A stretch of 64,000 nucleotides of DNA from Anaerosacchariphilus polymeriproducens (GTDB lineage Bacteria > Bacillota > Clostridia > Lachnospirales > Lachnospiraceae), in NCBI RefSeq assembly GCF_003363435.1, contig NZ_QRCT01000049.1, positions 124,001 through 188,000 of the forward strand. Direction: 5' to 3'. The notes below the pieces were generated by a model. That model worked only from the letters and a program-made list of their open reading frames with translations. It was not told the DNA's origin and searched no databases. Of this stretch, positions 1 to 64,000 are shown piece after piece. Position numbers and translations under genes: made by a program. Position 1 is the first letter of the stretch. Each line of letters opens with the position of its first letter.

Positions 1-310
1 CTTTATGACTTTTATTAATTTCTTCTAATACGGTCTCTGAATACTCACTGACTGCCATAATTTTTTCATTTGAAATTTTTTCAAATTCTCTTTGTGCTCT
101 CTCTTCAACCTCTTCAAAGCATTCTTGAAACGTTTCTTCCATCCGTTCTTTCGCTTTTTCCATTTCTTTTTCTGTTATTTTTTCTATTTCTATTGAACTC
201 ATTTTTGAAATTCTTTCAAGTTCACCGGATGAGAATTTATCAACTATAAAAAAGCTTCCAATAAGCATTGCAAACCCAGCAATTAATAAACCAATTTCTA
301 ACGCTGTCAT
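1..310 (-). CDS. Membrane-anchored coiled-coil protein at the end of the flagellar cluster (3' end outside window)
   Basis: The frame starts at an ATG preceded by AGGGGACATAATA and stays open to the window edge, so about 103 N-terminal residues are visible. Residues 4-23 form one hydrophobic segment, probably a membrane anchor. The rest is a charged heptad-like stretch rich in Glu and Lys, predicted coiled coil. It is the last visible gene after sigD-fapA. Bacillus subtilis has swrB, a single-anchor coiled-coil protein, just after sigD, so a SwrB-like assembly role is a position-and-topology guess only. I do not recognise the sequence family with certainty. It appears to belong to the flagellar transcript because the gap to the preceding gene is only 16 bases. 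Confidence 0.8.
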   Translation of the reverse strand, partial: MTALEIGLLIAGFAMLIGSFFIVDKFSSGELERISKMSSIEIEKITEKEMEKAKERMEETFQECFEEVEERAQREFEKISNEKIMAVSEYSETVLEEINKSHK

Positions 311-326
311 TATTATGTCCCCTACC

Positions 327-659
327 TTATATTCTTATATCGAAACTTGAATTTCCTTTCAAGGAAACTCTTTCTTTTTTGTTATCTTTTTTGTCTTCTT
401 TTTTGTCTTCTTTTTTCTTATTATAGTTTTTAGAGTGAGCAGCACCATTCCCTTCCTTCTTTTCACCATATTTGTATTCTTCCTGTCCTTTTTCAGGATC
501 ATTTACTTTCTTCATATGATGCTGAATTTCTTTTTTAAATTCCTGTTGGAAGTTATTCTGGTCTATGATTCCTTTATTATCCTGATTCTGTTTAAAAGTC
601 GTAACATCCTGACTTCTGGAAATCATTCCATTCATATCAACCGGTCTTATAATTGACAT
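327..659 (-). CDS. Small Lys/Glu-rich hypothetical protein in flagellar cluster
   Basis: A 110-residue hydrophilic protein with no signal peptide or membrane segment. The N-terminal 60 residues are Gln/Asn-rich. The C-terminal half is dominated by Lys, Glu and Asp, including a KKED-type four-residue repeat encoded by in-frame 12-bp repeats. I chose the ATG at 659 because AAGG lies about 10 bases before it; a GTG nine bases further up is too close to that site. It lies between fapA and a coiled-coil membrane protein in the same direction. I do not recognise a family. The composition suggests a flexible, RNA- or protein-binding tail, but no function can be assigned. Confidence 0.7.
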   Translation of the reverse strand: MSIIRPVDMNGMISRSQDVTTFKQNQDNKGIIDQNNFQQEFKKEIQHHMKKVNDPEKGQEEYKYGEKKEGNGAAHSKNYNKKKEDKKEDKKDNKKERVSLKGNSSFDIRI

Positions 660-686
660 TGTACTCACACCTTTCCATAATTTAAA

Positions 687-2294
687 TTAGTAAGCTGTAG
701 ATTTTATTTCTCCATCCTCTTTCACAAATTTACAAGTTTTCATTGGATCTTTCACATAGAAGGATTCCTCACCAATAACGATCTTTACTCCAGGGTATAT
801 GATTTGACCTACTTTAATCGCTACTGATTCATTCTCCATTAACTGCTGTTCAAACATCTCTACTCGTTGTGAATCTATTTCGATTTTTTCCTTTAATTCC
901 TTATAATGCTGAGATAAAGTTTGTAAATGTTTTATTCGGTCTGCTGAAAATTGTTCTCCTTCTTTTAAACGCTTACTAAAGTCTACTATGCTAGGCTTCA
1001 TTATGTCTAACTTTTTTCTCATTTGTTTAATACCTTCTTTTAACTTATAATACTCTTCTCTTTTCTTCGGATCTATTCCTACCTCAAGTATCGTCATGGC
1101 GCCCATATGAGAACCCATGATCTTAGCAGCAATATTTTTTCCGGCTTTCACATTTCCGCCTACTACGAATCCTTTCTTTCCTACTACATTGATTTCATCT
1201 CTGGCTGTCACTTTACATTGTAGAATACAATCAGTTTCGATATAACCTCCTGCTTCCACTGTACAGTTCTCTAAAAATTTGGAAACAATATTTCCTTCGG
1301 AACGAAGAAGTCCCTTTCCCATTCCATTCATTCCTCTTTTTAAAATGATATTACCGCCAGCTATTACCGTTGCGCCTTCTACGATACCTTCAATTACGAT
1401 ATCGCCTTCAGCCTCTACGCGGAATCCATTTTGGACATTTCCTTTTACTAATACATTCCCATTATAGTGAATATCACCTGTAGAAGCATCAACATCTGCT
1501 GAAACTTCAAAAACATCGGAAACAAATACTTTTCCCGCTATTAAATTAACATGCCCGGTCACATCAGAAAACAGTTCCATCCCATCTTCAGATAAAGTAA
1601 TATTTTTCCCATAATTTAATTTGAGTTTTTTAACTTCTCTGGCTTTGATTACATTTCCCATAACATCAGAGCCGGGTATACTTGGTACCTCTTTTGTAAG
1701 ACGTGCAAGCAATTGCCCCTGCCTTACATGATTGATCATATCCAAACTATGATAATCTACAGTACCATCTTCATTTTGTTTGGGTTTTGCATTAAGATTT
1801 GTTTCAAAAAAATATTCGATTTGGGCATCACTGCCTTGAACAGGTTCTTGACCAACAGCTAATATATAATCTTTACAATAATGTCTGTCACTTATAAATT
1901 TCTGAATTTCTTCTTGGTTGATTCCTACCTGTACCTTATTAAAAATTAACTCATCAACAATATCTTTCACCGTTAATTGCTGCCCCATATTTGAAGGCGG
2001 ATAAAATCTCCCATAAATTTTCATTTTATCTGGTGTCATATTTAAAACTACAGATTCATTTTCATGATACTTGGCCTCTTCACTCAATTTCATTTGAAAA
2101 GCACCTTCGGGCATTGTCTTTAATGCCTTGCTCATCTTAAGCTGATCTACATTTTCATAATGCCTTCGTGTCAAATATTCCATGACTTCCGCTACTTTAA
2201 CTTGTTCTCCCCCTCCTTTTGGCGGGTAAACTCTCAAAAATGTTCCTTTCCCTTCTTCAATATGCAGTTGGAAATATCCATTTCTTGGTTCCAT
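687..2294 (-). CDS. fapA: FapA family protein (DUF342)
   Basis: This 535-residue protein has the layout of the DUF342/FapA family: a mixed N-terminal region, a central glycine- and valine-rich repeat stretch (about residues 240-400) of the right-handed beta-helix type, and a C-terminal coiled coil (about 405-495, with many Lys/Glu heptads). Family members occur next to sigD or flagellar genes in many Firmicutes and in vibrios. A role in cell-surface or polar assembly has been proposed, but the biochemical activity is unknown. The start has a strong GGAGGAAGAGTT before ATG. It follows sigD by only 11 bases, so the two are probably co-transcribed. Length is normal for the family. Confidence 0.9.
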   Translation of the reverse strand: MEPRNGYFQLHIEEGKGTFLRVYPPKGGGEQVKVAEVMEYLTRRHYENVDQLKMSKALKTMPEGAFQMKLSEEAKYHENESVVLNMTPDKMKIYGRFYPPSNMGQQLTVKDIVDELIFNKVQVGINQEEIQKFISDRHYCKDYILAVGQEPVQGSDAQIEYFFETNLNAKPKQNEDGTVDYHSLDMINHVRQGQLLARLTKEVPSIPGSDVMGNVIKAREVKKLKLNYGKNITLSEDGMELFSDVTGHVNLIAGKVFVSDVFEVSADVDASTGDIHYNGNVLVKGNVQNGFRVEAEGDIVIEGIVEGATVIAGGNIILKRGMNGMGKGLLRSEGNIVSKFLENCTVEAGGYIETDCILQCKVTARDEINVVGKKGFVVGGNVKAGKNIAAKIMGSHMGAMTILEVGIDPKKREEYYKLKEGIKQMRKKLDIMKPSIVDFSKRLKEGEQFSADRIKHLQTLSQHYKELKEKIEIDSQRVEMFEQQLMENESVAIKVGQIIYPGVKIVIGEESFYVKDPMKTCKFVKEDGEIKSTAY

Positions 2295-2305
2295 AACTCT
2301 TCCTC

Positions 2306-3073
2306 CTACCTATTTACAAGAATATCCATATAAGTGCCCATACTCTTTTTCATCTTTTGCAGCGCTCTCGTATGCAATTGTGATATTCTAGATTCTGATA
2401 CTTCTAATATTTTACTAATTTCCTTTAATGTCAGTTCTTCATAATAATATAATTGAATCACTTTGCATTCTTTCTCTGACAGATTATTTAATGATTTCTC
2501 TAAAATATCTTTTAATTCACTTTTCTCGACTACTTTCTCTGGTGTCTCAAAATGTGTATTATAAGTGGAATCCATAACCGGTTCACTGCCCTGTTCAACA
2601 AACTCATTTAAGGAAATTATATGAGTGATTTTTAGCTGAGATTGCCAATTAAGCAGCTCATCCATTGGTATTCCCAATTGGATGGCTACTTCTTCATCGG
2701 TTGCAGCTTTTCCGTTTCTAGCTTCTATTTCCTTCATGGCTGCATCAATCTGCTTTTGTCTTTTTCTTACTGTTCTCGGTATCCAGTCCATTTTGCGGAT
2801 CTGGTCTAAAATGGATCCACGGATTCTCAAACTTGCATATGTCTCAAATTTTACTGTCTTATCGAGATCAAATTTATCAATCGCATCAATCAGGCCAAAT
2901 ATCCCGTAACTGACCAAATCATCGTATTCTACATTCTGTCCCAAATACATGCTGAGCCTGCCAGCTACGATTTTAACAAGAGGGGCATATTCAAGAATAA
3001 TCTTCTCTCGAAGTTCCGGCGTTCTATATTTACTATAGTCATTCCATAGCTTCCTCTTCTCTGTCTCGTTCAT
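2306..3073 (-). CDS. sigD: RNA polymerase sigma factor for flagellar genes (sigma-28, FliA/SigD)
   Basis: A 255-residue sigma-70 family protein of the FliA/SigD/WhiG class. Region 2 is visible around residues 55-75 (YGIFGLIDAIDKFD) and the region 4 helix-turn-helix around 215-240 (LKEISKILEVSESRISQLH). In the family it directs RNA polymerase to late flagellar, motility and chemotaxis promoters such as flagellin. The gene lies inside the flagellar cluster after cheD and a small membrane-protein gene, the same relative position as in Bacillus. No flgM anti-sigma gene is visible in the window. Target promoters are presumably elsewhere in the genome; I found no convincing sigma-28 site here. Confidence 0.95.
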   Translation of the reverse strand: MNETEKRKLWNDYSKYRTPELREKIILEYAPLVKIVAGRLSMYLGQNVEYDDLVSYGIFGLIDAIDKFDLDKTVKFETYASLRIRGSILDQIRKMDWIPRTVRKRQKQIDAAMKEIEARNGKAATDEEVAIQLGIPMDELLNWQSQLKITHIISLNEFVEQGSEPVMDSTYNTHFETPEKVVEKSELKDILEKSLNNLSEKECKVIQLYYYEELTLKEISKILEVSESRISQLHTRALQKMKKSMGTYMDILVNR

Positions 3074-3101
3074 TGCCTATCCCCTCTTTTCTCTGTAAAT
3101 T

Positions 3102-3380
3102 TTAGTTCATTTCTTCCGTTTTTACTTCTTCTATCCTTTCATTATTCTGGATACTTGTTTCATCTGGGTCCATCTCTTGTTTATCTTCCTTTTTTGGGGC
3201 AGGATTAAATACTTTATTCAACATAAATTGTAAAATTAGACCGGCTCCATAAAAAATAATTAATACCATAAATAAAGTCTTCATACCATTTACATCGGTA
3301 TATTTTTGTTGAAACATAACAACACAAGTCACCAGACCCGCCAATAATGAAATGATAGCTGGAATTGATTTTGTATTCAT
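3102..3380 (-). CDS. Small two-helix membrane protein between cheD and sigD
   Basis: A 92-residue protein with two hydrophobic segments (about residues 6-24 and 34-54) and an acidic, hydrophilic C-terminal tail of about 35 residues. ATG is preceded by GGAGATGACAA, and spacing to cheD (19 bases) and sigD (28 bases) indicates co-transcription. I do not recognise a named family. Its constant-looking position inside the chemotaxis-sigD segment suggests a motility-linked role, but that is inference from context only. Confidence 0.75.
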   Translation of the reverse strand: MNTKSIPAIISLLAGLVTCVVMFQQKYTDVNGMKTLFMVLIIFYGAGLILQFMLNKVFNPAPKKEDKQEMDPDETSIQNNERIEEVKTEEMN

Positions 3381-3399
3381 TTGTCATCTCCATTATATT

Positions 3400-3885
3400 T
3401 TATAATGTTTTAATAGGTTTCCCTACTGACTTAATCAGAAAATCTCCGGTATCACAATATAGTTCTACTGTTCGTCCATAATTGAGACCTGTATCCTCTG
3501 CTAATATCCGTATATTGCACTTTCCTAAAATCTCTTTGGACGCTACTACGTTTCTTTGACCAATATTTCCAATTTCATTTGTAACATTAAATTCAAACAT
3601 TTGAGCACCACCTGCTAATTTTGCAACCAAGCGGCTTTCACCGGCACCCAGTTTTTTCATTTCATCAATTAATTGATGAATACCTGTATCTGCAAATTTT
3701 GCTTTATTAGAATTATGTCTAATTTTAGTACTGTCTGGCAACATAATGTGTACCAAGCCACCTATTTTAGTCACCGGATCATAAAGTGCTATCCCTACAC
3801 ATGATCCTAACCCCAAAGTTGTAACAATGTCCGGACCTCTGCCAACCTTAAAATCAGCCATGCCTACCTTTATGATTTGACCCAT
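3400..3885 (-). CDS. cheD: Chemoreceptor glutamine deamidase CheD
   Basis: The 161-residue protein carries the CheD signature GLGSCVGIALYD with the nucleophile Cys29 and the catalytic His46 in GLVHIMLP. CheD deamidates specific glutamines of methyl-accepting chemotaxis proteins and also binds CheC, stimulating its CheY-P phosphatase activity. Full length for the family. The start ATG has AGGAGGAAACACTG upstream. It follows cheC by 12 bases, matching the functional CheC-CheD pairing known from Bacillus and Thermotoga. Confidence 0.95.
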   Translation of the reverse strand: MGQIIKVGMADFKVGRGPDIVTTLGLGSCVGIALYDPVTKIGGLVHIMLPDSTKIRHNSNKAKFADTGIHQLIDEMKKLGAGESRLVAKLAGGAQMFEFNVTNEIGNIGQRNVVASKEILGKCNIRILAEDTGLNYGRTVELYCDTGDFLIKSVGKPIKTL

Positions 3886-3897
3886 CAGTGTTTCCTC

Positions 3898-4518
3898 CTA
3901 TAGTTCAATACCAAGAGATGTTAATATTTTATCATAGGAATCCAAACCAGGAAGTAAGATAAAATATCCACTTAATGTGGTATCATTCCCAAAAGTAGTT
4001 TCAATTAACAACGCATTATCTCCGACCTGTCCAAATTGTATCGCAGGTACACTTAATATTGCTGCTGCCATATCAATGGTCAAATAAGGGATTGATGAAG
4101 TAATAACTAATTGTGTCATAGTTGATATTGCCGATAGGTAAGATCCTGCAATGATGTTTCCTATTTCTTTCATTGCCGATATATCCATATCATCAAAATC
4201 TGCTTCATTATCGATTGGCTTTCCCTGTAAATGATTTGCCAAATAATGCGCTGATTTCAAATCCAATAAGAACATCATACTTCCATTTACATCTTTCTCT
4301 AATTCCAAGAAAATCCCGACGATCGTATCTTCTTCATTGCCAAGAGCCGTGGTCAATTCTTGAATCGATAAAAGCTGTACATTAGGAACGCTCATATTAA
4401 TTTTAATACCTAACATCTTCGCCAGAGATGTGGTAGCATTTCCGGCGCCGATGTTTCCAATTTCTTTTAATACATCAATATATAAATCGTTGACTTGCTC
4501 AAAATTAAATTTTGTCAT
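3898..4518 (-). CDS. cheC: CheY-P phosphatase CheC
   Basis: A 206-residue CheC-family protein. Both phosphatase motifs of the D/S-x3-E-x2-N type are intact: DVLKEIGN near the N-terminus and SAMKEIGN near residue 112, each followed by the conserved proline. The enzyme removes phosphate from CheY-P in the adaptation system. I start the gene at the ATG at 4518 because GGAGG lies six bases upstream; an upstream in-frame start adds seven residues but has no ribosome site. It is followed by cheD, its usual partner, in the same transcript. Confidence 0.95.
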   Translation of the reverse strand: MTKFNFEQVNDLYIDVLKEIGNIGAGNATTSLAKMLGIKINMSVPNVQLLSIQELTTALGNEEDTIVGIFLELEKDVNGSMMFLLDLKSAHYLANHLQGKPIDNEADFDDMDISAMKEIGNIIAGSYLSAISTMTQLVITSSIPYLTIDMAAAILSVPAIQFGQVGDNALLIETTFGNDTTLSGYFILLPGLDSYDKILTSLGIEL

Positions 4519-4564
4519 ATGCTTCCTCCATAGGTTCACATACTCTGCACTAAAAATCTGTTAA

Positions 4565-5032
4565 TTAAACAACCTCTTTTTCTGAAATAATACTATTTAG
4601 CTCAAGTAATGAAATTAATTGACCATCATGTTTTCCAATTCCATTTATAAATGAATTTTTTCCATCTTTTACATCATTTGTCATCTTATCTATTTCGTTA
4701 GAGCTTAACGTAACAACTTCTTTTACTTCATCTACAATAATTCCAAGTACACCATGTTGTTCAATTTTTAATATAATAATTCTTGTTGCATTCGTGAATT
4801 CATCATCCGGAAGATCCATTTTTAAACGAATACTCATAACAGGGACTACTTCTCCTCGTAAATTGATAATTCCCTTAAAATAAGCCTGTGCTTTGGGTAC
4901 TCTTGTTATTTTCTGCATTCTGACAATATTATCTACATAATGAATATCAATACCATATTGTTCATTCCCAATAGATACTACAATATATTGCTTTTTATTT
5001 GCGTCTACCTGTGAGATTTGATTATTATCCAT
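4565..5032 (-). CDS. cheW: Chemotaxis coupling protein CheW
   Basis: A 155-residue single-domain CheW protein that bridges chemoreceptors and CheA. The typical core is visible, including YGIDIHYVDNIVRM, KGIINLRGEVVPVMSIR and the ILKIEQHGVLGIIVDEV segment. I place the start at the ATG at 5032: AGGAGG lies eight bases upstream, while the GTG nine bases earlier overlaps that ribosome site. It sits 15 bases after cheA, as expected for a co-translated signalling core. Confidence 0.95.
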   Translation of the reverse strand: MDNNQISQVDANKKQYIVVSIGNEQYGIDIHYVDNIVRMQKITRVPKAQAYFKGIINLRGEVVPVMSIRLKMDLPDDEFTNATRIIILKIEQHGVLGIIVDEVKEVVTLSSNEIDKMTNDVKDGKNSFINGIGKHDGQLISLLELNSIISEKEVV

Positions 5033-5047
5033 GTTCAACACCTCCTG

Positions 5048-7132
5048 CTATATCAATGAATTAACATCAACAATTAAGGCAACTTCACCATCACCTAGAA
5101 TCGTAGCACCGCTGATAATACGATTATTTTCAATATACTTGCCTAATGATTTAATTACTATTTCTTGTTGTCCAATCAAATTATCTACAACCAGACCGGC
5201 TTGCTTATCACCCTTTTGAACAATAACCACTGTCAAACTTTCAGGTTCCTGTTCTCTTGGTTCAATATCAAGTATTTTGTCTAAACGGATCACTGGTATT
5301 ACTGTGCCACGGATATGGATTACTTCTTTTGCCTGTACATACTTAATATCCTGTACCAAAATATCTTCAATTGTCTGAATGGAACCTAATGCAATTGCAT
5401 ATTTCTCTTCTCTGACTTCAACCATTAATGCCTGGATAATTGCGAGTGTTAATGGAAGGCGGATAGTAAATTTACTTCCTTCTCCTAACTTACTCTTAAC
5501 TTCAACATCTCCACCCAAGGCAGCAATTTTCGATTTTACAACATCCAGTCCAACACCACGTCCTGAAACATCTGTAATTTTCTGCGCCATGGAAAAACTC
5601 GGAAGGAATAATAAATCAATAATTTCTCTATTTTCCATAGTTTCAGCCTGTTCAGGTGTGATAATTCCACGATCAATCCCTTTTTTCTTAATACTTTCAA
5701 CATCAATACCATTACCATCATCGCTTACTTCAATAATAACGTTATTTCCTTCCTGATAAGCATCTAAGAATATAGATCCCTGCTCCGGCTTTCCTCTTTC
5801 TTTTCTGATTGCTTTTGACTCAAGCCCGTGATCAGCTGAATTTCTAAGTAAATGTTGTAATGGATCACCAATTTCATCTATAACAGTTCTATCAAGTTCT
5901 GTATCTTCTCCTGTCATATATAGTTCCATTTTTTTATCCAGTTTTTTGGATAAATCACGAATCATTCTTGGGAATCTGTTCACTACACTTTCGATTGGAA
6001 CCATTCTTACTTTCATAACAGATTCATGAAGATTCGTTGTGATTCGTTCTAAATATTCAATCTGCTCATGGAACCCTTGCTCCTGCAGGCCGGTACTCTC
6101 TGCTGAACTGATAGATACTAAACTATTCTTCGCGATGATCAGCTCACTTACTTGATTCATTAAAGCATCCAGTTTCTCAATATCAACACGAACTGTTCGG
6201 TTTACAACCGGTTTATTAACGTTTTGTTTCACAGGTTGGTTTACATTTGATTTTTCATTCGTTCCTTTTATTACATTATTTGTATTATTTGAAACAGAAT
6301 TGTTATTCTCTTCTACAATCTCCTGCGCCAAAATCACGTCCTCTGCCTCTTCTTTTATTTCAGTCATTTCTTCACAGAATATTTTATCTATTTCTGATAC
6401 ATCATTTATTGTTGCTTTTATTTTTTCTAAAGGCTCTTCTGAAACCAGAACAAAACTAAAATCCAAATCGAAATTCTCATCTTCAATTTCTTGTGCACCC
6501 GGTTCAAATTTTATAATGCTCCCATACTCCTCTACTGCTTTAAAAACAATAAATGCTCTAGCAGCCTTTAATAAACAAGTATCCTGAATAAATACTGTGA
6601 CACCATAGAGCTTTTGACCAGATGCCATAATATCCTGTGCTCTTTTCTTTTCTTTCTCTGTAAAAACAATATCGAGGAATTTTTTTTCGTTTTCATTAGA
6701 CGTTTCTTCTTTATTGTCTACACTTGTTTTCGTTTTTTCGGTATCACTTTCTTCATTTAAAATTTCAGTAAGTTGTTTAATGATCGCTTCATTCTCATTC
6801 GTACCTTCATCTGCGGTATTTTGAATCATTTCAAGATACTCTTCTAAAGCATCTAAACACTGAAACAAAACATCCACAAGTTTTGCAGATACTTTCATTT
6901 TATCATTACGAATTCCCTGGAACACATTTTCCATATCATGAGTCAACTTCTGCATCCGCTTGTAACCCATAGTTCCAGCCATACCTTTTAAGGAATGTGC
7001 TGCTCTGAAAATCTCATTAATTGTGTCTTTATTTTCCGGTTCTTTTTCTAATATAAGCAGACTTTCGTTTAAAGTTTGTAAATGTTCTTTCGTTTCATCA
7101 AGAAAAATTTCTAAATATTGGCTTACATCCAT
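5048..7132 (-). CDS. cheA: Chemotaxis histidine kinase CheA
   Basis: A 694-residue class II histidine kinase. Domains in order: HPt with phospho-acceptor His46 (AAHSLKGMAGT); an Asn-rich linker and CheY-binding-like region (about 150-310); dimerisation helices (about 312-370); HATPase with N box (HLLRNSADHGLE), DDGNGID and GRGVGLDVV; and a C-terminal CheW-like domain. It autophosphorylates on receptor command and passes phosphate to CheY and CheB. The ATG at 7132 is one base past the cheB stop, with a GGGGGTAAG site inside cheB. Nothing is missing from the active-site set. Confidence 0.97.
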   Translation of the reverse strand: MDVSQYLEIFLDETKEHLQTLNESLLILEKEPENKDTINEIFRAAHSLKGMAGTMGYKRMQKLTHDMENVFQGIRNDKMKVSAKLVDVLFQCLDALEEYLEMIQNTADEGTNENEAIIKQLTEILNEESDTEKTKTSVDNKEETSNENEKKFLDIVFTEKEKKRAQDIMASGQKLYGVTVFIQDTCLLKAARAFIVFKAVEEYGSIIKFEPGAQEIEDENFDLDFSFVLVSEEPLEKIKATINDVSEIDKIFCEEMTEIKEEAEDVILAQEIVEENNNSVSNNTNNVIKGTNEKSNVNQPVKQNVNKPVVNRTVRVDIEKLDALMNQVSELIIAKNSLVSISSAESTGLQEQGFHEQIEYLERITTNLHESVMKVRMVPIESVVNRFPRMIRDLSKKLDKKMELYMTGEDTELDRTVIDEIGDPLQHLLRNSADHGLESKAIRKERGKPEQGSIFLDAYQEGNNVIIEVSDDGNGIDVESIKKKGIDRGIITPEQAETMENREIIDLLFLPSFSMAQKITDVSGRGVGLDVVKSKIAALGGDVEVKSKLGEGSKFTIRLPLTLAIIQALMVEVREEKYAIALGSIQTIEDILVQDIKYVQAKEVIHIRGTVIPVIRLDKILDIEPREQEPESLTVVIVQKGDKQAGLVVDNLIGQQEIVIKSLGKYIENNRIISGATILGDGEVALIVDVNSLI

Positions 7133-7133
7133 G

Positions 7134-8255
7134 TCATCTTACCCCCACGTTCTTTGTAATTGATTGATAAACATCGCCTAATGGAACTATTTCATCCTGT
7201 AGACCTGCATCTACGATCGCTTTGGGCATTCCATAAACTGCGCATGTTTCTTTGTTTTGTACAATAACATAAACATTTTTTTTCTCTTTAAGATGCGCGA
7301 TACCTTTTGTTCCATCAGCTCCCATACCTGTTAAAACAACACAGGTAATTTCATCATAATTGCAATCCTCTAATGACTCATACATAAAGTTTGCATATGG
7401 TCTTAATCCCCCTTGTGGAGGTTCTTGACTGAGTCTGATTTTATGTGTATTTCCACTTCCGGGAATTACTCTGATATGAAAGCCTCCCGGAGCAATATAT
7501 ACATGTCCATTCTTGATAAGTTCTCCATCTTCTGCCTCTTTCACCTCTACCATGCTTACCTTGTTCAATCTTTCTGCTAATAAATTTGTAAATCCTACTG
7601 GCATATGCTGAACTAATACAACAGGTGCGTCAATGTGTTTAGATAAATACGGTATGATTGAGTGAAGTGCTTTGGGACCTCCTGTGGAACATGCAAGCGC
7701 AATTAACTTGTTACCTATTACTCTTTCCTTGACTCTATAGACTCCTGTCGTTCTTTGATCCGTAATAGTTTTATCAGGCCTGCGTTCCTTGACTTCTTTT
7801 TCCTTTTTCTCTACTTGAGGTTCTATTACTTGGGCAATAGAAGATATTTTTTCATCTGTATACGTAGCTTTTGCTAAAGAATCAAGAATTTTGTTTCGGA
7901 AAACTTCTCCACGGGCTTCTACAAAGTTAGAAGGTTTTAAAATATAATCAAAAACTCCTAATTGAGTAGCTTTTATTACTTCTTCTGAACCTGGGTTCAT
8001 GGTTGAACTGACCATAATGATATTCACATGAATATTTTCGTCTTTCAATTTTTGAAGAAGTTCAAGCCCTGACATAATCGGCATGTTCACATCTAAAATC
8101 ACTGCATCATATTGAGTTTTTAATAGGGTTTCATAGCCAGCCTTTCCATCCTTGCAATAATCATCGGCTTGAAATCTACCATCTGCATTTATTATATCAC
8201 AAACCAGCCTTCTCATAAGTGCAGAGTCATCTATAATTAGAATTTTTTTCTTCAT
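7134..8255 (-). CDS. cheB: Protein-glutamate methylesterase CheB
   Basis: A 373-residue two-domain enzyme. The N-terminal receiver has the phospho-acceptor Asp55 (ILDVNMP) and the conserved lysine in YILKPS. The C-terminal methylesterase has the Ser-His-Asp set: CSTGGPKAL, VQHMPVGFT and TGMGADGT. It demethylates and deamidates receptors during adaptation. No cheR methyltransferase is in this cluster, so that partner must lie elsewhere. The gene is tightly linked to cheA. ATG follows AAAGGGACTGATTAT. Confidence 0.96.
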   Translation of the reverse strand: MKKKILIIDDSALMRRLVCDIINADGRFQADDYCKDGKAGYETLLKTQYDAVILDVNMPIMSGLELLQKLKDENIHVNIIMVSSTMNPGSEEVIKATQLGVFDYILKPSNFVEARGEVFRNKILDSLAKATYTDEKISSIAQVIEPQVEKKEKEVKERRPDKTITDQRTTGVYRVKERVIGNKLIALACSTGGPKALHSIIPYLSKHIDAPVVLVQHMPVGFTNLLAERLNKVSMVEVKEAEDGELIKNGHVYIAPGGFHIRVIPGSGNTHKIRLSQEPPQGGLRPYANFMYESLEDCNYDEITCVVLTGMGADGTKGIAHLKEKKNVYVIVQNKETCAVYGMPKAIVDAGLQDEIVPLGDVYQSITKNVGVR

Positions 8256-8259
8256 ATAA

Positions 8260-8997
8260 TCAGTCCCTTTTTTTATTCACCTTTTTACGCTCAGTTTCAA
8301 ATACATATCGGATAATCAACTCTTGCTCTTTTTTATTTAAGTATACGAAACGGATCCGATGCTCATACTTGCGCTCCTTCTCTGGCATCATTCTGTCCGA
8401 TGAAATAACTTCACCGATTTCATACAGGTTCTTTGTTTGACTATTTAACTCTATTTGTAACATAAAACATATATAGGCTCCAGCTTCTATTTTGTCTCCA
8501 CTTATAAATCTTAAACCTCCCCCACTAATATCTACAACTATCCCCTTAAATATTTCATCTGATGATAAATATTCACTCTTATACTGAATAGTACTGTCTG
8601 CAAATATTATGGCTTTTTCTTTGTCAATTATTTTATAATTCATATCTAATAAACAAGGTAATCGATAAAACTCTCTTCTTTGATATCTAATAAGCTTTGA
8701 TTTAACTACAACAGAAGCCATATAGATTTTATTTGCTCTATAACGGTTTTGAATCTCACCTTCACACCGATACAGACCTGATTTTGTATAAAAATAAAAT
8801 TCATATCGTAATCTGACCGGTAACAATATTATCTTTCCTTGTTCAATGGGCAGTGCCATTTTTATATCATCTTCTGTAATATCCTGAATCTGACTTTTAA
8901 AAATGCGGGTGCTATCCCCCAGCTTCTCTCCATGTTCTTTATCATTTAAAAGCCTTATTTCTACTTTATCGCCTATGGATAGTACATTAGAAATCAA
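8260..8997 (-). CDS. PilZ-domain c-di-GMP receptor, YcgR/DgrA-like flagellar brake
   Basis: A protein of about 245 residues with a YcgR-N-like beta domain (about 1-95) and a C-terminal PilZ domain. The c-di-GMP-binding signatures are present: RREFYR around residue 105-110 and DISGGGLRF about 50 residues later. Family members slow or stop the flagellar motor when c-di-GMP rises; in Bacillus YpfA/DgrA acts on MotA. AGGAGG lies eight bases before a TTG at 8997, which I prefer; the ATG and GTG just upstream sit on the ribosome site. Position between flhG and cheB indicates a motility role. Confidence 0.88.
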   Translation of the reverse strand: MISNVLSIGDKVEIRLLNDKEHGEKLGDSTRIFKSQIQDITEDDIKMALPIEQGKIILLPVRLRYEFYFYTKSGLYRCEGEIQNRYRANKIYMASVVVKSKLIRYQRREFYRLPCLLDMNYKIIDKEKAIIFADSTIQYKSEYLSSDEIFKGIVVDISGGGLRFISGDKIEAGAYICFMLQIELNSQTKNLYEIGEVISSDRMMPEKERKYEHRIRFVYLNKKEQELIIRYVFETERKKVNKKRD

Positions 8998-9015
8998 TTT
9001 CATCACCTCCTAGTT

Positions 9016-9888
9016 TTATTTATTTATAATTTTAGAAAGCAACTGTTTGATTCCGTTTAAGTCTTGATAAAAAATCTGTTTATGATTTAACAAACTTACT
9101 GCTATCTCTTGAAATGCAACTGCTGATTTAGATGTTGGCATGTACAAAGTAACAGGCTGCTGCTGCATAACGGCTTCTTCCATTTTTTTATCTTGTGGTA
9201 TCATACCCAAAAAATCAATTTCCATGTTCAAAAAACGATTCGTTACTGTATTTAATTTTTTATAAAGTGCATGTCCCTCTTGAACAGTAGAAACTTTATT
9301 TGATATCACTCTGATTTTAGTCTCTTCCTGTCGAAAATTAGGATTCCTGTGTAATGCTTTTAATAACGAATAAGAATCGGTTAAAGAAGTCGGTTCTGGT
9401 GTCGTTACCAACAAAACTTCTGAACTATATACGACAAATTCTAATACGCTGTCCGAGATTCCTGCACCTGTATCAATAATTATAACATCTGCTAAAGAAT
9501 CTAATTCTGCCATATTCCGAATTATATATGATATTTCATCTTTATTAAGGTTATTCAATCCTGCAATCCCTGAACCACCTGAAATAAATCCAATTTCTAA
9601 TGGCCCGGGTGTTATGATATCTTTTATTTCTTTTCCTTGGAAAATTAAATCACTTAAGGTATATTGCGGAATTGCTCCAAACATTACTTCTACGTTTGCT
9701 AAGCCGAAATCTGCATCAAATATTAGTACACGTTTTCCCTGCTTTTGAATCTCAACTGCGAGATTTACTGCAACGTTAGATTTTCCTACTCCGCCTTTTC
9801 CACTAGTAACAGTAATTACTCTTGCTACTTTGGGTGGCTTTTGATTTTTTGATTTGATAATATTTCTTAATTGTTCGGCTTGATCCAT
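9016..9888 (-). CDS. flhG: Flagellar number regulator FlhG (MinD-like ATPase)
   Basis: A 290-residue ParA/MinD-family ATPase with deviant Walker A (TSGKGGVGKSN, about residues 27-37) and the switch region DTGAGISDSV. The C-terminus ends in a hydrophobic/basic stretch consistent with a membrane-targeting helix. FlhG (YlxH in Bacillus) partners the GTPase FlhF and controls flagellar placement and number; in Bacillus it interacts with FliM/FliY assembly. It starts three bases after the flhF stop with GGGAGGTAAATGATTT before ATG, so translation is probably coupled. Full length. Confidence 0.93.
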   Translation of the reverse strand: MDQAEQLRNIIKSKNQKPPKVARVITVTSGKGGVGKSNVAVNLAVEIQKQGKRVLIFDADFGLANVEVMFGAIPQYTLSDLIFQGKEIKDIITPGPLEIGFISGGSGIAGLNNLNKDEISYIIRNMAELDSLADVIIIDTGAGISDSVLEFVVYSSEVLLVTTPEPTSLTDSYSLLKALHRNPNFRQEETKIRVISNKVSTVQEGHALYKKLNTVTNRFLNMEIDFLGMIPQDKKMEEAVMQQQPVTLYMPTSKSAVAFQEIAVSLLNHKQIFYQDLNGIKQLLSKIINK

Positions 9889-9891
9889 AAA

Positions 9892-11085
9892 TCATTTACC
9901 TCCCAGCAACTTCTTCACAATGCTTTGTGTATCTAATACTTCCAAATCATCTGGGACGTTCTGGCCATTTGTTATATAAGATAAACTCACTCCTGAATAT
10001 AATTTTATATTCAAGATGTTCCCATAAGTACTTGTTTCATCTAATTTTGTAAATATAATACTATAATCAGTAAATCCGGAATATGAATCTACTATTTCCA
10101 ACAAATCTTTATACTTCGTCGTCGCACTTAATACTAAGTAAGTCTCTTTTTCATATTCTTCTCCCAGACAATGTAATAGTTGATTAATATTTTCTTTTTG
10201 TTCTTCATTTCTATGCGAGTGACCCGCTGTATCTACTAAAACCAAATCATATTCTTTTACTTTTTCAATATTCTGCTCCAATTCTTCTAAAGAATAAATG
10301 ACCGAAAACGGAGCATCCAAAATATTTGCATAAGTCCTAAGCTGCTCAGTTGCTGCAATACGATATGTGTCTGCTGTAATTAATGCAACCTTTTTCTTAT
10401 CTTCTAATTTAAACTTAGAAGCTAATTTTGCAATGGTTGTAGTTTTCCCTACTCCAGTTGGCCCAACAAAAAAAACGACTTTGGGTTTTTCCTCTGATAA
10501 TTCAATTTCTTTTGGCTGACCAAACTTTAGAATCATTTTCTGATATAAATTTGATAAAATATAATCTACACTTTTATCACTTTTCATTATGCGTTCTGTC
10601 TCATCAATAATTTGATTGGCATATTTTTCATCAACTTCATTCTCAAGCATAACTCCATATATTAATTTGATAAAAGACAGATTTTCGTTTTTAACTTTGG
10701 ATTCTTCACTTTTTACATTCTCTTTAGGCTGTTCTTTCTTTTCAAATGTTTTGTCTCCCCACTGTTTTTCCAAAAGCTGTTGCAGACTGTCTAGTCTTTC
10801 TTCAATGACAGAAGTGTCCTCTTTTTTCTTATCTAAAACCGGCACTTTAACGGCTTCATCGGCTGCTAATTGAACTGTTTCCGGTTTTTTCGGCAATTGT
10901 GGTATCACCGGTTCTTTTTCCTCCGCTGCCGCTGTAACCTCTACGGTGCTGGATTTAAAAAGACCAAAAATCCCTTTCGGCTTCACCACTTTAATATTCA
11001 TGATCACTGCATTACTTCCTAATTCATCTCTAGCCTGCTGTACTGCTGCTTCTTCCGTATTTGCCTGAAACTTTTTTATAATCAT
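9892..11085 (-). CDS. flhF: Flagellar placement GTPase FlhF
   Basis: A 397-residue SRP-type GTPase. The N-terminal B domain (about 1-120) is variable and rich in Lys, Glu and Pro. The NG domain carries GPTGVGKTTTIAKLA (about 208-222), the DTAGHSHR G3 motif and the TKLDET G4-like motif. It marks the site of basal-body assembly and its hydrolysis is stimulated by FlhG. The start codon overlaps closely with the flhA end (one base between), and flhG follows by three bases, as in Bacillus. Confidence 0.95.
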   Translation of the reverse strand: MIIKKFQANTEEAAVQQARDELGSNAVIMNIKVVKPKGIFGLFKSSTVEVTAAAEEKEPVIPQLPKKPETVQLAADEAVKVPVLDKKKEDTSVIEERLDSLQQLLEKQWGDKTFEKKEQPKENVKSEESKVKNENLSFIKLIYGVMLENEVDEKYANQIIDETERIMKSDKSVDYILSNLYQKMILKFGQPKEIELSEEKPKVVFFVGPTGVGKTTTIAKLASKFKLEDKKKVALITADTYRIAATEQLRTYANILDAPFSVIYSLEELEQNIEKVKEYDLVLVDTAGHSHRNEEQKENINQLLHCLGEEYEKETYLVLSATTKYKDLLEIVDSYSGFTDYSIIFTKLDETSTYGNILNIKLYSGVSLSYITNGQNVPDDLEVLDTQSIVKKLLGGK

Positions 11086-11086
11086 T

Positions 11087-13120
11087 TTATCCGGTCACCA
11101 TCCCTACTGATTGTAATTCTACATTCGAATCGATTTCATTATATGATATCACAACTAAATCTTTAAAATAATCTTCTGTAAGTTTTTTAAAATACATTCT
11201 TACAATCGGAGACGTTATAACAATAGATGCCTTCCCTAAATTCTCAAGCTTTCCTGTCTCCTCTTCCACAGACGCAATAATTTTTTTCGTCCGTTCCGGA
11301 TCCAAAGTCAAATATGCTCCCTGCTCAGTCTGTTTTACTGAATTCATAATTTCTTTTTCCACATTAGGATCCAGCGTAACTACACTAGTCGTTTCATTCG
11401 AAGGAAAATATTTTGAAGAAATTGCTCTTTTTAAAGTTTGCCTGACATATTCTGTTAAAACATCGGTATCTCTGGTTGTAGTTGCATGATCTGCCAGATT
11501 CTCAAAAATTGATAACAAATCTCTTATTGAAATACCTTCCCGCAATAGATTTTGTAACACTTTTTGAATTTCGCCGATACTTAATAGTTTCGGTACTAAT
11601 TCTTCTATTAAAGTAGGATTGTTTTCTTTCACATTATTAATAAGATTTTGAACTTCTTGTCTGGTCAATAGTTCCGCAACATGAGAACGAATTATTTCTG
11701 TTAAATGTGTTGCAATAATTGATGGTGGATCTACTACTGTATAACCTAAACTTTCGGCTCTCTCTCTTTGACTTTCCGTAATCCAAATAGCCGGTAAATG
11801 AAAGGATGGTTCAAAAGTAGGAATTCCTATCACTTCCTCCTCCACAAAACCGGGATTCATTGCCATATAATGATCAAATAGAATCTCGCCTTCACTAATT
11901 TGTATTCCCTTTATTTTAACAATATATTGATTAGGATTTAATTGTATATTATCCCTTAAACGAATAATAGGTACTACCGTTCCTAATTCTAAGGCTATCT
12001 GGCGTCGAATCATAACCACACGGTCAAGAAGGTCACCACCTTGATTTACATCCGCTAATGGAATGATTCCATATCCAAATTCTAACTCTATCGGATCTAC
12101 CTGTAACAAAGAGACCACATTTTCCGGACGCCGAATTTCATCTGCTTGTTCTTCTGATGTATCCACTTCCTCTTCAATTGCCTCCACAGCCAGAGTATTC
12201 TGCATCGAACGTGCTGTCACAACAAAAGCAAGGCCAAGTCCTATAAACAACAGCTTGCTTAAGGGTGTCGTAATTCCCAGAAAACATAAAGTACCCCCTA
12301 CGATATACAATACTTTTGGAATACCAAACAGCTGACGGACTAAAACGGAACTAAAATCAGATTCTTTGGAGACTTTCGTAATTAAAATACCTGCTGATAA
12401 CGAAATCAAAAGAGAAGGTATCTGACTCACCAGACCATCACCAATTGTTAATATTGTATATTTGCCAAAAGATTCTGACAATTCCAAGCCCTGCTGTAGA
12501 ACTCCCATTGTAATTCCACCAATAATGTTAACGAAAGTAATAATCAGACCTGCTGATGCATCTCCTTTTACATACTTCATCGCACCATCCATGGACCCAA
12601 AAAAGCCGGATTCCTGCTGAATCTTTTCTCTTCTCACTCTTGCTTCTTTTTCATCTATCGTTCCCGTATTAAGGTCTGCATCGATAGCCATCTGTTTTCC
12701 CGGCATAGCATCCAGTGTAAACCTGGCTGTTACTTCAGCAACTCTTTCGGAACCTTTATTAATAACCACAAACTGGATAATGACCAAAATTATAAATATT
12801 ATTACACCAATAATTAAATTACCGCTACCAACGAATTGTCCAAAAGTTTCTACTACATTTCCCGGTTCTCCGGTTGCTAAAATAAGTCTAGTTGTTGAAA
12901 CATTTAGTGATATTCTAAATATGGTAGTGAAAAGCAATAAGGTAGGAAAAAAAGACATATCTAATACTTCTTTTACAAATAAGGCATTAAATAATACAAT
13001 CAATGCCACAGATATATTGATTGCTAACATTACGTCAAGCAAGATACTTGGAATCGGAATGATGAAAAACATGACAGCCGCCAGTAAATAGACTGCTATT
13101 CCTATATCTGCCTTTTTCAT
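11087..13120 (-). CDS. flhA: Flagellar type III export gate protein FlhA
   Basis: A 677-residue FHIPEP-family protein. About eight hydrophobic segments fill residues 1-310, with the conserved cytoplasmic loop containing ARFTLDAMPGKQMAIDADLN. The C-terminal half (about 320-677) is the cytoplasmic docking domain for chaperones and substrates. It forms the nonameric ring of the export gate and uses proton flow. AGGAGGTAACTAAG precedes the ATG. It follows flhB and precedes flhF in the usual Firmicute order. Full length. Confidence 0.97.
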   Translation of the reverse strand: MKKADIGIAVYLLAAVMFFIIPIPSILLDVMLAINISVALIVLFNALFVKEVLDMSFFPTLLLFTTIFRISLNVSTTRLILATGEPGNVVETFGQFVGSGNLIIGVIIFIILVIIQFVVINKGSERVAEVTARFTLDAMPGKQMAIDADLNTGTIDEKEARVRREKIQQESGFFGSMDGAMKYVKGDASAGLIITFVNIIGGITMGVLQQGLELSESFGKYTILTIGDGLVSQIPSLLISLSAGILITKVSKESDFSSVLVRQLFGIPKVLYIVGGTLCFLGITTPLSKLLFIGLGLAFVVTARSMQNTLAVEAIEEEVDTSEEQADEIRRPENVVSLLQVDPIELEFGYGIIPLADVNQGGDLLDRVVMIRRQIALELGTVVPIIRLRDNIQLNPNQYIVKIKGIQISEGEILFDHYMAMNPGFVEEEVIGIPTFEPSFHLPAIWITESQRERAESLGYTVVDPPSIIATHLTEIIRSHVAELLTRQEVQNLINNVKENNPTLIEELVPKLLSIGEIQKVLQNLLREGISIRDLLSIFENLADHATTTRDTDVLTEYVRQTLKRAISSKYFPSNETTSVVTLDPNVEKEIMNSVKQTEQGAYLTLDPERTKKIIASVEEETGKLENLGKASIVITSPIVRMYFKKLTEDYFKDLVVISYNEIDSNVELQSVGMVTG

Positions 13121-13141
13121 CTTAGTTACCTCCTTTTACTT

Positions 13142-14263
13142 TCATTTCTTCAAATTATATACAAACGCCAATACTTCTGCTACCGCCTGATATAATTCAG
13201 GTGGGACTTCGCCTCCCACTTCTACATTTGCATAAAGCATTCGGGCTAAAGGTTTATTCTCTACAATTTCTACATCGTTTTCTTTCGCAATTTCACGAAT
13301 TTTTAATGCTAAATAATCTTCACCTTTTGCGACTACCAAAGGTGCTTTTAAAGAATCTGAATCATACATGACTGCTACTGAAAGGTGTGTTGGATTCGTT
13401 ATGATTACATCTGCTTTTGGCACATCCTGCATCATTCTTTGTCTCGAAACTTCTCTCATTTTTGATTTCTGACGTCCTTTTATTTCAGGATTTCCTTCTG
13501 TATTTTTAAATTCATCCTTAACTTCTTGCTTTGTCATTTTCATATCGTTTTTAAATTTAATAAAATTAAAGATATAATCTGCAATTCCCACAATAATATA
13601 GACCAAACTGATTTTTAACCCTATATCTATCGCTATGCTGCCTATTAATTGAATTGCCTGAAATAGAGGAATATCATATAAAATAAAGATTTGATCTTGT
13701 TTTTCTTTTAAAACAGATAAAGATACGTAAGCAATTAAGATGATTTTTCCAATCGACTTTACTAATTCAAAAATCGATTGTTTTGAAAGTATTTTTTTAA
13801 ATCCGCTCATTGGATTTAATTTACTTAATTTAGGTTTAAGAGGTTTTGTTGTCAGTTTCCATTTTACCTGCAGCAAATTTACTATTACTGCAACAACCAA
13901 GGATATGATAAATACCGGTGCCACAATCATGAGAATTTTAATCAATACGGTTGACTGCAATGTAGTAGCTGTCTGCCAATTAAACTCTTTACTTCCTTCT
14001 TTTACAATATCCGGAATTTTTCCATAGATAAGTTCAAAAGTAGAAATAAGATTTGTCCCAATATAAGAAATAAAGAACTTTAATATTATAAATAATGATA
14101 CAAGACCGATTGCCGAAGTCAACTCGTTACTTTTGGCCACCTGACCTTCTTCTCTTGCCTCTTTTAATTTTTTCCCGGTTGCAGGTTCTGTTTTCTCTCC
14201 ACCAGGTCCATCTTTTGCAAAGTACTGTAAATTGTAGGACAAATAAAAATATTTATTCTCCAT
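13142..14263 (-). CDS. flhB: Flagellar export specificity switch protein FlhB
   Basis: A 373-residue protein with four transmembrane helices (about residues 30-215) and a cytoplasmic domain holding the autocleavage site NPTH (in ITNPTHLSVAVMYD). Cleavage there switches export from rod/hook to filament substrates. The N-terminal DGPGGEKTEPAT motif is typical. I chose the ATG at 14263, one base past the fliR stop, with AAGGA inside fliR; a TTG six codons earlier would overlap fliR. Interaction with FliK (25154-26626) is expected. Confidence 0.96.
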   Translation of the reverse strand: MENKYFYLSYNLQYFAKDGPGGEKTEPATGKKLKEAREEGQVAKSNELTSAIGLVSLFIILKFFISYIGTNLISTFELIYGKIPDIVKEGSKEFNWQTATTLQSTVLIKILMIVAPVFIISLVVAVIVNLLQVKWKLTTKPLKPKLSKLNPMSGFKKILSKQSIFELVKSIGKIILIAYVSLSVLKEKQDQIFILYDIPLFQAIQLIGSIAIDIGLKISLVYIIVGIADYIFNFIKFKNDMKMTKQEVKDEFKNTEGNPEIKGRQKSKMREVSRQRMMQDVPKADVIITNPTHLSVAVMYDSDSLKAPLVVAKGEDYLALKIREIAKENDVEIVENKPLARMLYANVEVGGEVPPELYQAVAEVLAFVYNLKK

Positions 14264-14264
14264 A

Positions 14265-15044
14265 TCAATGCATTCCTTCAATAAATAGTATTATCATTTT
14301 TTTGATTTCCTCAAATATAAAATTTGAAATACTAGGTAGTAATCCAATTGTCAAAAACAACACCATCAGACCTACCATAATCTTCATTTGAATCCCCACA
14401 GCAAACATATTTAGCTGGGGCGCTACTTTTGCAAGTATTCCTAAAATTACATTCATAATTAAGATACATGCAAATACAGGTAGTGCAATGCGGAACCCAA
14501 TTACAATAAAATCTATCATAAAGGTCGAAAAATTTGAGTACATCTTATCGACATTAATATTTAATCCATCAACGGGAATTAATTGATAAGAATCTACCAA
14601 TGCTCTTAATATATAATGATGCATATTACTAACAATAAGCATCATTAAAACGAAATAAGAATATAAATTACCTGTTATACTGGTCTGTTCCTTGGTTACC
14701 GGGTCAAACAACGTAGCCATCGATAACCCCATATCCATATCAATAATTTTACCTGCAAATATAACAATAGAATTACAAATGCTGGCTGCATATCCTATCA
14801 GTAATCCTGTAATTCCTTCTTTTAATACTATTACTCCATATTCAATTGCTGTATTATAATTCAATTCTTTCACCGGTAGTACCTGAAATAAAACGATTGA
14901 TACCACAAGGGAAAAACCAACTTTTACCCTGGCCGGTGTATTACTCATTCCAAAAAATGGAGCAATAAAAACAAACGTTGCCATCCGAACAAAAATCACT
15001 AAAAAATATTCAAATGTCTCTATTGAAAATACATAGTTTACCAT
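14265..15044 (-). CDS. fliR: Flagellar export gate protein FliR
   Basis: A 259-residue strongly hydrophobic protein with six or so membrane segments, including the conserved early RMATFVFIAPFFG and the later LNMFAVGIQMKIMVGL motif. It forms the helical export gate with FliP and FliQ. The ATG at 15044 lies two bases past the fliQ stop, and flhB begins one base after its own stop, so the fliP-Q-R-flhB block appears translationally coupled. Confidence 0.95.
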   Translation of the reverse strand: MVNYVFSIETFEYFLVIFVRMATFVFIAPFFGMSNTPARVKVGFSLVVSIVLFQVLPVKELNYNTAIEYGVIVLKEGITGLLIGYAASICNSIVIFAGKIIDMDMGLSMATLFDPVTKEQTSITGNLYSYFVLMMLIVSNMHHYILRALVDSYQLIPVDGLNINVDKMYSNFSTFMIDFIVIGFRIALPVFACILIMNVILGILAKVAPQLNMFAVGIQMKIMVGLMVLFLTIGLLPSISNFIFEEIKKMIILFIEGMH

Positions 15045-15046
15045 AA

Positions 15047-15325
15047 TTATGATCCTGATAAGTAATAACTAAAATGTGACCAAAGCTCTGTCATATAAGT
15101 CGTAATACTGTTTAATATCCAGCCCCCAAATATCAACATCCCAACAAAAATACCTATAATTTTGGGAATAAAAGTTAGTGTCTGTTCCTGAATGGAAGTT
15201 ACTGTCTGGAAAATACTTACTAAAAGACCAATAATTAGGGAAACTAACAATAAGGGCATCGAGACTTTAATTATGAGCCATATTGTATCTCTGGCGATAT
15301 CCATAACAACTTCCTGACTTATCAT
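15047..15325 (-). CDS. fliQ: Flagellar export gate protein FliQ
   Basis: A 92-residue protein with two long membrane helices and the family pattern around IPKIIGIFVGMLIFG. It is a small subunit of the FliPQR gate. I start at the ATG at 15325 because AGAGG lies eight bases upstream; a GTG nine bases earlier sits on the ribosome site. Order fliP-fliQ-fliR is standard. Confidence 0.94.
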   Translation of the reverse strand: MISQEVVMDIARDTIWLIIKVSMPLLLVSLIIGLLVSIFQTVTSIQEQTLTFIPKIIGIFVGMLIFGGWILNSITTYMTELWSHFSYYLSGS

Positions 15326-15350
15326 TTTTTTCACCTCTTATTTCATATTG

Positions 15351-16244
15351 TCAGTAAAACGTCTTTACTAAATTTCCAATAACCAAATCCCAGCCATCTG
15401 CTAGTACAAAAAGTAATATCTTAAATGGCATAGAAATCGTTGTTGGTGGAAGCATCATCATACCCATAGACATCAAAGTAGATGCTACTACCATATCAAT
15501 AACTATAAACGGAATATAAATTAAAAATCCAATAATAAAGGCAGTTCTCAATTCACTTAAAATAAAACTGGGAATCAACACTGAAATTGGAATTTTCTCT
15601 AAGATAATTTTCCCATTTTTATCTACAGCGGCGTCTTCCTGGTTCGCTATGTCTAAAAAAAGATTTAAATCCTTGACCTGTGTCTGTTTATACATAAAAT
15701 CTCTTAAAGGTTTTAATCCTGTTTCAATGGCCTGTTCTTGTGTAATCTTTCCTGCATCAAATGGTTTCAAAGCATTTTCATTTATGTTTTTGAAAACAGG
15801 GGACATTATAAATAACGTTAAAAATAATGCTAACCCGACCATAACCTGGTTTGGGGGAGCAGTTTGTGTACCAAGGGCCTGCCTCGTAAAATGTAATACA
15901 ATGATTATCCTTGTAAATGAGGTCAACATAATCAGAATAGAAGGGGCTAAAGCTATTAAGGTCAAGAAGATAAGTATTTTTATGTTTCCTGCCATTTGCC
16001 CTTTTCCATCATTATAATTTATGGAAAAACCACCATCATTGATCCCTGTTGCAACTTCAGGACCCTGACCAACATTGAGCTGACCTATATCATTTTGATT
16101 GTCTTGTGTTGTATTCTGTTGTGTATTATTATCGGTCGTAGTAGCATGAACCACACGATGATTCAGCAGAAATAAGGTCAACACAAATACAAACAGACTC
16201 ATTACTATACTAATTTTTCTATATTGTTTCTTAACTCTTAACAT
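15351..16244 (-). CDS. fliP: Flagellar export gate protein FliP
   Basis: A 297-residue protein. Residues 12-35 look like a cleavable signal peptide, followed by a Gln/Asn/Thr-rich spacer (about 36-80) longer than in many homologues. The conserved body follows: LTSFTRIIIVLHFTRQALGT, the ALKPFDAG-type loop, and the C-terminal helices ending in FVLADGWDLVIGNLV. It is the core of the FliPQR gate. Start ATG is preceded by AGGGAGAT. It sits between fliO and fliQ. Confidence 0.95.
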   Translation of the reverse strand: MLRVKKQYRKISIVMSLFVFVLTLFLLNHRVVHATTTDNNTQQNTTQDNQNDIGQLNVGQGPEVATGINDGGFSINYNDGKGQMAGNIKILIFLTLIALAPSILIMLTSFTRIIIVLHFTRQALGTQTAPPNQVMVGLALFLTLFIMSPVFKNINENALKPFDAGKITQEQAIETGLKPLRDFMYKQTQVKDLNLFLDIANQEDAAVDKNGKIILEKIPISVLIPSFILSELRTAFIIGFLIYIPFIVIDMVVASTLMSMGMMMLPPTTISMPFKILLFVLADGWDLVIGNLVKTFY

Positions 16245-16259
16245 ATCTCCCTTGCCTGC

Positions 16260-16637
16260 CTATTTCTGTTTTTGGTGCAACTTTTTTTTAATATCTTCAA
16301 GTACCTGTTGAAAGTTGAGATTTGTATTCTGTTTCATCTCCAGAGGAATTTCCATTACTTCATCCTCTTTTAATTCTGTCAACATAGTAATTGTATCTTT
16401 ACAGACTGCAACTACAATGTATTTTTCTCCTACTTTCAAGATTTGTATAAACTTCCCATTCGTCACACGGAAAGTTTCAATTGGCTTAATATTTTTATGA
16501 AAGACCTGTGCCTGCTGATATTTTGCAATCCAACGTGTTGTCCAATAAGTAACTGCAAGTACAAAAATAAAAATCAATAAAACACCTAATAATTGAAAAA
16601 TATTATTTATGGTGGACATTCCAATTGTCATTCTCAT
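16260..16637 (-). CDS. fliO: Flagellar biosynthetic protein FliO (FliZ-like)
   Basis: A 125-residue bitopic membrane protein. One hydrophobic segment (about residues 10-32) is followed by a cytoplasmic domain with FRVTNGKFIQILKVGEKYIVV, typical of FliO. It assists FliP assembly in the export apparatus. The ATG at 16637 is two bases past the cheY stop; a second ATG two codons later is equally possible. Position between cheY and fliP is the standard Firmicute order (called fliZ in Bacillus). Confidence 0.88.
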   Translation of the reverse strand: MRMTIGMSTINNIFQLLGVLLIFIFVLAVTYWTTRWIAKYQQAQVFHKNIKPIETFRVTNGKFIQILKVGEKYIVVAVCKDTITMLTELKEDEVMEIPLEMKQNTNLNFQQVLEDIKKKLHQKQK

Positions 16638-16639
16638 CC

Positions 16640-17002
16640 CTATCCTATTACTTTTTTTATGGATTCTAAGACACGATCTGCTTGAAATGGTTTTACGATA
16701 AAATCTTTCGCTCCTGATTGAATTGCTTCAATAACCATTGCCTGTTGTCCCATGGCAGAACACATTATAACAGCTGCATCCGTATCCGTTTCGCGTATCT
16801 TTTTAAGAGCCTGTAATCCATCCATCTCAGGCATGGTAATATCCATTAGAACTAAATCAGGATTTAACTCATTGAATTTTTCAACTGCTATTGCTCCATT
16901 TTCAGCTTCACCAACTACATTATATCCGTTCTTAGAAAGAATATCTTTAATCATCATTCTCATAAATGCTGCATCATCACATACTAAAATATTTTTTGCC
17001 AT
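16640..17002 (-). CDS. cheY: Chemotaxis response regulator CheY
   Basis: A 120-residue single receiver domain. The acid pair Asp9-Asp10, phospho-acceptor Asp54 (LVLMDITMP), the Ser in MCSAMGQ and the Lys in FIVKPF are all present. CheY-P binds FliM/FliY and biases motor rotation. It has a GAGGAGATAAGATT site before the ATG and lies between fliY and fliO, as in Bacillus. Confidence 0.96.
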   Translation of the reverse strand: MAKNILVCDDAAFMRMMIKDILSKNGYNVVGEAENGAIAVEKFNELNPDLVLMDITMPEMDGLQALKKIRETDTDAAVIMCSAMGQQAMVIEAIQSGAKDFIVKPFQADRVLESIKKVIG

Positions 17003-17028
17003 AATCTTATCTCCTCTGTCTTCTTATA

Positions 17029-18180
17029 TTATCCTTTTATGATTTCAGTCACACGAACTCCAAAACTTTCTTCAATCACAACTACTTCACCTTTTGCAAC
17101 ATATTTGCCATTAACCAGAACATCAATTGGTTCACCGGCAATTTTATTTAATTCAATAATTGTCCCTGGTGCAAATTCTAAAATATCATTGATTGATTTT
17201 GTTGTTCTTCCCAATTCAACCGTTACATCCAATGGCACGTCCATTATCAAATCAATATTTTCTTTTTGACCCATTGGAATAAAATCATTTGAAAACGCCT
17301 GAAACTGTGCCGGCTGCACATTTACATCCTGTTTCGGTGCTGTATTCATTTGCTGCATCATTGGTTGTTGTCCTCCATTCATATTCGCCATTCCAACATT
17401 CGGTGTCTGCTGAGGCACTGCCTGCTGCGTTGTAGCTTGTGGCGGAACCGCCTGTTGTTTCGGTGTCTGTTGTTGCCTGTTTGAAGTTTCATCTATTTTA
17501 TCCATTTCCATTGTCTGTCGAAAACATTCATACATCTCACGGGCAAAATCTACAGGATAAAGCTGCATGATTTCACTGTCAGCTAATCCTTCAATCTCCA
17601 TCTTAAAGGATACTTTTATAAATCGTCCTTTTAAAAAGCTTGCAATCTTTCCTTCATCATCCACTGAATTTATATCAATTAAATCTGCTTGTGGCGGACT
17701 GATATCAATTGTCTTATTCAGCATTGAGGATAATGATGTTGCAGAAGAACCCATCATTTGATTCATTGCTTCGCTAATTGCACTTAAATGAAGTTCTCCA
17801 AGTTCACCATCTGTATTGGTGCCATCACCACCCATCATCAAATCAGTAATAATCTTGACATCCAGTTCTTTCAATACCAATATATTACTTCCATCCAGAC
17901 CTTCCGTATAAGATATTTGTATAAAAACACATGGTCTTTCATATGATTCGGAAATTTCTTCCCACGTTGAATAAGACACCTTGGGAGTTGTAATTACTAC
18001 TTTTCTGTTAACAAGAGCAAATAAGGTGGTAGCAGCAGTTCCCATGCTAATGTTTGCTATTTCACCAACCGCATCTTTTTCAGCATCTGTCAACACTTGT
18101 TCTGTCGAATCACTCATTCCATCGGGATCTGTATTATTCAATAAAGCATTAATCTCATCTTGCCCTAATATTCCATCCAT
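17029..18180 (-). CDS. fliY: Flagellar switch phosphatase FliY (CheC-FliN fusion)
   Basis: A 383-residue protein in three parts. An N-terminal GILGQDEINALL peptide resembles the CheY-P-binding tip of FliM. A CheC-like domain (about 25-225) keeps both phosphatase motifs, DAVGEIAN and SAISEAMN. A Gln/Pro-rich linker (about 232-300) leads to the FliN/SPOA domain (about 305-383) that builds the C-ring. The protein therefore combines switch structure with CheY-P hydrolysis. It directly follows fliM (four bases). Confidence 0.95.
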   Translation of the reverse strand: MDGILGQDEINALLNNTDPDGMSDSTEQVLTDAEKDAVGEIANISMGTAATTLFALVNRKVVITTPKVSYSTWEEISESYERPCVFIQISYTEGLDGSNILVLKELDVKIITDLMMGGDGTNTDGELGELHLSAISEAMNQMMGSSATSLSSMLNKTIDISPPQADLIDINSVDDEGKIASFLKGRFIKVSFKMEIEGLADSEIMQLYPVDFAREMYECFRQTMEMDKIDETSNRQQQTPKQQAVPPQATTQQAVPQQTPNVGMANMNGGQQPMMQQMNTAPKQDVNVQPAQFQAFSNDFIPMGQKENIDLIMDVPLDVTVELGRTTKSINDILEFAPGTIIELNKIAGEPIDVLVNGKYVAKGEVVVIEESFGVRVTEIIKG

Positions 18181-18184
18181 TTTA

Positions 18185-19165
18185 TCACTGCTCCTCTCTT
18201 ATGACCGATGTAATTCTTACTGCATATTTATCACCAGATGCTCCTGGCAGAGCAGCAAATTTTTCTATATTACCTACATATACTTTTAATTCTTCATCTA
18301 CTTTTCTGTCCAGCCTTATAATATCTCCACATTGCAAATGGGCAAAATCATTGACTGTAATAGAACTTTTTCCTAACACTGCCTTAATGGGCATATTAGA
18401 TTTTGAAATCAAAGTACCAATGGCATCACAATATGCTTTATCATCTTGATTTTGAATGCTGGAAAACCAATACTTCGTATTTAAACGATCCATCACATGT
18501 TCTAAAGTCAAATATGGAAGGCAGATATTCATGAAACCTTCAACTTCGCCAATCTTCATATTTATTGTAATGATTGCAATCATTTCACTTGGAGATATGA
18601 TCTGCGCAAACTGTGAATTGGTTTCTATTCTCTCTAACCTCGGCGAAATATCTACTACGTTTTTCCAAGGTTCTCTTAAAAGATTAACACAAATATTCAT
18701 AATTCTTTCAATAATTGTCAATTCGATTTCTGAAAACTCTCTTGCCTTTTCTAATGCGGTCCCTTCTCCACCTAACATACGGTCAATCATTGCAAAACCT
18801 AGATTTGGGGCCAACTCCAATACAATATGTCCGTTTAATGGACTAAAATCAACGATACCAAGAATCACCGGATTCGCTAAAGCATTTGAAAACTCCTGAT
18901 AAGTAAGTGCTTCAGAATTCACTACTTCTACTTGAATATTTTTTCTTAAATATGCCGGTAGATTTGTAGATAATAATCTGCCAAAATGTTCAAAAACTAT
19001 TTCTAAAGTACGCAGATGCTCTTTCGAAAATTTTGCAGGTCTGGCAAAATCATAATATTTCACCTGCTTCTCCTCTTTTTCTTTCATCTCATCTGCATCC
19101 AGTTCACCACTGCTTAACGCCTGCAGTAAATTATCTATTTCATTTTGAGATAATACCTCTCCCAT
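18185..19165 (-). CDS. fliM: Flagellar motor switch protein FliM
   Basis: A 326-residue protein with the N-terminal CheY-P-binding motif VLSQNEIDNLLQAL, a CheC-like middle domain (about 45-240) and a C-terminal SPOA domain (about 250-326). It forms the C-ring middle layer between FliG and FliY. AGGAGGGGAATATTCCG precedes ATG. The fliL-fliM-fliY-cheY order matches Bacillus. Full length, nothing unusual. Confidence 0.96.
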   Translation of the reverse strand: MGEVLSQNEIDNLLQALSSGELDADEMKEKEEKQVKYYDFARPAKFSKEHLRTLEIVFEHFGRLLSTNLPAYLRKNIQVEVVNSEALTYQEFSNALANPVILGIVDFSPLNGHIVLELAPNLGFAMIDRMLGGEGTALEKAREFSEIELTIIERIMNICVNLLREPWKNVVDISPRLERIETNSQFAQIISPSEMIAIITINMKIGEVEGFMNICLPYLTLEHVMDRLNTKYWFSSIQNQDDKAYCDAIGTLISKSNMPIKAVLGKSSITVNDFAHLQCGDIIRLDRKVDEELKVYVGNIEKFAALPGASGDKYAVRITSVIREEQ

Positions 19166-19215
19166 CGGAATATTCCCCTCCTTTCTTCAAACCCATAGTG
19201 CTTCTAATATCTGCC

Positions 19216-19728
19216 TTACTGATAAACCACATCTCTGAAAACTACCTGAATAATAAAATCAGAATCAAACATTTCTTGTATTCTGGTTAACAACTCGTCT
19301 TGAATTGCCTGTGTACTGCTTTTGATTTCGTCAATTGTATAAGAAGATACTACACGATTGACTTCATTTTTTATTAAGCTCTCTTTTTCACTAAGTGATG
19401 CACCGTATTTTTCATAATCTTTGCTTTCTGTATTCATTGATAATGACACTGACAATTTAGCATAATGTTCCGCATCGTCATTTCCCGGTTTTAAATTGAT
19501 CGTCATACTATCTTCAATATTGTATACTGAGATTTTATCAATTGGAACGCTCTTGTCTTTTGACTTCTCACCTGCACTCAACTCTAGATCAATCGCGGCT
19601 GCTATTTTCCCAACCAGTGCATCTGTCTTCTTTACTTCTGAAATAACACTAAATGTCAATATAGCAGTTAGAATTAAATTAGCTAACACTAAAGCCAATA
19701 CCAACACAGTCAATAAATTTTTTTTCAT
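19216..19728 (-). CDS. fliL: Flagellar basal body-associated protein FliL
   Basis: A 170-residue bitopic protein with one N-terminal membrane helix (about 5-28) and a periplasm-side/extracytoplasmic domain. The C-terminal part (EMFDSDFIIQVVFRDVVYQ) has the FliL pattern. FliL surrounds the stator units and supports torque under load. It lies 19 bases after motB and 50 bases before fliM. Confidence 0.9.
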   Translation of the reverse strand: MKKNLLTVLVLALVLANLILTAILTFSVISEVKKTDALVGKIAAAIDLELSAGEKSKDKSVPIDKISVYNIEDSMTINLKPGNDDAEHYAKLSVSLSMNTESKDYEKYGASLSEKESLIKNEVNRVVSSYTIDEIKSSTQAIQDELLTRIQEMFDSDFIIQVVFRDVVYQ

Positions 19729-19747
19729 TTTATTTCATTCCTTCCAT

Positions 19748-20554
19748 TTAGTAATCGCTAAACGAATTATAAATTTTAATCTCGACTCTTCTGTTTTGAG
19801 CTCTGCCTTCTACCGTTGTATTATCAGCAATTGGAGCATATTCCCCACGACCTGAGTATTTAAGCTTTACCGGATCTATACTATTATGATTACGGAAATA
19901 TTCTGCTACTGCCAATGCCCTTTGACAAGATAAGTCTTCATTATTCTTAAACGCTCCACCATGTATCGGAACATTATCTGTATGACCTTCTATTTCAATA
20001 ATATTCTCATTATAGTATTCTAATATAGTGCCAATCTTATCAACTAATGGATAAGAATTTTCAACGATATCTGCACTTCCTGATTCGAATAGTAATGCGC
20101 CATTTAACGTAAGCAAAGCATATTGAGATGTAAAATCTATTTGGACTTTATCTAAGACTTCATTTTCCTGAGCCATTTTTTCAATATTTTCTGCCATTTT
20201 TTCTGATTCTTTTAATGCTTCTGATTGATATTCTTCTTTAAAATCCTTTGGCATGGAAGAATCTTCTGAATCGATAGGTTCCAGCATTTTGCTGTATTCT
20301 TCTTCAAACATTGCCAACTGACTGACTCCTGCTGAAATAAGTGTTCCTTCTCCTACACCTGTGCCGCCTTCGGATAAAATACTAAAACTACTATTTAAAG
20401 ATGCGATCATATTTTCAAATTTTTCAGCATCTACGGAAGACATTGAAAACAATAATACAAAAAAACATAAGAGAAGATTCATCAAATCTCCAAATGTGGT
20501 CATCCATGCCGGTGCCCCTTTTGGACCTGTTTCCTCTTTCCTCTTTTTTGCCAT
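19748..20554 (-). CDS. motB: Flagellar stator protein MotB
   Basis: A 268-residue protein with one membrane helix (about 17-40) holding the ion-binding Asp23 in TTFGDLMNLL. A linker and plug region follow, then an OmpA-type peptidoglycan-binding domain (EIEGHTDNVPIHG, CQRALAVAEYF). It anchors MotA units to the wall. I cannot decide from sequence alone whether it uses protons or sodium. The ATG overlaps the motA stop by one base, indicating coupled synthesis. Confidence 0.95.
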   Translation of the reverse strand: MAKKRKEETGPKGAPAWMTTFGDLMNLLLCFFVLLFSMSSVDAEKFENMIASLNSSFSILSEGGTGVGEGTLISAGVSQLAMFEEEYSKMLEPIDSEDSSMPKDFKEEYQSEALKESEKMAENIEKMAQENEVLDKVQIDFTSQYALLTLNGALLFESGSADIVENSYPLVDKIGTILEYYNENIIEIEGHTDNVPIHGGAFKNNEDLSCQRALAVAEYFRNHNSIDPVKLKYSGRGEYAPIADNTTVEGRAQNRRVEIKIYNSFSDY

Positions 20555-21363
20555 TATTCCTCACCTTCTCTTTCATTCACTTTTGTTCGTTGTGAAGGTG
20601 CTAAGAAAGACTTCAATTTTTCTTCAATGACTCTTGGATTTTCACCTGCCTGAATAGATAATAAACCTTCTACCGTCACTTCTTTTAACATGATTTCAGT
20701 TGCACTATTCGCTTTCAGTTTTGCAGATACCGGACCGCACAACCAGTTTGCTATCAACGAACCATAAAGAGTCGTCAACAAAGCTACTGACATAGAAGGA
20801 CCGATTGTTGAAGGATCATCTAAACCTTTCAACATATTAATTAGTCCGATTAGAGTTCCAATCATACCCCAGGCTGGACCCATTTCTGATAATTTATTCC
20901 AGAAATCAAGTACTTTTCCATGCCTTTCGCTGACACAGACCAATTCTGTTTCCATAATCCCTCTTACCAACTCAGGGTCTGTCCCATCAACCACCAGCAT
21001 AATTCCTTTTTTTAAAAATTCATCTTCCAGATTCGTAGCTGCTTCTTCTAATGCCAGCAAACCTTCTTTTCTGGCAATCGTTGACAATTCTATTACATTA
21101 GAAATGGTTTCATTGGCATCTCCCTTCACCCCTTGAAACGCAAGTTTAATTGATTTTAAACCATTTAAAAAATTGGGTAAAGTACTTGAACTCAATGTAC
21201 TTGTCAATGAACCTCCAATTGTAATAATAACTGATGGGATATCAATAAAACTGAATAACTTTGAAAACTCCACTCCGGTATTTTTATCAAAAACAATACC
21301 GAATACTATCATTACAACACCTAAAATAATGCCTAACAAGGAAGCTATATCCACAATTGCCAC
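20554..21363 (-). CDS. motA: Flagellar stator protein MotA
   Basis: A 269-residue protein with four membrane segments and the characteristic large cytoplasmic loop between helices 2 and 3. The conserved proline-glycine rich stretch GPAWGMIGTLIGLINML is visible near residue 155. With MotB it forms the ion-driven stator. The predicted start is GTG at 21363, with AAGGGACGG just upstream. It follows flbD by 74 bases and is in the same transcript. The neighbouring PilZ gene product may act on this protein. Confidence 0.94.
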   Translation of the reverse strand: MAIVDIASLLGIILGVVMIVFGIVFDKNTGVEFSKLFSFIDIPSVIITIGGSLTSTLSSSTLPNFLNGLKSIKLAFQGVKGDANETISNVIELSTIARKEGLLALEEAATNLEDEFLKKGIMLVVDGTDPELVRGIMETELVCVSERHGKVLDFWNKLSEMGPAWGMIGTLIGLINMLKGLDDPSTIGPSMSVALLTTLYGSLIANWLCGPVSAKLKANSATEIMLKEVTVEGLLSIQAGENPRVIEEKLKSFLAPSQRTKVNEREGEE

Positions 21364-21437
21364 CCGTCCCTTCGTCTTTTTTTCTCTTTATTGTATATAA
21401 TCATTCTGTCTATTTTTTCATATTCTGTCTATTTTTT

Positions 21438-21635
21438 TTAATTTTTGTCGAAGTTTGTAAAAATACTTCGTTTATATGATATTACTAAATTTTTTATCTC
21501 TTGTCTACTTTCTTTTACTATTAATTTCTTTCCAGTTGTGAAAGAAATTACCGTATCGGGAGTTTCTTCTATTATTTCTATCAGTTCAGCATTGATTAAT
21601 ATTTTTATTCCATTTAGCTTCGTTACATCTATCAT
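21438..21635 (-). CDS. flbD: FlbD family flagellar protein (SwrD)
   Basis: A 65-residue protein beginning MIDVTKLNG, the family hallmark, with IEIIEETPDTVISFTTGKKLIVKES after it. In Bacillus the homologue SwrD (YlzI) boosts flagellar power and lies between flgE and fliL. I use the ATG at 21635 because AAGGAG lies nine bases upstream; an in-frame extension of 18 residues runs across a promoter and is unlikely to be translated. It is the first gene of the second flagellar transcript. Confidence 0.93.
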   Translation of the reverse strand: MIDVTKLNGIKILINAELIEIIEETPDTVISFTTGKKLIVKESRQEIKNLVISYKRSIFTNFDKN

Positions 21636-21657
21636 ATATACGCACTCCTTCTTTGGT

Positions 21658-21686
21658 ATTATACCACATATTGCGTCACAGTGAAA
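21658..21686 (-). promoter_or_regulatory. Sigma-A-like promoter of flbD-motA-... unit
   Basis: Read on the minus strand: -35 TTTCAC (21681-21686), 17-base spacer, perfect -10 TATAAT (21658-21663). The predicted start is near 21651, about 16 bases before the flbD ATG. The -35 matches only four of six consensus bases, but the -10 and spacing are ideal. Together with the hairpin behind flgE it suggests that a second unit starts here. Confidence 0.65.
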
Positions 21687-21716
21687 CATTATTCTACAAT
21701 ATCTATGAATTTGACT

Positions 21717-21766
21717 GAAAAAGGGAGATAAGACAAATGCTCCTCTTCTGCACCGATCCTATCCCC
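21717..21766 (-). terminator. Terminator-like hairpin after flgE
   Basis: On the minus strand a stem of about 10 pairs with one bulge (21723-21733 with 21757-21766, including G-U pairs) encloses a 23-base loop and is followed directly by TTTTT. It lies 17 bases past the flgE stop and upstream of the flbD promoter. The large loop makes efficiency uncertain. Confidence 0.5.
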
Positions 21767-21782
21767 TATTTTCCCTTACTGA

Positions 21783-23930
21783 CTAACGTTTTAGGTTAAT
21801 TAATTCTTCTAGCATCGAATCTGAAGTTGTTATAATTCTGGAATTCGCTTGAAAACCTCTTTGTGTTGTTATCATTTCAGTAAACTCCGCAGAAAGATCT
21901 ACATTAGACATCTCTAAAACTCCGCTTGACATGCTTCCTCCATCTGCTGTAACATCTTGTCCGATTCCGTCAAATTCTCCGGAGTTCAATGTTGCTGAGT
22001 ACAAGTTCTCTCCTTCTTTCAAGAGACCTGAAGCATTGGCAAAGGAAGCGGTAGCTATCTGTCCCAAAAGTTTTGTATTTCCATTATCGTAAGTTCCATA
22101 AATCATTCCGTTGTTCTGAATAGATACCCCTGTCATCTGTCCAAGCTTTTTCCCTGCTCCGACACCATCTGCATCGCCGGTCTCCATTACTAAAGTTGAA
22201 CTTCCATTATTATCTACCATTGTGGTTCCTTTAAAATCCATATTAATATCTTTAAAGTTCCCATAACCGGCAGCAAAATCTAAATTCACATCATCTTCAC
22301 CATTTACTGAAACAAAAGCACCAGTACTAGTGTTAAACTGTACAATATAATCTTTTGTCTTCGTTGTTGTAGATAAAGTAATAGATCCATCCGCATTTTG
22401 TGTAAAAGTATTTTTTACGGCATCTGTATCTGCAGGTATCCCATAAGCCTCTGCTGCTGTTACAATCGTACCACCCTGTTCAAACTGTCCTTGTGCAGAG
22501 TCATAGTAATATCCTGTATTTAAATCACTGTTTCCTAACGTAGTTGTATGAGTTGCAACATATCCGGAACCAGTTGAATAACTCCATGCAATATCCGGAT
22601 TGGTTTCTGCTGCCTGTAATGCAGTTACGACTTCTGCATTTGTCATTTCCCATGTAAGCCCTGTTACAGGATCACCATCAGCCAAGGCAGATGTACCTGT
22701 AATACCGCAGCTGGTCAGAATTGAAACCGGTACCGTTGTTGTTCCGTCTGTTACAGTAGCATCACTTCCATCTCCGACCGTACCATAATCATAGGTCCAG
22801 GCTACAGCATCGTTCAAATTATAAGCACCCATTGATTTTGTAAATAACATTGAAGAAATTTCAGCTTTTGTCAGACCTTGTGTCATTTTTCCAGTACCAG
22901 AATCATAGGTCGCTCCGATCAATGTAGCAACATCTGTAAAACCTGTTGTTCCCGAATAAGATTTCGTTCCCACGAAATTATAAGATGTATTATCAACCAC
23001 CTGAGGTGCATTATATGTAAAGCCTGATTCTAAAGTTCCTGTCTGGAAAATACTCTGATAATTGGTCATTACACTTCCTGTTGCTGAATAGTAGTTGCCA
23101 TTGGCATATGCATAACCTTCTACTAAATTAGTCAAATTCTTTGTAGTTGAGGTAGTCGTAGTTCTATCGGTTCCAAAATTTACAATTTTATCTAATGTAA
23201 CTCCATATTTTTTCGTAATAGAATCTCCGTTACTATCTACAATATCATTAAGTGCAATCGCATATTTTCCATCGGCCGCAGTTGATTTTATAGAAAATTT
23301 AGCAGTATAACTATATCCTAATTGATCATAAAAAGTTAAGCTTCGAATCAATCCCGTTTCACTTGTTACTTGAGTACTATTTTTGTCAATAATTCCTGAA
23401 ATTTTTGAATTTGTTGTTGCCTCAGGATCTGAAGTCAGATTCTCCACTGCCAGAATCCTTAATGGAGACACGGTATCTTGTGCTATTTTTCCTTCTCCAT
23501 CAACCTGCCATCCCATTATATTGTATCCGGTTGAAGACATACATAAGTTTCCTGCACCATCAACGTAAAATGATCCGTCTCTTGTAAAATAATTTTCTGA
23601 ACCATTACTTACAACAAAAAAGCTATCTCCTGTTATTTTCAAGTCAAATGGGTTTCCTGTGGTCTGCGTTGCACCTGCTGTTGTAATGTTAACTGTAGTT
23701 GCTCCTGTTGTAACTCCAAGACCAATCTGTTTTGCATTCGTACCACCGGTTCCTGTCAGTGCATTCGCTCCTGATGCTGATTTTGTAGTTTGATATAATA
23801 TTTCACTAAAAGTGGTACTACTAGATTTAAAAGCTACTGTATTTACGTTCGCAATATTATTACCTATAACGTCCATCTTGGTCTGGTGTGTTTTTAATCC
23901 TGATACACCAGAATATAATGATCTCATCAT
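21783..23930 (-). CDS. flgE: Flagellar hook protein FlgE (long form)
   Basis: A 715-residue hook protein. The N-terminal D0 region (MRSLYSGVSGLKTHQTKMDVIGNNIANVNTVAFK, quoted in part: GNNIANVNTVAFK) and the C-terminal D0 region (SNVDLSAEFTEMITTQRGF) are canonical. Between them lies a very long Thr/Gly/Ala/Asp-rich, cysteine-poor section; family members range from about 260 residues in Bacillus to about 400 in enterics, so some 300 residues are extra surface domains. The hook is a universal joint, and inserted domains face outward. AGGAGGATATTTTGTT precedes the ATG. The 92-base leader folds into hairpins (separate entry). Confidence 0.94.
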   Translation of the reverse strand: MMRSLYSGVSGLKTHQTKMDVIGNNIANVNTVAFKSSSTTFSEILYQTTKSASGANALTGTGGTNAKQIGLGVTTGATTVNITTAGATQTTGNPFDLKITGDSFFVVSNGSENYFTRDGSFYVDGAGNLCMSSTGYNIMGWQVDGEGKIAQDTVSPLRILAVENLTSDPEATTNSKISGIIDKNSTQVTSETGLIRSLTFYDQLGYSYTAKFSIKSTAADGKYAIALNDIVDSNGDSITKKYGVTLDKIVNFGTDRTTTTSTTKNLTNLVEGYAYANGNYYSATGSVMTNYQSIFQTGTLESGFTYNAPQVVDNTSYNFVGTKSYSGTTGFTDVATLIGATYDSGTGKMTQGLTKAEISSMLFTKSMGAYNLNDAVAWTYDYGTVGDGSDATVTDGTTTVPVSILTSCGITGTSALADGDPVTGLTWEMTNAEVVTALQAAETNPDIAWSYSTGSGYVATHTTTLGNSDLNTGYYYDSAQGQFEQGGTIVTAAEAYGIPADTDAVKNTFTQNADGSITLSTTTKTKDYIVQFNTSTGAFVSVNGEDDVNLDFAAGYGNFKDINMDFKGTTMVDNNGSSTLVMETGDADGVGAGKKLGQMTGVSIQNNGMIYGTYDNGNTKLLGQIATASFANASGLLKEGENLYSATLNSGEFDGIGQDVTADGGSMSSGVLEMSNVDLSAEFTEMITTQRGFQANSRIITTSDSMLEELINLKR

Positions 23931-23955
23931 AACAAAATATCCTCCTAAATTGTAT

Positions 23956-24027
23956 CGTCTTACTATATTGACGCAGCCTTATCTATCGGTCAAAGGCTGT
24001 TTAGCTTCCTTAAAAGGTCCGGCTAAA
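23956..24027 (-). ncRNA. Structured leader of flgE: three consecutive hairpins
   Basis: Between the stop of the upstream gene and flgE the minus-strand RNA can form three adjacent stems: TTTAGC/GCTAAA (24022-24027 with 24000-24005, with an inner CCTT/AAGG), CAGCCTT/AAGGCTG (23993-23999 with 23974-23980) and a weak CGTC/GACG (23970-23973 with 23956-23959). No U-tract follows, so these are not terminators. They could be RNA-stability, processing or protein-binding elements. I cannot match them to a known riboswitch class. Confidence 0.4.
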
Positions 24028-24421
24028 TAATTACTGCACCATCAATATTTGTAAAAACATTTTCATTTGCTTCTGTTTGGTCCATTGCTGTGACTACCGT
24101 TTGATTTTTTATATTTACAATAAATACCAAGTCATCAACTAGTACTAATGATTCTTTTATCCCTTTCTCTTCTGCTTTCAACGTCCCTTCTTCCAATCGT
24201 GTCTTTTGACCCTGTGATAAATTTATGTTCCTATCTGAAAGTCTGTTCAAGGCATGTTTCGAAAACTTTAATTCTCTGGACTCATTCGTCTTTTGTTGTT
24301 CTTGTAAAATTTCTTCAAAAGAGAAGTTGGAATCTGCACTTGCTGTAGATTGATGATTATTTTTTAAGTATCGGCCGGTAACCTGTTCAATGGATGTAAA
24401 TTGATTTTGAATTGAATTCAT
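24023..24421 (-). CDS. Flagellar operon protein (TIGR02530 family)
   Basis: A 132-residue protein of the small family found between flgD and flgE in Firmicutes. Its core KFSKHALNRLSDRNINLS (about residues 74-91) is the family hallmark, followed by a compact alpha/beta C-terminus ending in a DLVFIVNIKNQTVVTAMD beta stretch. The molecular role is unknown. I choose the ATG at 24421 because GGGGG lies seven bases upstream; the ATG two codons earlier abuts the ribosome site. The stop codon is part of the first flgE-leader hairpin. Confidence 0.88.
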   Translation of the reverse strand: MNSIQNQFTSIEQVTGRYLKNNHQSTASADSNFSFEEILQEQQKTNESRELKFSKHALNRLSDRNINLSQGQKTRLEEGTLKAEEKGIKESLVLVDDLVFIVNIKNQTVVTAMDQTEANENVFTNIDGAVII

Positions 24422-24455
24422 ATCCATTCCCCCTTGGGTTACTGTCCCTTATTCA

Positions 24456-25109
24456 TTATTTATCTGCTTCAGACTCGTATAATTTAATTTTTGCTTCCAG
24501 ATTCTGCATTTTTGTAATCGCATCAGAACTTACAAATTTTTTCGCATAAGTAGATAATGCTTCATATGCCTTCCTTGCTGCCACTACAGCTTCTTTATCA
24601 TCCAATGTAACTGTCTGCTCGCTCGGAAGATTCGTTACCTGATTTTTAAAATTTGTAGCTGCTTCAGTAGCATCTAAGTATTCATCCGATACTACCGTAT
24701 CTAAATCATCAATGGAATATAATTGTTCATTAATTGATAAAAACGCTTTTCCGTTTTCAATCACAACATAATCTACTTTTCCACTTATATAACTTGTTTC
24801 ACCGGTAGTAGAAGATGTAACCTTCATAATTACATTTTCTCCTGTCAAACTAGTTGCTTTTTCCTGACTCTGTGATGCCTGTAGATTCTGCATTGCTTCT
24901 AATTCTGAGAATGTGGCCAATTGAGCTATGTACTCCGTATTGGCTGTTGGCTCCATCGGATCTTGATACTTCATTTGTGCAACTAATAATTGCAAAAATG
25001 CGTCTTTATCAAGTTCTGAATTACTTTTTTTCGTAGATGTGGATGAAGTGTTTGAAGAAGCTGTGGTATCTTGAACTATGCCATCCTTAATCGGTGCAAT
25101 AATAGCCAT
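24456..25109 (-). CDS. flgD: Flagellar hook assembly scaffold FlgD
   Basis: A 217-residue hook-cap protein. The N-terminal DKDAFLQLLVAQMKYQDPMEPTAN signature (quoted in part: FLQLLVAQMKYQDPMEP) identifies it. The following beta region is short, and the C-terminal 70 residues are helical (EAVVAARKAYEALSTYAKKFV), unlike the usual FlgD Ig-like domain; they resemble extracellular repeat-type helical modules. FlgD caps the growing hook and is exported. It follows fliK and precedes the TIGR02530 gene, as usual. Confidence 0.93.
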   Translation of the reverse strand: MAIIAPIKDGIVQDTTASSNTSSTSTKKSNSELDKDAFLQLLVAQMKYQDPMEPTANTEYIAQLATFSELEAMQNLQASQSQEKATSLTGENVIMKVTSSTTGETSYISGKVDYVVIENGKAFLSINEQLYSIDDLDTVVSDEYLDATEAATNFKNQVTNLPSEQTVTLDDKEAVVAARKAYEALSTYAKKFVSSDAITKMQNLEAKIKLYESEADK

Positions 25110-25153
25110 AAATTTCTTCCTTTCTTTTTCTTATATTCGTATCATCATTCTTT

Positions 25154-26626
25154 TTAAGCTGAATAATCAACTGAATTACCATTCTGTAACATCATTTTGA
25201 CTGCAAGATTTTCATCTTCTGACATAATCCCTTGAATAGCTTCCAAGTCTGAAACATTTAAATTCCTGCGTCTATTACCTGAATTTTGCCTTTCACTTTC
25301 CTTTTGATTATTCTGTTGATTCTCTTCTAAATTTCTTTCAAACTCGTGACTTGCAATCGTTACTTCAATCGCTTCCACCTTTAGGCCCTGATTGTTAAGA
25401 TTATCTCTTAATTGAACAATCTGATTTTCTAAGGCATTTTTAACAGCTTCATTTTCTGCTGCCATATGCGCAGTAACAATTCCATTTTTCGTAGTCACCA
25501 TCAAATGAATCTTACCAAGATTTTCAGGATTCAATTGTAATTCCATACTGGTGGCTTCCCGAGACATACTTACTCTGACTGATTCCGTGATTTGTCTCAT
25601 AATATTTTCTACATTTACACGCGTCTGAAAATTCTCTGCTGTCTGTGGTACTGCACCTACCGTATTTGTTCTAGCATCTAATACAGGATTGCCGTTTTGT
25701 GCATTAGAAAATAAGTGATTTTCTTTATTCTGAGAATCTGTATTATCATCCGAAAAATCAGTTTCTATTTCTTCCGTTTCTAAATTCATAGACTCATCTG
25801 CCAAAATTTTAGCATTTGTTTCTTCGTCTATTTCCTGCTCTTCTACATTCACTATTTCTTTAGGCAGATTTTCTAAAGCTTTCTCTACACTATTTCCGTC
25901 TGCTGCCTGAGTTTCTTGTGACTGCTGTAATACTAAATCCGCTTCCTCTTGCTTTTGAATTTCAGACTGAATTACAACTTCTTGTCCAATCAATTCATCA
26001 TCCGGATTCATCTGAACCGAAGTATCAAGCTGCATATTTTCAAGTAATTGCTGTACTTCGTTCCTATTCATGCCCAAATCCTTTAAGAGGGAAACCGTTA
26101 GTTCTTCAACCGTCTGGAATAACTGTTGAAATTCTTCGTTCATAAGCAGTGTGACTGGCTCTGTATTACCTGCCAGCTGAGTAACCAATGTCGTAAGATT
26201 TTCCGGCTGCATGAAATCGCTAAATTGGAATCCTAATGCTTGCATTGCTGCTTCTAATTCTGACTCGGAAACATTTAAACTTTCTAAAATGCTCTCTTTC
26301 ATTTTCTTTTCAAAATCTTCTAGTTTTTCTTTCAACATTCCTGATGTCTCTGAGAATTCCTTTGCATCTTCCTGAACAGATTCCTTTTGTGGTAATTTAT
26401 CCTGAATACTTGAATAACTCTCCTTTTTTACACTACCAACCTTTAAATTGCTCTGACTATCTTCTACAAAATCCGTTTGTGTCTGTGCTTCAACCTGACC
26501 ACTTGAAGCAATTTGATTGATGAAGGATTCAAAATCCAATTGAGAGGATTCTTTCTTTCCTGCACTTACGCCTTTTGGTGAACCTAAAATTGCCGAGTTC
26601 ATTTTTACCATCGTTGTACCTGTCAT
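25154..26626 (-). CDS. fliK: Flagellar hook-length control protein FliK
   Basis: A 490-residue Gln/Glu/Asn-rich protein with a disordered N-terminal ruler region and a folded C-terminal domain (about 350-440) showing the FliK core SMELQLNPENLGKIHLMV. The ruler senses hook length and triggers the FlhB specificity switch. The long form here is compatible with the large hook subunit, but ruler and hook length relate to assembled length rather than monomer size. AAAGGAGGAGTTTT precedes the ATG. Confidence 0.92.
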   Translation of the reverse strand: MTGTTMVKMNSAILGSPKGVSAGKKESSQLDFESFINQIASSGQVEAQTQTDFVEDSQSNLKVGSVKKESYSSIQDKLPQKESVQEDAKEFSETSGMLKEKLEDFEKKMKESILESLNVSESELEAAMQALGFQFSDFMQPENLTTLVTQLAGNTEPVTLLMNEEFQQLFQTVEELTVSLLKDLGMNRNEVQQLLENMQLDTSVQMNPDDELIGQEVVIQSEIQKQEEADLVLQQSQETQAADGNSVEKALENLPKEIVNVEEQEIDEETNAKILADESMNLETEEIETDFSDDNTDSQNKENHLFSNAQNGNPVLDARTNTVGAVPQTAENFQTRVNVENIMRQITESVRVSMSREATSMELQLNPENLGKIHLMVTTKNGIVTAHMAAENEAVKNALENQIVQLRDNLNNQGLKVEAIEVTIASHEFERNLEENQQNNQKESERQNSGNRRRNLNVSDLEAIQGIMSEDENLAVKMMLQNGNSVDYSA

Positions 26627-26651
26627 AAAACTCCTCCTTTCTTTTTTTTAT

Positions 26652-27524
26652 TTATTCTTCAGGTGCCATGATTTTTGTTAGTTTAACTGCGAAATCAGGA
26701 TCCATTGCACCAAGAATATCACCTCTTGATTCTTTGTCCATTACTTCCAGTATCTGTGCTGCAAGTTTCAAGTCATCTGTTAATTTTTCTAATATAGCCG
26801 CTGCCTGTTTTGGTTTCATTGCGGAGTAAGTCGTTGCATAATCTTGGACTTTTTGATTATAAGCTTCCTGTTTCACTACTTCTTTATACAAAAGTTCTGC
26901 ATTAGTAGGATCAATACTCTCATAATATTTTTGATACTCTTTCATTGCCGGAGCATTCTCTCCAAATACAACTTCTTCATAAAATTCAGTTTTTAATTTC
27001 TGAAATTCGACCTGTTTTTTCTCAAACTCTTTCAATCGTTCTATCTCTGTCTGCAGATCTTGGATATTTGAATCGCCTGTTTCACTTTTCTCTTTCTCAT
27101 CCTGAAGTTCCACTTGGAGTTTTTTTATCTGCTCAATAGCTTCTTCTACCGTTTTATAAGGATAATCCGGATTAACTTTCTTTTTATCACTTTTCGAACT
27201 GGATTCTGGCAATATCTTATTTATATATGGAACATCTTCCAAAATCGGTGATAATACCCCTGAACCAAATCCTCCTATATCCGCTTTTACTAACAATACC
27301 AAAATGATAAGCCAAGTAATGACTAATCCGGCAACTGCCAAGACCACTGCAAATCTGCTTCCTTCTTTTTCTTCTAACGAATCAGAGTCCTCAATAATTT
27401 TATCGGCATTTTTCTTCTGTTTCTTTAATTTTTTTTCTTCCTTTTTCTTGTCTTTTTGTTCTTTTTTCAGTTCTTTTTTTGACTTTTCCGTTTTTTCCTC
27501 TAATTCTTCAAAATTATCTTCCAT
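26652..27524 (-). CDS. ylxF: MotE/YlxF-like membrane protein with MgtE-N-like domain
   Basis: A 290-residue protein. A very Lys/Glu-rich cytoplasmic N-terminus (about 1-55) precedes one membrane helix (about 58-80). A coiled coil (about 125-180) follows, and the C-terminal domain (about 215-290) holds AAAILEKLTDDLKLAAQILEVMD, typical of the MgtE-N/MotE fold. YlxF occupies this place between fliJ and fliK in Bacillus; MotE homologues act as chaperones for the stator in Gram-negatives. I start at the ATG at 27524 rather than the GTG three codons earlier. Confidence 0.85.
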   Translation of the reverse strand: MEDNFEELEEKTEKSKKELKKEQKDKKKEEKKLKKQKKNADKIIEDSDSLEEKEGSRFAVVLAVAGLVITWLIILVLLVKADIGGFGSGVLSPILEDVPYINKILPESSSKSDKKKVNPDYPYKTVEEAIEQIKKLQVELQDEKEKSETGDSNIQDLQTEIERLKEFEKKQVEFQKLKTEFYEEVVFGENAPAMKEYQKYYESIDPTNAELLYKEVVKQEAYNQKVQDYATTYSAMKPKQAAAILEKLTDDLKLAAQILEVMDKESRGDILGAMDPDFAVKLTKIMAPEE

Positions 27525-27543
27525 GTCTTTCACCCACTATCTT

Positions 27544-27987
27544 TTATTTATTATTTCCATAGATGTAACTCACCAGTTCATCGATTTCCTTACTTTCCTG
27601 AACATTAACTTCTTGTTTAAAATCTTCAAACGCTTTTTCTTTCAATTTTTCATAAGTTTTTCTTTCCAACATGACTTCACCCAGCTTAACTCTGGCCATT
27701 TCTAAATTCTTCTGAGCTACATGAACAGAAATCATCTGATTTTTAATGGAACCTTTTATTCCTTCAATAGATTTTCTACAATTTTTAATTTCCAAAAGAT
27801 TAATGGCAGACATTAAAAGATTCTTGTGAATTCCTTCAAACTCCTGTTGTTTTAATTTTAACTCTGCTAATTTTTTCTCTTCTTGCACCAGTCTCTGACT
27901 TGCCTCTGCATAATCGGATTTTGCCTGCATTTCAAGTTTTCTTTTGATCTCTAATATATTTTGCATTCGATAAATAAACTTTGCCAT
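27544..27987 (-). CDS. fliJ: Flagellar export chaperone FliJ
   Basis: A 147-residue, almost entirely coiled-coil protein starting MAKFIYRMQNILEIKRKLE, typical for FliJ. It inserts in the FliI hexamer like the gamma stalk of an ATP synthase and helps export. Strong GAGGAGGAGCC site before ATG. It follows fliI by 15 bases. Confidence 0.9.
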   Translation of the reverse strand: MAKFIYRMQNILEIKRKLEMQAKSDYAEASQRLVQEEKKLAELKLKQQEFEGIHKNLLMSAINLLEIKNCRKSIEGIKGSIKNQMISVHVAQKNLEMARVKLGEVMLERKTYEKLKEKAFEDFKQEVNVQESKEIDELVSYIYGNNK

Positions 27988-28002
27988 GGCTCCTCCTCTA
28001 TA

Positions 28003-29313
28003 TTATTCACCAAACATTTTTTCTAACTGCCCTATAATTTCATCAAATTCAAATTTTTCATGAGTTCCCTGCATTAAAAACTCATTGACTTCATCAATTT
28101 TACTTACTGCATAATCTATATTTTTATTGGCTCCTTTTTTATAGGCTCCTATATTGATCAAATCCTCAGCTTCGCTGTACGTAGCTAAAACATTTTTAAG
28201 TTTTCCCGCCACCTTTTTATGCGAATCTGTTACAATGGAATTCATAACACGAGATATACTTTGCAATACATCAATTGCAGGGTAATGGTTTTTATGAACT
28301 AACTTTCTTGAAAGCATAATATGTCCATCTAATATACTTCTTGCTGTATCTGTAATTGGTTCATTAAAATCATCTCCATCTACAAGCACAGTGTACAGAC
28401 CTGTAATGGAACCTTCCTCTGAATTACCTGCCCGTTCTAACAGCTTAGGCATTTCTGCATACACACTTGGGGGGTATCCCCTTGTAACCGGTGGCTCTCC
28501 TGACGCAAGTCCTATTTCCCTTTGAGCCATTGAAAAACGAGTCAATGAATCCATCATCAACAATACATCTTTCCCCTGATCACGAAAATATTCTGCAATC
28601 GCCGTAGCTGTTTTGGCCGCCTTATTACGAATTAGTGCAGGCTTGTCCGAAGTTGCTATCACCAGAATCGAGCGTTTCATTCCTTCTTCACCCAAATCTC
28701 TTTCAACAAACTCGCGAACTTCTCTTCCTCGTTCACCTATTAATGCAATTACATTTACATCTGCCTTCGTATTTCTTGCAAACATACCTAATAAGGTACT
28801 CTTTCCAACACCACTTCCGGCAAAAATACCAATACGCTGACCTTTCCCTACTGTAATCAATCCATCTACGGCTTTTACACCTAAAGGCAAGACTTTCTCA
28901 ATAATCTCACGTTCCATTGGATTTGGCGGGTCTGCCTCAACCGGATACATTTTTGTCAATGGAATAGAGCTAATATCCGTCGGCCGCCCCAAGCCATCCA
29001 GGGTATGACCAAGCAGATCATCGCCTACATAGACAGACAATGGATGTTCCGTATTTTCCACGATACATCCAAGTCCTATTCCTTCAACATTTTCATAAGG
29101 CATGAGCAAAATCCTTTTGTCACGCATTCCAACTACTTCTGCTAAAACATATTTATTTTCTTCTTCATCCACAATAATACGACAAAGATCATTTAACTTT
29201 GCATCCGGTCCAACTGATTCTATTGTTAGTCCTACAATCTTTACTACTTTGCCTAACTTTTTAAAATATGACTGTTGGGATAATTTACTATATTTATCAA
29301 GATTTATTGTCAT
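28003..29313 (-). CDS. fliI: Flagellum-specific export ATPase FliI
   Basis: A 436-residue F1-beta-like ATPase. The Walker A GIFAGSGVGKSTLLG (about 160-174), catalytic GERGREVREF and Walker B DVLLMMDSLTRFS are intact. It energises loading of substrates on the export gate together with FliH and FliJ. AAAGGAAATATGCTTC precedes ATG. A 64-base gap separates it from fliH; I see no promoter there. Confidence 0.97.
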   Translation of the reverse strand: MTINLDKYSKLSQQSYFKKLGKVVKIVGLTIESVGPDAKLNDLCRIIVDEEENKYVLAEVVGMRDKRILLMPYENVEGIGLGCIVENTEHPLSVYVGDDLLGHTLDGLGRPTDISSIPLTKMYPVEADPPNPMEREIIEKVLPLGVKAVDGLITVGKGQRIGIFAGSGVGKSTLLGMFARNTKADVNVIALIGERGREVREFVERDLGEEGMKRSILVIATSDKPALIRNKAAKTATAIAEYFRDQGKDVLLMMDSLTRFSMAQREIGLASGEPPVTRGYPPSVYAEMPKLLERAGNSEEGSITGLYTVLVDGDDFNEPITDTARSILDGHIMLSRKLVHKNHYPAIDVLQSISRVMNSIVTDSHKKVAGKLKNVLATYSEAEDLINIGAYKKGANKNIDYAVSKIDEVNEFLMQGTHEKFEFDEIIGQLEKMFGE

Positions 29314-29377
29314 GAAGCATATTTCCTTTTCATCTCATAAATTTTAATGAGTTATTAGTTATTTTCGAAAAAAATTT

Positions 29378-30181
29378 TTAAATACTTAGAGATTTTAAAT
29401 CTTTCAATAAACGTTCCATCTGAATGTCTAAGCTGCAGTCAAAGACTCCTGAATCAGTCTCTATCACACACTGATTCTTCTTAAGAAGCATATCTTCAAT
29501 CACTTCGACCCTGACTGTCTTACCTACTCTTGCTTCCAGTTCGTCCTGCCGTTCTTTTACGAATGTATAATTTTCTTTTGGAACTCTTACGAGAAACTCT
29601 CTACTGTTCTCTATCTTATCCATTGCATTTTTCGCCAGATGAAGTACCATGCTCTTTTTATCATCGAACTGAACATGAAATACTCTTTCAAATACATCAG
29701 CCAATACATCTACCAAAACGGGTTCCAGCTCATTCACTTTTCTTTTATAATCTCTTTCTAATTCTTTTTCCTTCTCTTCTAACTCTTCCTTCATTTTCTG
29801 AATGTTATCTTCTGCTCGACGACATCCTTCTTCATACCCCTTATTTTCTCCTTCTACCCTCGCATTCTCTAATATTAATTGTGCCTGTGCACTTGCCTCT
29901 TCAAGCATACTCGCAGCCTGTTCTTTTGCCTGTGCGACAATTTCTTCATATGCTGTCTGACGATTCCGTTCCGCCTCTTTTTCTTTTTCCGATTCAACCA
30001 CTTCTACACTTTCAGCGAACAGCCCTCCAATAAATTCAGAGTCACCTTCCTCCCCCAGCTGTTCCGCCCTTTGTGATACAAGCAGTTCCTTGATTCTTTC
30101 AGCAACTTTATCATTTGAATCTATGACTCTTTTTTTCTCTTCTAATTGCTTAACATTATGATATTTTAACAAATTAGACAA
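29378..30181 (-). CDS. fliH: Flagellar assembly protein FliH
   Basis: A protein of about 267 residues with a long charged coiled coil (about 50-165) and a C-terminal V1/F-type peripheral-stalk domain (about 170-267). It binds FliI and links it to the C-ring. The best start is a TTG at 30181: GGAGGTGA lies eight bases upstream and the product begins MSNLLKYHNV, typical of FliH; the longer frame from 30214 would use codons inside fliG. It overlaps the fliG end by eight bases, so translation is coupled. Confidence 0.9.
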   Translation of the reverse strand: MSNLLKYHNVKQLEEKKRVIDSNDKVAERIKELLVSQRAEQLGEEGDSEFIGGLFAESVEVVESEKEKEAERNRQTAYEEIVAQAKEQAASMLEEASAQAQLILENARVEGENKGYEEGCRRAEDNIQKMKEELEEKEKELERDYKRKVNELEPVLVDVLADVFERVFHVQFDDKKSMVLHLAKNAMDKIENSREFLVRVPKENYTFVKERQDELEARVGKTVRVEVIEDMLLKKNQCVIETDSGVFDCSLDIQMERLLKDLKSLSI

Positions 30182-31181
30182 TAATCTCGTCACCTCCACC
30201 ACGTGAGATAACAATTTCTGAAGAATCTTCTAACTTTCTAATAACACCAACAATTTTCTGTTGCGCTTCCTCTACGTCCTTCATACGTACCGGCCCCATA
30301 TATTCCATATCTTCTTTAATCATTGCTGCCAGACGTTTAGACAGATTATTGAAAATTGTATTTTGTACTTCTTGATTCGCTCCCTTTAATGCAATACTTA
30401 AATCATTATTATCTACATCACGCAATACTCTTTGAATTGCTCTGTCATCCAATAATAGAATATCTTCAAATACAAACATTCTCTTACGGATTTCATCTGC
30501 AAGTTCCGGATCATCAATTTCAAGATTTTCCATAATATGTTTTTCTGTACCACGATCTACTGAATTCAAAATATCAACAATAGCTTCTACGCCACCGATA
30601 ATTGTATAATCTTGATTTACTAAAGAAGACAACTTTTTATCTAAAATACGCTCTACTTCTTTAATAACATCTGGAGAAGTTCCATCCATTACCGCAATAC
30701 GTTTTGCTACATCAGCCTGCTTATCAATAGGCAGCGCACCAACGATCTGAGCTGCCTGTTGAGCTGGCAGATATGATAAAATTAATGCAATTGTTTGTGG
30801 ATGTTCGTCTTGAATAAAATTCAGCAATTGAGCCGGATCTGTTTTTCGTATAAATTCGAAAGGTCTTACCTGTAAGGAAGCTGTCAGCCTGGAAATAACA
30901 TCCATGGCCTTGTCTGAGCCAAGAGCCTTTTCAAGCAATTCTTTTGCATAACCAATACCACCTTCGGCAATATATTGCTGTGCTAAACATATCTGATAAA
31001 ATTCATTCAATATGTCTTCTTTTATACTAGGTGTAACACTTCTGGTGTTTGCAATTTCTAATGTCAATTCTTCTATTTCTTCATCTTTTAAATGTTTAAA
31101 AATATTAGATGCTTTTTCTGGACCTAATGCAATTAATAATATTGCCGCTTTTTGTAAACCTCCTATTTTATGTTCAGCCAT
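30174..31181 (-). CDS. fliG: Flagellar motor switch protein FliG
   Basis: A 335-residue C-ring protein. N-terminal KAAILLIALGPEKA, the middle EHPQTIALILSYLP motif and the C-terminal torque helix with FEDILLLDDRAIQRVLRDV are all present. It contacts FliF on one side and MotA on the other. I use the ATG at 31181 (MAEHKIGG), two bases after the fliF stop, with GAGGAG inside fliF; a GTG four codons earlier lies on that site. Confidence 0.96.
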   Translation of the reverse strand: MAEHKIGGLQKAAILLIALGPEKASNIFKHLKDEEIEELTLEIANTRSVTPSIKEDILNEFYQICLAQQYIAEGGIGYAKELLEKALGSDKAMDVISRLTASLQVRPFEFIRKTDPAQLLNFIQDEHPQTIALILSYLPAQQAAQIVGALPIDKQADVAKRIAVMDGTSPDVIKEVERILDKKLSSLVNQDYTIIGGVEAIVDILNSVDRGTEKHIMENLEIDDPELADEIRKRMFVFEDILLLDDRAIQRVLRDVDNNDLSIALKGANQEVQNTIFNNLSKRLAAMIKEDMEYMGPVRMKDVEEAQQKIVGVIRKLEDSSEIVISRGGGDEIIV

Positions 31182-31183
31182 TT

Positions 31184-32788
31184 TTAATCCCACTCCTCAT
31201 TTAGCCAATTTCGAAGCAATTGTGCAACTGCCTCTGGATTTTCATCTACAAACTTCTCAATCATAATACGGACTTCTGATTTTTCATTAAATCCGATATC
31301 TTCTAACTCTTCATCCTGTGCTTCTTGTGTCGTTTCAAGTAAATTCTTAACAGAAAGTTCTGGTTCTAACACAGTTTCTTTTTCGCCTCTTGTACTCTTG
31401 AAAATGATAAATCCTAAAAATCCTAAAATCAATACACCAAGTAGAATTGGAGCATAATCCCAAATCGATTTTTTGCTTGTATCGCTTGCTTGGAAAAAAG
31501 GCACCTGATAAGCTACAATAGAAATATTATCCTCTGATATTCCTGTAGCTTTCGAAACTACCTGATAAAGTTCTTCATCTACGTCCACTTTCGTCTTTTC
31601 ACTATTTGCCGCCTGAAACTCTGCAAAAGTCTGACCTTTTAATTCACCGGATTTTTTCAACTTATCTTCATCATAAACTTTATAGGTTGCTGCAACTACA
31701 GTAATAGATGATTCATCTGCTTTAATTGTACCGGTTGCAAATTTAGTATTTGTAATTTTTTCATTTGGTAAATAATCTTTTGTATTTTCTGTCGTAGTAG
31801 AAGTAGATGTTCCATTATTTTCCATTACATATGTTGTCTCGTCATTTGCATCTGTTCCAGGAGTCGCAGCCGCTCCCCCTTGAGATTCTTGTTCGTAATT
31901 ACTTTCACTATCTAAATAACCTTGTGTATTTCCATCATTCACATAATACTGGTGATCCGTCTGTTCAATCACATCAAAATCTAAAGCGAGATTCAGACCT
32001 ATTTCAACATTGTCATAAACATTTGCCCCAAGCATAACATCTTTGACCTGATTTTTTACCATACTTTCATACTTTGTTTGAACTGCAAGCTGATTACTTA
32101 CTGAGCCTGCTGTAGAAGACTTATCTTCACCAGTAAATAAAACATTTCCATTTGAATCTAAAATCAATACATTATCCGTGTTATCATTTCCAACTGCTGT
32201 TGCTATGTATTTTGCCCAACCCTCTGCAGCTCCTTCTTTCACCTCACCATTTAATGAAACTAATACACTGGCATAGGTAGATTCCTTCTGAGATGCTAAA
32301 GTGCCATCATTCTCTGGAATTGATAACGTAACGGTTGCTTCATCAACTATATCAATTGATTTTAATTCACTGGCTACCTTCTCTTCTAAATATAACTGGT
32401 ATTTTTTGGATTTATCTGATTCTGTTGTGCTAAAATTGCCATCAAATACAGAAGACAAATCATACTCCTGAGTAGGAATGTTATTAGAACCCAACAATAA
32501 AACTGCTGCCGATTCATCTTTTTCATTAACTTGAATGACCAATCCATCTTTTGAAGCAGTATAAGCAATTCCTTCTGACTCAAGAAGTTCTGTTATCTGA
32601 GAAGCTTCTTTTGTACTCTCTAAAGTCACTAAAGTTACCATCTTAGGCTGTGAAAGCACCCAATATAATATTCCCAATGCAATTGTGACACCAACTACTA
32701 CGCTTATGATAATTATTCTTTGAACTGCTGTAAATTTATTCCACCAATTTATTATTTTTTGCTGTATACCCTTTATTCTTTCATTCAT
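31184..32788 (-). CDS. fliF: Flagellar MS-ring protein FliF
   Basis: A 534-residue protein with an N-terminal membrane helix (about 22-44), the secretin-like ring-building domains (KDGLVIQVNEKDES, then LPENDG-type stretch), an Asn/Thr/Gly-rich variable loop (about 285-340), a second membrane helix (about 437-457) and a C-terminal FliG-binding tail. It forms the base ring in the membrane. AGAGGAGTATC precedes ATG. Confidence 0.96.
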   Translation of the reverse strand: MNERIKGIQQKIINWWNKFTAVQRIIIISVVVGVTIALGILYWVLSQPKMVTLVTLESTKEASQITELLESEGIAYTASKDGLVIQVNEKDESAAVLLLGSNNIPTQEYDLSSVFDGNFSTTESDKSKKYQLYLEEKVASELKSIDIVDEATVTLSIPENDGTLASQKESTYASVLVSLNGEVKEGAAEGWAKYIATAVGNDNTDNVLILDSNGNVLFTGEDKSSTAGSVSNQLAVQTKYESMVKNQVKDVMLGANVYDNVEIGLNLALDFDVIEQTDHQYYVNDGNTQGYLDSESNYEQESQGGAAATPGTDANDETTYVMENNGTSTSTTTENTKDYLPNEKITNTKFATGTIKADESSITVVAATYKVYDEDKLKKSGELKGQTFAEFQAANSEKTKVDVDEELYQVVSKATGISEDNISIVAYQVPFFQASDTSKKSIWDYAPILLGVLILGFLGFIIFKSTRGEKETVLEPELSVKNLLETTQEAQDEELEDIGFNEKSEVRIMIEKFVDENPEAVAQLLRNWLNEEWD

Positions 32789-32847
32789 TCATGATACTCC
32801 TCTACCGTCTGTTTACGAAGACTAAAGTATTTTTATATTTCTATAAC

Positions 32848-33168
32848 TTAAATTTGAATATTCATTATTTGATTATATGCTTCTAAAAACTTATCTCTTA
32901 CCGTCACAGTATACTGTAAAGCAACATTTGCCTTTTCCTGTGCTACTGTTAAGTCATGTGTGTTCTCTGAATATCCCAAAGCATATTTAATTTCTTCCTG
33001 CTCTGCAACATTTTGCAAAGAATCCGTCTGGTTGACCATAGACATAGCTGATTTTAACACAGAATCAAAACTATCATTCTTTTCATTTCCCGATACGGTT
33101 TGACCTTGAAGAGCATCTGCTGCCTTTATATAACTTGAAGAAATATTATTAAGTGAAGAAATATCCAT
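32848..33168 (-). CDS. fliE: Flagellar hook-basal body protein FliE
   Basis: A 106-residue helical protein. The C-terminal half (NTHDLTVAQEKANVALQYTV, then VRDKFLEAYNQIMNIQI) carries the FliE signature. It joins the MS ring and the rod and is the first exported substrate. AGGAGGTAAGATTAC precedes ATG. It sits 13 bases after flgC. Confidence 0.93.
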   Translation of the reverse strand: MDISSLNNISSSYIKAADALQGQTVSGNEKNDSFDSVLKSAMSMVNQTDSLQNVAEQEEIKYALGYSENTHDLTVAQEKANVALQYTVTVRDKFLEAYNQIMNIQI

Positions 33169-33181
33169 GTAATCTTACCTC

Positions 33182-33625
33182 CTATTTTGCCATTTCAAGA
33201 CCTTTTACTGCCATCGATTTACTTGCTGAAAAAGCAGTGGCATTTGCCTCATATGAACGACTGGCATCAATTAAATCTGTCATTTCAGTTACTATATTAA
33301 CATTGGGATAAGACACATATCCATTTTCATCTGCATCTGGGTGTGAAGGATCATATTTCATCACAAAATCGTTTTCTATGTCCTCAGACACCTCAGAAAC
33401 TTTAACCCCGCTTCCTGAATAAGAACTATTAGCCTTTGCTAAAACACTACTAAATGAAGGGGTAGTACTTTTCTCCGCAAAAGAAACAATTTTCCGACGG
33501 TATGGAGTTCCATTTTCTGTTCTAGTTGTTGAAGCATTCGCAACATTCTGAGAGATAATATCTGTACGAAAGCGCTGTGCTGTCATACCCGATGAATTAA
33601 TCCCAAATGATCGAAACATTCCCAT
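33182..33625 (-). CDS. flgC: Flagellar basal-body rod protein FlgC
   Basis: A 147-residue proximal rod protein. The start MGMFRSFGINSSGMTAQRF and C-terminal SYPNVNIVTEMTDLIDASRS are diagnostic. It polymerises with FlgB in the rod. GGAGGAAATAAA precedes the ATG. Length is typical. Confidence 0.95.
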   Translation of the reverse strand: MGMFRSFGINSSGMTAQRFRTDIISQNVANASTTRTENGTPYRRKIVSFAEKSTTPSFSSVLAKANSSYSGSGVKVSEVSEDIENDFVMKYDPSHPDADENGYVSYPNVNIVTEMTDLIDASRSYEANATAFSASKSMAVKGLEMAK

Positions 33626-33651
33626 TTTATTTCCTCCTTAAATTTATATAA

Positions 33652-34041
33652 TTATTTTATAACCAATTTTAATCTACTGATTTCTTGTTTCATACTGTCA
33701 ACCAAACCGTTATATTTTATCTGATTAGATGCTAACTCTACATTTTCTGTGTCTATGTCTACATTATTATCATCAATACGATACGAAAACCCTGCGGAAT
33801 CTGTGTAAGTAGACACATCTAAATGTTTTAAATTTGAATTTAAAATTTTTTCATCTAAAGTAGAATATTTAGACTTCTTTAATTCAACTTCTAATGCACT
33901 TTCAAAATCTACATCCTGTCTTTTATAACCAGGTGTATCCACATTCGCAATATTATTACTAATAGCTTCATTTCTAAGCCAACTTGCATCAGCCGCTTTA
34001 TTTAATACATTTAGATAATTAAATACATTTGAATTAATCAT
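33652..34041 (-). CDS. flgB: Flagellar basal-body rod protein FlgB
   Basis: A 129-residue rod protein, first gene of the flagellar cluster. It has the rod-protein core NNIANVDTPGYKRQDVDF and ends in a helical SLVDSMKQEISRL-like segment (NGLVDSMKQEISRLK). The ATG at 34041 has AGGAGG nine bases upstream; a GTG nine bases earlier overlaps the ribosome site. The predicted transcription start lies only about 15 bases upstream, so the leader is very short. Confidence 0.95.
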   Translation of the reverse strand: MINSNVFNYLNVLNKAADASWLRNEAISNNIANVDTPGYKRQDVDFESALEVELKKSKYSTLDEKILNSNLKHLDVSTYTDSAGFSYRIDDNNVDIDTENVELASNQIKYNGLVDSMKQEISRLKLVIK

Positions 34042-34062
34042 ATGCAACACCCTCCTGACTCT

Positions 34063-34090
34063 ATTATATATAAAATTACAAAAAAGACAA
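34063..34090 (-). promoter_or_regulatory. Sigma-A-like promoter of the flagellar cluster (flgB)
   Basis: On the minus strand: -35 TTGTCT (34085-34090), 16-base spacer, perfect -10 TATAAT (34063-34068). The predicted start near 34056 abuts the flgB ribosome site. The A/T-rich upstream tract with phased repeats suggests additional control. Confidence 0.7.
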
Positions 34091-34108
34091 GCAATTTTTC
34101 GTTTTTTT

Positions 34109-34188
34109 TACACGATGTAGTACTTTTTTTCTATTTTTTTACATGATATAGTACTATTCCCTTTAATATCTACACAATATAATACACT
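34109..34188 (-). repeat. Three 16-bp repeats at exact 31-bp spacing upstream of the flgB promoter
   Basis: On the plus strand: TACACGATGTAGTACT (34109-34124), TACATGATATAGTACT (34140-34155) and TACACAATATAATACA (34171-34186). Copies 1 and 2 agree at 14 of 16 positions; copy 3 agrees at 12 of 16 with either. The 31-bp period is close to three helical turns, so all copies face the same side. Their centres lie about 60, 91 and 122 bases upstream of the predicted start. This layout fits binding sites of a transcriptional activator. The factor is unknown. Confidence 0.75.
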
Positions 34189-34211
34189 TTTTTTTATTTA
34201 TAGACAAGAAA

Positions 34212-34240
34212 AAGGATTTACAAAAAAATTGTAAATCCTT
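34212..34240 (-). terminator. Rho-independent terminator of codY
   Basis: A perfect 12-pair stem (34212-34223 with 34229-34240) with a five-base loop, read on the minus strand as AAGGATTTACAA...TTGTAAATCCTT, followed by a short T-rich tail TTTCTTGTCT. It lies about 30 bases past the codY stop and separates codY from the flagellar cluster. Confidence 0.75.
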
Positions 34241-34270
34241 CCTGTTTTAATATATACATTCCAATAATGT

Positions 34271-35050
34271 TTAGCGTTTTTGATTTTTCATTGATTCTAG
34301 TTCTTCGAAAACAACATCATTTAAAACTTTAATATATGTTCCTTTCATACCGGAAGATCTAGATTCTATTACTCCTGCACTTTCAAATTTACGAAGTGCA
34401 TTAACAATGACTGACCTGGTTATTCCTACTCTATCCGCAATCTTACTTGCAACAAGAATTCCTTCCTTGCCATCCATTTCTTCGAAAATATGTGTAATTG
34501 CTTCCAATTCTGAAAATGATAATGTACTGATGGCTGATTTTACTATCTGTACTTTTCTAGTTTCTTCTGCATTTTCCTCGTTTACAGAGCGCATCATTTC
34601 AAGTCCCACCACAGTAGTTCCATACTCACTTAAAATGATATCATCAATTTCATACTCCATATCACTTTTGTAAATAAATAATGTGCCTAATCTCTCTCCC
34701 GCAATATCGATTGGCGTAATAATCGCATGATATCTTTTCACATCATTCGATACAAATCCTAATGTTTGTAGATTTACATTTTCTTTTGTAGAAAGGACTC
34801 CCAATAACCTTTCATTCAAAATCGGATCAATGTAACCACCTACTTGATCTGCAATCAACTCCTCAATTTCATCCACTGCGTTGCTTAGACTTACACCCAA
34901 CACTTTGCCTTTTTTACTAATAACTAGAATATTTGAACTCAATATTTCAGTTAATATTTGACATATGTCATTAAATACTACTTTAGACGTATTGTTGTTG
35001 TGCAAAAGTTTGTTAATTTTTCTGGTTTTATCCAGCAATTGAACACTCAT
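34271..35050 (-). CDS. codY: GTP/branched-chain amino acid-sensing repressor CodY
   Basis: A 259-residue protein with an N-terminal GAF-type sensor domain (about 1-155) and a C-terminal winged helix-turn-helix (SKIADRVGITRSVIVNALRKF, about 203-223, is conserved CodY signature). CodY represses nutrient-stress, competence and often motility genes when GTP and isoleucine are plentiful. It has its own promoter with a CodY-box-like site and its own terminator, directly upstream of the flagellar promoter, as codY precedes flgB in Bacillus. Confidence 0.96.
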   Translation of the reverse strand: MSVQLLDKTRKINKLLHNNNTSKVVFNDICQILTEILSSNILVISKKGKVLGVSLSNAVDEIEELIADQVGGYIDPILNERLLGVLSTKENVNLQTLGFVSNDVKRYHAIITPIDIAGERLGTLFIYKSDMEYEIDDIILSEYGTTVVGLEMMRSVNEENAEETRKVQIVKSAISTLSFSELEAITHIFEEMDGKEGILVASKIADRVGITRSVIVNALRKFESAGVIESRSSGMKGTYIKVLNDVVFEELESMKNQKR

Positions 35051-35066
35051 TCTTTACCCTCCATTC

Positions 35067-35081
35067 AATTTTCTAAACATT
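35067..35081. promoter_or_regulatory. Putative CodY box in the codY leader
   Basis: AATTTTCTAAACATT matches the known CodY consensus AATTTTCWGAAAATT at 13 of 15 positions. It lies about 10-24 bases downstream of the predicted codY transcription start, a position suited to repression or roadblock. It implies autoregulation. Confidence 0.6.
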
Positions 35082-35096
35082 TGTCATGCACCTATA

Positions 35097-35125
35097 ATTT
35101 TATCACACAAATTTCGCAAAAACAA
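35097..35125 (-). promoter_or_regulatory. Sigma-A-like promoter of codY
   Basis: On the minus strand: -35 TTGTTT (35120-35125), 17-base spacer, -10 TAAAAT (35097-35102). Predicted start near 35090, leader about 40 bases. It lies in the 119-base gap behind topA. Confidence 0.6.
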
Positions 35126-35169
35126 GTATAAATATCCAAAAATATAATAATTTACATTTTTTTCACATT

Positions 35170-37251
35170 TTATTTATCTTTTTGCTCTTTTATGTTTCTC
35201 AAATAACCACATGTCTCATTTGCGCATACCAACTTGTTCCCCTTTTCAAGCATATAGCTGCCACATTCCGGACACTTTTCTTCGGAAGGTTTCTGCCATG
35301 ACATAAAGTCACACTCCGGATTATCTTCACATCCATAATACTTCCTTCCCTTTTTTGTTTTACGCAGAACAACATCTTTTCCACATTTAGGACATTTTAC
35401 ACCAATTTTCTCTAAATAAGGTTTCGTATTTTTGCATTCTGGAAATCCCGGACAAGCTAAAAATCTACCATGAGGGCCATATTTTATTACCATATTTCGA
35501 CCACACATATCACAAATAACATCCGTAACTTCATCCTGAATTTCAATTTTTTCTAACTCTTGTTCTGCAATTTGTACTGCTTCATCTAAATCAGGATAAA
35601 AATTTCGTACAACTGTCTTCCAATTGACGACTCCCTCTCCCACTTTATCTAATAATGCTTCCAAATTTGCTGTAAAATTCACATCCACAATACTTGGAAA
35701 CGCTTCTTTCATAATAAAATTAACTATTTCACCTAATTCTGTCACATATAAATTCTTATTTTCTTTCGCAACATACCTTCTTGCTATAATAGTTGAAATT
35801 GTTGGAGCGTACGTACTTGGACGACCAATCCCCAACTCTTCCAATGCTTTTACCAATGCTGCCTCAGTAAAATGGGGCGGTGGCTGCGTAAAATGTTGTT
35901 TATAATCGAATTCTCCAAAATCTAATTGAGTTTCTTTGTTTATATCTTTTAATAATATATTATTTTCTTTTGTTTCATCATCTTCTTGTACATAAACAGA
36001 CATAAACCCTTGAAATGCCAATTTGGATGCTGAAACTCTGAATTGATATTCAGAAGCTGAAATCTTAACTGATGTAGTTTCATATTTTGCATAGCTCATT
36101 CGACTTGCTGTGAAACGTTTCCATATTAATTGATACAACCGAAATTGATCTCTTGATAAAGACTCCTTCATCTTTTCCGGGGTTCTTTCTATATCTGTTG
36201 GTCTGATCGCCTCATGGGCATCCTGTATTTTACTTTTATTTTTTGAATTTGTTGTAGCCTGAATTACATATTCTTCTCCATAATGTTCTTTAATATAATC
36301 TCTGGCAAGTCCATCTGCTTCTTCAGAAATACGAGTTGAATCTGTACGCAGATATGTAATCAAACCTATCATTCCACTTCCTTTTATTTCAATTCCTTCA
36401 TAAAGCTGTTGGGCTATCCGCATAGTCTTTTGTGTGGAAAAATTCAAAGTTTTTGCTGCTTCCTGCTGCAATGTACTTGTAATAAATGGGACAGGTGATT
36501 TTTTTATACGTTCTCCCTTTTTCACATCTTCAACAGAATATTGTGCATTTTCTAATTTAGTAAGAATAACATTTAATTCTTCTTCCGATTTTATCGCTAT
36601 TTTTTCATTACGATTCCCATAAAACTTTGCCTGAAGTGGTTTTTTCTCACCTTCTACGTTCAAAAAAACATCCAATGTCCAGTATTCTTCCGGAATAAAT
36701 GCATTAATTTCTTCTTCTCTATCACAAATAATTCTTAATGCTACCGATTGCACTCTACCTGCACTTAATCCTCTTTTTACTTTTGCCCATAGCAATGGAC
36801 TAATACGGTAACCTACCATTCTATCTAACATTCTTCTTGTTTGTTGTGCATCTACCAGATCCATATCGATTTCTCTTGCATCTTTTATGGATTCTTTGAC
36901 CGCTTTTTTAGTAATTTCATTGAAACTGATTCGATACATTTTATCTTCATCTAATTTAAGAGATTTCGATAAATGCCATGAAATTGCTTCTCCTTCACGG
37001 TCAGGGTCAGTTGCAAGATATACTTTATCCGCTTTCTTAGCTTCTTTTCTAAGTCTTGCTAAGACATCCCCTTTTCCTCTGATTGTAATATACTTTGGTT
37101 CAAAATCGTGCTCTACATCTATTCCCATTTGGCTTTTTGGCAAGTCTCTCACATGACCATTTGATGCTACTACTTCATAATTCTTTCCCAAGAATTTTTT
37201 AATTGTTTTAACCTTAGCTGGTGATTCCACGATTACTAGATACTTCGCCAT
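35170..37251 (-). CDS. topA: DNA topoisomerase I
   Basis: A 693-residue type IA topoisomerase. It has the Toprim domain (about 1-130, VIVESPAKVKTI and DPDREGEAI), the active-site tyrosine motif GLITYLRTDSTRIS (about 305), and three C-terminal zinc ribbons (CDMCGR, CPKCGK, CPECGS with paired CPGFPEC-type ends). It relaxes negative supercoils. The true start is the ATG at 37251 (MAKYLVIVES) with GGAGG upstream; an in-frame extension of 17 residues lacks support. It sits between dprA and codY as in Bacillus. Confidence 0.96.
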   Translation of the reverse strand: MAKYLVIVESPAKVKTIKKFLGKNYEVVASNGHVRDLPKSQMGIDVEHDFEPKYITIRGKGDVLARLRKEAKKADKVYLATDPDREGEAISWHLSKSLKLDEDKMYRISFNEITKKAVKESIKDAREIDMDLVDAQQTRRMLDRMVGYRISPLLWAKVKRGLSAGRVQSVALRIICDREEEINAFIPEEYWTLDVFLNVEGEKKPLQAKFYGNRNEKIAIKSEEELNVILTKLENAQYSVEDVKKGERIKKSPVPFITSTLQQEAAKTLNFSTQKTMRIAQQLYEGIEIKGSGMIGLITYLRTDSTRISEEADGLARDYIKEHYGEEYVIQATTNSKNKSKIQDAHEAIRPTDIERTPEKMKESLSRDQFRLYQLIWKRFTASRMSYAKYETTSVKISASEYQFRVSASKLAFQGFMSVYVQEDDETKENNILLKDINKETQLDFGEFDYKQHFTQPPPHFTEAALVKALEELGIGRPSTYAPTISTIIARRYVAKENKNLYVTELGEIVNFIMKEAFPSIVDVNFTANLEALLDKVGEGVVNWKTVVRNFYPDLDEAVQIAEQELEKIEIQDEVTDVICDMCGRNMVIKYGPHGRFLACPGFPECKNTKPYLEKIGVKCPKCGKDVVLRKTKKGRKYYGCEDNPECDFMSWQKPSEEKCPECGSYMLEKGNKLVCANETCGYLRNIKEQKDK

Positions 37252-37323
37252 ATTTCCTACGCCTCCGCAATTTTTTAATAAAACCTGTCTATTTATCCTC
37301 ATATATTAAATGAGTGTATCTAT

Positions 37324-38433
37324 CTATCCTTCTTTTATACTCGTTCGGACATAATAATTCCTTGCTGGTTCATAAATCAATCCCATCATCTGTAATGTTA
37401 CAATTATATTAGTAAGTTCAGGAATCGACAGGTTTACTTCCTGAATTATAGTTTCTATACTTTTCGGCTCTAAACTTAGACAACTATACACTATTAATTG
37501 TTTTTTTTCAAGTGCTAAGTTGGTATTTAATTGATTTTTTATGTTTTCTAAACATTTTTTTTCACTTTTTACACCAAAAACGTCCAATATATCTTGAAAT
37601 GATGTCACAATACCAGCCCCTTGCTTTATCAATTCATTGCACCCCTGACTCAGTGCATCATTAATTCTTCCAGGTACTACAAAAACATCTTTTCCCTGTT
37701 CCAATGCATATTCTACTGTAATAAATGTGCCACTTTTTACTTTGGCTTCAATAATTAAAAGAACATCTGCAAGACCGCTGATCAATCTGTTCCTGTATGG
37801 AAATAAATTGGCTCTCGGCTGTGTTCCTATCGGATATTCAGACAAGAGACCACCTTTTTTTTGAATCTGCATATACAATTCTATATTCTCTCTGGGATAA
37901 CAAATATCAACCCCACATCCAAGTACTCCAAAGGATTCTCCTCCTGCTTCTACTGCACTCATTTGACCAATTCCATCAATCCCTCTTGCTAATCCACTAA
38001 TAATTTGTATTCCATATTGTGCAAATTCTTCCCCAAATTTTCTAGCAACTTCTCTCCCATAAGGACTACATCTTCTTGCCCCTATTATAGCAACACTAGG
38101 CTTTATTTCAGATGGCAGTCTCCCTTTTATATATAATCCGAACGGTGCATCGACTAAATTTCGGAGTTTATCAGGATACTCTTCCTCTAATTCACATACA
38201 AATGCAACTCCCTTCTTCTGCATATTTTCAAACTGCTCTTTTATCTGGTAATCATTTTGGGCCTCCAATATCATTTGTATATTTTTAACAGTTAAAAATT
38301 CAAATTCTTTAAGTTGTTTTTTTGAAAGATTATAAACAGTTTTTGCATCTTTTGTATATTTTAGTATCTCTTGAATTTTTTTATTCCCTATTCCCGGAAT
38401 ATTAGCGAGCCAATAATTGTAAAATATATTCAT
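37324..38433 (-). CDS. dprA: DNA-processing protein DprA (Smf)
   Basis: A 369-residue protein with an N-terminal SAM/HhH-like domain (WLANIPGIGNKKI), the Rossmann-type DNA-binding core (IIGARRCSPYGREVARKF, SGLARGIDGIGQ, LGCGVDICYPREN), and a C-terminal winged-helix domain (about 305-360). DprA loads RecA on incoming single-stranded DNA. I place the start at the ATG at 38433, which overlaps the comM stop as ATGA; a TTG three codons earlier has poor spacing. Confidence 0.93.
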   Translation of the reverse strand: MNIFYNYWLANIPGIGNKKIQEILKYTKDAKTVYNLSKKQLKEFEFLTVKNIQMILEAQNDYQIKEQFENMQKKGVAFVCELEEEYPDKLRNLVDAPFGLYIKGRLPSEIKPSVAIIGARRCSPYGREVARKFGEEFAQYGIQIISGLARGIDGIGQMSAVEAGGESFGVLGCGVDICYPRENIELYMQIQKKGGLLSEYPIGTQPRANLFPYRNRLISGLADVLLIIEAKVKSGTFITVEYALEQGKDVFVVPGRINDALSQGCNELIKQGAGIVTSFQDILDVFGVKSEKKCLENIKNQLNTNLALEKKQLIVYSCLSLEPKSIETIIQEVNLSIPELTNIIVTLQMMGLIYEPARNYYVRTSIKEG

Positions 38434-39965
38434 CTTCCCCAATACCTCTTATCCAATGTTCGATAACAAATTGCTTCATTCAAATGTATGCTCTTTATTT
38501 GTTCACATTCTTCTAAATCAGCAATCGTTCTGGCTACTTTCAAAATTTTATGATAAGCTCTTATACTAAGTTTAAATTGATTAAAAACCTTCTCCATTAA
38601 TGCAGTTTCTTCTTTTTCCAAAAAACAGTATGTTTCAATTAATTTGGCTGACAATTCACCATTTGTCTCAAATCCCAAACCTTTATATCGTTCCTGTTGA
38701 ATAGCGCGTGCACGTTTCACACGATGTGCTATTATAATAGAAGATTCTCCTTTTTTTTGATTGTATATTTCACCATAATTCATTTGGGAAACCTCTACCG
38801 TAATGTCCATTCGATCCAATAATGGCTGACTTATCTTTCCCAAATATTTAGAAATATCTCGAGCAGAACAAGTACATCGATTCATGTCGGGATAATAACC
38901 GCAATTACATGGATTCATAGCTGCAACAAACAAAAATTTAGCTGGAAAATTATAACTTCCATACAATCTGGAAATTTTTATTTGACGTTCTTCAAGAGGC
39001 TGTCTCAATATCTCTAACGAATTTCTTGAAAATTCAGGTAATTCATCCAAAAACAATACTCCGCATTGTGCCAGACTTATCTCACCCGGCATCGGAAAAC
39101 GCCCTCCACCAGCCAACGCTTGCGGAGTTACTGTATGATGCGGCGCTCGAAACGGTCTTTGTGTTACAAGAGAATCCTTTTCTGACAACAAACCTGCAAC
39201 GCTATAAATTTTCGAAACCTCCAAACATTCTTCCAAATTCATTGGCGGAAGAATAGACCGAATCCTCCTGGCCAGCATCGTCTTACCTGTACCTGCCGGT
39301 CCAATCATCAACAGATTATGAAAACCTGCTGCAGCAACTTCAATGGCACGTTTTACTCTTTCCTGCCCACAAACTTCAGAAAAATCTTCTTGATAGTCAG
39401 AACTTTTTAACAATTCGGTCAAATCTGAACTTTTTTCCACATATTGTATCGGTTCTTTCTTAAACAAAAAACTTACTGCCTGTTCAAAATTGTTTACCCC
39501 AATCACTTGAATTCCATGTATTGTACAAGCTTCTTTTTCATTCTCTTTCGGAACAAAACATCTTTTAATTCCATGCTTCTTTGCCATGATTACAATAGGG
39601 AGCATTCCTCGAATCGCATATATTCTCCCATCCAGGCCCAATTCCCCAATAAACAACGTATCTTTCAATTGTTCTTTTCTAATCAACTCAAAACCTGAAA
39701 GAACGCCTATCGCAATAGGAAAATCAAAAGCTGTCCCTCCTTTTCTTACATTTGCAGGTGATAGATTAACTGTTATTCTTTTAGGGCTCAGCATATATCC
39801 ACTATTTCGTAATGCCGTTTTCACTCTTTCTTTCGCCTCTTTCACTTCTGAGCTTAAATAACCTACCATTTCAAAGATAGGCAAACCATTACTTACATCA
39901 ACTTCAACCAGTACTTGATAGCTCTCTATACCACAGATACCACCTGATAGTACCCTACTAAACAT
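38430..39965 (-). CDS. comM: Mg-chelatase-like AAA+ ATPase, YifB/ComM family
   Basis: A 511-residue protein with an N-terminal Lon-protease-like S5 fold domain (about 1-170), an AAA+ core with Walker A GPAGTGKTMLARRI (about 220) and Walker B LFLDELPEF, and a Mg-chelatase C-terminal domain with CNCGYYPD zinc-type cysteines. ComM homologues promote branch migration in natural transformation. Coupled to dprA by overlap, which supports a role with incoming DNA. AAAGGAG lies seven bases before ATG. Confidence 0.94.
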   Translation of the reverse strand: MFSRVLSGGICGIESYQVLVEVDVSNGLPIFEMVGYLSSEVKEAKERVKTALRNSGYMLSPKRITVNLSPANVRKGGTAFDFPIAIGVLSGFELIRKEQLKDTLFIGELGLDGRIYAIRGMLPIVIMAKKHGIKRCFVPKENEKEACTIHGIQVIGVNNFEQAVSFLFKKEPIQYVEKSSDLTELLKSSDYQEDFSEVCGQERVKRAIEVAAAGFHNLLMIGPAGTGKTMLARRIRSILPPMNLEECLEVSKIYSVAGLLSEKDSLVTQRPFRAPHHTVTPQALAGGGRFPMPGEISLAQCGVLFLDELPEFSRNSLEILRQPLEERQIKISRLYGSYNFPAKFLFVAAMNPCNCGYYPDMNRCTCSARDISKYLGKISQPLLDRMDITVEVSQMNYGEIYNQKKGESSIIIAHRVKRARAIQQERYKGLGFETNGELSAKLIETYCFLEKEETALMEKVFNQFKLSIRAYHKILKVARTIADLEECEQIKSIHLNEAICYRTLDKRYWGR

Positions 39966-40094
39966 GAATCCACTCCTTTTCTATATAATCGAATTAGGCA
40001 CATTATCCTAATATTAAGTTTTGTTTCTATGGGAAAATAAAAGAAATTTAGAATAATTTCTTTACGGAAGTTGAAACTTCCAATGAATACTATC

Positions 40095-40123
40095 AGATTA
40101 ACATACTTAATCCTCTTTTTCAA
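40095..40123 (-). promoter_or_regulatory. Putative promoter of comM-dprA(-topA)
   Basis: Minus strand: -35 TTGAAA (40118-40123), 17-base spacer, -10 TAATCT (40095-40100) preceded by TATGT, an extended -10 pattern. The predicted start is near 40088. Confidence 0.5.
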
Positions 40124-40183
40124 GAGCTTTATACAAAAATTAACATATATTACCATTAAAATCCTCTTGTTAACAATATAAAA

Positions 40184-40209
40184 ACATCTTACCACAACTG
40201 ATAAGATGT
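40184..40209 (-). terminator. Rho-independent terminator after pilT
   Basis: Eight-pair stem ACATCTTA/TAAGATGT with a 10-base loop, followed on the minus strand by TTTTATATTG. It lies about 20 bases past the pilT stop and closes the transcript. Confidence 0.75.
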
Positions 40210-40227
40210 CTTTATTATAAATTAAAT

Positions 40228-41271
40228 CTAACTATTTTCAAATCCATCAAAGGAATAATTAATTGCTGACTCTCTACTAATTGCCCCTTCCATATAGAGC
40301 TGATGCAATGCCTTATCCATAGTAATCATAGAACTATATTTATCATTCTTGATAATATCGTAGATCTGTGCAATTTTATCCCTGCGTATCAAATCTTTAA
40401 TTTCATCAGAGGCAAACATTACTTCAAATGCAGCTACTCTTCCGTCTCCTTTTACACGGGGGACCAATTGCTGAGAAATAACCGCCTCTAAAACATTCGC
40501 AAGCTGTAGACGCATTTGCTTCTTTTGTTCGGATGGGAAGATTTCTATTAACCGTTCTATTGTTTTAACAACACCTACCGTGTGCAGGGTAGCAAACACC
40601 AAATATCCATTCTCTGCAGCTGTTACTGCGGTAGAGATCGTATCACTGTCTTTTAATTCCCCTACGCAGATAACATCTGGGTCTTCACGCAAAGCTTCAT
40701 GTATTGCATTGGCAAATGTATAGGTATCTAATCCAATTTCCCTTTGATGAACAATTGAATTTTCATGATTATGCAAATATTCAATAGGATCTTCCAACGT
40801 AATAATATGTGCACTCCGGTTCATATTCATTTTATGGATGAATGAGGCCAGCGTAGTTGTCGTCCCAGAACCCGCAGGACCACTGATCAAAACAAGACCA
40901 CTTTTCTTTTTATACAAATCTACAACTTCATCAGGAATCCCCATTGATTCTAATTCCGGTATCATGTTATCCACAAGGCGCAACACAATAGCAACAGAAC
41001 CTCTCTGCTTGAAAGCATTGATCCGATATCTACCCTGTTTGGATATAGAATAAGCGAAATCGACCTCACCATATAATTCAAATCTTTTTAACTGGTCTTT
41101 TTCCATCATACTTTCCAATAGTTCAAAAGTTTCTGCCGGTTCAAAGCTATCAAAATCCATACTGACAAGTTCTCCGCTAATCCTCATTCTAGGAGGAATA
41201 CCTACAGTAATATGGACATCTGAAGCACCATTTGCCTTTGCAATCTCTAAAAGTTCTTGAATCTTAATCAT
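40228..41271 (-). CDS. pilT: PilT-like twitching ATPase with altered Walker A
   Basis: A 347-residue GspE/PilT-family protein. The N-terminal PAS-like domain (about 1-95), Asp box (IEYLHNHENSIVHQRE), Walker B (LREDPDVICVGELKD) and His box (ATLHTVGVVKTIERLI) match PilT closely. Walker A, however, reads GPAGSGTTTTL, with Thr137 (codon ACG at 40861-40863) where PilT has the catalytic lysine. No other pilus genes are in this window. The product may be a retraction ATPase with altered nucleotide handling or a regulatory paralogue. GAGGAAACGAA precedes ATG. Confidence 0.9.
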   Translation of the reverse strand: MIKIQELLEIAKANGASDVHITVGIPPRMRISGELVSMDFDSFEPAETFELLESMMEKDQLKRFELYGEVDFAYSISKQGRYRINAFKQRGSVAIVLRLVDNMIPELESMGIPDEVVDLYKKKSGLVLISGPAGSGTTTTLASFIHKMNMNRSAHIITLEDPIEYLHNHENSIVHQREIGLDTYTFANAIHEALREDPDVICVGELKDSDTISTAVTAAENGYLVFATLHTVGVVKTIERLIEIFPSEQKKQMRLQLANVLEAVISQQLVPRVKGDGRVAAFEVMFASDEIKDLIRRDKIAQIYDIIKNDKYSSMITMDKALHQLYMEGAISRESAINYSFDGFENS

Positions 41272-41309
41272 TTCGTTTCCTCTTTTCTAAGTACAAATTA
41301 TCTTTCGAA

Positions 41310-41930
41310 TTATTCGAATCCTTTTTTCATTTTCTGTAAAGCACTTTTTTCAATCCTTGAAACGTAAGAACGGCTAATTCCGAGCCTTTTGGCTATCTCT
41401 CTCTGCGTAAGTTCTTCTTTTTGGTACAAACCGTAACGCATTTTTATCACTTCTTTTTCTCGCTCTTTTAAGTATTTCTCCATACTCTCATATAGTTTTT
41501 TCGTATCCTCTTTTAAAGTTAACTGATCTGTCACACTTGCTGTTTCATTCTCAATAATATCCAACAAATGTATTTCATTTCCTTCTTTATCCGTTCCAAT
41601 AGGTTCATACAAGGAAACTTCTTTCGAACTTTTTTTCTTCTGCCTAAACATCATCAGTAATTCATTATCTATACACCGTGATGCATATGTCCCCAGCCGG
41701 TTTCCTTTATCCATATCAAAAGTTGCAACTGCTTTTATCAAACCTATGGTCCCTATCGAGATTAAATCTTCCACATCTTCTTCAACATATTGGTACTTTT
41801 TTACTACATGAGCCACTAATCTTAAATTCCGCTCAATCAGAATATGTTTTGCCTCAAGATCACCCTCTTTATATTTTTTCAGATAATAAGATTCCTCTTT
41901 CGCAGTTAGGGGTTTGGGAAAAGTTTTCAA
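41310..41930 (-). CDS. sigK: Mother-cell sporulation sigma factor SigK (no pro-sequence)
   Basis: About 206 residues with the SigK/SigE signature: KPLTAKEESYYLKKY near the N-terminus, region 2 (RNLRLVAHVVKKY, LISIGTIGLIKAVATFD) and region 4 (LTQREIAKRLGISRSYVSRIEKSAL, quoted in part). In the family it drives late mother-cell genes for coat and cortex. Bacillus makes it with a 20-residue hydrophobic pro-sequence; here the protein has none. GAGGTG lies six bases before a TTG at 41930, which I prefer; the ATG at 41951 lacks a ribosome site and adds only seven residues. No skin element interrupts it. Confidence 0.9.
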   Translation of the reverse strand: MKTFPKPLTAKEESYYLKKYKEGDLEAKHILIERNLRLVAHVVKKYQYVEEDVEDLISIGTIGLIKAVATFDMDKGNRLGTYASRCIDNELLMMFRQKKKSSKEVSLYEPIGTDKEGNEIHLLDIIENETASVTDQLTLKEDTKKLYESMEKYLKEREKEVIKMRYGLYQKEELTQREIAKRLGISRSYVSRIEKSALQKMKKGFE

Positions 41931-41957
41931 AAAAAGCACCTCAAAGACCATTTTTAC

Positions 41958-41965
41958 ATTTTATG
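41958..41965 (-). promoter_or_regulatory. Possible sporulation-sigma -10 element before sigK
   Basis: Minus strand CATAAAAT resembles the -10 of sigma-E/sigma-K promoters (CATACAAT or CATANNNTA). An AC dinucleotide lies 17 bases upstream, as in the minimal sigma-K -35. The predicted start falls near 41951, which would leave the upstream ATG without a leader and fits use of the TTG. Short motifs, so low certainty. Confidence 0.3.
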
Positions 41966-42000
41966 TGAGAACTAGCTTGAAAGTGCCTTTCCATATTAAC

Positions 42001-43179
42001 TTAATATTTCATACGTAATTTCATTATTGTTTTTGCTATTTTATACATCGGTGTTTCTAAGTTTTTTTTGACATTTTTCAATTCTTTCCGAATCGAAATC
42101 CCCTGTGGACAGTTTTTTTCACACTTTCCACACTGAATGCATTTCGAAGCATTCGATGGATTTATTTTTAACGTAGTACACAATATATATTCTTTCAGAG
42201 CCTTATAAGCTCCATCCATATATTTTGTATTATAACACCTGAAACATACGGGTATGTCGACTCCTTGCGGACATGGCATACAATAACCACATCCTGTACA
42301 CCCTACCTTTTCTACCTTTTTTATTTCCTTTATCACCTGCTCAAACATTTCATATTGTTTTGCAGTCAGTTCACCTGCCTGAGTTTCTGAAGCAATTCTT
42401 ACATTCTCATTGACCTGCTCCAGAGTATTCATACCTGACAATACAACGGTTACCTCCGGTTGATTCCATAACCATCTTAACCCCCATTCAGCTGGTGTTT
42501 TTGATTTATCTTCCTTCTTGAAATAATTCACTGCCTGTTCTGGCAATCCAAATACCAATTTACCGCCTCTTAAAGGTTCCATAATAATTACCGGAAGACC
42601 TTTTAAAGATGCATATTTTAAACCTTCCACTCCTGCTTGTGCATGTTCGTCTAAATAATTATATTGTATCTGACAAAAATCCCAGTCATAAACATCGATC
42701 ACCTGAATAAATCCTTCTTTTCCTCCATGATAAGAAAAACCAATATTTTTAATTTGTCCATTCTCTTTTTTATCTTGAATCCATTTTTCAATCCCAAGTT
42801 CTTTCAGCCTATTAAAGGAAGTTAGATCTGTTATCATATGCATTAAATAATAATCTATATAATCTGTTTGGAGCCGCTCCAACTCTTCGCTAAAAAAGCG
42901 GTCAAAATCTTCATATGACTTACATAAATAATGTGGAAGTTTCGTCGCTATGAAAACATCTTTTCTATATCCTTTCGCTAAAAATTTCCCCAGAGCGACT
43001 TCACTGCCCCCATATGTATAAGCAGTGTCAAAATAATTTACGCCATTTTGCAAAGCATAAAGCATTTCTTTTTCTGCCTTTTCTTGATCAATATTATTTC
43101 CTTTTTTGGTAAATCTGAGACATCCATATCCTAAAATTGACAGTTTGTCTCCATTTTTGGAATTTTCTCTATAATTCAT
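42001..43179 (-). CDS. Aldo/keto reductase with C-terminal 4Fe-4S motifs
   Basis: A 392-residue protein. An aldo/keto reductase barrel spans about residues 1-275 (GVNYFDTAYTYGGSEVALGK, IATKLP, YYLMHM). A C-terminal ferredoxin-like region has two cysteine clusters: CTGCGYCMPCPQG and CIQCGKCEKNCPQG, each typical for a [4Fe-4S] cluster. Such fusions are common in anaerobes; substrates are unknown and electron input may be by ferredoxin instead of NADPH. It follows the U32 gene by three bases. Confidence 0.9.
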   Translation of the reverse strand: MNYRENSKNGDKLSILGYGCLRFTKKGNNIDQEKAEKEMLYALQNGVNYFDTAYTYGGSEVALGKFLAKGYRKDVFIATKLPHYLCKSYEDFDRFFSEELERLQTDYIDYYLMHMITDLTSFNRLKELGIEKWIQDKKENGQIKNIGFSYHGGKEGFIQVIDVYDWDFCQIQYNYLDEHAQAGVEGLKYASLKGLPVIIMEPLRGGKLVFGLPEQAVNYFKKEDKSKTPAEWGLRWLWNQPEVTVVLSGMNTLEQVNENVRIASETQAGELTAKQYEMFEQVIKEIKKVEKVGCTGCGYCMPCPQGVDIPVCFRCYNTKYMDGAYKALKEYILCTTLKINPSNASKCIQCGKCEKNCPQGISIRKELKNVKKNLETPMYKIAKTIMKLRMKY

Positions 43180-43182
43180 TTC

Positions 43183-44409
43183 TCACTCTTCTTTTCGTCT
43201 TAAAATATCAAATTTATCAAGCTCCATACCCAAATCGACAAATAGTACTTGTTTTGGATGAGGTGCAGAATCCATTTGATTTCCATCCTCATCAAATATT
43301 GACTTTACTTGTGTAATTATATTGTCTCCATTTGGCTTCATCACTTCAATTTCTTCACCAACACAAAATTTATTTCTTTGTTCGATCTGGTATCTGCCAG
43401 ACTCCTCCCTATCTCCAATTATGCCCAAATAAGTATACTCTTTTACATAAGTATTATTATCATAAATCTGTGTATTTTCATCCGGTTTTCCATAAAAAAA
43501 GCCGGTTGTAAACTGTCTATAAGTACAATTTGATATCTGATCCAAGTACCAAGGCATATGTTGCTTATAAAGCATAGGATCTTCTAAAAAATCATCAATC
43601 GCTTTACGATAGGTTCTCGCTACAGTAGCAACGTATAACGCAGTTTTCATTCTTCCTTCTATTTTTAAACTGTCCACTCCTGCATCTATTAAATCCGGAA
43701 TATGTTCAATCATACACAGATCCTTCGAATTAAAAATATAAGTTCCTCGTTCATTCTCATAAACAGGCATATATTCTCCCGGTCTTGTTTCTTCCACGAT
43801 AGAATACTTCCAACGACAGGGATGGGTGCAGGCTCCCTTATTCGCATCTCTTCCCGTAAAATAATTACTCAGAAGACAACGTCCCGAATATGATATACAC
43901 ATGGCTCCATGTACAAAAGTCTCAATCTCCAAATCATTTGGAATATTATTACGTATTTTTTTAATTTCGTCAATTGATAGTTCTCTTGCCGAAACTACCC
44001 TTTTAGCACCTTGTTGATACCAAAACTGATATGTTCCATAATTTGTATTATTCGCTTGTGTACTAATATGAATCTCAATTTCCGGACAAATCTCTCTGGC
44101 AATCATAAATATGCCTGGATCAGATATAATTAATGCATCCGGTTTCACTACCTTTAATTCCTTAAAATAACCCCTGACCTCTTCCAAATCTTCATTGTGT
44201 GCCAGAATATTCGCAGTAACAAAAACTCTGACTTGATATTTATGGGCAAATTCTATCCCTTCCTTGATTTCCTTCATTGAAAAATTTTTAGCCTTTGCTC
44301 TTAAACCAAAAGCTTCACCGCCAATATAAACAGCATCAGCGCCAAAAATAACTGCTACCTTTAATACCTCAAGACTACTGGCTGGAATTAATAATTCTGG
44401 TTTTCTCAT
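43183..44409 (-). CDS. U32 family protein, TrhP-like tRNA U34 hydroxylation
   Basis: A 408-residue member of the U32 family. The signature ETFVHGAMCISYSGRCLLS (about residues 160-178) and further cysteines (GACTHPCRW) fit the iron-sulfur site. Long called a peptidase, the family includes TrhP (YegQ/YrrN-YrrO) that forms 5-hydroxyuridine at tRNA position 34 using prephenate. It overlaps the trmR-like stop (TAATG), and TrmR methylates that same 5-hydroxyuridine, so a shared tRNA pathway is likely. Bacillus uses two genes here; this window has one. Confidence 0.88.
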   Translation of the reverse strand: MRKPELLIPASSLEVLKVAVIFGADAVYIGGEAFGLRAKAKNFSMKEIKEGIEFAHKYQVRVFVTANILAHNEDLEEVRGYFKELKVVKPDALIISDPGIFMIAREICPEIEIHISTQANNTNYGTYQFWYQQGAKRVVSARELSIDEIKKIRNNIPNDLEIETFVHGAMCISYSGRCLLSNYFTGRDANKGACTHPCRWKYSIVEETRPGEYMPVYENERGTYIFNSKDLCMIEHIPDLIDAGVDSLKIEGRMKTALYVATVARTYRKAIDDFLEDPMLYKQHMPWYLDQISNCTYRQFTTGFFYGKPDENTQIYDNNTYVKEYTYLGIIGDREESGRYQIEQRNKFCVGEEIEVMKPNGDNIITQVKSIFDEDGNQMDSAPHPKQVLFVDLGMELDKFDILRRKEE

Positions 44410-45059
44410 TATTCTTCTCTCACTTTCGTACTAATTGTAACCCCGTCTCCTATCGGTAATATTGTCGTTACGAGTTGCTCATTATGAGTTAATTCATATA
44501 AATAATCCCTCATTCTGCTATGAATCGTACGATTTCTTCGTGTAACGGCATAACGAGACTGAATGACATCTCCATCCTGCATTACATTATCAGAGACTAA
44601 AACACCGGAAGGAGCCAATAGACGCATAATGTCTGGAAAGAAATTTAAATACTGTCCTTTTGCCGCATCCATAAAAATAAAATCAAATGATCCATTCAAA
44701 TTTTGTAAAATCTCTATTGCATCACCTTCTAAAAGGATAATATCATTTTCTTTTTCCGCCCTTTTAAAATTCTCTTTTGCGACTGGAATTCTCTTTTCAT
44801 ATTTTTCAATTGTAGTCACCTTACATCCGACCGGACTATATTCACTCATTAAAATAGTCGAGAAACCAATTGCTGTTCCGACTTCCAAAATATTCATTGG
44901 CTGCTTCAACGCAAGCAAAACTTTCAGAAGGCTTTGTGTTTCTTTTCTAATTATAGGCACATATGTATCCAGTGCCTCGTTCTCGATCTGATTTAATAAC
45001 TCAGTATTTCCTTGATCTAATGAATTCATATAAGTTATAAACCGCTGTTCTACAATCAC
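44409..45059 (-). CDS. trmR: tRNA 5-hydroxyuridine methyltransferase TrmR (YrrM), O-methyltransferase family
   Basis: A 216-residue class I SAM-dependent O-methyltransferase with NILEVGTAIGFSTILMSE as SAM-binding loop (about 55-72) and metal-binding FIFMDAAKGQY. The family-wide match would be catechol-type methyltransferase, but the neighbours (MltG-like upstream, U32 downstream) reproduce the Bacillus yrrL-yrrM-yrrN-yrrO order, where YrrM is TrmR. Start is GTG overlapping the previous TGA, with GAGGAG eight bases upstream. Confidence 0.88.
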   Translation of the reverse strand: MIVEQRFITYMNSLDQGNTELLNQIENEALDTYVPIIRKETQSLLKVLLALKQPMNILEVGTAIGFSTILMSEYSPVGCKVTTIEKYEKRIPVAKENFKRAEKENDIILLEGDAIEILQNLNGSFDFIFMDAAKGQYLNFFPDIMRLLAPSGVLVSDNVMQDGDVIQSRYAVTRRNRTIHSRMRDYLYELTHNEQLVTTILPIGDGVTISTKVREE

Positions 45060-45451
45060 CTTTTAATCTCCTCATCCAGAGTTTCTTCCACTATTCCAGT
45101 CAAAATCTTCATAATTTCTTTATTCGTCATAGAGTTTGTTAATGTATAAGTCCCGGATTTTAATTTATTTTCATACCTGTGCAGTCGTACCTGAAACATA
45201 AATAAAGCAGAGTCCCTAATTACATTTTCCTTTTCCAATTTCGCTGTAATATCTTTTAAAGACATTCCTGGTTTTATTTCCACCTGGATTTCCTTACCAG
45301 GTGGATTTGCAACAGGTTCCTCATTGAATACTCGATACCCAAACAGATAAGAATCAGCACAGTATTTATATACCAAAAAAACAACAAATATAGCTAATAA
45401 TATTTTAATCAATACTCGTGCTGTATGATAAAACGTTCTTTTCGTATTCAC
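45056..45451 (-). CDS. Small MltG-like membrane protein lacking the catalytic domain
   Basis: A 131-residue protein with one membrane helix (about 11-30) and an extracytoplasmic domain resembling the LysM-like N-terminal part of MltG/YceG (IKPGMSLKDITAKLEKENVI and LKSGTYTLTNSMTNKEIMKIL). The MltG catalytic lytic transglycosylase domain, which would add about 200 residues, is absent. The gene ends cleanly by overlap with trmR (GTGA), so it looks like a designed short gene rather than a broken one. GTG start with GAGGAGG upstream. Confidence 0.82.
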   Translation of the reverse strand: MNTKRTFYHTARVLIKILLAIFVVFLVYKYCADSYLFGYRVFNEEPVANPPGKEIQVEIKPGMSLKDITAKLEKENVIRDSALFMFQVRLHRYENKLKSGTYTLTNSMTNKEIMKILTGIVEETLDEEIKR

Positions 45452-45481
45452 AAAAAACCTCCTCTCCCCTTAGACCAGTTT

Positions 45482-45817
45482 TTATTCTACAAATTCTAAG
45501 TCAATTTCTAACGGTTCTATAATTGTACAGTTTATTTCCCTAATTATATTACATAATTCTAATTCTGCCTTTAAGTAATCTCCGATAATTCTATCTTGAA
45601 GACAGCTAGCAAATTCTTGCTCTAAATCATCCATCTCATCAAATAGCTCTAAATCACTAGTTTGCAATCGAAAATTTTTTGCCCGGAAATCATTTGCAAT
45701 CATAACTTTATCCGGATAATTTTCTATTTCCTTCTTTGCCTCAATAAAATGAATATATTCTTCCGTTTTTTGTATTTCTTTAACCAAATTATCTAAAATT
45801 TGACGAATTTGATTCAT
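45482..45817 (-). CDS. ylbF: YlbF/YmcA family protein
   Basis: A 111-residue all-helical protein of the YlbF/YmcA family. In Bacillus, YlbF, YmcA and YaaT form the Y-complex, a partner of RNase Y that steers mRNA maturation and affects sporulation, competence and biofilm formation. Here the gene directly follows RNase J, another RNA-decay enzyme. I cannot tell from sequence whether it corresponds to YlbF or YmcA. GGCGGTAAGT precedes the ATG, a weak ribosome site. Confidence 0.8.
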   Translation of the reverse strand: MNQIRQILDNLVKEIQKTEEYIHFIEAKKEIENYPDKVMIANDFRAKNFRLQTSDLELFDEMDDLEQEFASCLQDRIIGDYLKAELELCNIIREINCTIIEPLEIDLEFVE

Positions 45818-45826
45818 ACTTACCGC

Positions 45827-47491
45827 CTACACTTCCATTATTATCGGCAAAATCATAGGACGTCTTTTGGTCTTTTTCCATATGAATTCACTCAAAGAAT
45901 CTTTAACAGTACCCTTGATCCTTCCCCAATCGGATACCCCTTGTTCTAAACATCTGTCTAAAGAAGATTCTAATACATTTTTTGCTTCTTCCATTAATCC
46001 TTCCGCTTCTCTTACATATACAAAACCTCTAGATACAATATCCGGCCCTGCTAATACCTGATTGCTTCCTCTTTCTAATGTAAGAACAACAATCATGATT
46101 CCATCTTCTGCTAAATGTTGACGGTCACGTAATACAATATTTCCAACATCTCCAACACCTAAACCATCTACTAAAATTGCTCCATTTTTGACTTTACCTG
46201 TAACTTTCGCCTGATTCTCATCTAATTCAAATACATCTCCGGATGCTAAAATGAAAACATTTTCTTTCTCAATTCCAAGATCTTCGACCACCCTTTTTTG
46301 AGCGATTCTATGCTTATATTCACCATGAATTGGAATAGAGTATTTCGGTCGCACCAAAGAATATATCAATTTAATTTCTTCTCGGCAGGCATGCCCTGAA
46401 ACATGAGCATCTTGAAATATTACCTCTGCTCCCTTCATAGATAATTCGTTAATCACCTTGGAAACTGCTTTTTCATTTCCCGGAATAGGATTTGAACTAA
46501 ATATAACGGTGTCTCCCGGCTTAATTGACACCTTTTTGTGTATATCCAAGGCCATTCTAGATAATGCAGCCATGGACTCGCCCTGACTTCCCGTTGTTAT
46601 TAAAACTGTTTTTTCATCCGGATAATTTTTTAGCTGCTCAATATCAATTAATGTTTTATCCGGGATTTGGATATATCCTAATTCAGTAGCAATATTGATA
46701 ATATTTACCATACTTCTTCCCTCGACTACTACCTTCCTGTCGAAGCGATACGCAGAATTTATAATTTGCTGTACACGATCCACATTAGAAGCAAATGTCG
46801 CAATAATAATCCTGGTATTTTTATGTTCTGCAAATATATTATCAAAAGCTTTCCCTACCGTTTTTTCTGACATAGTGAATCCTGGTCTCTCAGCATTGGT
46901 ACTATCACACATTAATGCCAATACTCCTTTTTTCCCAATCTCTCCAAAACGTTGTAAATCAATTGCATCTCCAAATACAGGTGTATAATCCACCTTAAAA
47001 TCTCCTGTATGAACTACGATACCTACCGGTGAATAAATTGCCAAAGCAGAAGCATCTGCAATACTATGATTTGTTTTTATGAATTCAATTCTAAAACACC
47101 CTAAATTAATAGATTGTCCATGTTTCACTACTTTTCTTTTAATCTGCTTTAAGATATTATGTTCTTTCAATTTATGATCAATAATTCCTATTGTTAATTT
47201 AGTTGCGTAGATCGGTGCCGGTAATTCTTTTAAAACATAAGGCAGGGCACCAATATGATCCTCATGCCCATGTGTAATAATAAAGCCTTTTACTTTATCT
47301 CTATTTTCTTTCAAATACGTAATATCCGGAATCACCAAATCAATACCTAACATATCGTCTTCCGGAAATGACAGACCGCAGTCCACCACAATAATACTGT
47401 CTTCATATTCAAAGGCAGTAATGTTCATTCCAATTTGTTCAAGTCCTCCTAATGGAATGATTTTCAATTTTGAGTTGTTTGCTTTTTTCAA
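45827..47491 (-). CDS. rnj: Ribonuclease J
   Basis: A 554-residue metallo-beta-lactamase/beta-CASP ribonuclease. The zinc motif HGHEDHIGALPYVL (about 75) and later HTGDFK, and beta-CASP motifs (GSQGE, DAHVSGHA) are intact, with a C-terminal domain. RNase J combines endonuclease and 5'-3' exonuclease activities in RNA decay. The start is TTG with AAGGAGG upstream. A small hairpin lies in the leader (47514-47536). It is downstream of fur. Confidence 0.96.
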   Translation of the reverse strand: MKKANNSKLKIIPLGGLEQIGMNITAFEYEDSIIVVDCGLSFPEDDMLGIDLVIPDITYLKENRDKVKGFIITHGHEDHIGALPYVLKELPAPIYATKLTIGIIDHKLKEHNILKQIKRKVVKHGQSINLGCFRIEFIKTNHSIADASALAIYSPVGIVVHTGDFKVDYTPVFGDAIDLQRFGEIGKKGVLALMCDSTNAERPGFTMSEKTVGKAFDNIFAEHKNTRIIIATFASNVDRVQQIINSAYRFDRKVVVEGRSMVNIINIATELGYIQIPDKTLIDIEQLKNYPDEKTVLITTGSQGESMAALSRMALDIHKKVSIKPGDTVIFSSNPIPGNEKAVSKVINELSMKGAEVIFQDAHVSGHACREEIKLIYSLVRPKYSIPIHGEYKHRIAQKRVVEDLGIEKENVFILASGDVFELDENQAKVTGKVKNGAILVDGLGVGDVGNIVLRDRQHLAEDGIMIVVLTLERGSNQVLAGPDIVSRGFVYVREAEGLMEEAKNVLESSLDRCLEQGVSDWGRIKGTVKDSLSEFIWKKTKRRPMILPIIMEV

Positions 47492-47513
47492 AATATACCT
47501 CCTTAAATTTTGT

Positions 47514-47536
47514 CAACAAGTCTAAATTCCTTGTTG
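47514..47536 (-). other. Hairpin in the RNase J leader
   Basis: CAACAAG/CTTGTTG seven-pair stem with a nine-base loop between fur and rnj, about 22 bases before the rnj start. It could be a processing or weak attenuation site. There is no U-tract. Confidence 0.35.
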
Positions 47537-47559
47537 CTTATGTATTTTCCGCACATATT

Positions 47560-48003
47560 TTACAAACAATCTTTACAGTAACCATAGAATTTCACATCAT
47601 GATCTACTACTCGAAATGACGTTTTCTCTTCAATTTTCTCTTCGAGTTTCTCAAGCAAATCGTCTTCGAAAGATACTACTTTTCCACAAGAAAGACACAC
47701 TAAATGATGATGGTGATGTTTTTTACCACCTTCATCATTATGCCCAAATTCATAACGTACGTATCCATCTCCCAACTGAACGCTGTCAATTAGTTTCAAT
47801 TCTAATAGTAACTGAATTGTTCTATAAACTGTTGCTAAACCTATTTCAGGATAATCTATTTTAACTAGCTCATAGATCTCCTCCGCGGTCAAATGTTTGT
47901 CATCACAATCAGACAACACTTTTAAAATTGAAATTCTCTGTGTCGTCACCTTTAAACCTTTTTCTCTTAAAATTTGTTTAAATTTATCTTGATCCACTGA
48001 CAT
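47560..48003 (-). CDS. fur: Fur family metalloregulator
   Basis: A 147-residue Fur-family repressor with winged helix (about 10-85), the HHHHH metal-binding run (about 97-101) and the CLSCG/CKDC structural zinc cysteines. Fur members sense Fe(II), Zn(II), or peroxide (PerR). I cannot decide which; PerR and Fur need distinct ligand sets that are not distinguished reliably by eye. It follows yrzB by nine bases. Confidence 0.9.
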   Translation of the reverse strand: MSVDQDKFKQILREKGLKVTTQRISILKVLSDCDDKHLTAEEIYELVKIDYPEIGLATVYRTIQLLLELKLIDSVQLGDGYVRYEFGHNDEGGKKHHHHHLVCLSCGKVVSFEDDLLEKLEEKIEEKTSFRVVDHDVKFYGYCKDCL

Positions 48004-48012
48004 ACAATCACC

Positions 48013-48276
48013 TTATATACTTTCAAAAGAAATATCTTCTAAAATTTCATTAAATATAGCAGCGACTGCTTCTAATTCTTTTTCATCTTCAACAATCTCA
48101 TAGATTGCCTCTTGATCTTCCATACCTGATAGATCTTTTAAAATAAAAGCTTCTGCATCGCCATCCTCTTGATCTGTTACTAATATATAATCAATTCCAT
48201 TAATCCTTGTTTGTTCTAGTACAAAAAAATCAACTACATCTCCTGAATCAGTAAATGTAAATTTTATTTTATCCAT
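48013..48276 (-). CDS. yrzB: DUF1292 family protein YrzB
   Basis: An 87-residue acidic protein of the DUF1292 family (KFTFTDSGDVVDFFVLEQT, ITDQEDG-like VTDQEDGDAEAFIL). Homologues sit directly after ruvX in Bacillus and most Clostridia; function is unknown. AAGGAGAATAT precedes the ATG. Confidence 0.88.
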   Translation of the reverse strand: MDKIKFTFTDSGDVVDFFVLEQTRINGIDYILVTDQEDGDAEAFILKDLSGMEDQEAIYEIVEDEKELEAVAAIFNEILEDISFESI

Positions 48277-48321
48277 ATATTCTCCTTATTTCATAACCTA
48301 TATCAATATCCAAATATAAGT

Positions 48322-48753
48322 TTATTTCTCTTCATTCGATATAGAATCTAAAAAACCCTGCAAAATAAAAACAGCAGCAATCTGATCTACATACTGCTTC
48401 CTATTTTCAAAATGAATATTTCCTTCTATTAAAACTCTATCAGCCTCAACTGTGGTCAACCGTTCATCCCACAGTACAACCTCAAGACCAGTTCTTTTCT
48501 CAAGCATGCCTTTGAATTCCAATGCCTTTTCCGCTCTTTCCCCAATCGTATTATTCATATTTTTAGGAAAACCTAATACAATTTTACTTACTTCATATTC
48601 ATTAATTAATTGTTCAATTCGTGCTAATGTCTGCCTTAGCTTATTCTCTGATTTTCGCCAGACAGTCTCAACACTTTGGGCGGTCAACAAAAGAGAGTCA
48701 CTGATTGCAACACCAACTGTCTTCGAACCATAATCAAGCCCCATTATTCTCAT
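48322..48753 (-). CDS. ruvX: RuvX/YqgF-type RNase H-fold nuclease
   Basis: A 143-residue RNase H-fold protein. [16 protein letters not shown] and [11 protein letters not shown] are the conserved acidic motifs. YqgF homologues are implicated in 16S rRNA processing and in Holliday-junction resolution. The gene lies in the ireB-ruvX-yrzB trio, universally ordered in Firmicutes. GGAGG is only four bases from the first ATG. Confidence 0.93.
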
Positions 48754-48763
48754 ATTTCCTCCA

Positions 48764-49027
48764 TTAATCCAAAAAATTGTTCTTAATATATTCTTTCAAC
48801 AATTCTTCCACCAATTCATCTCGTTCTGCCTTCATAATTAAACTCCGAGCATTATTATGACTGGTAATGTAAGTAGGATCACCCGACATTATATATCCAA
48901 CAATTTGACTTACAGGATCATAACCTTTTTCTTTCATTGCTTTATATACAACATCCAGTACTTCCTTTACTTTTAGTTCTGTATCCGTTTGTACTTTAAA
49001 ATATTGTGTATTATTTAAATCTTGCAT
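48764..49027 (-). CDS. ireB: IreB family protein (DUF965)
   Basis: An 87-residue protein of the IreB family ([35 protein letters not shown], quoted in part: [16 protein letters not shown]). In Enterococcus IreB is phosphorylated by the IreK kinase and affects cephalosporin resistance. It heads the ireB-ruvX-yrzB unit with its own promoter at 49060-49088. Confidence 0.93.
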
Positions 49028-49059
49028 ATCATCACGCCCTTAACTATCTCAATACATTC

Positions 49060-49088
49060 ATTCTAATATAAAGACAAATAAAATTCAA
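49060..49088 (-). promoter_or_regulatory. Promoter of ireB-ruvX-yrzB(-fur-rnj)
   Basis: Minus strand: -35 TTGAAT (49083-49088) overlapping the mtaB stop, 17-base spacer, -10 TAGAAT (49060-49065). Predicted start near 49053, about 26 bases before the ireB ATG. Confidence 0.65.
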
Positions 49089-50401
49089 TGTATTTTTGTA
49101 AGAAGTATCATTTTATCTGTTAAAATTTTCTTAATTTTCCCTTTAATAATCTGATTTGAGTCCATTTCGTTTTCAAAATCTTCTACAGCTGCTTTAATAT
49201 ACTCCTTGGTATGACCCGTCTGATAAACGATACCATTAAGATTCAGTTCTTCTTCTATTAGAATCTCGGTTTCTTTTCCAATATATGATTCCATATATTC
49301 TTTGTTTAATTTCTTTTCTAGCCGTATTAGTTCATTACTTCTCCTGGTTTTTATATCTTCAGCAATATGATTAACCATTTCTGCTGCCTTCGTACCTTTT
49401 CTTTTGGAATATTTAAAAATATGCATTTCTGAAAAATGAACCTTTTCAAGAAATTCTTTTGTACTGTTGAATTCTTCTTCTGTTTCTCCAGGAAAGCCAA
49501 CAATTACGTCTGTAGTAATTCCAGGATTCTCAAAATATTTTCTTAGTATATTACAGCCTTCCAAATATTCATCGGTTGTATAATGACGATTCATTCTCTT
49601 TAGCGTTTCATCACATCCGCTCTGTAAAGACAAATGAAAATGTGGACAAATCTTCTCTAAGCTAGAAATACTTTCTACAAACTCTTCTGTTATGATCCTT
49701 GGTTCTAAAGAACCTAAACGAATGCGTTCTATACCTTCTATTTCATTCACTTTTATAATCAATTTTAAAAGATTTTCTTCTTCTAAATCTATTCCATAAG
49801 AACTCAAATGAATCCCCGTTAAGACTACTTCTTTATATCCATTCTCCACAAGCTTTCTGACTTCTTCTAAAACTTCTTCAGAATTTCTGCTTCTTACTCT
49901 GCCACGGGCATATGGTATGATACAATAGGAGCAGAACTGATTGCACCCGTCCTGAACTTTGATATAAGCTCTTGTATGCTCTGCAGTGCTTGAAATACTT
50001 AGCCCTTCATATTCATTTGTTGAGTTAATATCGATATACTCTATCTGTTCTTCTTTTGACTTCTCATAAGCTTCAATTATAGAAATTAGTTCACATTTTT
50101 TATTATTCCCAATTATTATATCAATAGCCAAATCTTTTTTTGCATCTTCCAAAGAGGTCTGGACATAACACCCGGTTGCAATTACGATACCTTCAGGGTT
50201 CTTTTTCTTTGCCTTATGAATCATCTGTCTGGATTTCCTGTCTGCCATGTTAGTGACAGAACATGTATTTATAATATAAACATCTGCTACCTCTGAAAAT
50301 GGGACAATCTCATATCCACCTTCTTTTAATAATTTTTGCATAGCATCTGTTTCATATGCATTAACTTTACATCCTAAATTGTGTAATGCTGCTTTTTTCA
50401 T
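49085..50401 (-). CDS. mtaB: tRNA (t6A37) methylthiotransferase MtaB
   Basis: A 438-residue radical-SAM methylthiotransferase. Domains: N-terminal MTTase with three cluster cysteines (LGCKVN, NTCSVTN, GCYVQT), radical SAM motif CNQFCSYC, and a C-terminal TRAM domain (about 375-438). It makes ms2t6A37. In Bacillus mtaB follows rsmE; here thiI, nifS-like and the plus-strand HPr-like genes intervene. Confidence 0.95.
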   Translation of the reverse strand: MKKAALHNLGCKVNAYETDAMQKLLKEGGYEIVPFSEVADVYIINTCSVTNMADRKSRQMIHKAKKKNPEGIVIATGCYVQTSLEDAKKDLAIDIIIGNNKKCELISIIEAYEKSKEEQIEYIDINSTNEYEGLSISSTAEHTRAYIKVQDGCNQFCSYCIIPYARGRVRSRNSEEVLEEVRKLVENGYKEVVLTGIHLSSYGIDLEEENLLKLIIKVNEIEGIERIRLGSLEPRIITEEFVESISSLEKICPHFHLSLQSGCDETLKRMNRHYTTDEYLEGCNILRKYFENPGITTDVIVGFPGETEEEFNSTKEFLEKVHFSEMHIFKYSKRKGTKAAEMVNHIAEDIKTRRSNELIRLEKKLNKEYMESYIGKETEILIEEELNLNGIVYQTGHTKEYIKAAVEDFENEMDSNQIIKGKIKKILTDKMILLTKIH

Positions 50402-50497
50402 ATTGTGGACCAGGCCTCCTTTATCCTAATTTATTTTCACTTCTTCACTTTTCATTCATATATTTATCAAGAATGGTATTATGTTCTAATTTCCCCA

Positions 50498-50526
50498 TTG
50501 ACTTTTACTTTTTTTCTAGTTAAGAT
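50498..50526 (+). promoter_or_regulatory. Promoter of the HPr-like gene
   Basis: Plus strand: -35 TTGACT (50498-50503), 17-base spacer, -10 TAAGAT (50521-50526). Predicted start near 50533 and leader about 60 bases. It is in the divergent region between mtaB and the HPr-like gene. Confidence 0.65.
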
Positions 50527-50593
50527 TATATTGTCACAATTATATTAGCAGGAATGTTTTTCCTCTATCATCAAAATAAGGGAGGTTTTCCAA

Positions 50594-50833
50594 ATGAAAA
50601 CAGTACAAATTTCTTTAAATTCTATTGATAAAGTCAAATCATTTGTTAATTGTATTACAAAATTTGATTATGATTTTGACCTTGTTTCAGGAAGATACGT
50701 AATTGATGCAAAATCTATTATGGGAATCTTTAGTTTGGATTTATCCAAGCCAATTGACTTAAATATACACGCAGACAAAGAACTCGATGCAGTTCTTGAA
50801 AGCTTAAAACCATATTTAATTGAAAACAATTGA
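50594..50833 (+). CDS. HPr-like protein with Ser46-type site but no His15
   Basis: A 79-residue protein with the HPr fold pattern. The regulatory serine loop is conserved (KSIMGIFSLDLSKPIDLNI vs KSIMGVMSL in HPr), but the phosphocarrier histidine loop (normally IHARPA) reads SIDKVKSF, with no histidine. It therefore cannot pass phosphate in the PTS; if HPr kinase acts on it, it may resemble the Bacillus regulator Crh, which also lost His15. AAGGGAGGTTTTCCAA precedes the ATG. It is the only plus-strand gene, with its own promoter and terminator. Confidence 0.85.
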   Translation: MKTVQISLNSIDKVKSFVNCITKFDYDFDLVSGRYVIDAKSIMGIFSLDLSKPIDLNIHADKELDAVLESLKPYLIENN

Positions 50834-50843
50834 TTTTATCTTA

Positions 50844-50882
50844 AAACGGGTTATTGCCTCATTTCATTGCAACAACCCGTTT
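50844..50882 (+). terminator. Bidirectional terminator between HPr-like gene and thiI
   Basis: A nine-pair stem AAACGGGTT/AACCCGTTT with an inner ATTG/CAA-type extension, then TTTTTCTTTT on the plus strand. It lies 10 bases past the HPr-like stop; read on the minus strand the same hairpin is just past the thiI stop with a poorer U-tract. Confidence 0.8.
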
Positions 50883-50891
50883 TTCTTTTAT

Positions 50892-52076
50892 CTAATCTGC
50901 TGTTACTACTATTTTTTCTGTGCTTTCAATCGCTATTCTTAACATATCTTCTATATTTTGTTCTAGTTTCCTTTCGGAACGTTTTATAACATTAATATTC
51001 GGTTTTGTCACTGGATGTTTTGCTACAAATATGGTACAGCAATCTTCATAAGGTAGAATCGATGTTTCAAAGGTATCAATTTTATTAGAGACATCTATAA
51101 TTTCCTGCTTATCAAATCCAATCAAAGGACGATATACAGGCATTGAACATACTTCATTCGTAGCTGCTAAACTTTGCATTGTCTGACTGGCTACTTGTCC
51201 AATACTCTCCCCGGTAACTAAACCTAACGATCCGCTTTCCTTGGCAAAATGTTCTGCAATCTTCATCATATAACGCCGCATAATGATTGTAAGCTCATCA
51301 TGGGGACAATTTTCATAAATGTACAACTGAATATCTGTAAAATTAACGACATTTAAATAAATAGGGCCTGTAAAACGAGCAACTTTTTTTGCCAAATCAA
51401 TTACTTTCTGCTTTGCTCTCTCACTCGTATAAGGTGGCGCATGAAAATAGGTTGCATCAATTTTCACTCCTCGTTTCGCAATCATATACCCTGCAACCGG
51501 ACTATCAATTCCTCCTGAAAGAAGAAGCATTGCTTTTCCGTTCGTCCCTACCGGCATTCCGCCCGGACCCGGTATCGTTTTGGAATAAATATAAATTTTA
51601 TTTCGTATTTCGATATTTAACAAAATATCAGGAGTATGCACATCAACCTTCATTTCTTCAAATGCTTCTAAGATTTTTCCACCCAGCCCTGCACTTACTT
51701 CCATGGAAGACATTGGGTAACTTTTTTTCGCACGTCTTGTATTGACTTTAAACGTTTTCTTTTTATCCGGATGAACTAAATCCAAATATGCCACTACATC
51801 TTTGGCCAGCTCATCGAACCCCTTATCTTCCACATGTACTACCGGGCAAATACCGACAATCCCAAAAACTCTCTGAAGACTTTCGATAACTTCATCATAA
51901 TCATATTCACTTAAAACTTCAATGTAAATTCTACCTTGTTCTTTGGTTACTTCAAATTCTCCATCTACAGACTTTAGTGCGTACTTTATTTGTCTTACAA
52001 GTGCATTTTCAAATAAATGTCTGTTTTTTCCTTTAATTCCAATTTCACCATATTTTATCAAAAAAGCTTTAAACAT
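50892..52076 (-). CDS. thiI: tRNA 4-thiouridine synthetase ThiI
   Basis: A 394-residue protein with an N-terminal ferredoxin-like/THUMP region (about 1-165) and a PP-loop ATPase domain with LLSGGIDSPVAGYM (about 182-195). It lacks the C-terminal rhodanese domain of the E. coli enzyme, as in Bacillus, where a dedicated cysteine desulfurase (NifZ) delivers sulfur. Exactly such a gene precedes it. Product is s4U8 in tRNA. Confidence 0.95.
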   Translation of the reverse strand: MFKAFLIKYGEIGIKGKNRHLFENALVRQIKYALKSVDGEFEVTKEQGRIYIEVLSEYDYDEVIESLQRVFGIVGICPVVHVEDKGFDELAKDVVAYLDLVHPDKKKTFKVNTRRAKKSYPMSSMEVSAGLGGKILEAFEEMKVDVHTPDILLNIEIRNKIYIYSKTIPGPGGMPVGTNGKAMLLLSGGIDSPVAGYMIAKRGVKIDATYFHAPPYTSERAKQKVIDLAKKVARFTGPIYLNVVNFTDIQLYIYENCPHDELTIIMRRYMMKIAEHFAKESGSLGLVTGESIGQVASQTMQSLAATNEVCSMPVYRPLIGFDKQEIIDVSNKIDTFETSILPYEDCCTIFVAKHPVTKPNINVIKRSERKLEQNIEDMLRIAIESTEKIVVTAD

Positions 52077-52133
52077 TATCTTTCCTCTTTCTTATATTCA
52101 ATCTTAACAAGTCAAAATGAACCTAGTATCGTT

Positions 52134-53285
52134 TTAATGTCTCGTATATTTTCGAAGTCTTGGAAGTATTTCTTTTAAGGACTGTATACAATAATCGATT
52201 TCCTCAAAAGTTGTATCAAATGAAAAACTAAACCTTATTGTTGCATCTAATAATTCTTTTTTTACATTTATTCCTTTTAAAGTTGAACTAATCGCCGGTT
52301 TATTCGATGCACAGGCCGAACCTGCTGAAACATAAATATTTTTCTCTTCCAATGCATGTAATAAAACTTCACTTCTTACGCCTTCAAAACTTACACTCAC
52401 AATATGTGGCGCACCGGCTTCTTCAGCTCCATTTATTACGATTCCTTCTATTTCTTTTATTTGTTTTATAAAACTTTGTTTTATCTCATATATTTTTTTC
52501 TGCTTTTCTTCAAAATCAGTATAAACCTCTTTTATTGCAACTCCTAACCCTGCAATACCGGGTACATTCTCCGTACCTGAACGTATCCCTTTTTGTTGTT
52601 CTCCTCCAAAATTTATCGGTCTTATCTTCACTTTTGCATGAACATAAAGTACTCCAATCCCTTTTGGACCGTGAATTTTATGACCACTTATAGATAATAG
52701 ATCTATTTTTAATTTGGTAGGTAATATTCTGAATTTACCAAAACTTTGAATCGCATCTACATGAATCAAGGTCTTAGAATTGTTTTCCTTAACAATTTTA
52801 GCAGCTTGTTCAATCGGCTGCAAAGACCCAATTTCATTATTTACATGCATTATGGATACAAGAATCGTATCTTTTCTCAATGCATCTTTCAAATCTTCTA
52901 ATTTTAAGACTCCTTTTTCATCAACCGGAAGATATGTAACCTCAAAACCTTGCTCTTCAAGATACTTCATTGCATTTAGCACGGATGGGTGTTCAATAGA
53001 AGTAGTTATCAAATGTTTTCCACTTCTTTGATTTGCCATAGCTGTGCCTATAATAGCAAGATTATTGGATTCCGTTCCACCAGATGTGAAAAAAATCTCT
53101 TTTTCATTTACTTTAAGATTTTTACTTATTATTTCTCTTGCTTCTCTAATATATTTTTCAGCTTCAAAGCCCTTTGTATGCATTGATGAAGGATTCCCAT
53201 AATCCTGAGTCATTAATTGAACAACTAACTTAGCTACACTTTCATAACATCTTGTTGTTGCCGAATTATCAAAATATACTTCCAT
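52134..53285 (-). CDS. Cysteine desulfurase (NifZ/IscS-type)
   Basis: A 383-residue class V aminotransferase. VYFDNSATTRCYE near the start, the PLP lysine in SISGHKIHGPKG and the catalytic cysteine in SAGSACASNKPAIS are intact. The pair with thiI implies s4U8 formation as in Bacillus nifZ-thiI. I start at ATG 53285 with GTGAGGAAAGTA upstream; the longer frame would run into rsmE. Confidence 0.93.
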   Translation of the reverse strand: MEVYFDNSATTRCYESVAKLVVQLMTQDYGNPSSMHTKGFEAEKYIREAREIISKNLKVNEKEIFFTSGGTESNNLAIIGTAMANQRSGKHLITTSIEHPSVLNAMKYLEEQGFEVTYLPVDEKGVLKLEDLKDALRKDTILVSIMHVNNEIGSLQPIEQAAKIVKENNSKTLIHVDAIQSFGKFRILPTKLKIDLLSISGHKIHGPKGIGVLYVHAKVKIRPINFGGEQQKGIRSGTENVPGIAGLGVAIKEVYTDFEEKQKKIYEIKQSFIKQIKEIEGIVINGAEEAGAPHIVSVSFEGVRSEVLLHALEEKNIYVSAGSACASNKPAISSTLKGINVKKELLDATIRFSFSFDTTFEEIDYCIQSLKEILPRLRKYTRH

Positions 53286-53307
53286 TACTTTCCTCACAAT
53301 CTTAAAT

Positions 53308-54051
53308 CTAATGTTCCAATTCAAACATCATAGCTGCAATAAGAGCTAATCCAGCTGTTTCCGTTCGTAAAATTCGTTTTCCTAATGAAATTGGCATAAA
53401 ATCTTGAGCAACCGCTAATTCAACTTCAGTATCTTCAAAACCGCCTTCCGGACCAATGAAGATGCCAATTTTAGTTTCTGGTTTTAATTGATTTAAAATT
53501 CTCTTAGTCTCGTCCATTCCTTTTGTATTCTCATAAGGTATCAATTTTACATCAAAATCCTCTGCATATTCTATTGCTTCTTTCATTGTCATTACTTTTT
53601 TAATTGAAGGGATTCTTCTCCTTTTAGATTGTTTTGCAGCGCTCTCGGCAATCATCTGCCAACGTTTTAATTTATTTTCTTCTTTCTTATGATCTAATTT
53701 CATAACAGAACGTTTTGTAGCAACTGGAATGATCTCAAATACACCTAATTCTACAGTTTTTTGAATAATCAATTCCATCTTGTCCCCTTTAGGCAGTCCC
53801 TGGAACAAATAAATTTTAGACGGCAGTTCTGTTCCATCTTCATCTATCTCTATAATCCTTGTCCGTATATAATCTTCTTGTAGTTGCTCCAACTCGCAAA
53901 TATAGTCTCTGCTTGTATCTTCACGCAGACTAATTCGAATCAACATACCTGGTTTCATACGGAGTACATTTTTTATATGATTCACATCTATTCCTTGAAT
54001 TATTATGTTCTCTTTCTCTAACTGATTCTTATCAACAAAAAAATGATACAT
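53308..54051 (-). CDS. rsmE: 16S rRNA m3U1498 methyltransferase RsmE
   Basis: A 247-residue SPOUT methyltransferase with an N-terminal PUA-like domain and the C-terminal knot motifs IGPEGGFEDTEVELA and SLGKRILRTETAGLALIA. It methylates U1498 of 16S rRNA. Follows prmA as in Bacillus. Confidence 0.94.
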   Translation of the reverse strand: MYHFFVDKNQLEKENIIIQGIDVNHIKNVLRMKPGMLIRISLREDTSRDYICELEQLQEDYIRTRIIEIDEDGTELPSKIYLFQGLPKGDKMELIIQKTVELGVFEIIPVATKRSVMKLDHKKEENKLKRWQMIAESAAKQSKRRRIPSIKKVMTMKEAIEYAEDFDVKLIPYENTKGMDETKRILNQLKPETKIGIFIGPEGGFEDTEVELAVAQDFMPISLGKRILRTETAGLALIAAMMFELEH

Positions 54052-54072
54052 ACGCTTTCTTCCTTTATATCA

Positions 54073-55023
54073 CTACTTTTTTTGGGCAGCTATGGATACC
54101 CAATCACCTTGTTTTAAAACTTCTATCACTTCTAAGCCAGCTTGTTGTATTGCATTCACAACATCGTTTTCTTTCGACTTAATAATACCAGAGGTAATAT
54201 AAATCCCATTTTTCTTTAAATATCGCGGAACTATAGGGGTCAAAGGAATAATAATATCGGCTAGAATGTTTGCGACAACGACATCAAATTCTTCAAATCC
54301 TATTTTCTTCTGCAAATTTTCATCTTTTATCAAGTCTCCGCATAGTATTGAATATTTTGAACTCTCAATATCATTCACTTTCATATTTTCCTGAGAAGCT
54401 AACACAGCATTCTCATCGATATCTATTCCAACTGCAAAATCAGCTCCTAATTTCAAACTTATTATTGATAAAATTCCACTTCCGCATCCCACATCTAATA
54501 ATCTGGTTTGTTCATTCATATACTTTCTTAATTGTTCAATACACAACTGGGTAGTCTCATGTTTTCCGGTACCAAATGCTGTACCAGGATCAATTTCTAT
54601 CAGTAATTTATTTTCAGGGTTTTCTATATTTTCCCATGTAGGTTTAATTATTATATTATCTATCTCAAAAGGTTTGAAAAATTCTTTCCAATTATTAATC
54701 CAATCAGAATCTTCCGTCTGACTTAATTGAATACTTCCTTCTCCGATTTCTATAAACTCTTTAAGTCTTTCAATTCCATTAGAAATATGATTCAATAACA
54801 AAGCTGAATCTTGTCCTTCTTCTAAATAAAAGCTCACATATCCAACTCCTTCGTCTGGAGGAAGCTCCGGCAGAATATCAATATACATTTTCTCTTTATC
54901 TTCCTGTGAAATAGGCACATTATCTTCGATTTCAATACTGTTAATTCCTAACTCCATTAACATTCCACAAACAGAATCTTCGGCTTGAGTCGTCGTTTTA
55001 ATTGTATATTTATCCCACTTCAT
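54073..55023 (-). CDS. prmA: Ribosomal protein L11 methyltransferase PrmA
   Basis: A 316-residue SAM-dependent methyltransferase. The LLDVGCGSGILSIISLKLG motif (about 175-193) and NILADIIIPL active-site region are conserved. It trimethylates L11. AAAAGGTGTTAAA precedes the ATG, and a promoter candidate lies upstream (55066-55094). Confidence 0.95.
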   Translation of the reverse strand: MKWDKYTIKTTTQAEDSVCGMLMELGINSIEIEDNVPISQEDKEKMYIDILPELPPDEGVGYVSFYLEEGQDSALLLNHISNGIERLKEFIEIGEGSIQLSQTEDSDWINNWKEFFKPFEIDNIIIKPTWENIENPENKLLIEIDPGTAFGTGKHETTQLCIEQLRKYMNEQTRLLDVGCGSGILSIISLKLGADFAVGIDIDENAVLASQENMKVNDIESSKYSILCGDLIKDENLQKKIGFEEFDVVVANILADIIIPLTPIVPRYLKKNGIYITSGIIKSKENDVVNAIQQAGLEVIEVLKQGDWVSIAAQKK

Positions 55024-55065
55024 TTTAACACCTTTTCTTCTTTATTTACTCTAATTGACTTAAAT

Positions 55066-55094
55066 ACCATATCATAAAAATATGAGGGTTACAA
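55066..55094 (-). promoter_or_regulatory. Promoter of prmA-rsmE-nifZ-thiI
   Basis: Minus strand: -35 TTGTAA (55089-55094), 17-base spacer, -10 TATGGT (55066-55071). Predicted start near 55059, about 36 bases before prmA. Confidence 0.55.
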
Positions 55095-55154
55095 GAAATT
55101 TTTCTTCTTTTATAGGATTTTTAACACCATAGCTCTTATCGTATAATACATGAA

Positions 55155-55184
55155 AAGGATGCAATTCTTACGAATCACATCCTT
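55155..55184 (-). terminator. Terminator-like hairpin after the J-domain gene
   Basis: A 13-pair stem (55155-55167 with 55172-55184) whose pairing needs G-U on the minus strand only, capped by a GTAA (GNRA) tetraloop, followed by TTCATGTATTATAC. The weak U-tract lowers certainty. It is about 45 bases past the stop. Confidence 0.55.
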
Positions 55185-55228
55185 AATTTTAATTAATAAT
55201 AAATTTCTTAAAACTTTCTCTTCATTGT

Positions 55229-55729
55229 CTATACACCATACGCTTGTCTTAAAGAATCATATTCTCTGTTAATTAATTGAATTGTATCTGTGTCACCATT
55301 TACATTATCCGGATGAAAAATTTTCATTAATTCCTTATAACGCTTTTTCAATGATATACTACTATTTACACCTTTAAAGAATATTCCAGCATCAATATCT
55401 GATTTTTGCTCAAAAGCAATCACCTCTTTATAAAATGCTTTCTCTCTTTCTAATTTCTGCTTTTCATTCGCAACTTCTCGAAGTTCATTTTCTAATATTT
55501 TCCATTTCGTTTCAAATAAACGTTTTTCTCTTTCTAATTGCGATTCATTTAAGGCTTTCTGTCTTTCATATTCTCTCTTAAAATTATTCAGTTCTCTTTT
55601 CTCTCTATCAACCTTAACTTTTTCATCTTCTAGCAGTTGCTTCTCATGCTCAATTCTAACAGTTTCTTTAAAAAACCATTGTTTTATTTTCGTCTGTTGT
55701 TCATCTATTGCATAATTTGAATGGCCCAT
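55229..55729 (-). CDS. Coiled-coil protein with C-terminal J-like domain
   Basis: A 166-residue protein. Residues about 15-105 are a highly charged coiled coil (Lys/Glu/Arg/Gln-rich). The last 50 residues form a J-domain-like module with the HPD tripeptide (LMKIFHPDNVNGD) and the terminal helix INREYDSLRQAYG. J-domains stimulate Hsp70, here presumably DnaK, whose gene lies 1.5 kb away. The ATG at 55729 has GGGAGG ten bases upstream; an in-frame 20-residue extension is less supported. It has its own promoter and does not seem part of the heat-shock transcript. Confidence 0.82.
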   Translation of the reverse strand: MGHSNYAIDEQQTKIKQWFFKETVRIEHEKQLLEDEKVKVDREKRELNNFKREYERQKALNESQLEREKRLFETKWKILENELREVANEKQKLEREKAFYKEVIAFEQKSDIDAGIFFKGVNSSISLKKRYKELMKIFHPDNVNGDTDTIQLINREYDSLRQAYGV

Positions 55730-55810
55730 ACTATTTCTCCCTCCCATAGAAAACCAATAAACTGCTACCATATTATAACATTTCGACAATATATGGTACC
55801 TTTTCCAAAA

Positions 55811-55839
55811 ATTATACTATATCTAGGGATTAAAATCAA
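55811..55839 (-). promoter_or_regulatory. Promoter of the J-domain-like gene
   Basis: Minus strand: -35 TTGATT (55834-55839), 17-base spacer, perfect -10 TATAAT (55811-55816). Leader about 75 bases, including a hairpin TACCATAT/ATATGGTA (55766-55773 with 55791-55798). Confidence 0.7.
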
Positions 55840-55860
55840 TATTTCTTGGACCAAATTTTT

Positions 55861-57030
55861 TTAAATTTCTTCAAAGGATTCTTTTATTTTATCCATAAAA
55901 CCTTTTTTCTTTGTTTTTCCTTTTGTTGCTTCACCTTCTTGGGTCAAACTTGAACCAGTTTCTGCATCAAACTGCCTTAATGCTTCTTTAGCAGTCTCAT
56001 TCAGCCTTGTTGGAACTTGAACAACTAAAGTTACATAGTGGTCACCTCGGATATTTTTATTTCTTAGTGAAGGAACACCCTTTCCTTTCAGGCGGATTTT
56101 AGTATCTGTCTGAGTACCTGGTTTTACTTCATACAAAACTTCTCCATCTACTGTTTTGATCTTTACTTCTCCACCTAAAGCTGCTTGCGCAAATGAAATT
56201 GGCGCAGTCGAAAAAATATTCATATCCTGACGTTGGAAAATAGGATGTCTGGAAACGATCACTTCAACCAATAAATCTCCTCTTGGACCACCATTAACAC
56301 CCGGTTCACCTTTATCCCTGATACGAACACTCTGGCCATTTTCAATACCTGCCGGAATTGTAACTTGTATTTTTTTCTTATTCGCTATATACCCGGTTCC
56401 ATAACAAGCAGAACATTTATCCCTTATAATTTTTCCTGTACCATTACATTCAGGACAAGTCTGAACATTTTGAACCATACCAAAAATAGACTGCTGCGTA
56501 TACATGACCTTTCCCTTACCACCACACTTTGAACATGTCTCCGGTGTAGTTCCGGGTTTGGCTCCAGTCCCATGACAAGTAGCACATTCATCTTTTAAGG
56601 TCAATTCAATTTCTTTTTGGCAGCCGAATACCGCTTCTTCAAAAGTAATTCTGATTCCGGTTCTTAAATTAGCACCTTTCATCGGACCATTATTTGCTCT
56701 TCTTCTTGAACCCCCACCAAATAAATCTCCGAAAATATCTCCAAATATGTCTCCCATATCCATTCCACTAAAATCAAATCCACCTGCACCAGGACCACCA
56801 CCTTCAAAAGCAGCATGACCAAATTGATCATATTGACTTTTCTTTTCAGGATCACTTAGTACAGCATAAGCTTCTGAAGCTTCTTTAAATTTTATTTCCG
56901 CTTCTTGATTTCCCGGGTTCATATCCGGATGATACTTTTTGGCCAATTGCCTATATGCTTTCTTTATCGTTGCGTCATCCGCACCTCTGTCGACGCCCAG
57001 GACTTCGTAATAATCTCTTTTTTCTGCCAT
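55861..57030 (-). CDS. dnaJ: Chaperone DnaJ (Hsp40)
   Basis: A 389-residue type I Hsp40. J domain with HPD at 34-36, Gly/Phe-rich linker (about 75-110), four CxxCxGxG zinc repeats ([32 protein letters not shown]) and the substrate domains. It delivers clients to DnaK. The 201-base gap from dnaK contains a strong hairpin. Confidence 0.97.
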
Positions 57031-57159
57031 AACTATCCTTCCATTCTTGCTTACTGATTTAGTTACAGTTACTCTATTTCATTGCTTCTGCCCGAATAAA
57101 GTTCCTCTATACAAGCAGAGGCATTATTCTCAAATTATACTGTATCATAAAATACTCAT

Positions 57160-57189
57160 AGAGAGAGATTCGTTTTAGAATCCCCCTCT
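57160..57189 (-). other. Hairpin between dnaK and dnaJ
   Basis: On the minus strand RNA, 12 pairs including two G-U wobbles (57160-57171 with 57178-57189) form around a six-base loop. No U-tract follows, so it looks like a processing or stability element rather than a terminator. A TATAAT (57134-57139) follows, but its -35 is poor. Confidence 0.5.
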
Positions 57190-57231
57190 TAAGTATTAGC
57201 ACTATTACACTTAATTCTTATCTATATTTCT

Positions 57232-59103
<1,872 letters not shown>

Positions 59104-59141
59104 CTAATTTCTAAAATTTATAATCTTTGTTTCAGTTTCAT

Positions 59142-59816
59142 CTAATTTGCAACTTTAACCATGCTATGTCTAACTACATTATCCCTATATGTGTATCCTT
59201 TTTGAAATTCTTCAACTACAATATTTTCTCCAACCTCTTCATCTTCTATGTGCATAACTGCATTATGATAATTGGGGTTAAATTCAACACCAACAGATTC
59301 AATCGGTTTTACATCAAGTTCCTCTAATGTTGTTATCAATTGTTTATATATCATATCAATTCCTTCGAAAAAAGAATTTTCTTTTTCTTCTTCCGGAACT
59401 GCTGATAAGCCTCTTTCAAAATTGTCGACTATTGGTAATATTTTCTCTACCACATTTCTGGCACCAATTTCATACATTTGAGCTTTTTCTTTTTCAGTAC
59501 GTTTTCTAAAATTATCAAACTCAGCCATTTGACGCTTAAGACGATCCGTTAATTCTTCTATTTGCTCATCTTTTTTATTTTTCTTTTCTTTCTTTTTAAA
59601 AATACTTTTTTTCTCTTCTACAACTTCTTCTGACGCATTTTCTTCCGAAGGTTCTTCATCAATTGTTTCTTCCTGAGAAGCATCTTGAACATTATCTTCT
59701 TTCAGATCTACTGTTTCTTCTGTATCTCCCTCTTGATCATTCTTTAATTCATCAGCTACAACTTCATTGATTACATCCTCAAGGGTTTCCCTTTTTTGTT
59801 CTTCCACTTGCTTCAC
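59142..59816 (-). CDS. grpE: Nucleotide exchange factor GrpE
   Basis: A 224-residue protein. The N-terminal 75 residues are very acidic and low-complexity. A coiled coil (about 82-130, with AEFDNFRKRTEKEK) leads to the beta head (VKPIESVGVEFNPNYHNAV). It releases ADP from DnaK. The start is GTG at 59816; a second GTG three codons later has AAGG at better distance and is also possible. Confidence 0.95.
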   Translation of the reverse strand: MKQVEEQKRETLEDVINEVVADELKNDQEGDTEETVDLKEDNVQDASQEETIDEEPSEENASEEVVEEKKSIFKKKEKKNKKDEQIEELTDRLKRQMAEFDNFRKRTEKEKAQMYEIGARNVVEKILPIVDNFERGLSAVPEEEKENSFFEGIDMIYKQLITTLEELDVKPIESVGVEFNPNYHNAVMHIEDEEVGENIVVEEFQKGYTYRDNVVRHSMVKVAN

Positions 59817-59833
59817 CTTTCTTTCCTTCCAAC

Positions 59834-60865
59834 TTATTCTTTCTTAAATATTTCATCTAATTGATTCTTTAATGTTTTTAAATTATTCATTACATTTTCA
59901 TAATCCATACGTTTGGGGCCTATGATTCCTATCGTACCTTTCATTCCTTCTCCCAGTTCATAAGTAGCGGTAACTACACTACAATCTTTCATCGTCTGCA
60001 CTGGTGTTTCACTACCTATATATACTTGAATACCTGTATTTTCTTCTTCAGAAAAGGTATCAGAGACCAAATCAATTAACTGCTGTTTTTCTTCAAACGC
60101 TGATATCAATTCACTCGCCTTTGCAGAGTCACTCAATTCCGGATATTTAAAAATATTTGTAGCACCACTTGTATATATTTCTAATTCAGAATCTTCCTGT
60201 ACCGCCTCAACAACCGCATCTAACACTTCATTGATTACATTACAATGAATACCTGCCTGTTCTTTTATATTAGCAATTAGACCTAAATTAATCTGTTCTA
60301 ATGTCAAACCATTCAAATTTGTATTAAGTAAGATATTTAATTTTAAAATCGTTTCTGTATCCAACTCATTCTTAATCTGTATGATCCGATTTCTTACTAT
60401 GTTTCCTTCTAATACAATAACTGCAAGAACCTGTCTGGAATCAACCGGAGAAAGCTGAGTGAACTTTATCTTACCTTGATTACCACGTGGAGATGAGACC
60501 AAAGTAGTATAATTCGTATTATTTGCTAAAACTTTTGCTACTTGTTTCAACACCCTCTCCATCTTATCTGCCTTTTCAATCATCAATTCTTTCATTTCTG
60601 TGACTTCTTTTTCTTTTTCCTTCATCAGATCATCTACATACAAACGGTATCCCTGATCAGAAGGAATTCTCCCTGCAGAAGTATGTGGCTGAACAATATA
60701 CCCTAAGTCTTCTAAATCTGACATCTCATTTCGAATGGTAGCTGAGCTCAAATTTAAATCTGTATATTTAGAAATAGTTCTCGAACCTACCGGTTCTCCT
60801 GTTTCTAAATATGTTTGAATAATCGCTTTCAATATTTTCATTTTTCTATCGTCTAATGACTGCAT
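59834..60865 (-). CDS. hrcA: Heat-inducible repressor HrcA
   Basis: A 343-residue repressor. N-terminal winged helix (ILKAIIQTYLETGEPVGSRTI, ATIRNEMSDLEDLGY), a GAF-like centre and the C-terminal IGIIGPKRMDYENV segment. HrcA binds CIRCE and represses the dnaK operon; GroEL normally supports its folding. A perfect CIRCE lies between promoter and gene, so it regulates its own operon. Confidence 0.97.
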   Translation of the reverse strand: MQSLDDRKMKILKAIIQTYLETGEPVGSRTISKYTDLNLSSATIRNEMSDLEDLGYIVQPHTSAGRIPSDQGYRLYVDDLMKEKEKEVTEMKELMIEKADKMERVLKQVAKVLANNTNYTTLVSSPRGNQGKIKFTQLSPVDSRQVLAVIVLEGNIVRNRIIQIKNELDTETILKLNILLNTNLNGLTLEQINLGLIANIKEQAGIHCNVINEVLDAVVEAVQEDSELEIYTSGATNIFKYPELSDSAKASELISAFEEKQQLIDLVSDTFSEEENTGIQVYIGSETPVQTMKDCSVVTATYELGEGMKGTIGIIGPKRMDYENVMNNLKTLKNQLDEIFKKE

Positions 60866-60909
60866 GGCTACTCACTCCTTCATTCTTTTGAATGTGAGAT
60901 TAATAGTTG

Positions 60910-60936
60910 TTAGCACTCACTCTATTAGAGTGCTAA
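60910..60936. promoter_or_regulatory. CIRCE operator
   Basis: Perfect inverted repeat TTAGCACTC-N9-GAGTGCTAA, the HrcA-binding consensus, within the hrcA leader at about +7 to +33 of the predicted start and 45 bases before the ATG. Confidence 0.97.
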
Positions 60937-60949
60937 TATCTATGTATCT

Positions 60950-60978
60950 AAAATATCACTCCCAATATTCTTTGTCAA
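60950..60978 (-). promoter_or_regulatory. Promoter of hrcA-grpE-dnaK(-dnaJ)
   Basis: Minus strand: consensus -35 TTGACA (60973-60978), 17-base spacer, -10 TATTTT (60950-60955). The start near 60943 lies just before CIRCE. Confidence 0.8.
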
Positions 60979-61085
60979 TAGAATTTTTTAAATTTATACT
61001 TAATTTATATTTTGATACTTTTATTAAATATTTATTTGAAGAATTTTATTTTGCAAAGAAACATATTTAAGATAAATATTAAAAC

Positions 61086-61135
61086 AACGGTAGTATTTTA
61101 AAATATCAAAAGATACTTTACCAAATACTACCGTT
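61086..61135 (-). terminator. Terminator after the lepA-hemW-small gene unit
   Basis: A 13-pair outer stem AACGGTAGTATTT/AAATACTACCGTT with an inner AAGTATC/GATATTT hairpin, followed on the minus strand by GTTTTAATATTT. It ends 26 bases past the stop of the 80-residue gene and isolates the heat-shock operon. Confidence 0.75.
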
Positions 61136-61161
61136 CAGAAAATTTAATATTAACGCTTAGT

Positions 61162-61404
61162 TTATTTTTTTCTTAGGCCCACCAAAAAAGCCGTTAATGA
61201 CATAATTAATAATACGACCGTTATAAAGTATAACCAATTATCATTTCCAATATGCCCTGCAATAAATATACTAGTCGGTCCGCCTTCCGTAGAAATTGGC
61301 AAAGACACACTTATATTTTTATCCAAGCAATATTTTATTATTGATGCAATTATCAAAAAAAAATTTAATAAAATACAAAAAGCAACTACTACTTTTTTCA
61401 TCAT
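61162..61404 (-). CDS. Small membrane protein with GGPTSIFIAG motif
   Basis: An 80-residue protein with two hydrophobic segments (about 4-24 and 56-76). The stretch between them reads STEGGPTSIFIAG, a pattern reminiscent of the GADGPT-AIF motif of sodium-pumping decarboxylase beta subunits. That likeness is short and cannot carry a functional claim. The AGGGAGATATAATA ribosome site and the 12-base gap to hemW suggest co-transcription with hemW and lepA. Otherwise unrecognised. Confidence 0.65.
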   Translation of the reverse strand: MMKKVVVAFCILLNFFLIIASIIKYCLDKNISVSLPISTEGGPTSIFIAGHIGNDNWLYFITVVLLIMSLTAFLVGLRKK

Positions 61405-61416
61405 TATTATATCTCC

Positions 61417-62589
61417 CTATTCAATTATAAATCTGGATAATACATAATTACTTACATCCAGTCCTATTTCGGTTAATTTTATTATTTTCTCCCCTTGTTT
61501 TAAAAGCAATTGAATGAGTCCATCTTTTTGCAATTCTTGAATCACATCTCCGTATATCTCCTCCATAGATCTGTGAAACTTATTATAAAATTTATTCATT
61601 GAAACTCCACAAATCATTCTAAGTCCCAAAAACATAAATTCTTCCATCGATTCCTTTGATGTCAATTCAACCACATCATATGCTTTAAAATCTGTTTCTA
61701 AATAATTTGACAATATAGAAGTATTAGAAAAGCGTGTTCCCTCTATATAAGAAGCAGCCCCCAGTCCCAATCCCAGATAAAATTTATCTGTCCAGTAACC
61801 GATATTATGGCGGCACTCTTTTCCCGGCTTCGAATAATTTGAAATTTCATAGCGCTGAAAACCTGCTTGGCTCAATAATTTCTTTGTTAAATAATACATA
61901 TTTCTTTCTGTCTCTTCACTTGGTAAGATTATGGGTTTTTCTCCTTTTTCTCTTCGCTTACAATCTTCTTGATATTGTATAAAAAAAGGAGTCCCTTCTT
62001 CTATTATTAAACTATACGCAGAAATATGCTCTGGATTCAAATTTATGATCCGTTTTAATGTATGCTTCCATGTTTCCAGCGTCTGTCTTGGCAATGCACT
62101 CATTAAATCAATATTTATATTTCGAAACCCACATGCTCTTGCTAAATCATAGTTCTCTTCAAACTCTTCAAACGTATGAATTCTACCCAGAAGTACAAGT
62201 TCTTCGTTATAAGTAGATTGGAGTCCCAAACTTAATCGGTTAATTCCTGACATTACATATTCGTTCAATTTTTCATAAGTAAGTGTCCCCGGATTTGCTT
62301 CTATTGTAATTTCTGCATCTTTTTCAATTGTAAATTCTTGATACATAACTTTCATTATTTTTTTTATTTCATTTCGTTCCAAAATAGAAGGAGTCCCACC
62401 ACCAAAGAAAATTGAAGTCACTTTATAATCTTTATAAATATATGATTTTTGCCTGATCTCTTTCAACAATGTTTCTACATAAAATATTTTGACGTCTTCT
62501 TGTGCCGGTGCAGATAAAAAGTCACAATACTTACATTTGCTTTTGCAAAACGGAATATGAAGATAAAGTTCTAATTCTTTATTTATCAT
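61417..62589 (-). CDS. hemW: HemW family radical SAM heme chaperone
   Basis: A 390-residue protein with the radical-SAM motif CKSKCKYC (about 16-23), FFGGGTPSI and the GLQSTYNEE region. HemW delivers heme to respiratory proteins and is often mislabelled as coproporphyrinogen III oxidase HemN. It overlaps the lepA stop by 11 bases. The lepA-hemW-(hrcA) order is conserved in Firmicutes. Confidence 0.93.
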
Positions 62590-64000
62590 CTAGTTTCAAC
62601 ACACTCATAAACGCCTTCTGCGGTATCTCTACATTACCAATTTGCCGCATACGCTTTTTCCCTTCTTTTTGCTTCTCGAGTAGTTTACGTTTACGTGAAA
62701 TATCTCCACCGTAACATTTTGCTAATACATCTTTACGCATCGCTTTCACAGTTTCTCTTGCTATTACTTTGCTTCCAACTGCAGCCTGAATAGGCACTTC
62801 AAATAAATGCCTTGGTATTTCATCTTTCAATTTCTCACACATTTTTCTTCCACGTTCATAAGAAGTTTCGCTGTGAACAATAAAAGAAAGTGCATCTACT
62901 TCTTCTTTATTAATTAATATATCTAATTTCACTAATTCTGAACGCTCATACCCTTTCATCTCATAATCAAAGGATGCATAACCGCGGGAACGTGATTTGA
63001 GCGCATCAAAGAAATCATATATTATTTCATTTAAAGGTAAGTCATACTTCAATAAAGCTCTCGTCTCCTCCATATATTCCATACTAATATATGTTCCACG
63101 ACGTTCCTGACACAAGTCCATAATAGCACCAATAAACTCTGTTGTTACCATGATCTCTGCACTCACTATCGGTTCTTCCATATATGCGATTGCAGTAGGT
63201 TCCGGCATATTAGAAGGATTCGTCAATTCAATGACTTCTCCATCTGTTTTGTGTACTTTATAAATAACACTTGGCGCTGTAGTAACTAAATCTAAATTAT
63301 ATTCTCGTTCTAAACGTTCCTGGATGATCTCTAAATGAAGCAGTCCTAAAAAACCGCACCGAAACCCAAAACCTAATGCAACGGAAGTCTCAGGTTCAAA
63401 TTGTAACGATGCATCATTTAGCTGTAGTTTTTCTAATGCATCTCTCAAATCAGGATACTTTGCACCATCGACCGGATACATACCACAATAAACCATAGGA
63501 TTTACTTTTTTATAACCCGGCAACGGCTCTGCACAAGGATTCTTAGCTTCAGTAATCGTATCTCCTACTGTTGTATCTTTCACATTTTTTAGACTGGCAG
63601 TAATATAGCCTACCATTCCGGCACTTAATTCATCACATGGAATGAATCTGCCAGCACCAAAGTATCCAACTTCCACTACCTCAGACACCGCTCCTGAAGC
63701 CATCATTTTGATAGAAGTTCCAGGTTTCACTTTCCCCTCCACGATCCTGCAAAATACTATGACTCCCCTATAAGAATCATATAAAGAATCAAAAATAAGA
63801 GCTCTTAAAGGAGCTTCCTTATCTCCTTTAGGTGCCGGGATTTTTTTCACGATCTGTTCTAATACTTCTTCAACGTTAAGCCCGGTCTTTGCGGAAATCC
63901 TTGGCGCATCCTGTGCCTCAATACCAATAACATCTTCAATTTCTTCAACGACTCTGTCCGGATCAGCGCTTGGCAAATCTATCTTATTAATAACCGGCAT
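62579..64000 (-). CDS. lepA: Elongation factor 4 LepA (5' end outside window)
   Basis: The C-terminal 473 residues of LepA: G4 [12 protein letters not shown] at the window edge, domains II-IV and the unique CTD with [11 protein letters not shown] and the basic [20 protein letters not shown] end (quoted in part: [14 protein letters not shown]). The first about 130 residues (G1-G3) are beyond position 64000; the ATG at the edge is internal. LepA back-translocates or helps ribosome assembly. Confidence 0.95.

Follow-up and report, generated by a model that had tools for sequence, protein, structure and literature searches.

The three phased repeats upstream of flgB in the window (the whole 64,000-nucleotide stretch analysed here) can be understood, with moderate confidence, as a tandem NrdR-type operator of the flagellar/chemotaxis (fla/che) operon; to judge from the sequence, this is most likely a new target for a known regulator. 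NrdR switches off the synthesis of DNA building blocks when these are plentiful. The array itself is a real regulatory array, widespread but patchy in Lachnospiraceae. The same box, at the same pair spacing, is found at nrdD, the anaerobic ribonucleotide reductase gene, of the same genomes, often in the same places relative to the promoter, and it is this coincidence that points to NrdR, a housekeeping repressor.

The array sits between a terminator-like hairpin behind codY and the flgB promoter. The features are, by descending coordinate:

34271..35050, minus strand: codY, the upstream gene (NF003170, 333 bits, and TIGR02787, 271 bits, both over cut-off)
34212..34240, no strand assigned: terminator-like inverted repeat 3' of codY, perfect 12-bp arms and a 5-nt loop
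34170..34185, no strand assigned: third, weak copy of the box, on the minus strand GTATTATATTGTGTAG, 31 bp upstream of box 2
34139..34154, no strand assigned: NrdR-like box 2, on the minus strand GTACTATATCATGTAA, 31 bp upstream of box 1
34108..34123, no strand assigned: NrdR-like box 1, on the minus strand GTACTACATCGTGTAA, beginning 33 bp ahead of the -35 hexamer
34085..34090, minus strand: -35 hexamer of flgB, TTGTCT
34063..34068, minus strand: -10 hexamer of flgB, TATAAT, with a 16-bp spacer to the -35
33652..34050, minus strand: flgB (TIGR01396, 96.5 bits, over cut-off)
687..33625, minus strand, as flgB: remainder of the flagellar/chemotaxis cluster (Pfam matches)
2306-3073, minus strand: FliA/WhiG-type sigma factor (TIGR02479, over cut-off)
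687-2294, minus strand: FapA (Pfam match)

The likely start of flgB is the ATG at 34041, which has an AGGAGG site ahead of it. All 19 of the cluster proteins scanned have Pfam matches; these include FlgD, MotA, FliM, FliO, FliP and the FlgE, FliR and FlhA types on the flagellar side, CheA, CheB, CheC, CheD and CheW on the chemotaxis side, and also sigma-70 and FapA. The cluster headed by flgB presumably forms one transcript.

As 16-mers, the copies TACACGATGTAGTACT (34109-34124), TACATGATATAGTACT (34140-34155) and TACACAATATAATACA (34171-34186) follow one another with a period of exactly 31 bp, at pairwise identities of 14/16, 12/16 and 12/16. Their summed identity, 38/48, was reached by none of 5,000 dinucleotide shuffles of 34069-34212 (shuffle maximum 37; homopolymer-like 16-mers excluded). 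The first-pass annotation of this DNA had described three repeats at this spacing upstream of a TTGTCT-16-TATAAT promoter of flgB, and both the repeats and the promoter, on the minus strand, are confirmed; the centres it gave, at about -60, -91 and -122, hold with a start site assumed near 34056. It had also seen no likeness to a CodY box, and indeed the region 34050-34270 has no match to the CodY consensus, AATTTTCWGAAAATT, even when 3 mismatches are allowed; a CodY site was rejected on this basis.

In the register of an NrdR box, the three 16-mers occupy 34108-34123, 34139-34154 and 34170-34185, with spacers of 15 bp. Against the NrdR consensus, YACWATATATWGTR, box 1 matches at 11/14 positions, box 2 at 12/14 and the third copy at 11/14. 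Boxes 1 and 2 keep C4 and G13; in the third copy, T replaces the conserved C4. A matrix built from nrdD upstreams only assigns 7.0 bits to box 1, 6.9 bits to box 2 and 1.7 bits to the third copy (2.6 bits if the register is shifted by 2). Box 1, the best single box of the window, has by itself a p of 0.033 against shuffles; the pair formed by boxes 1 and 2 scores 13.9 bits, which 1 of 10,000 shuffles equalled, and the rest of the 64 kb holds no pair within 2 bits of it in which both boxes exceed 0.

The comparison with relatives covered 96 flgB upstreams: the window, 15 genomes of the same family (L010-L024) and 80 public loci, mostly titled Lachnospiraceae (L040-L119). A promoter above threshold was present in 88, and 81 non-redundant regions were kept. 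Unsupervised palindromic EM on these 81 returned ACACAATATATTGTGT in third place, after two codY-terminator-like palindromes; it was recognised as the NrdR box, and this identification was tested afterwards. With the nrdD matrix, at p<=0.01 against shuffles, 42/81 regions have a pair at 31/32 bp and 43/81 a single box, and in 29/43 the next-best site is offset by +-31/32 bp (96 offsets examined). Both members exceed 0 bits in 32 of the 42 pairs; in the other 10 one member falls below 0, so that the score is carried by one strong box. The remaining 39 regions have no pair at this threshold. Elsewhere in these loci, 43 further intergenic regions contained 0 sites of at least 9 bits and 0 pairs; the corresponding numbers for the flgB regions, counting both strands, are 110 and 52. 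The flgB upstreams from other families of the order (14; L025-L038) reached 9.1 bits at best, with 13/14 below 8 bits.

A tree from CodY and FlgB was built for 79 of the 81 rows (a codY match was present in 78/80 relatives' loci tried); it was made quickly, its branches are long and it has open forks. On it, the patchy presence of the pair needs 17 changes, against a shuffled mean of 26.7. By tree path, the window's five closest rows are L045, L058, L010, L098 and L052, and the pair is significant in L010 only, which is also the row of highest identity to the window (78%); L098 is the single Roseburia examined. Conservation of the repeats and their spacing in relatives, which the first-pass annotation had put forward as the check on its reading, is thus found in part: many relatives keep both, L010 included, and the other four near rows do not. 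In none of the relatives does a third box in register with the pair exceed 0 bits; the three-box array is therefore, as far as seen, specific to the window. One relative, L011, has a near-perfect box, ATACAAGATATTGTGG, adjoining the flgB ribosome-binding site; it is counted as having no pair because this box lies outside the scored region. The genome of L058 (G102) encodes two NrdR proteins over the family cut-off and has no significant flgB pair.

The nrdD upstreams of the relatives were gathered by protein search, independently of the motif. The matrix derived from flgB regions scores at least 15 bits in 34/43 of them, and EM on the nrdD upstreams alone, the two from the window's own genome included, produced ACACAATATATTGTGT again, with a correlation of 0.958 to the flgB matrix and a site fraction that reached its upper limit (0.97). 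Here, too, the second-best site lies at +-31/32 bp, in 28/41 regions (nrdD matrix; 96 offsets examined). The EM excluded two loci, L243 and L260, as incomplete sequences; the regex and geometry counts excluded them on account of length. The window's own genome has box pairs at two nrdD genes (one named by NF006126, over cut-off; the fetched part of the other by TIGR02487 and others), scoring 26.7 and 29.0 bits against 13.9 bits at flgB; at one of the two genes the boxes are 30 bp apart. The genome also encodes one NrdR (TIGR00244, over cut-off, 197 bits). NrdR matches were found in 48/50 genomes, 47 of them over cut-off (G081 has a partial match only); the two others, G099 and G078, are metagenome assemblies, in which nrdD is still boxed. 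As NrdR is nearly universal, its co-occurrence with the boxes is uninformative.

Cores 31 bp apart with at most 1 mismatch gave 7 matches in the window's own genome, against 4 for the reversed pattern; they fall at five separate locations, namely flgB, an nrdD gene, xerD and two positions within ORFs. In 40 relatives, cores 32 bp apart with at most 1 mismatch gave 116 matches against 80 for the reversed pattern; of 38 pair places in relatives, selected by eye as good palindromes, 17 adjoin nrdD. The loose pair pattern alone is thus unspecific. Single NrdR-like boxes in the own genome show no excess (123 against 136 reversed, per strand), and single sites were therefore not used.

Where flgB boxes lie upstream, their positions keep a strong helical phase relative to the -35 (R=0.70 for a 10.5-bp period, n=41, related sequences that are not independent; the Rayleigh and binomial statistics take no account of relatedness). 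By the start of the downstream box relative to the -35, the 42 significant flgB pairs divide into 18 at -10, over the hexamer, 11 between -20 and -24, and 13 between -32 and -34; the window pair is of the -64/-33 kind. For nrdD (n=43; promoters predicted rather than mapped, and several partner boxes weak) the corresponding starts are -22 to -25 in 18, -33/-34 in 4 and -10 in 2, with boxes at -10/+23 in 4 and elsewhere in 15; at one of the own nrdD genes the boxes are downstream of the predicted promoter. Box places of the flgB type before the -35 are therefore present in 42/42 flgB pairs and 24/43 nrdD regions. The first-pass annotation had seen in the array the geometry of activator sites, and had proposed a dedicated master regulator of motility. 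The geometry is not diagnostic, because box, spacing and often places are common to nrdD, and the same box and spacing at nrdD of the same genomes speak for NrdR rather than a dedicated regulator. Its placing of regulator sites on one face of the DNA is supported, and the motif and a spacing of about 31 bp recur in about half of the flgB upstreams (42/81). Across box classes, the -35 of the 81 kept promoters is TTGTNT in 58 (TTGTGT in 36) and the spacer is 16 bp in 55, in a promoter scan that was itself biased toward TTGTGT. A TTGTNT -35 looks like an NrdR half-site, an observation subject to the same bias.

The flgB boxes depart from canonical NrdR sites in several respects. The published strict pair regex, as given in the available part of PMC12051234, is failed by the window and passed by 7/81 flgB and 19/41 nrdD regions (shuffled flgB regions: mean 0.49, maximum 3, in 100 rounds); among the three window copies, the published single-box regex is passed by box 2 only. 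The strict regex is a search heuristic; failing it is the reason why the array is not filed as a proven NrdR site. In the flgB boxes the distal half is canonical and the promoter-proximal half relaxed: T11 is present in 20/38 flgB boxes versus 39/40 nrdD boxes (Fisher p = 2e-6, clades uncorrected). C4 together with G13 is found in 38/38 upstream flgB boxes, a count that is partly circular as the boxes were selected by motif. Together with the window's low scores and the patchy presence, these departures fit a tuned, weaker NrdR site, but they also fit a protein of overlapping specificity, or decay.

A second perspective, which we hold possible though unlikely, supposes another transcription factor, perhaps an activator of motility, whose specificity overlaps that of NrdR and which contacts RNA polymerase from upstream. 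The relaxed half-site, the few passes of the strict regex and the phased places upstream of a non-consensus -35, like those of a class-I activator, would be expected of such a protein; however, a matrix made without flgB data finds the flgB sites and their 31/32-bp partners, the C and G are retained in every upstream box (with the circularity just mentioned), and the geometry overlaps with that at nrdD. When the asymmetric flgB-type box was searched for in one strict form, 13/40 genomes gave 14 matches, against 3 for the reversed control; flgB accounts for 3 of the 14, two conserved positions within ORFs for 5, and singletons for 6. Such a distribution contains no second conserved target, and a separate regulon for the asymmetric box was not seen in this one narrow search of 40 genomes. 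NrdR might instead bind and activate flgB, which we consider quite improbable. The phased boxes before the non-consensus -35 again agree with activation, as do two reports, seen in excerpt: topA of Pseudomonas aeruginosa is activated by NrdR (PMC4409342), and in E. coli nrdR mutants the expression of motility genes is lower, with fewer motility and chemotaxis transcripts in the deletion (PMC4898720). Against this, the geometry is partly that of nrdD promoters of the same family, the downstream box covers the -35 in 18/42 pairs, topA has one box and a mechanism called questionable, and NrdR is described as the universal repressor of reductase genes (the last two points from the accessible portion of PMC12051234).

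Two further readings dispense with a bound regulator. The first-pass annotation had cautioned that A-tracts between the copies could cause plain curvature of the DNA, with no specific protein; we give this very little credence. Between copies one and two the sequence (TTTTTTTCTATTTTT) is indeed rich in T, but that between copies two and three is of mixed composition (TATTCCCTTTAATAT) and no A-tract, and relatives keep a palindrome with fixed C and G that was found de novo at nrdD too. Decay of a former operator, no longer bound in the window's species, is likewise highly doubtful: weak boxes, the loss of C4 from the third copy and the want of a pair in 4/5 nearest tree rows are what decay would leave, whereas boxes 1 and 2 retain C4 and G13 at a distance of 31 bp, and the window still has three copies that resemble one another.

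Taking the repeats, then, as an NrdR operator, we infer from the sequence that NrdR binds here, represses, and takes dATP as its signal; control of fla/che would probably be that of a dATP-dependent repressor. Given binding, repression is fairly probable; it is preferred because the geometry is partly shared with nrdD, the kind of gene that NrdR represses. By the published mechanism, NrdR carrying dATP and ATP assembles as a tetramer that holds a pair of palindromic boxes, spaced by roughly three turns of the helix, and bends the DNA sharply. At flgB the tetramer would sit on the boxes centred near -60 and -91, immediately ahead of the -35, and would keep RNA polymerase off the promoter; the weaker copy at -122 would be an auxiliary site. 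When dATP falls, during active DNA synthesis, NrdR would release and the operon would be transcribed, supplying basal body, export gate, motor, chemotaxis proteins and the FliA-type sigma factor. We lean, a little less firmly than for the operator itself, to the broader proposal that in many Lachnospiraceae fla/che belongs directly to the NrdR regulon, so that a dATP/ATP sensor gates flagella, and that in the window's species the operator has grown to three boxes. If so, swimming would be tied to nucleotide pools and the supply of DNA precursors, and motility would follow the DNA-synthesis state; the reach of NrdR would extend past reductase genes, at a site with two boxes, and there would be a direct mechanism to compare with the unexplained link between NrdR and motility in E. 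coli.

The tandem NrdR operators of ribonucleotide reductase promoters were reportedly described by Rodionov and Gelfand in 2005. As far as the available sections of PMC9110341 and PMC12051234 go, these operators are 16-bp palindromes with conserved C and G, have spacers of 15-16 bp (31-32 bp centre to centre) that amount to integer helix turns, and often lie over or near the polymerase site; the flgB boxes resemble them in this, with the C and G kept in boxes 1 and 2 of the window and T4 in its third copy. NrdR needs two boxes, and binds best at spacers of 15-17 bp and integer helix turns (PMC12051234, same sections). The window differs in its target, a flagellar operon, in the weakness of its boxes, in the degenerate promoter-proximal half and in the third copy. 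Effects of NrdR on motility in E. coli are said to have been reported by Dreux in 2015. In the excerpt available, NrdR is likewise linked to motility and chemotaxis genes in E. coli, by a mechanism called unknown (PMC4898720); here, box pairs are found at the flagellar promoter itself.

The neighbourhood has a parallel in Bacillus subtilis, where the fla/che promoter lies behind codY and has sites for SwrA and DegU. The window shares the codY-flgB neighbourhood and the upstream regulatory repeats, but its motif fits NrdR boxes; SwrA activation of fla/che was rejected, as the window's genome has no SwrA (PF17423, 0/1; B. subtilis as positive control). For motility in Lachnospiraceae, CodY, CsrA and sigma factors are discussed in the part of PMC3720852 available; the literature searched, partly in excerpt and with most subscription journals lying outside it, yielded no account of a flagellar promoter with NrdR boxes.

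Several other pairs came to light. In the window's own genome, the intergenic stretch ahead of xerD (TIGR02225, over cut-off) carries two NrdR-like boxes 31 bp apart, at G000:C2:14135-14182 (L127:1636-1682). In one relative a tandem NrdR-like pair (G074:C19:83878-83921) lies immediately upstream of nrdR (83408-83845, minus strand), an arrangement that suggests autoregulation. The pair pattern overlaps a parS-like sequence, TGTTTCACGTGAAACA, in five genomes (L174, L175 and L176, from G089, G087 and G065; G067:C36:328-371; G068:C22:44866-44909, with one base different in G068), with a ParA-type gene nearby in the three fetched loci; this is perhaps chance overlap, or an NrdR site near the origin. 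Tandem NrdR-like pairs also adjoin a gene of the formate/nitrite transporter family in two genomes (L183, by profile, and L184), and, again in two genomes (L199 and L202), stand at the start of a DUF1015-like gene, so named by eye, with no NCBIfam match.
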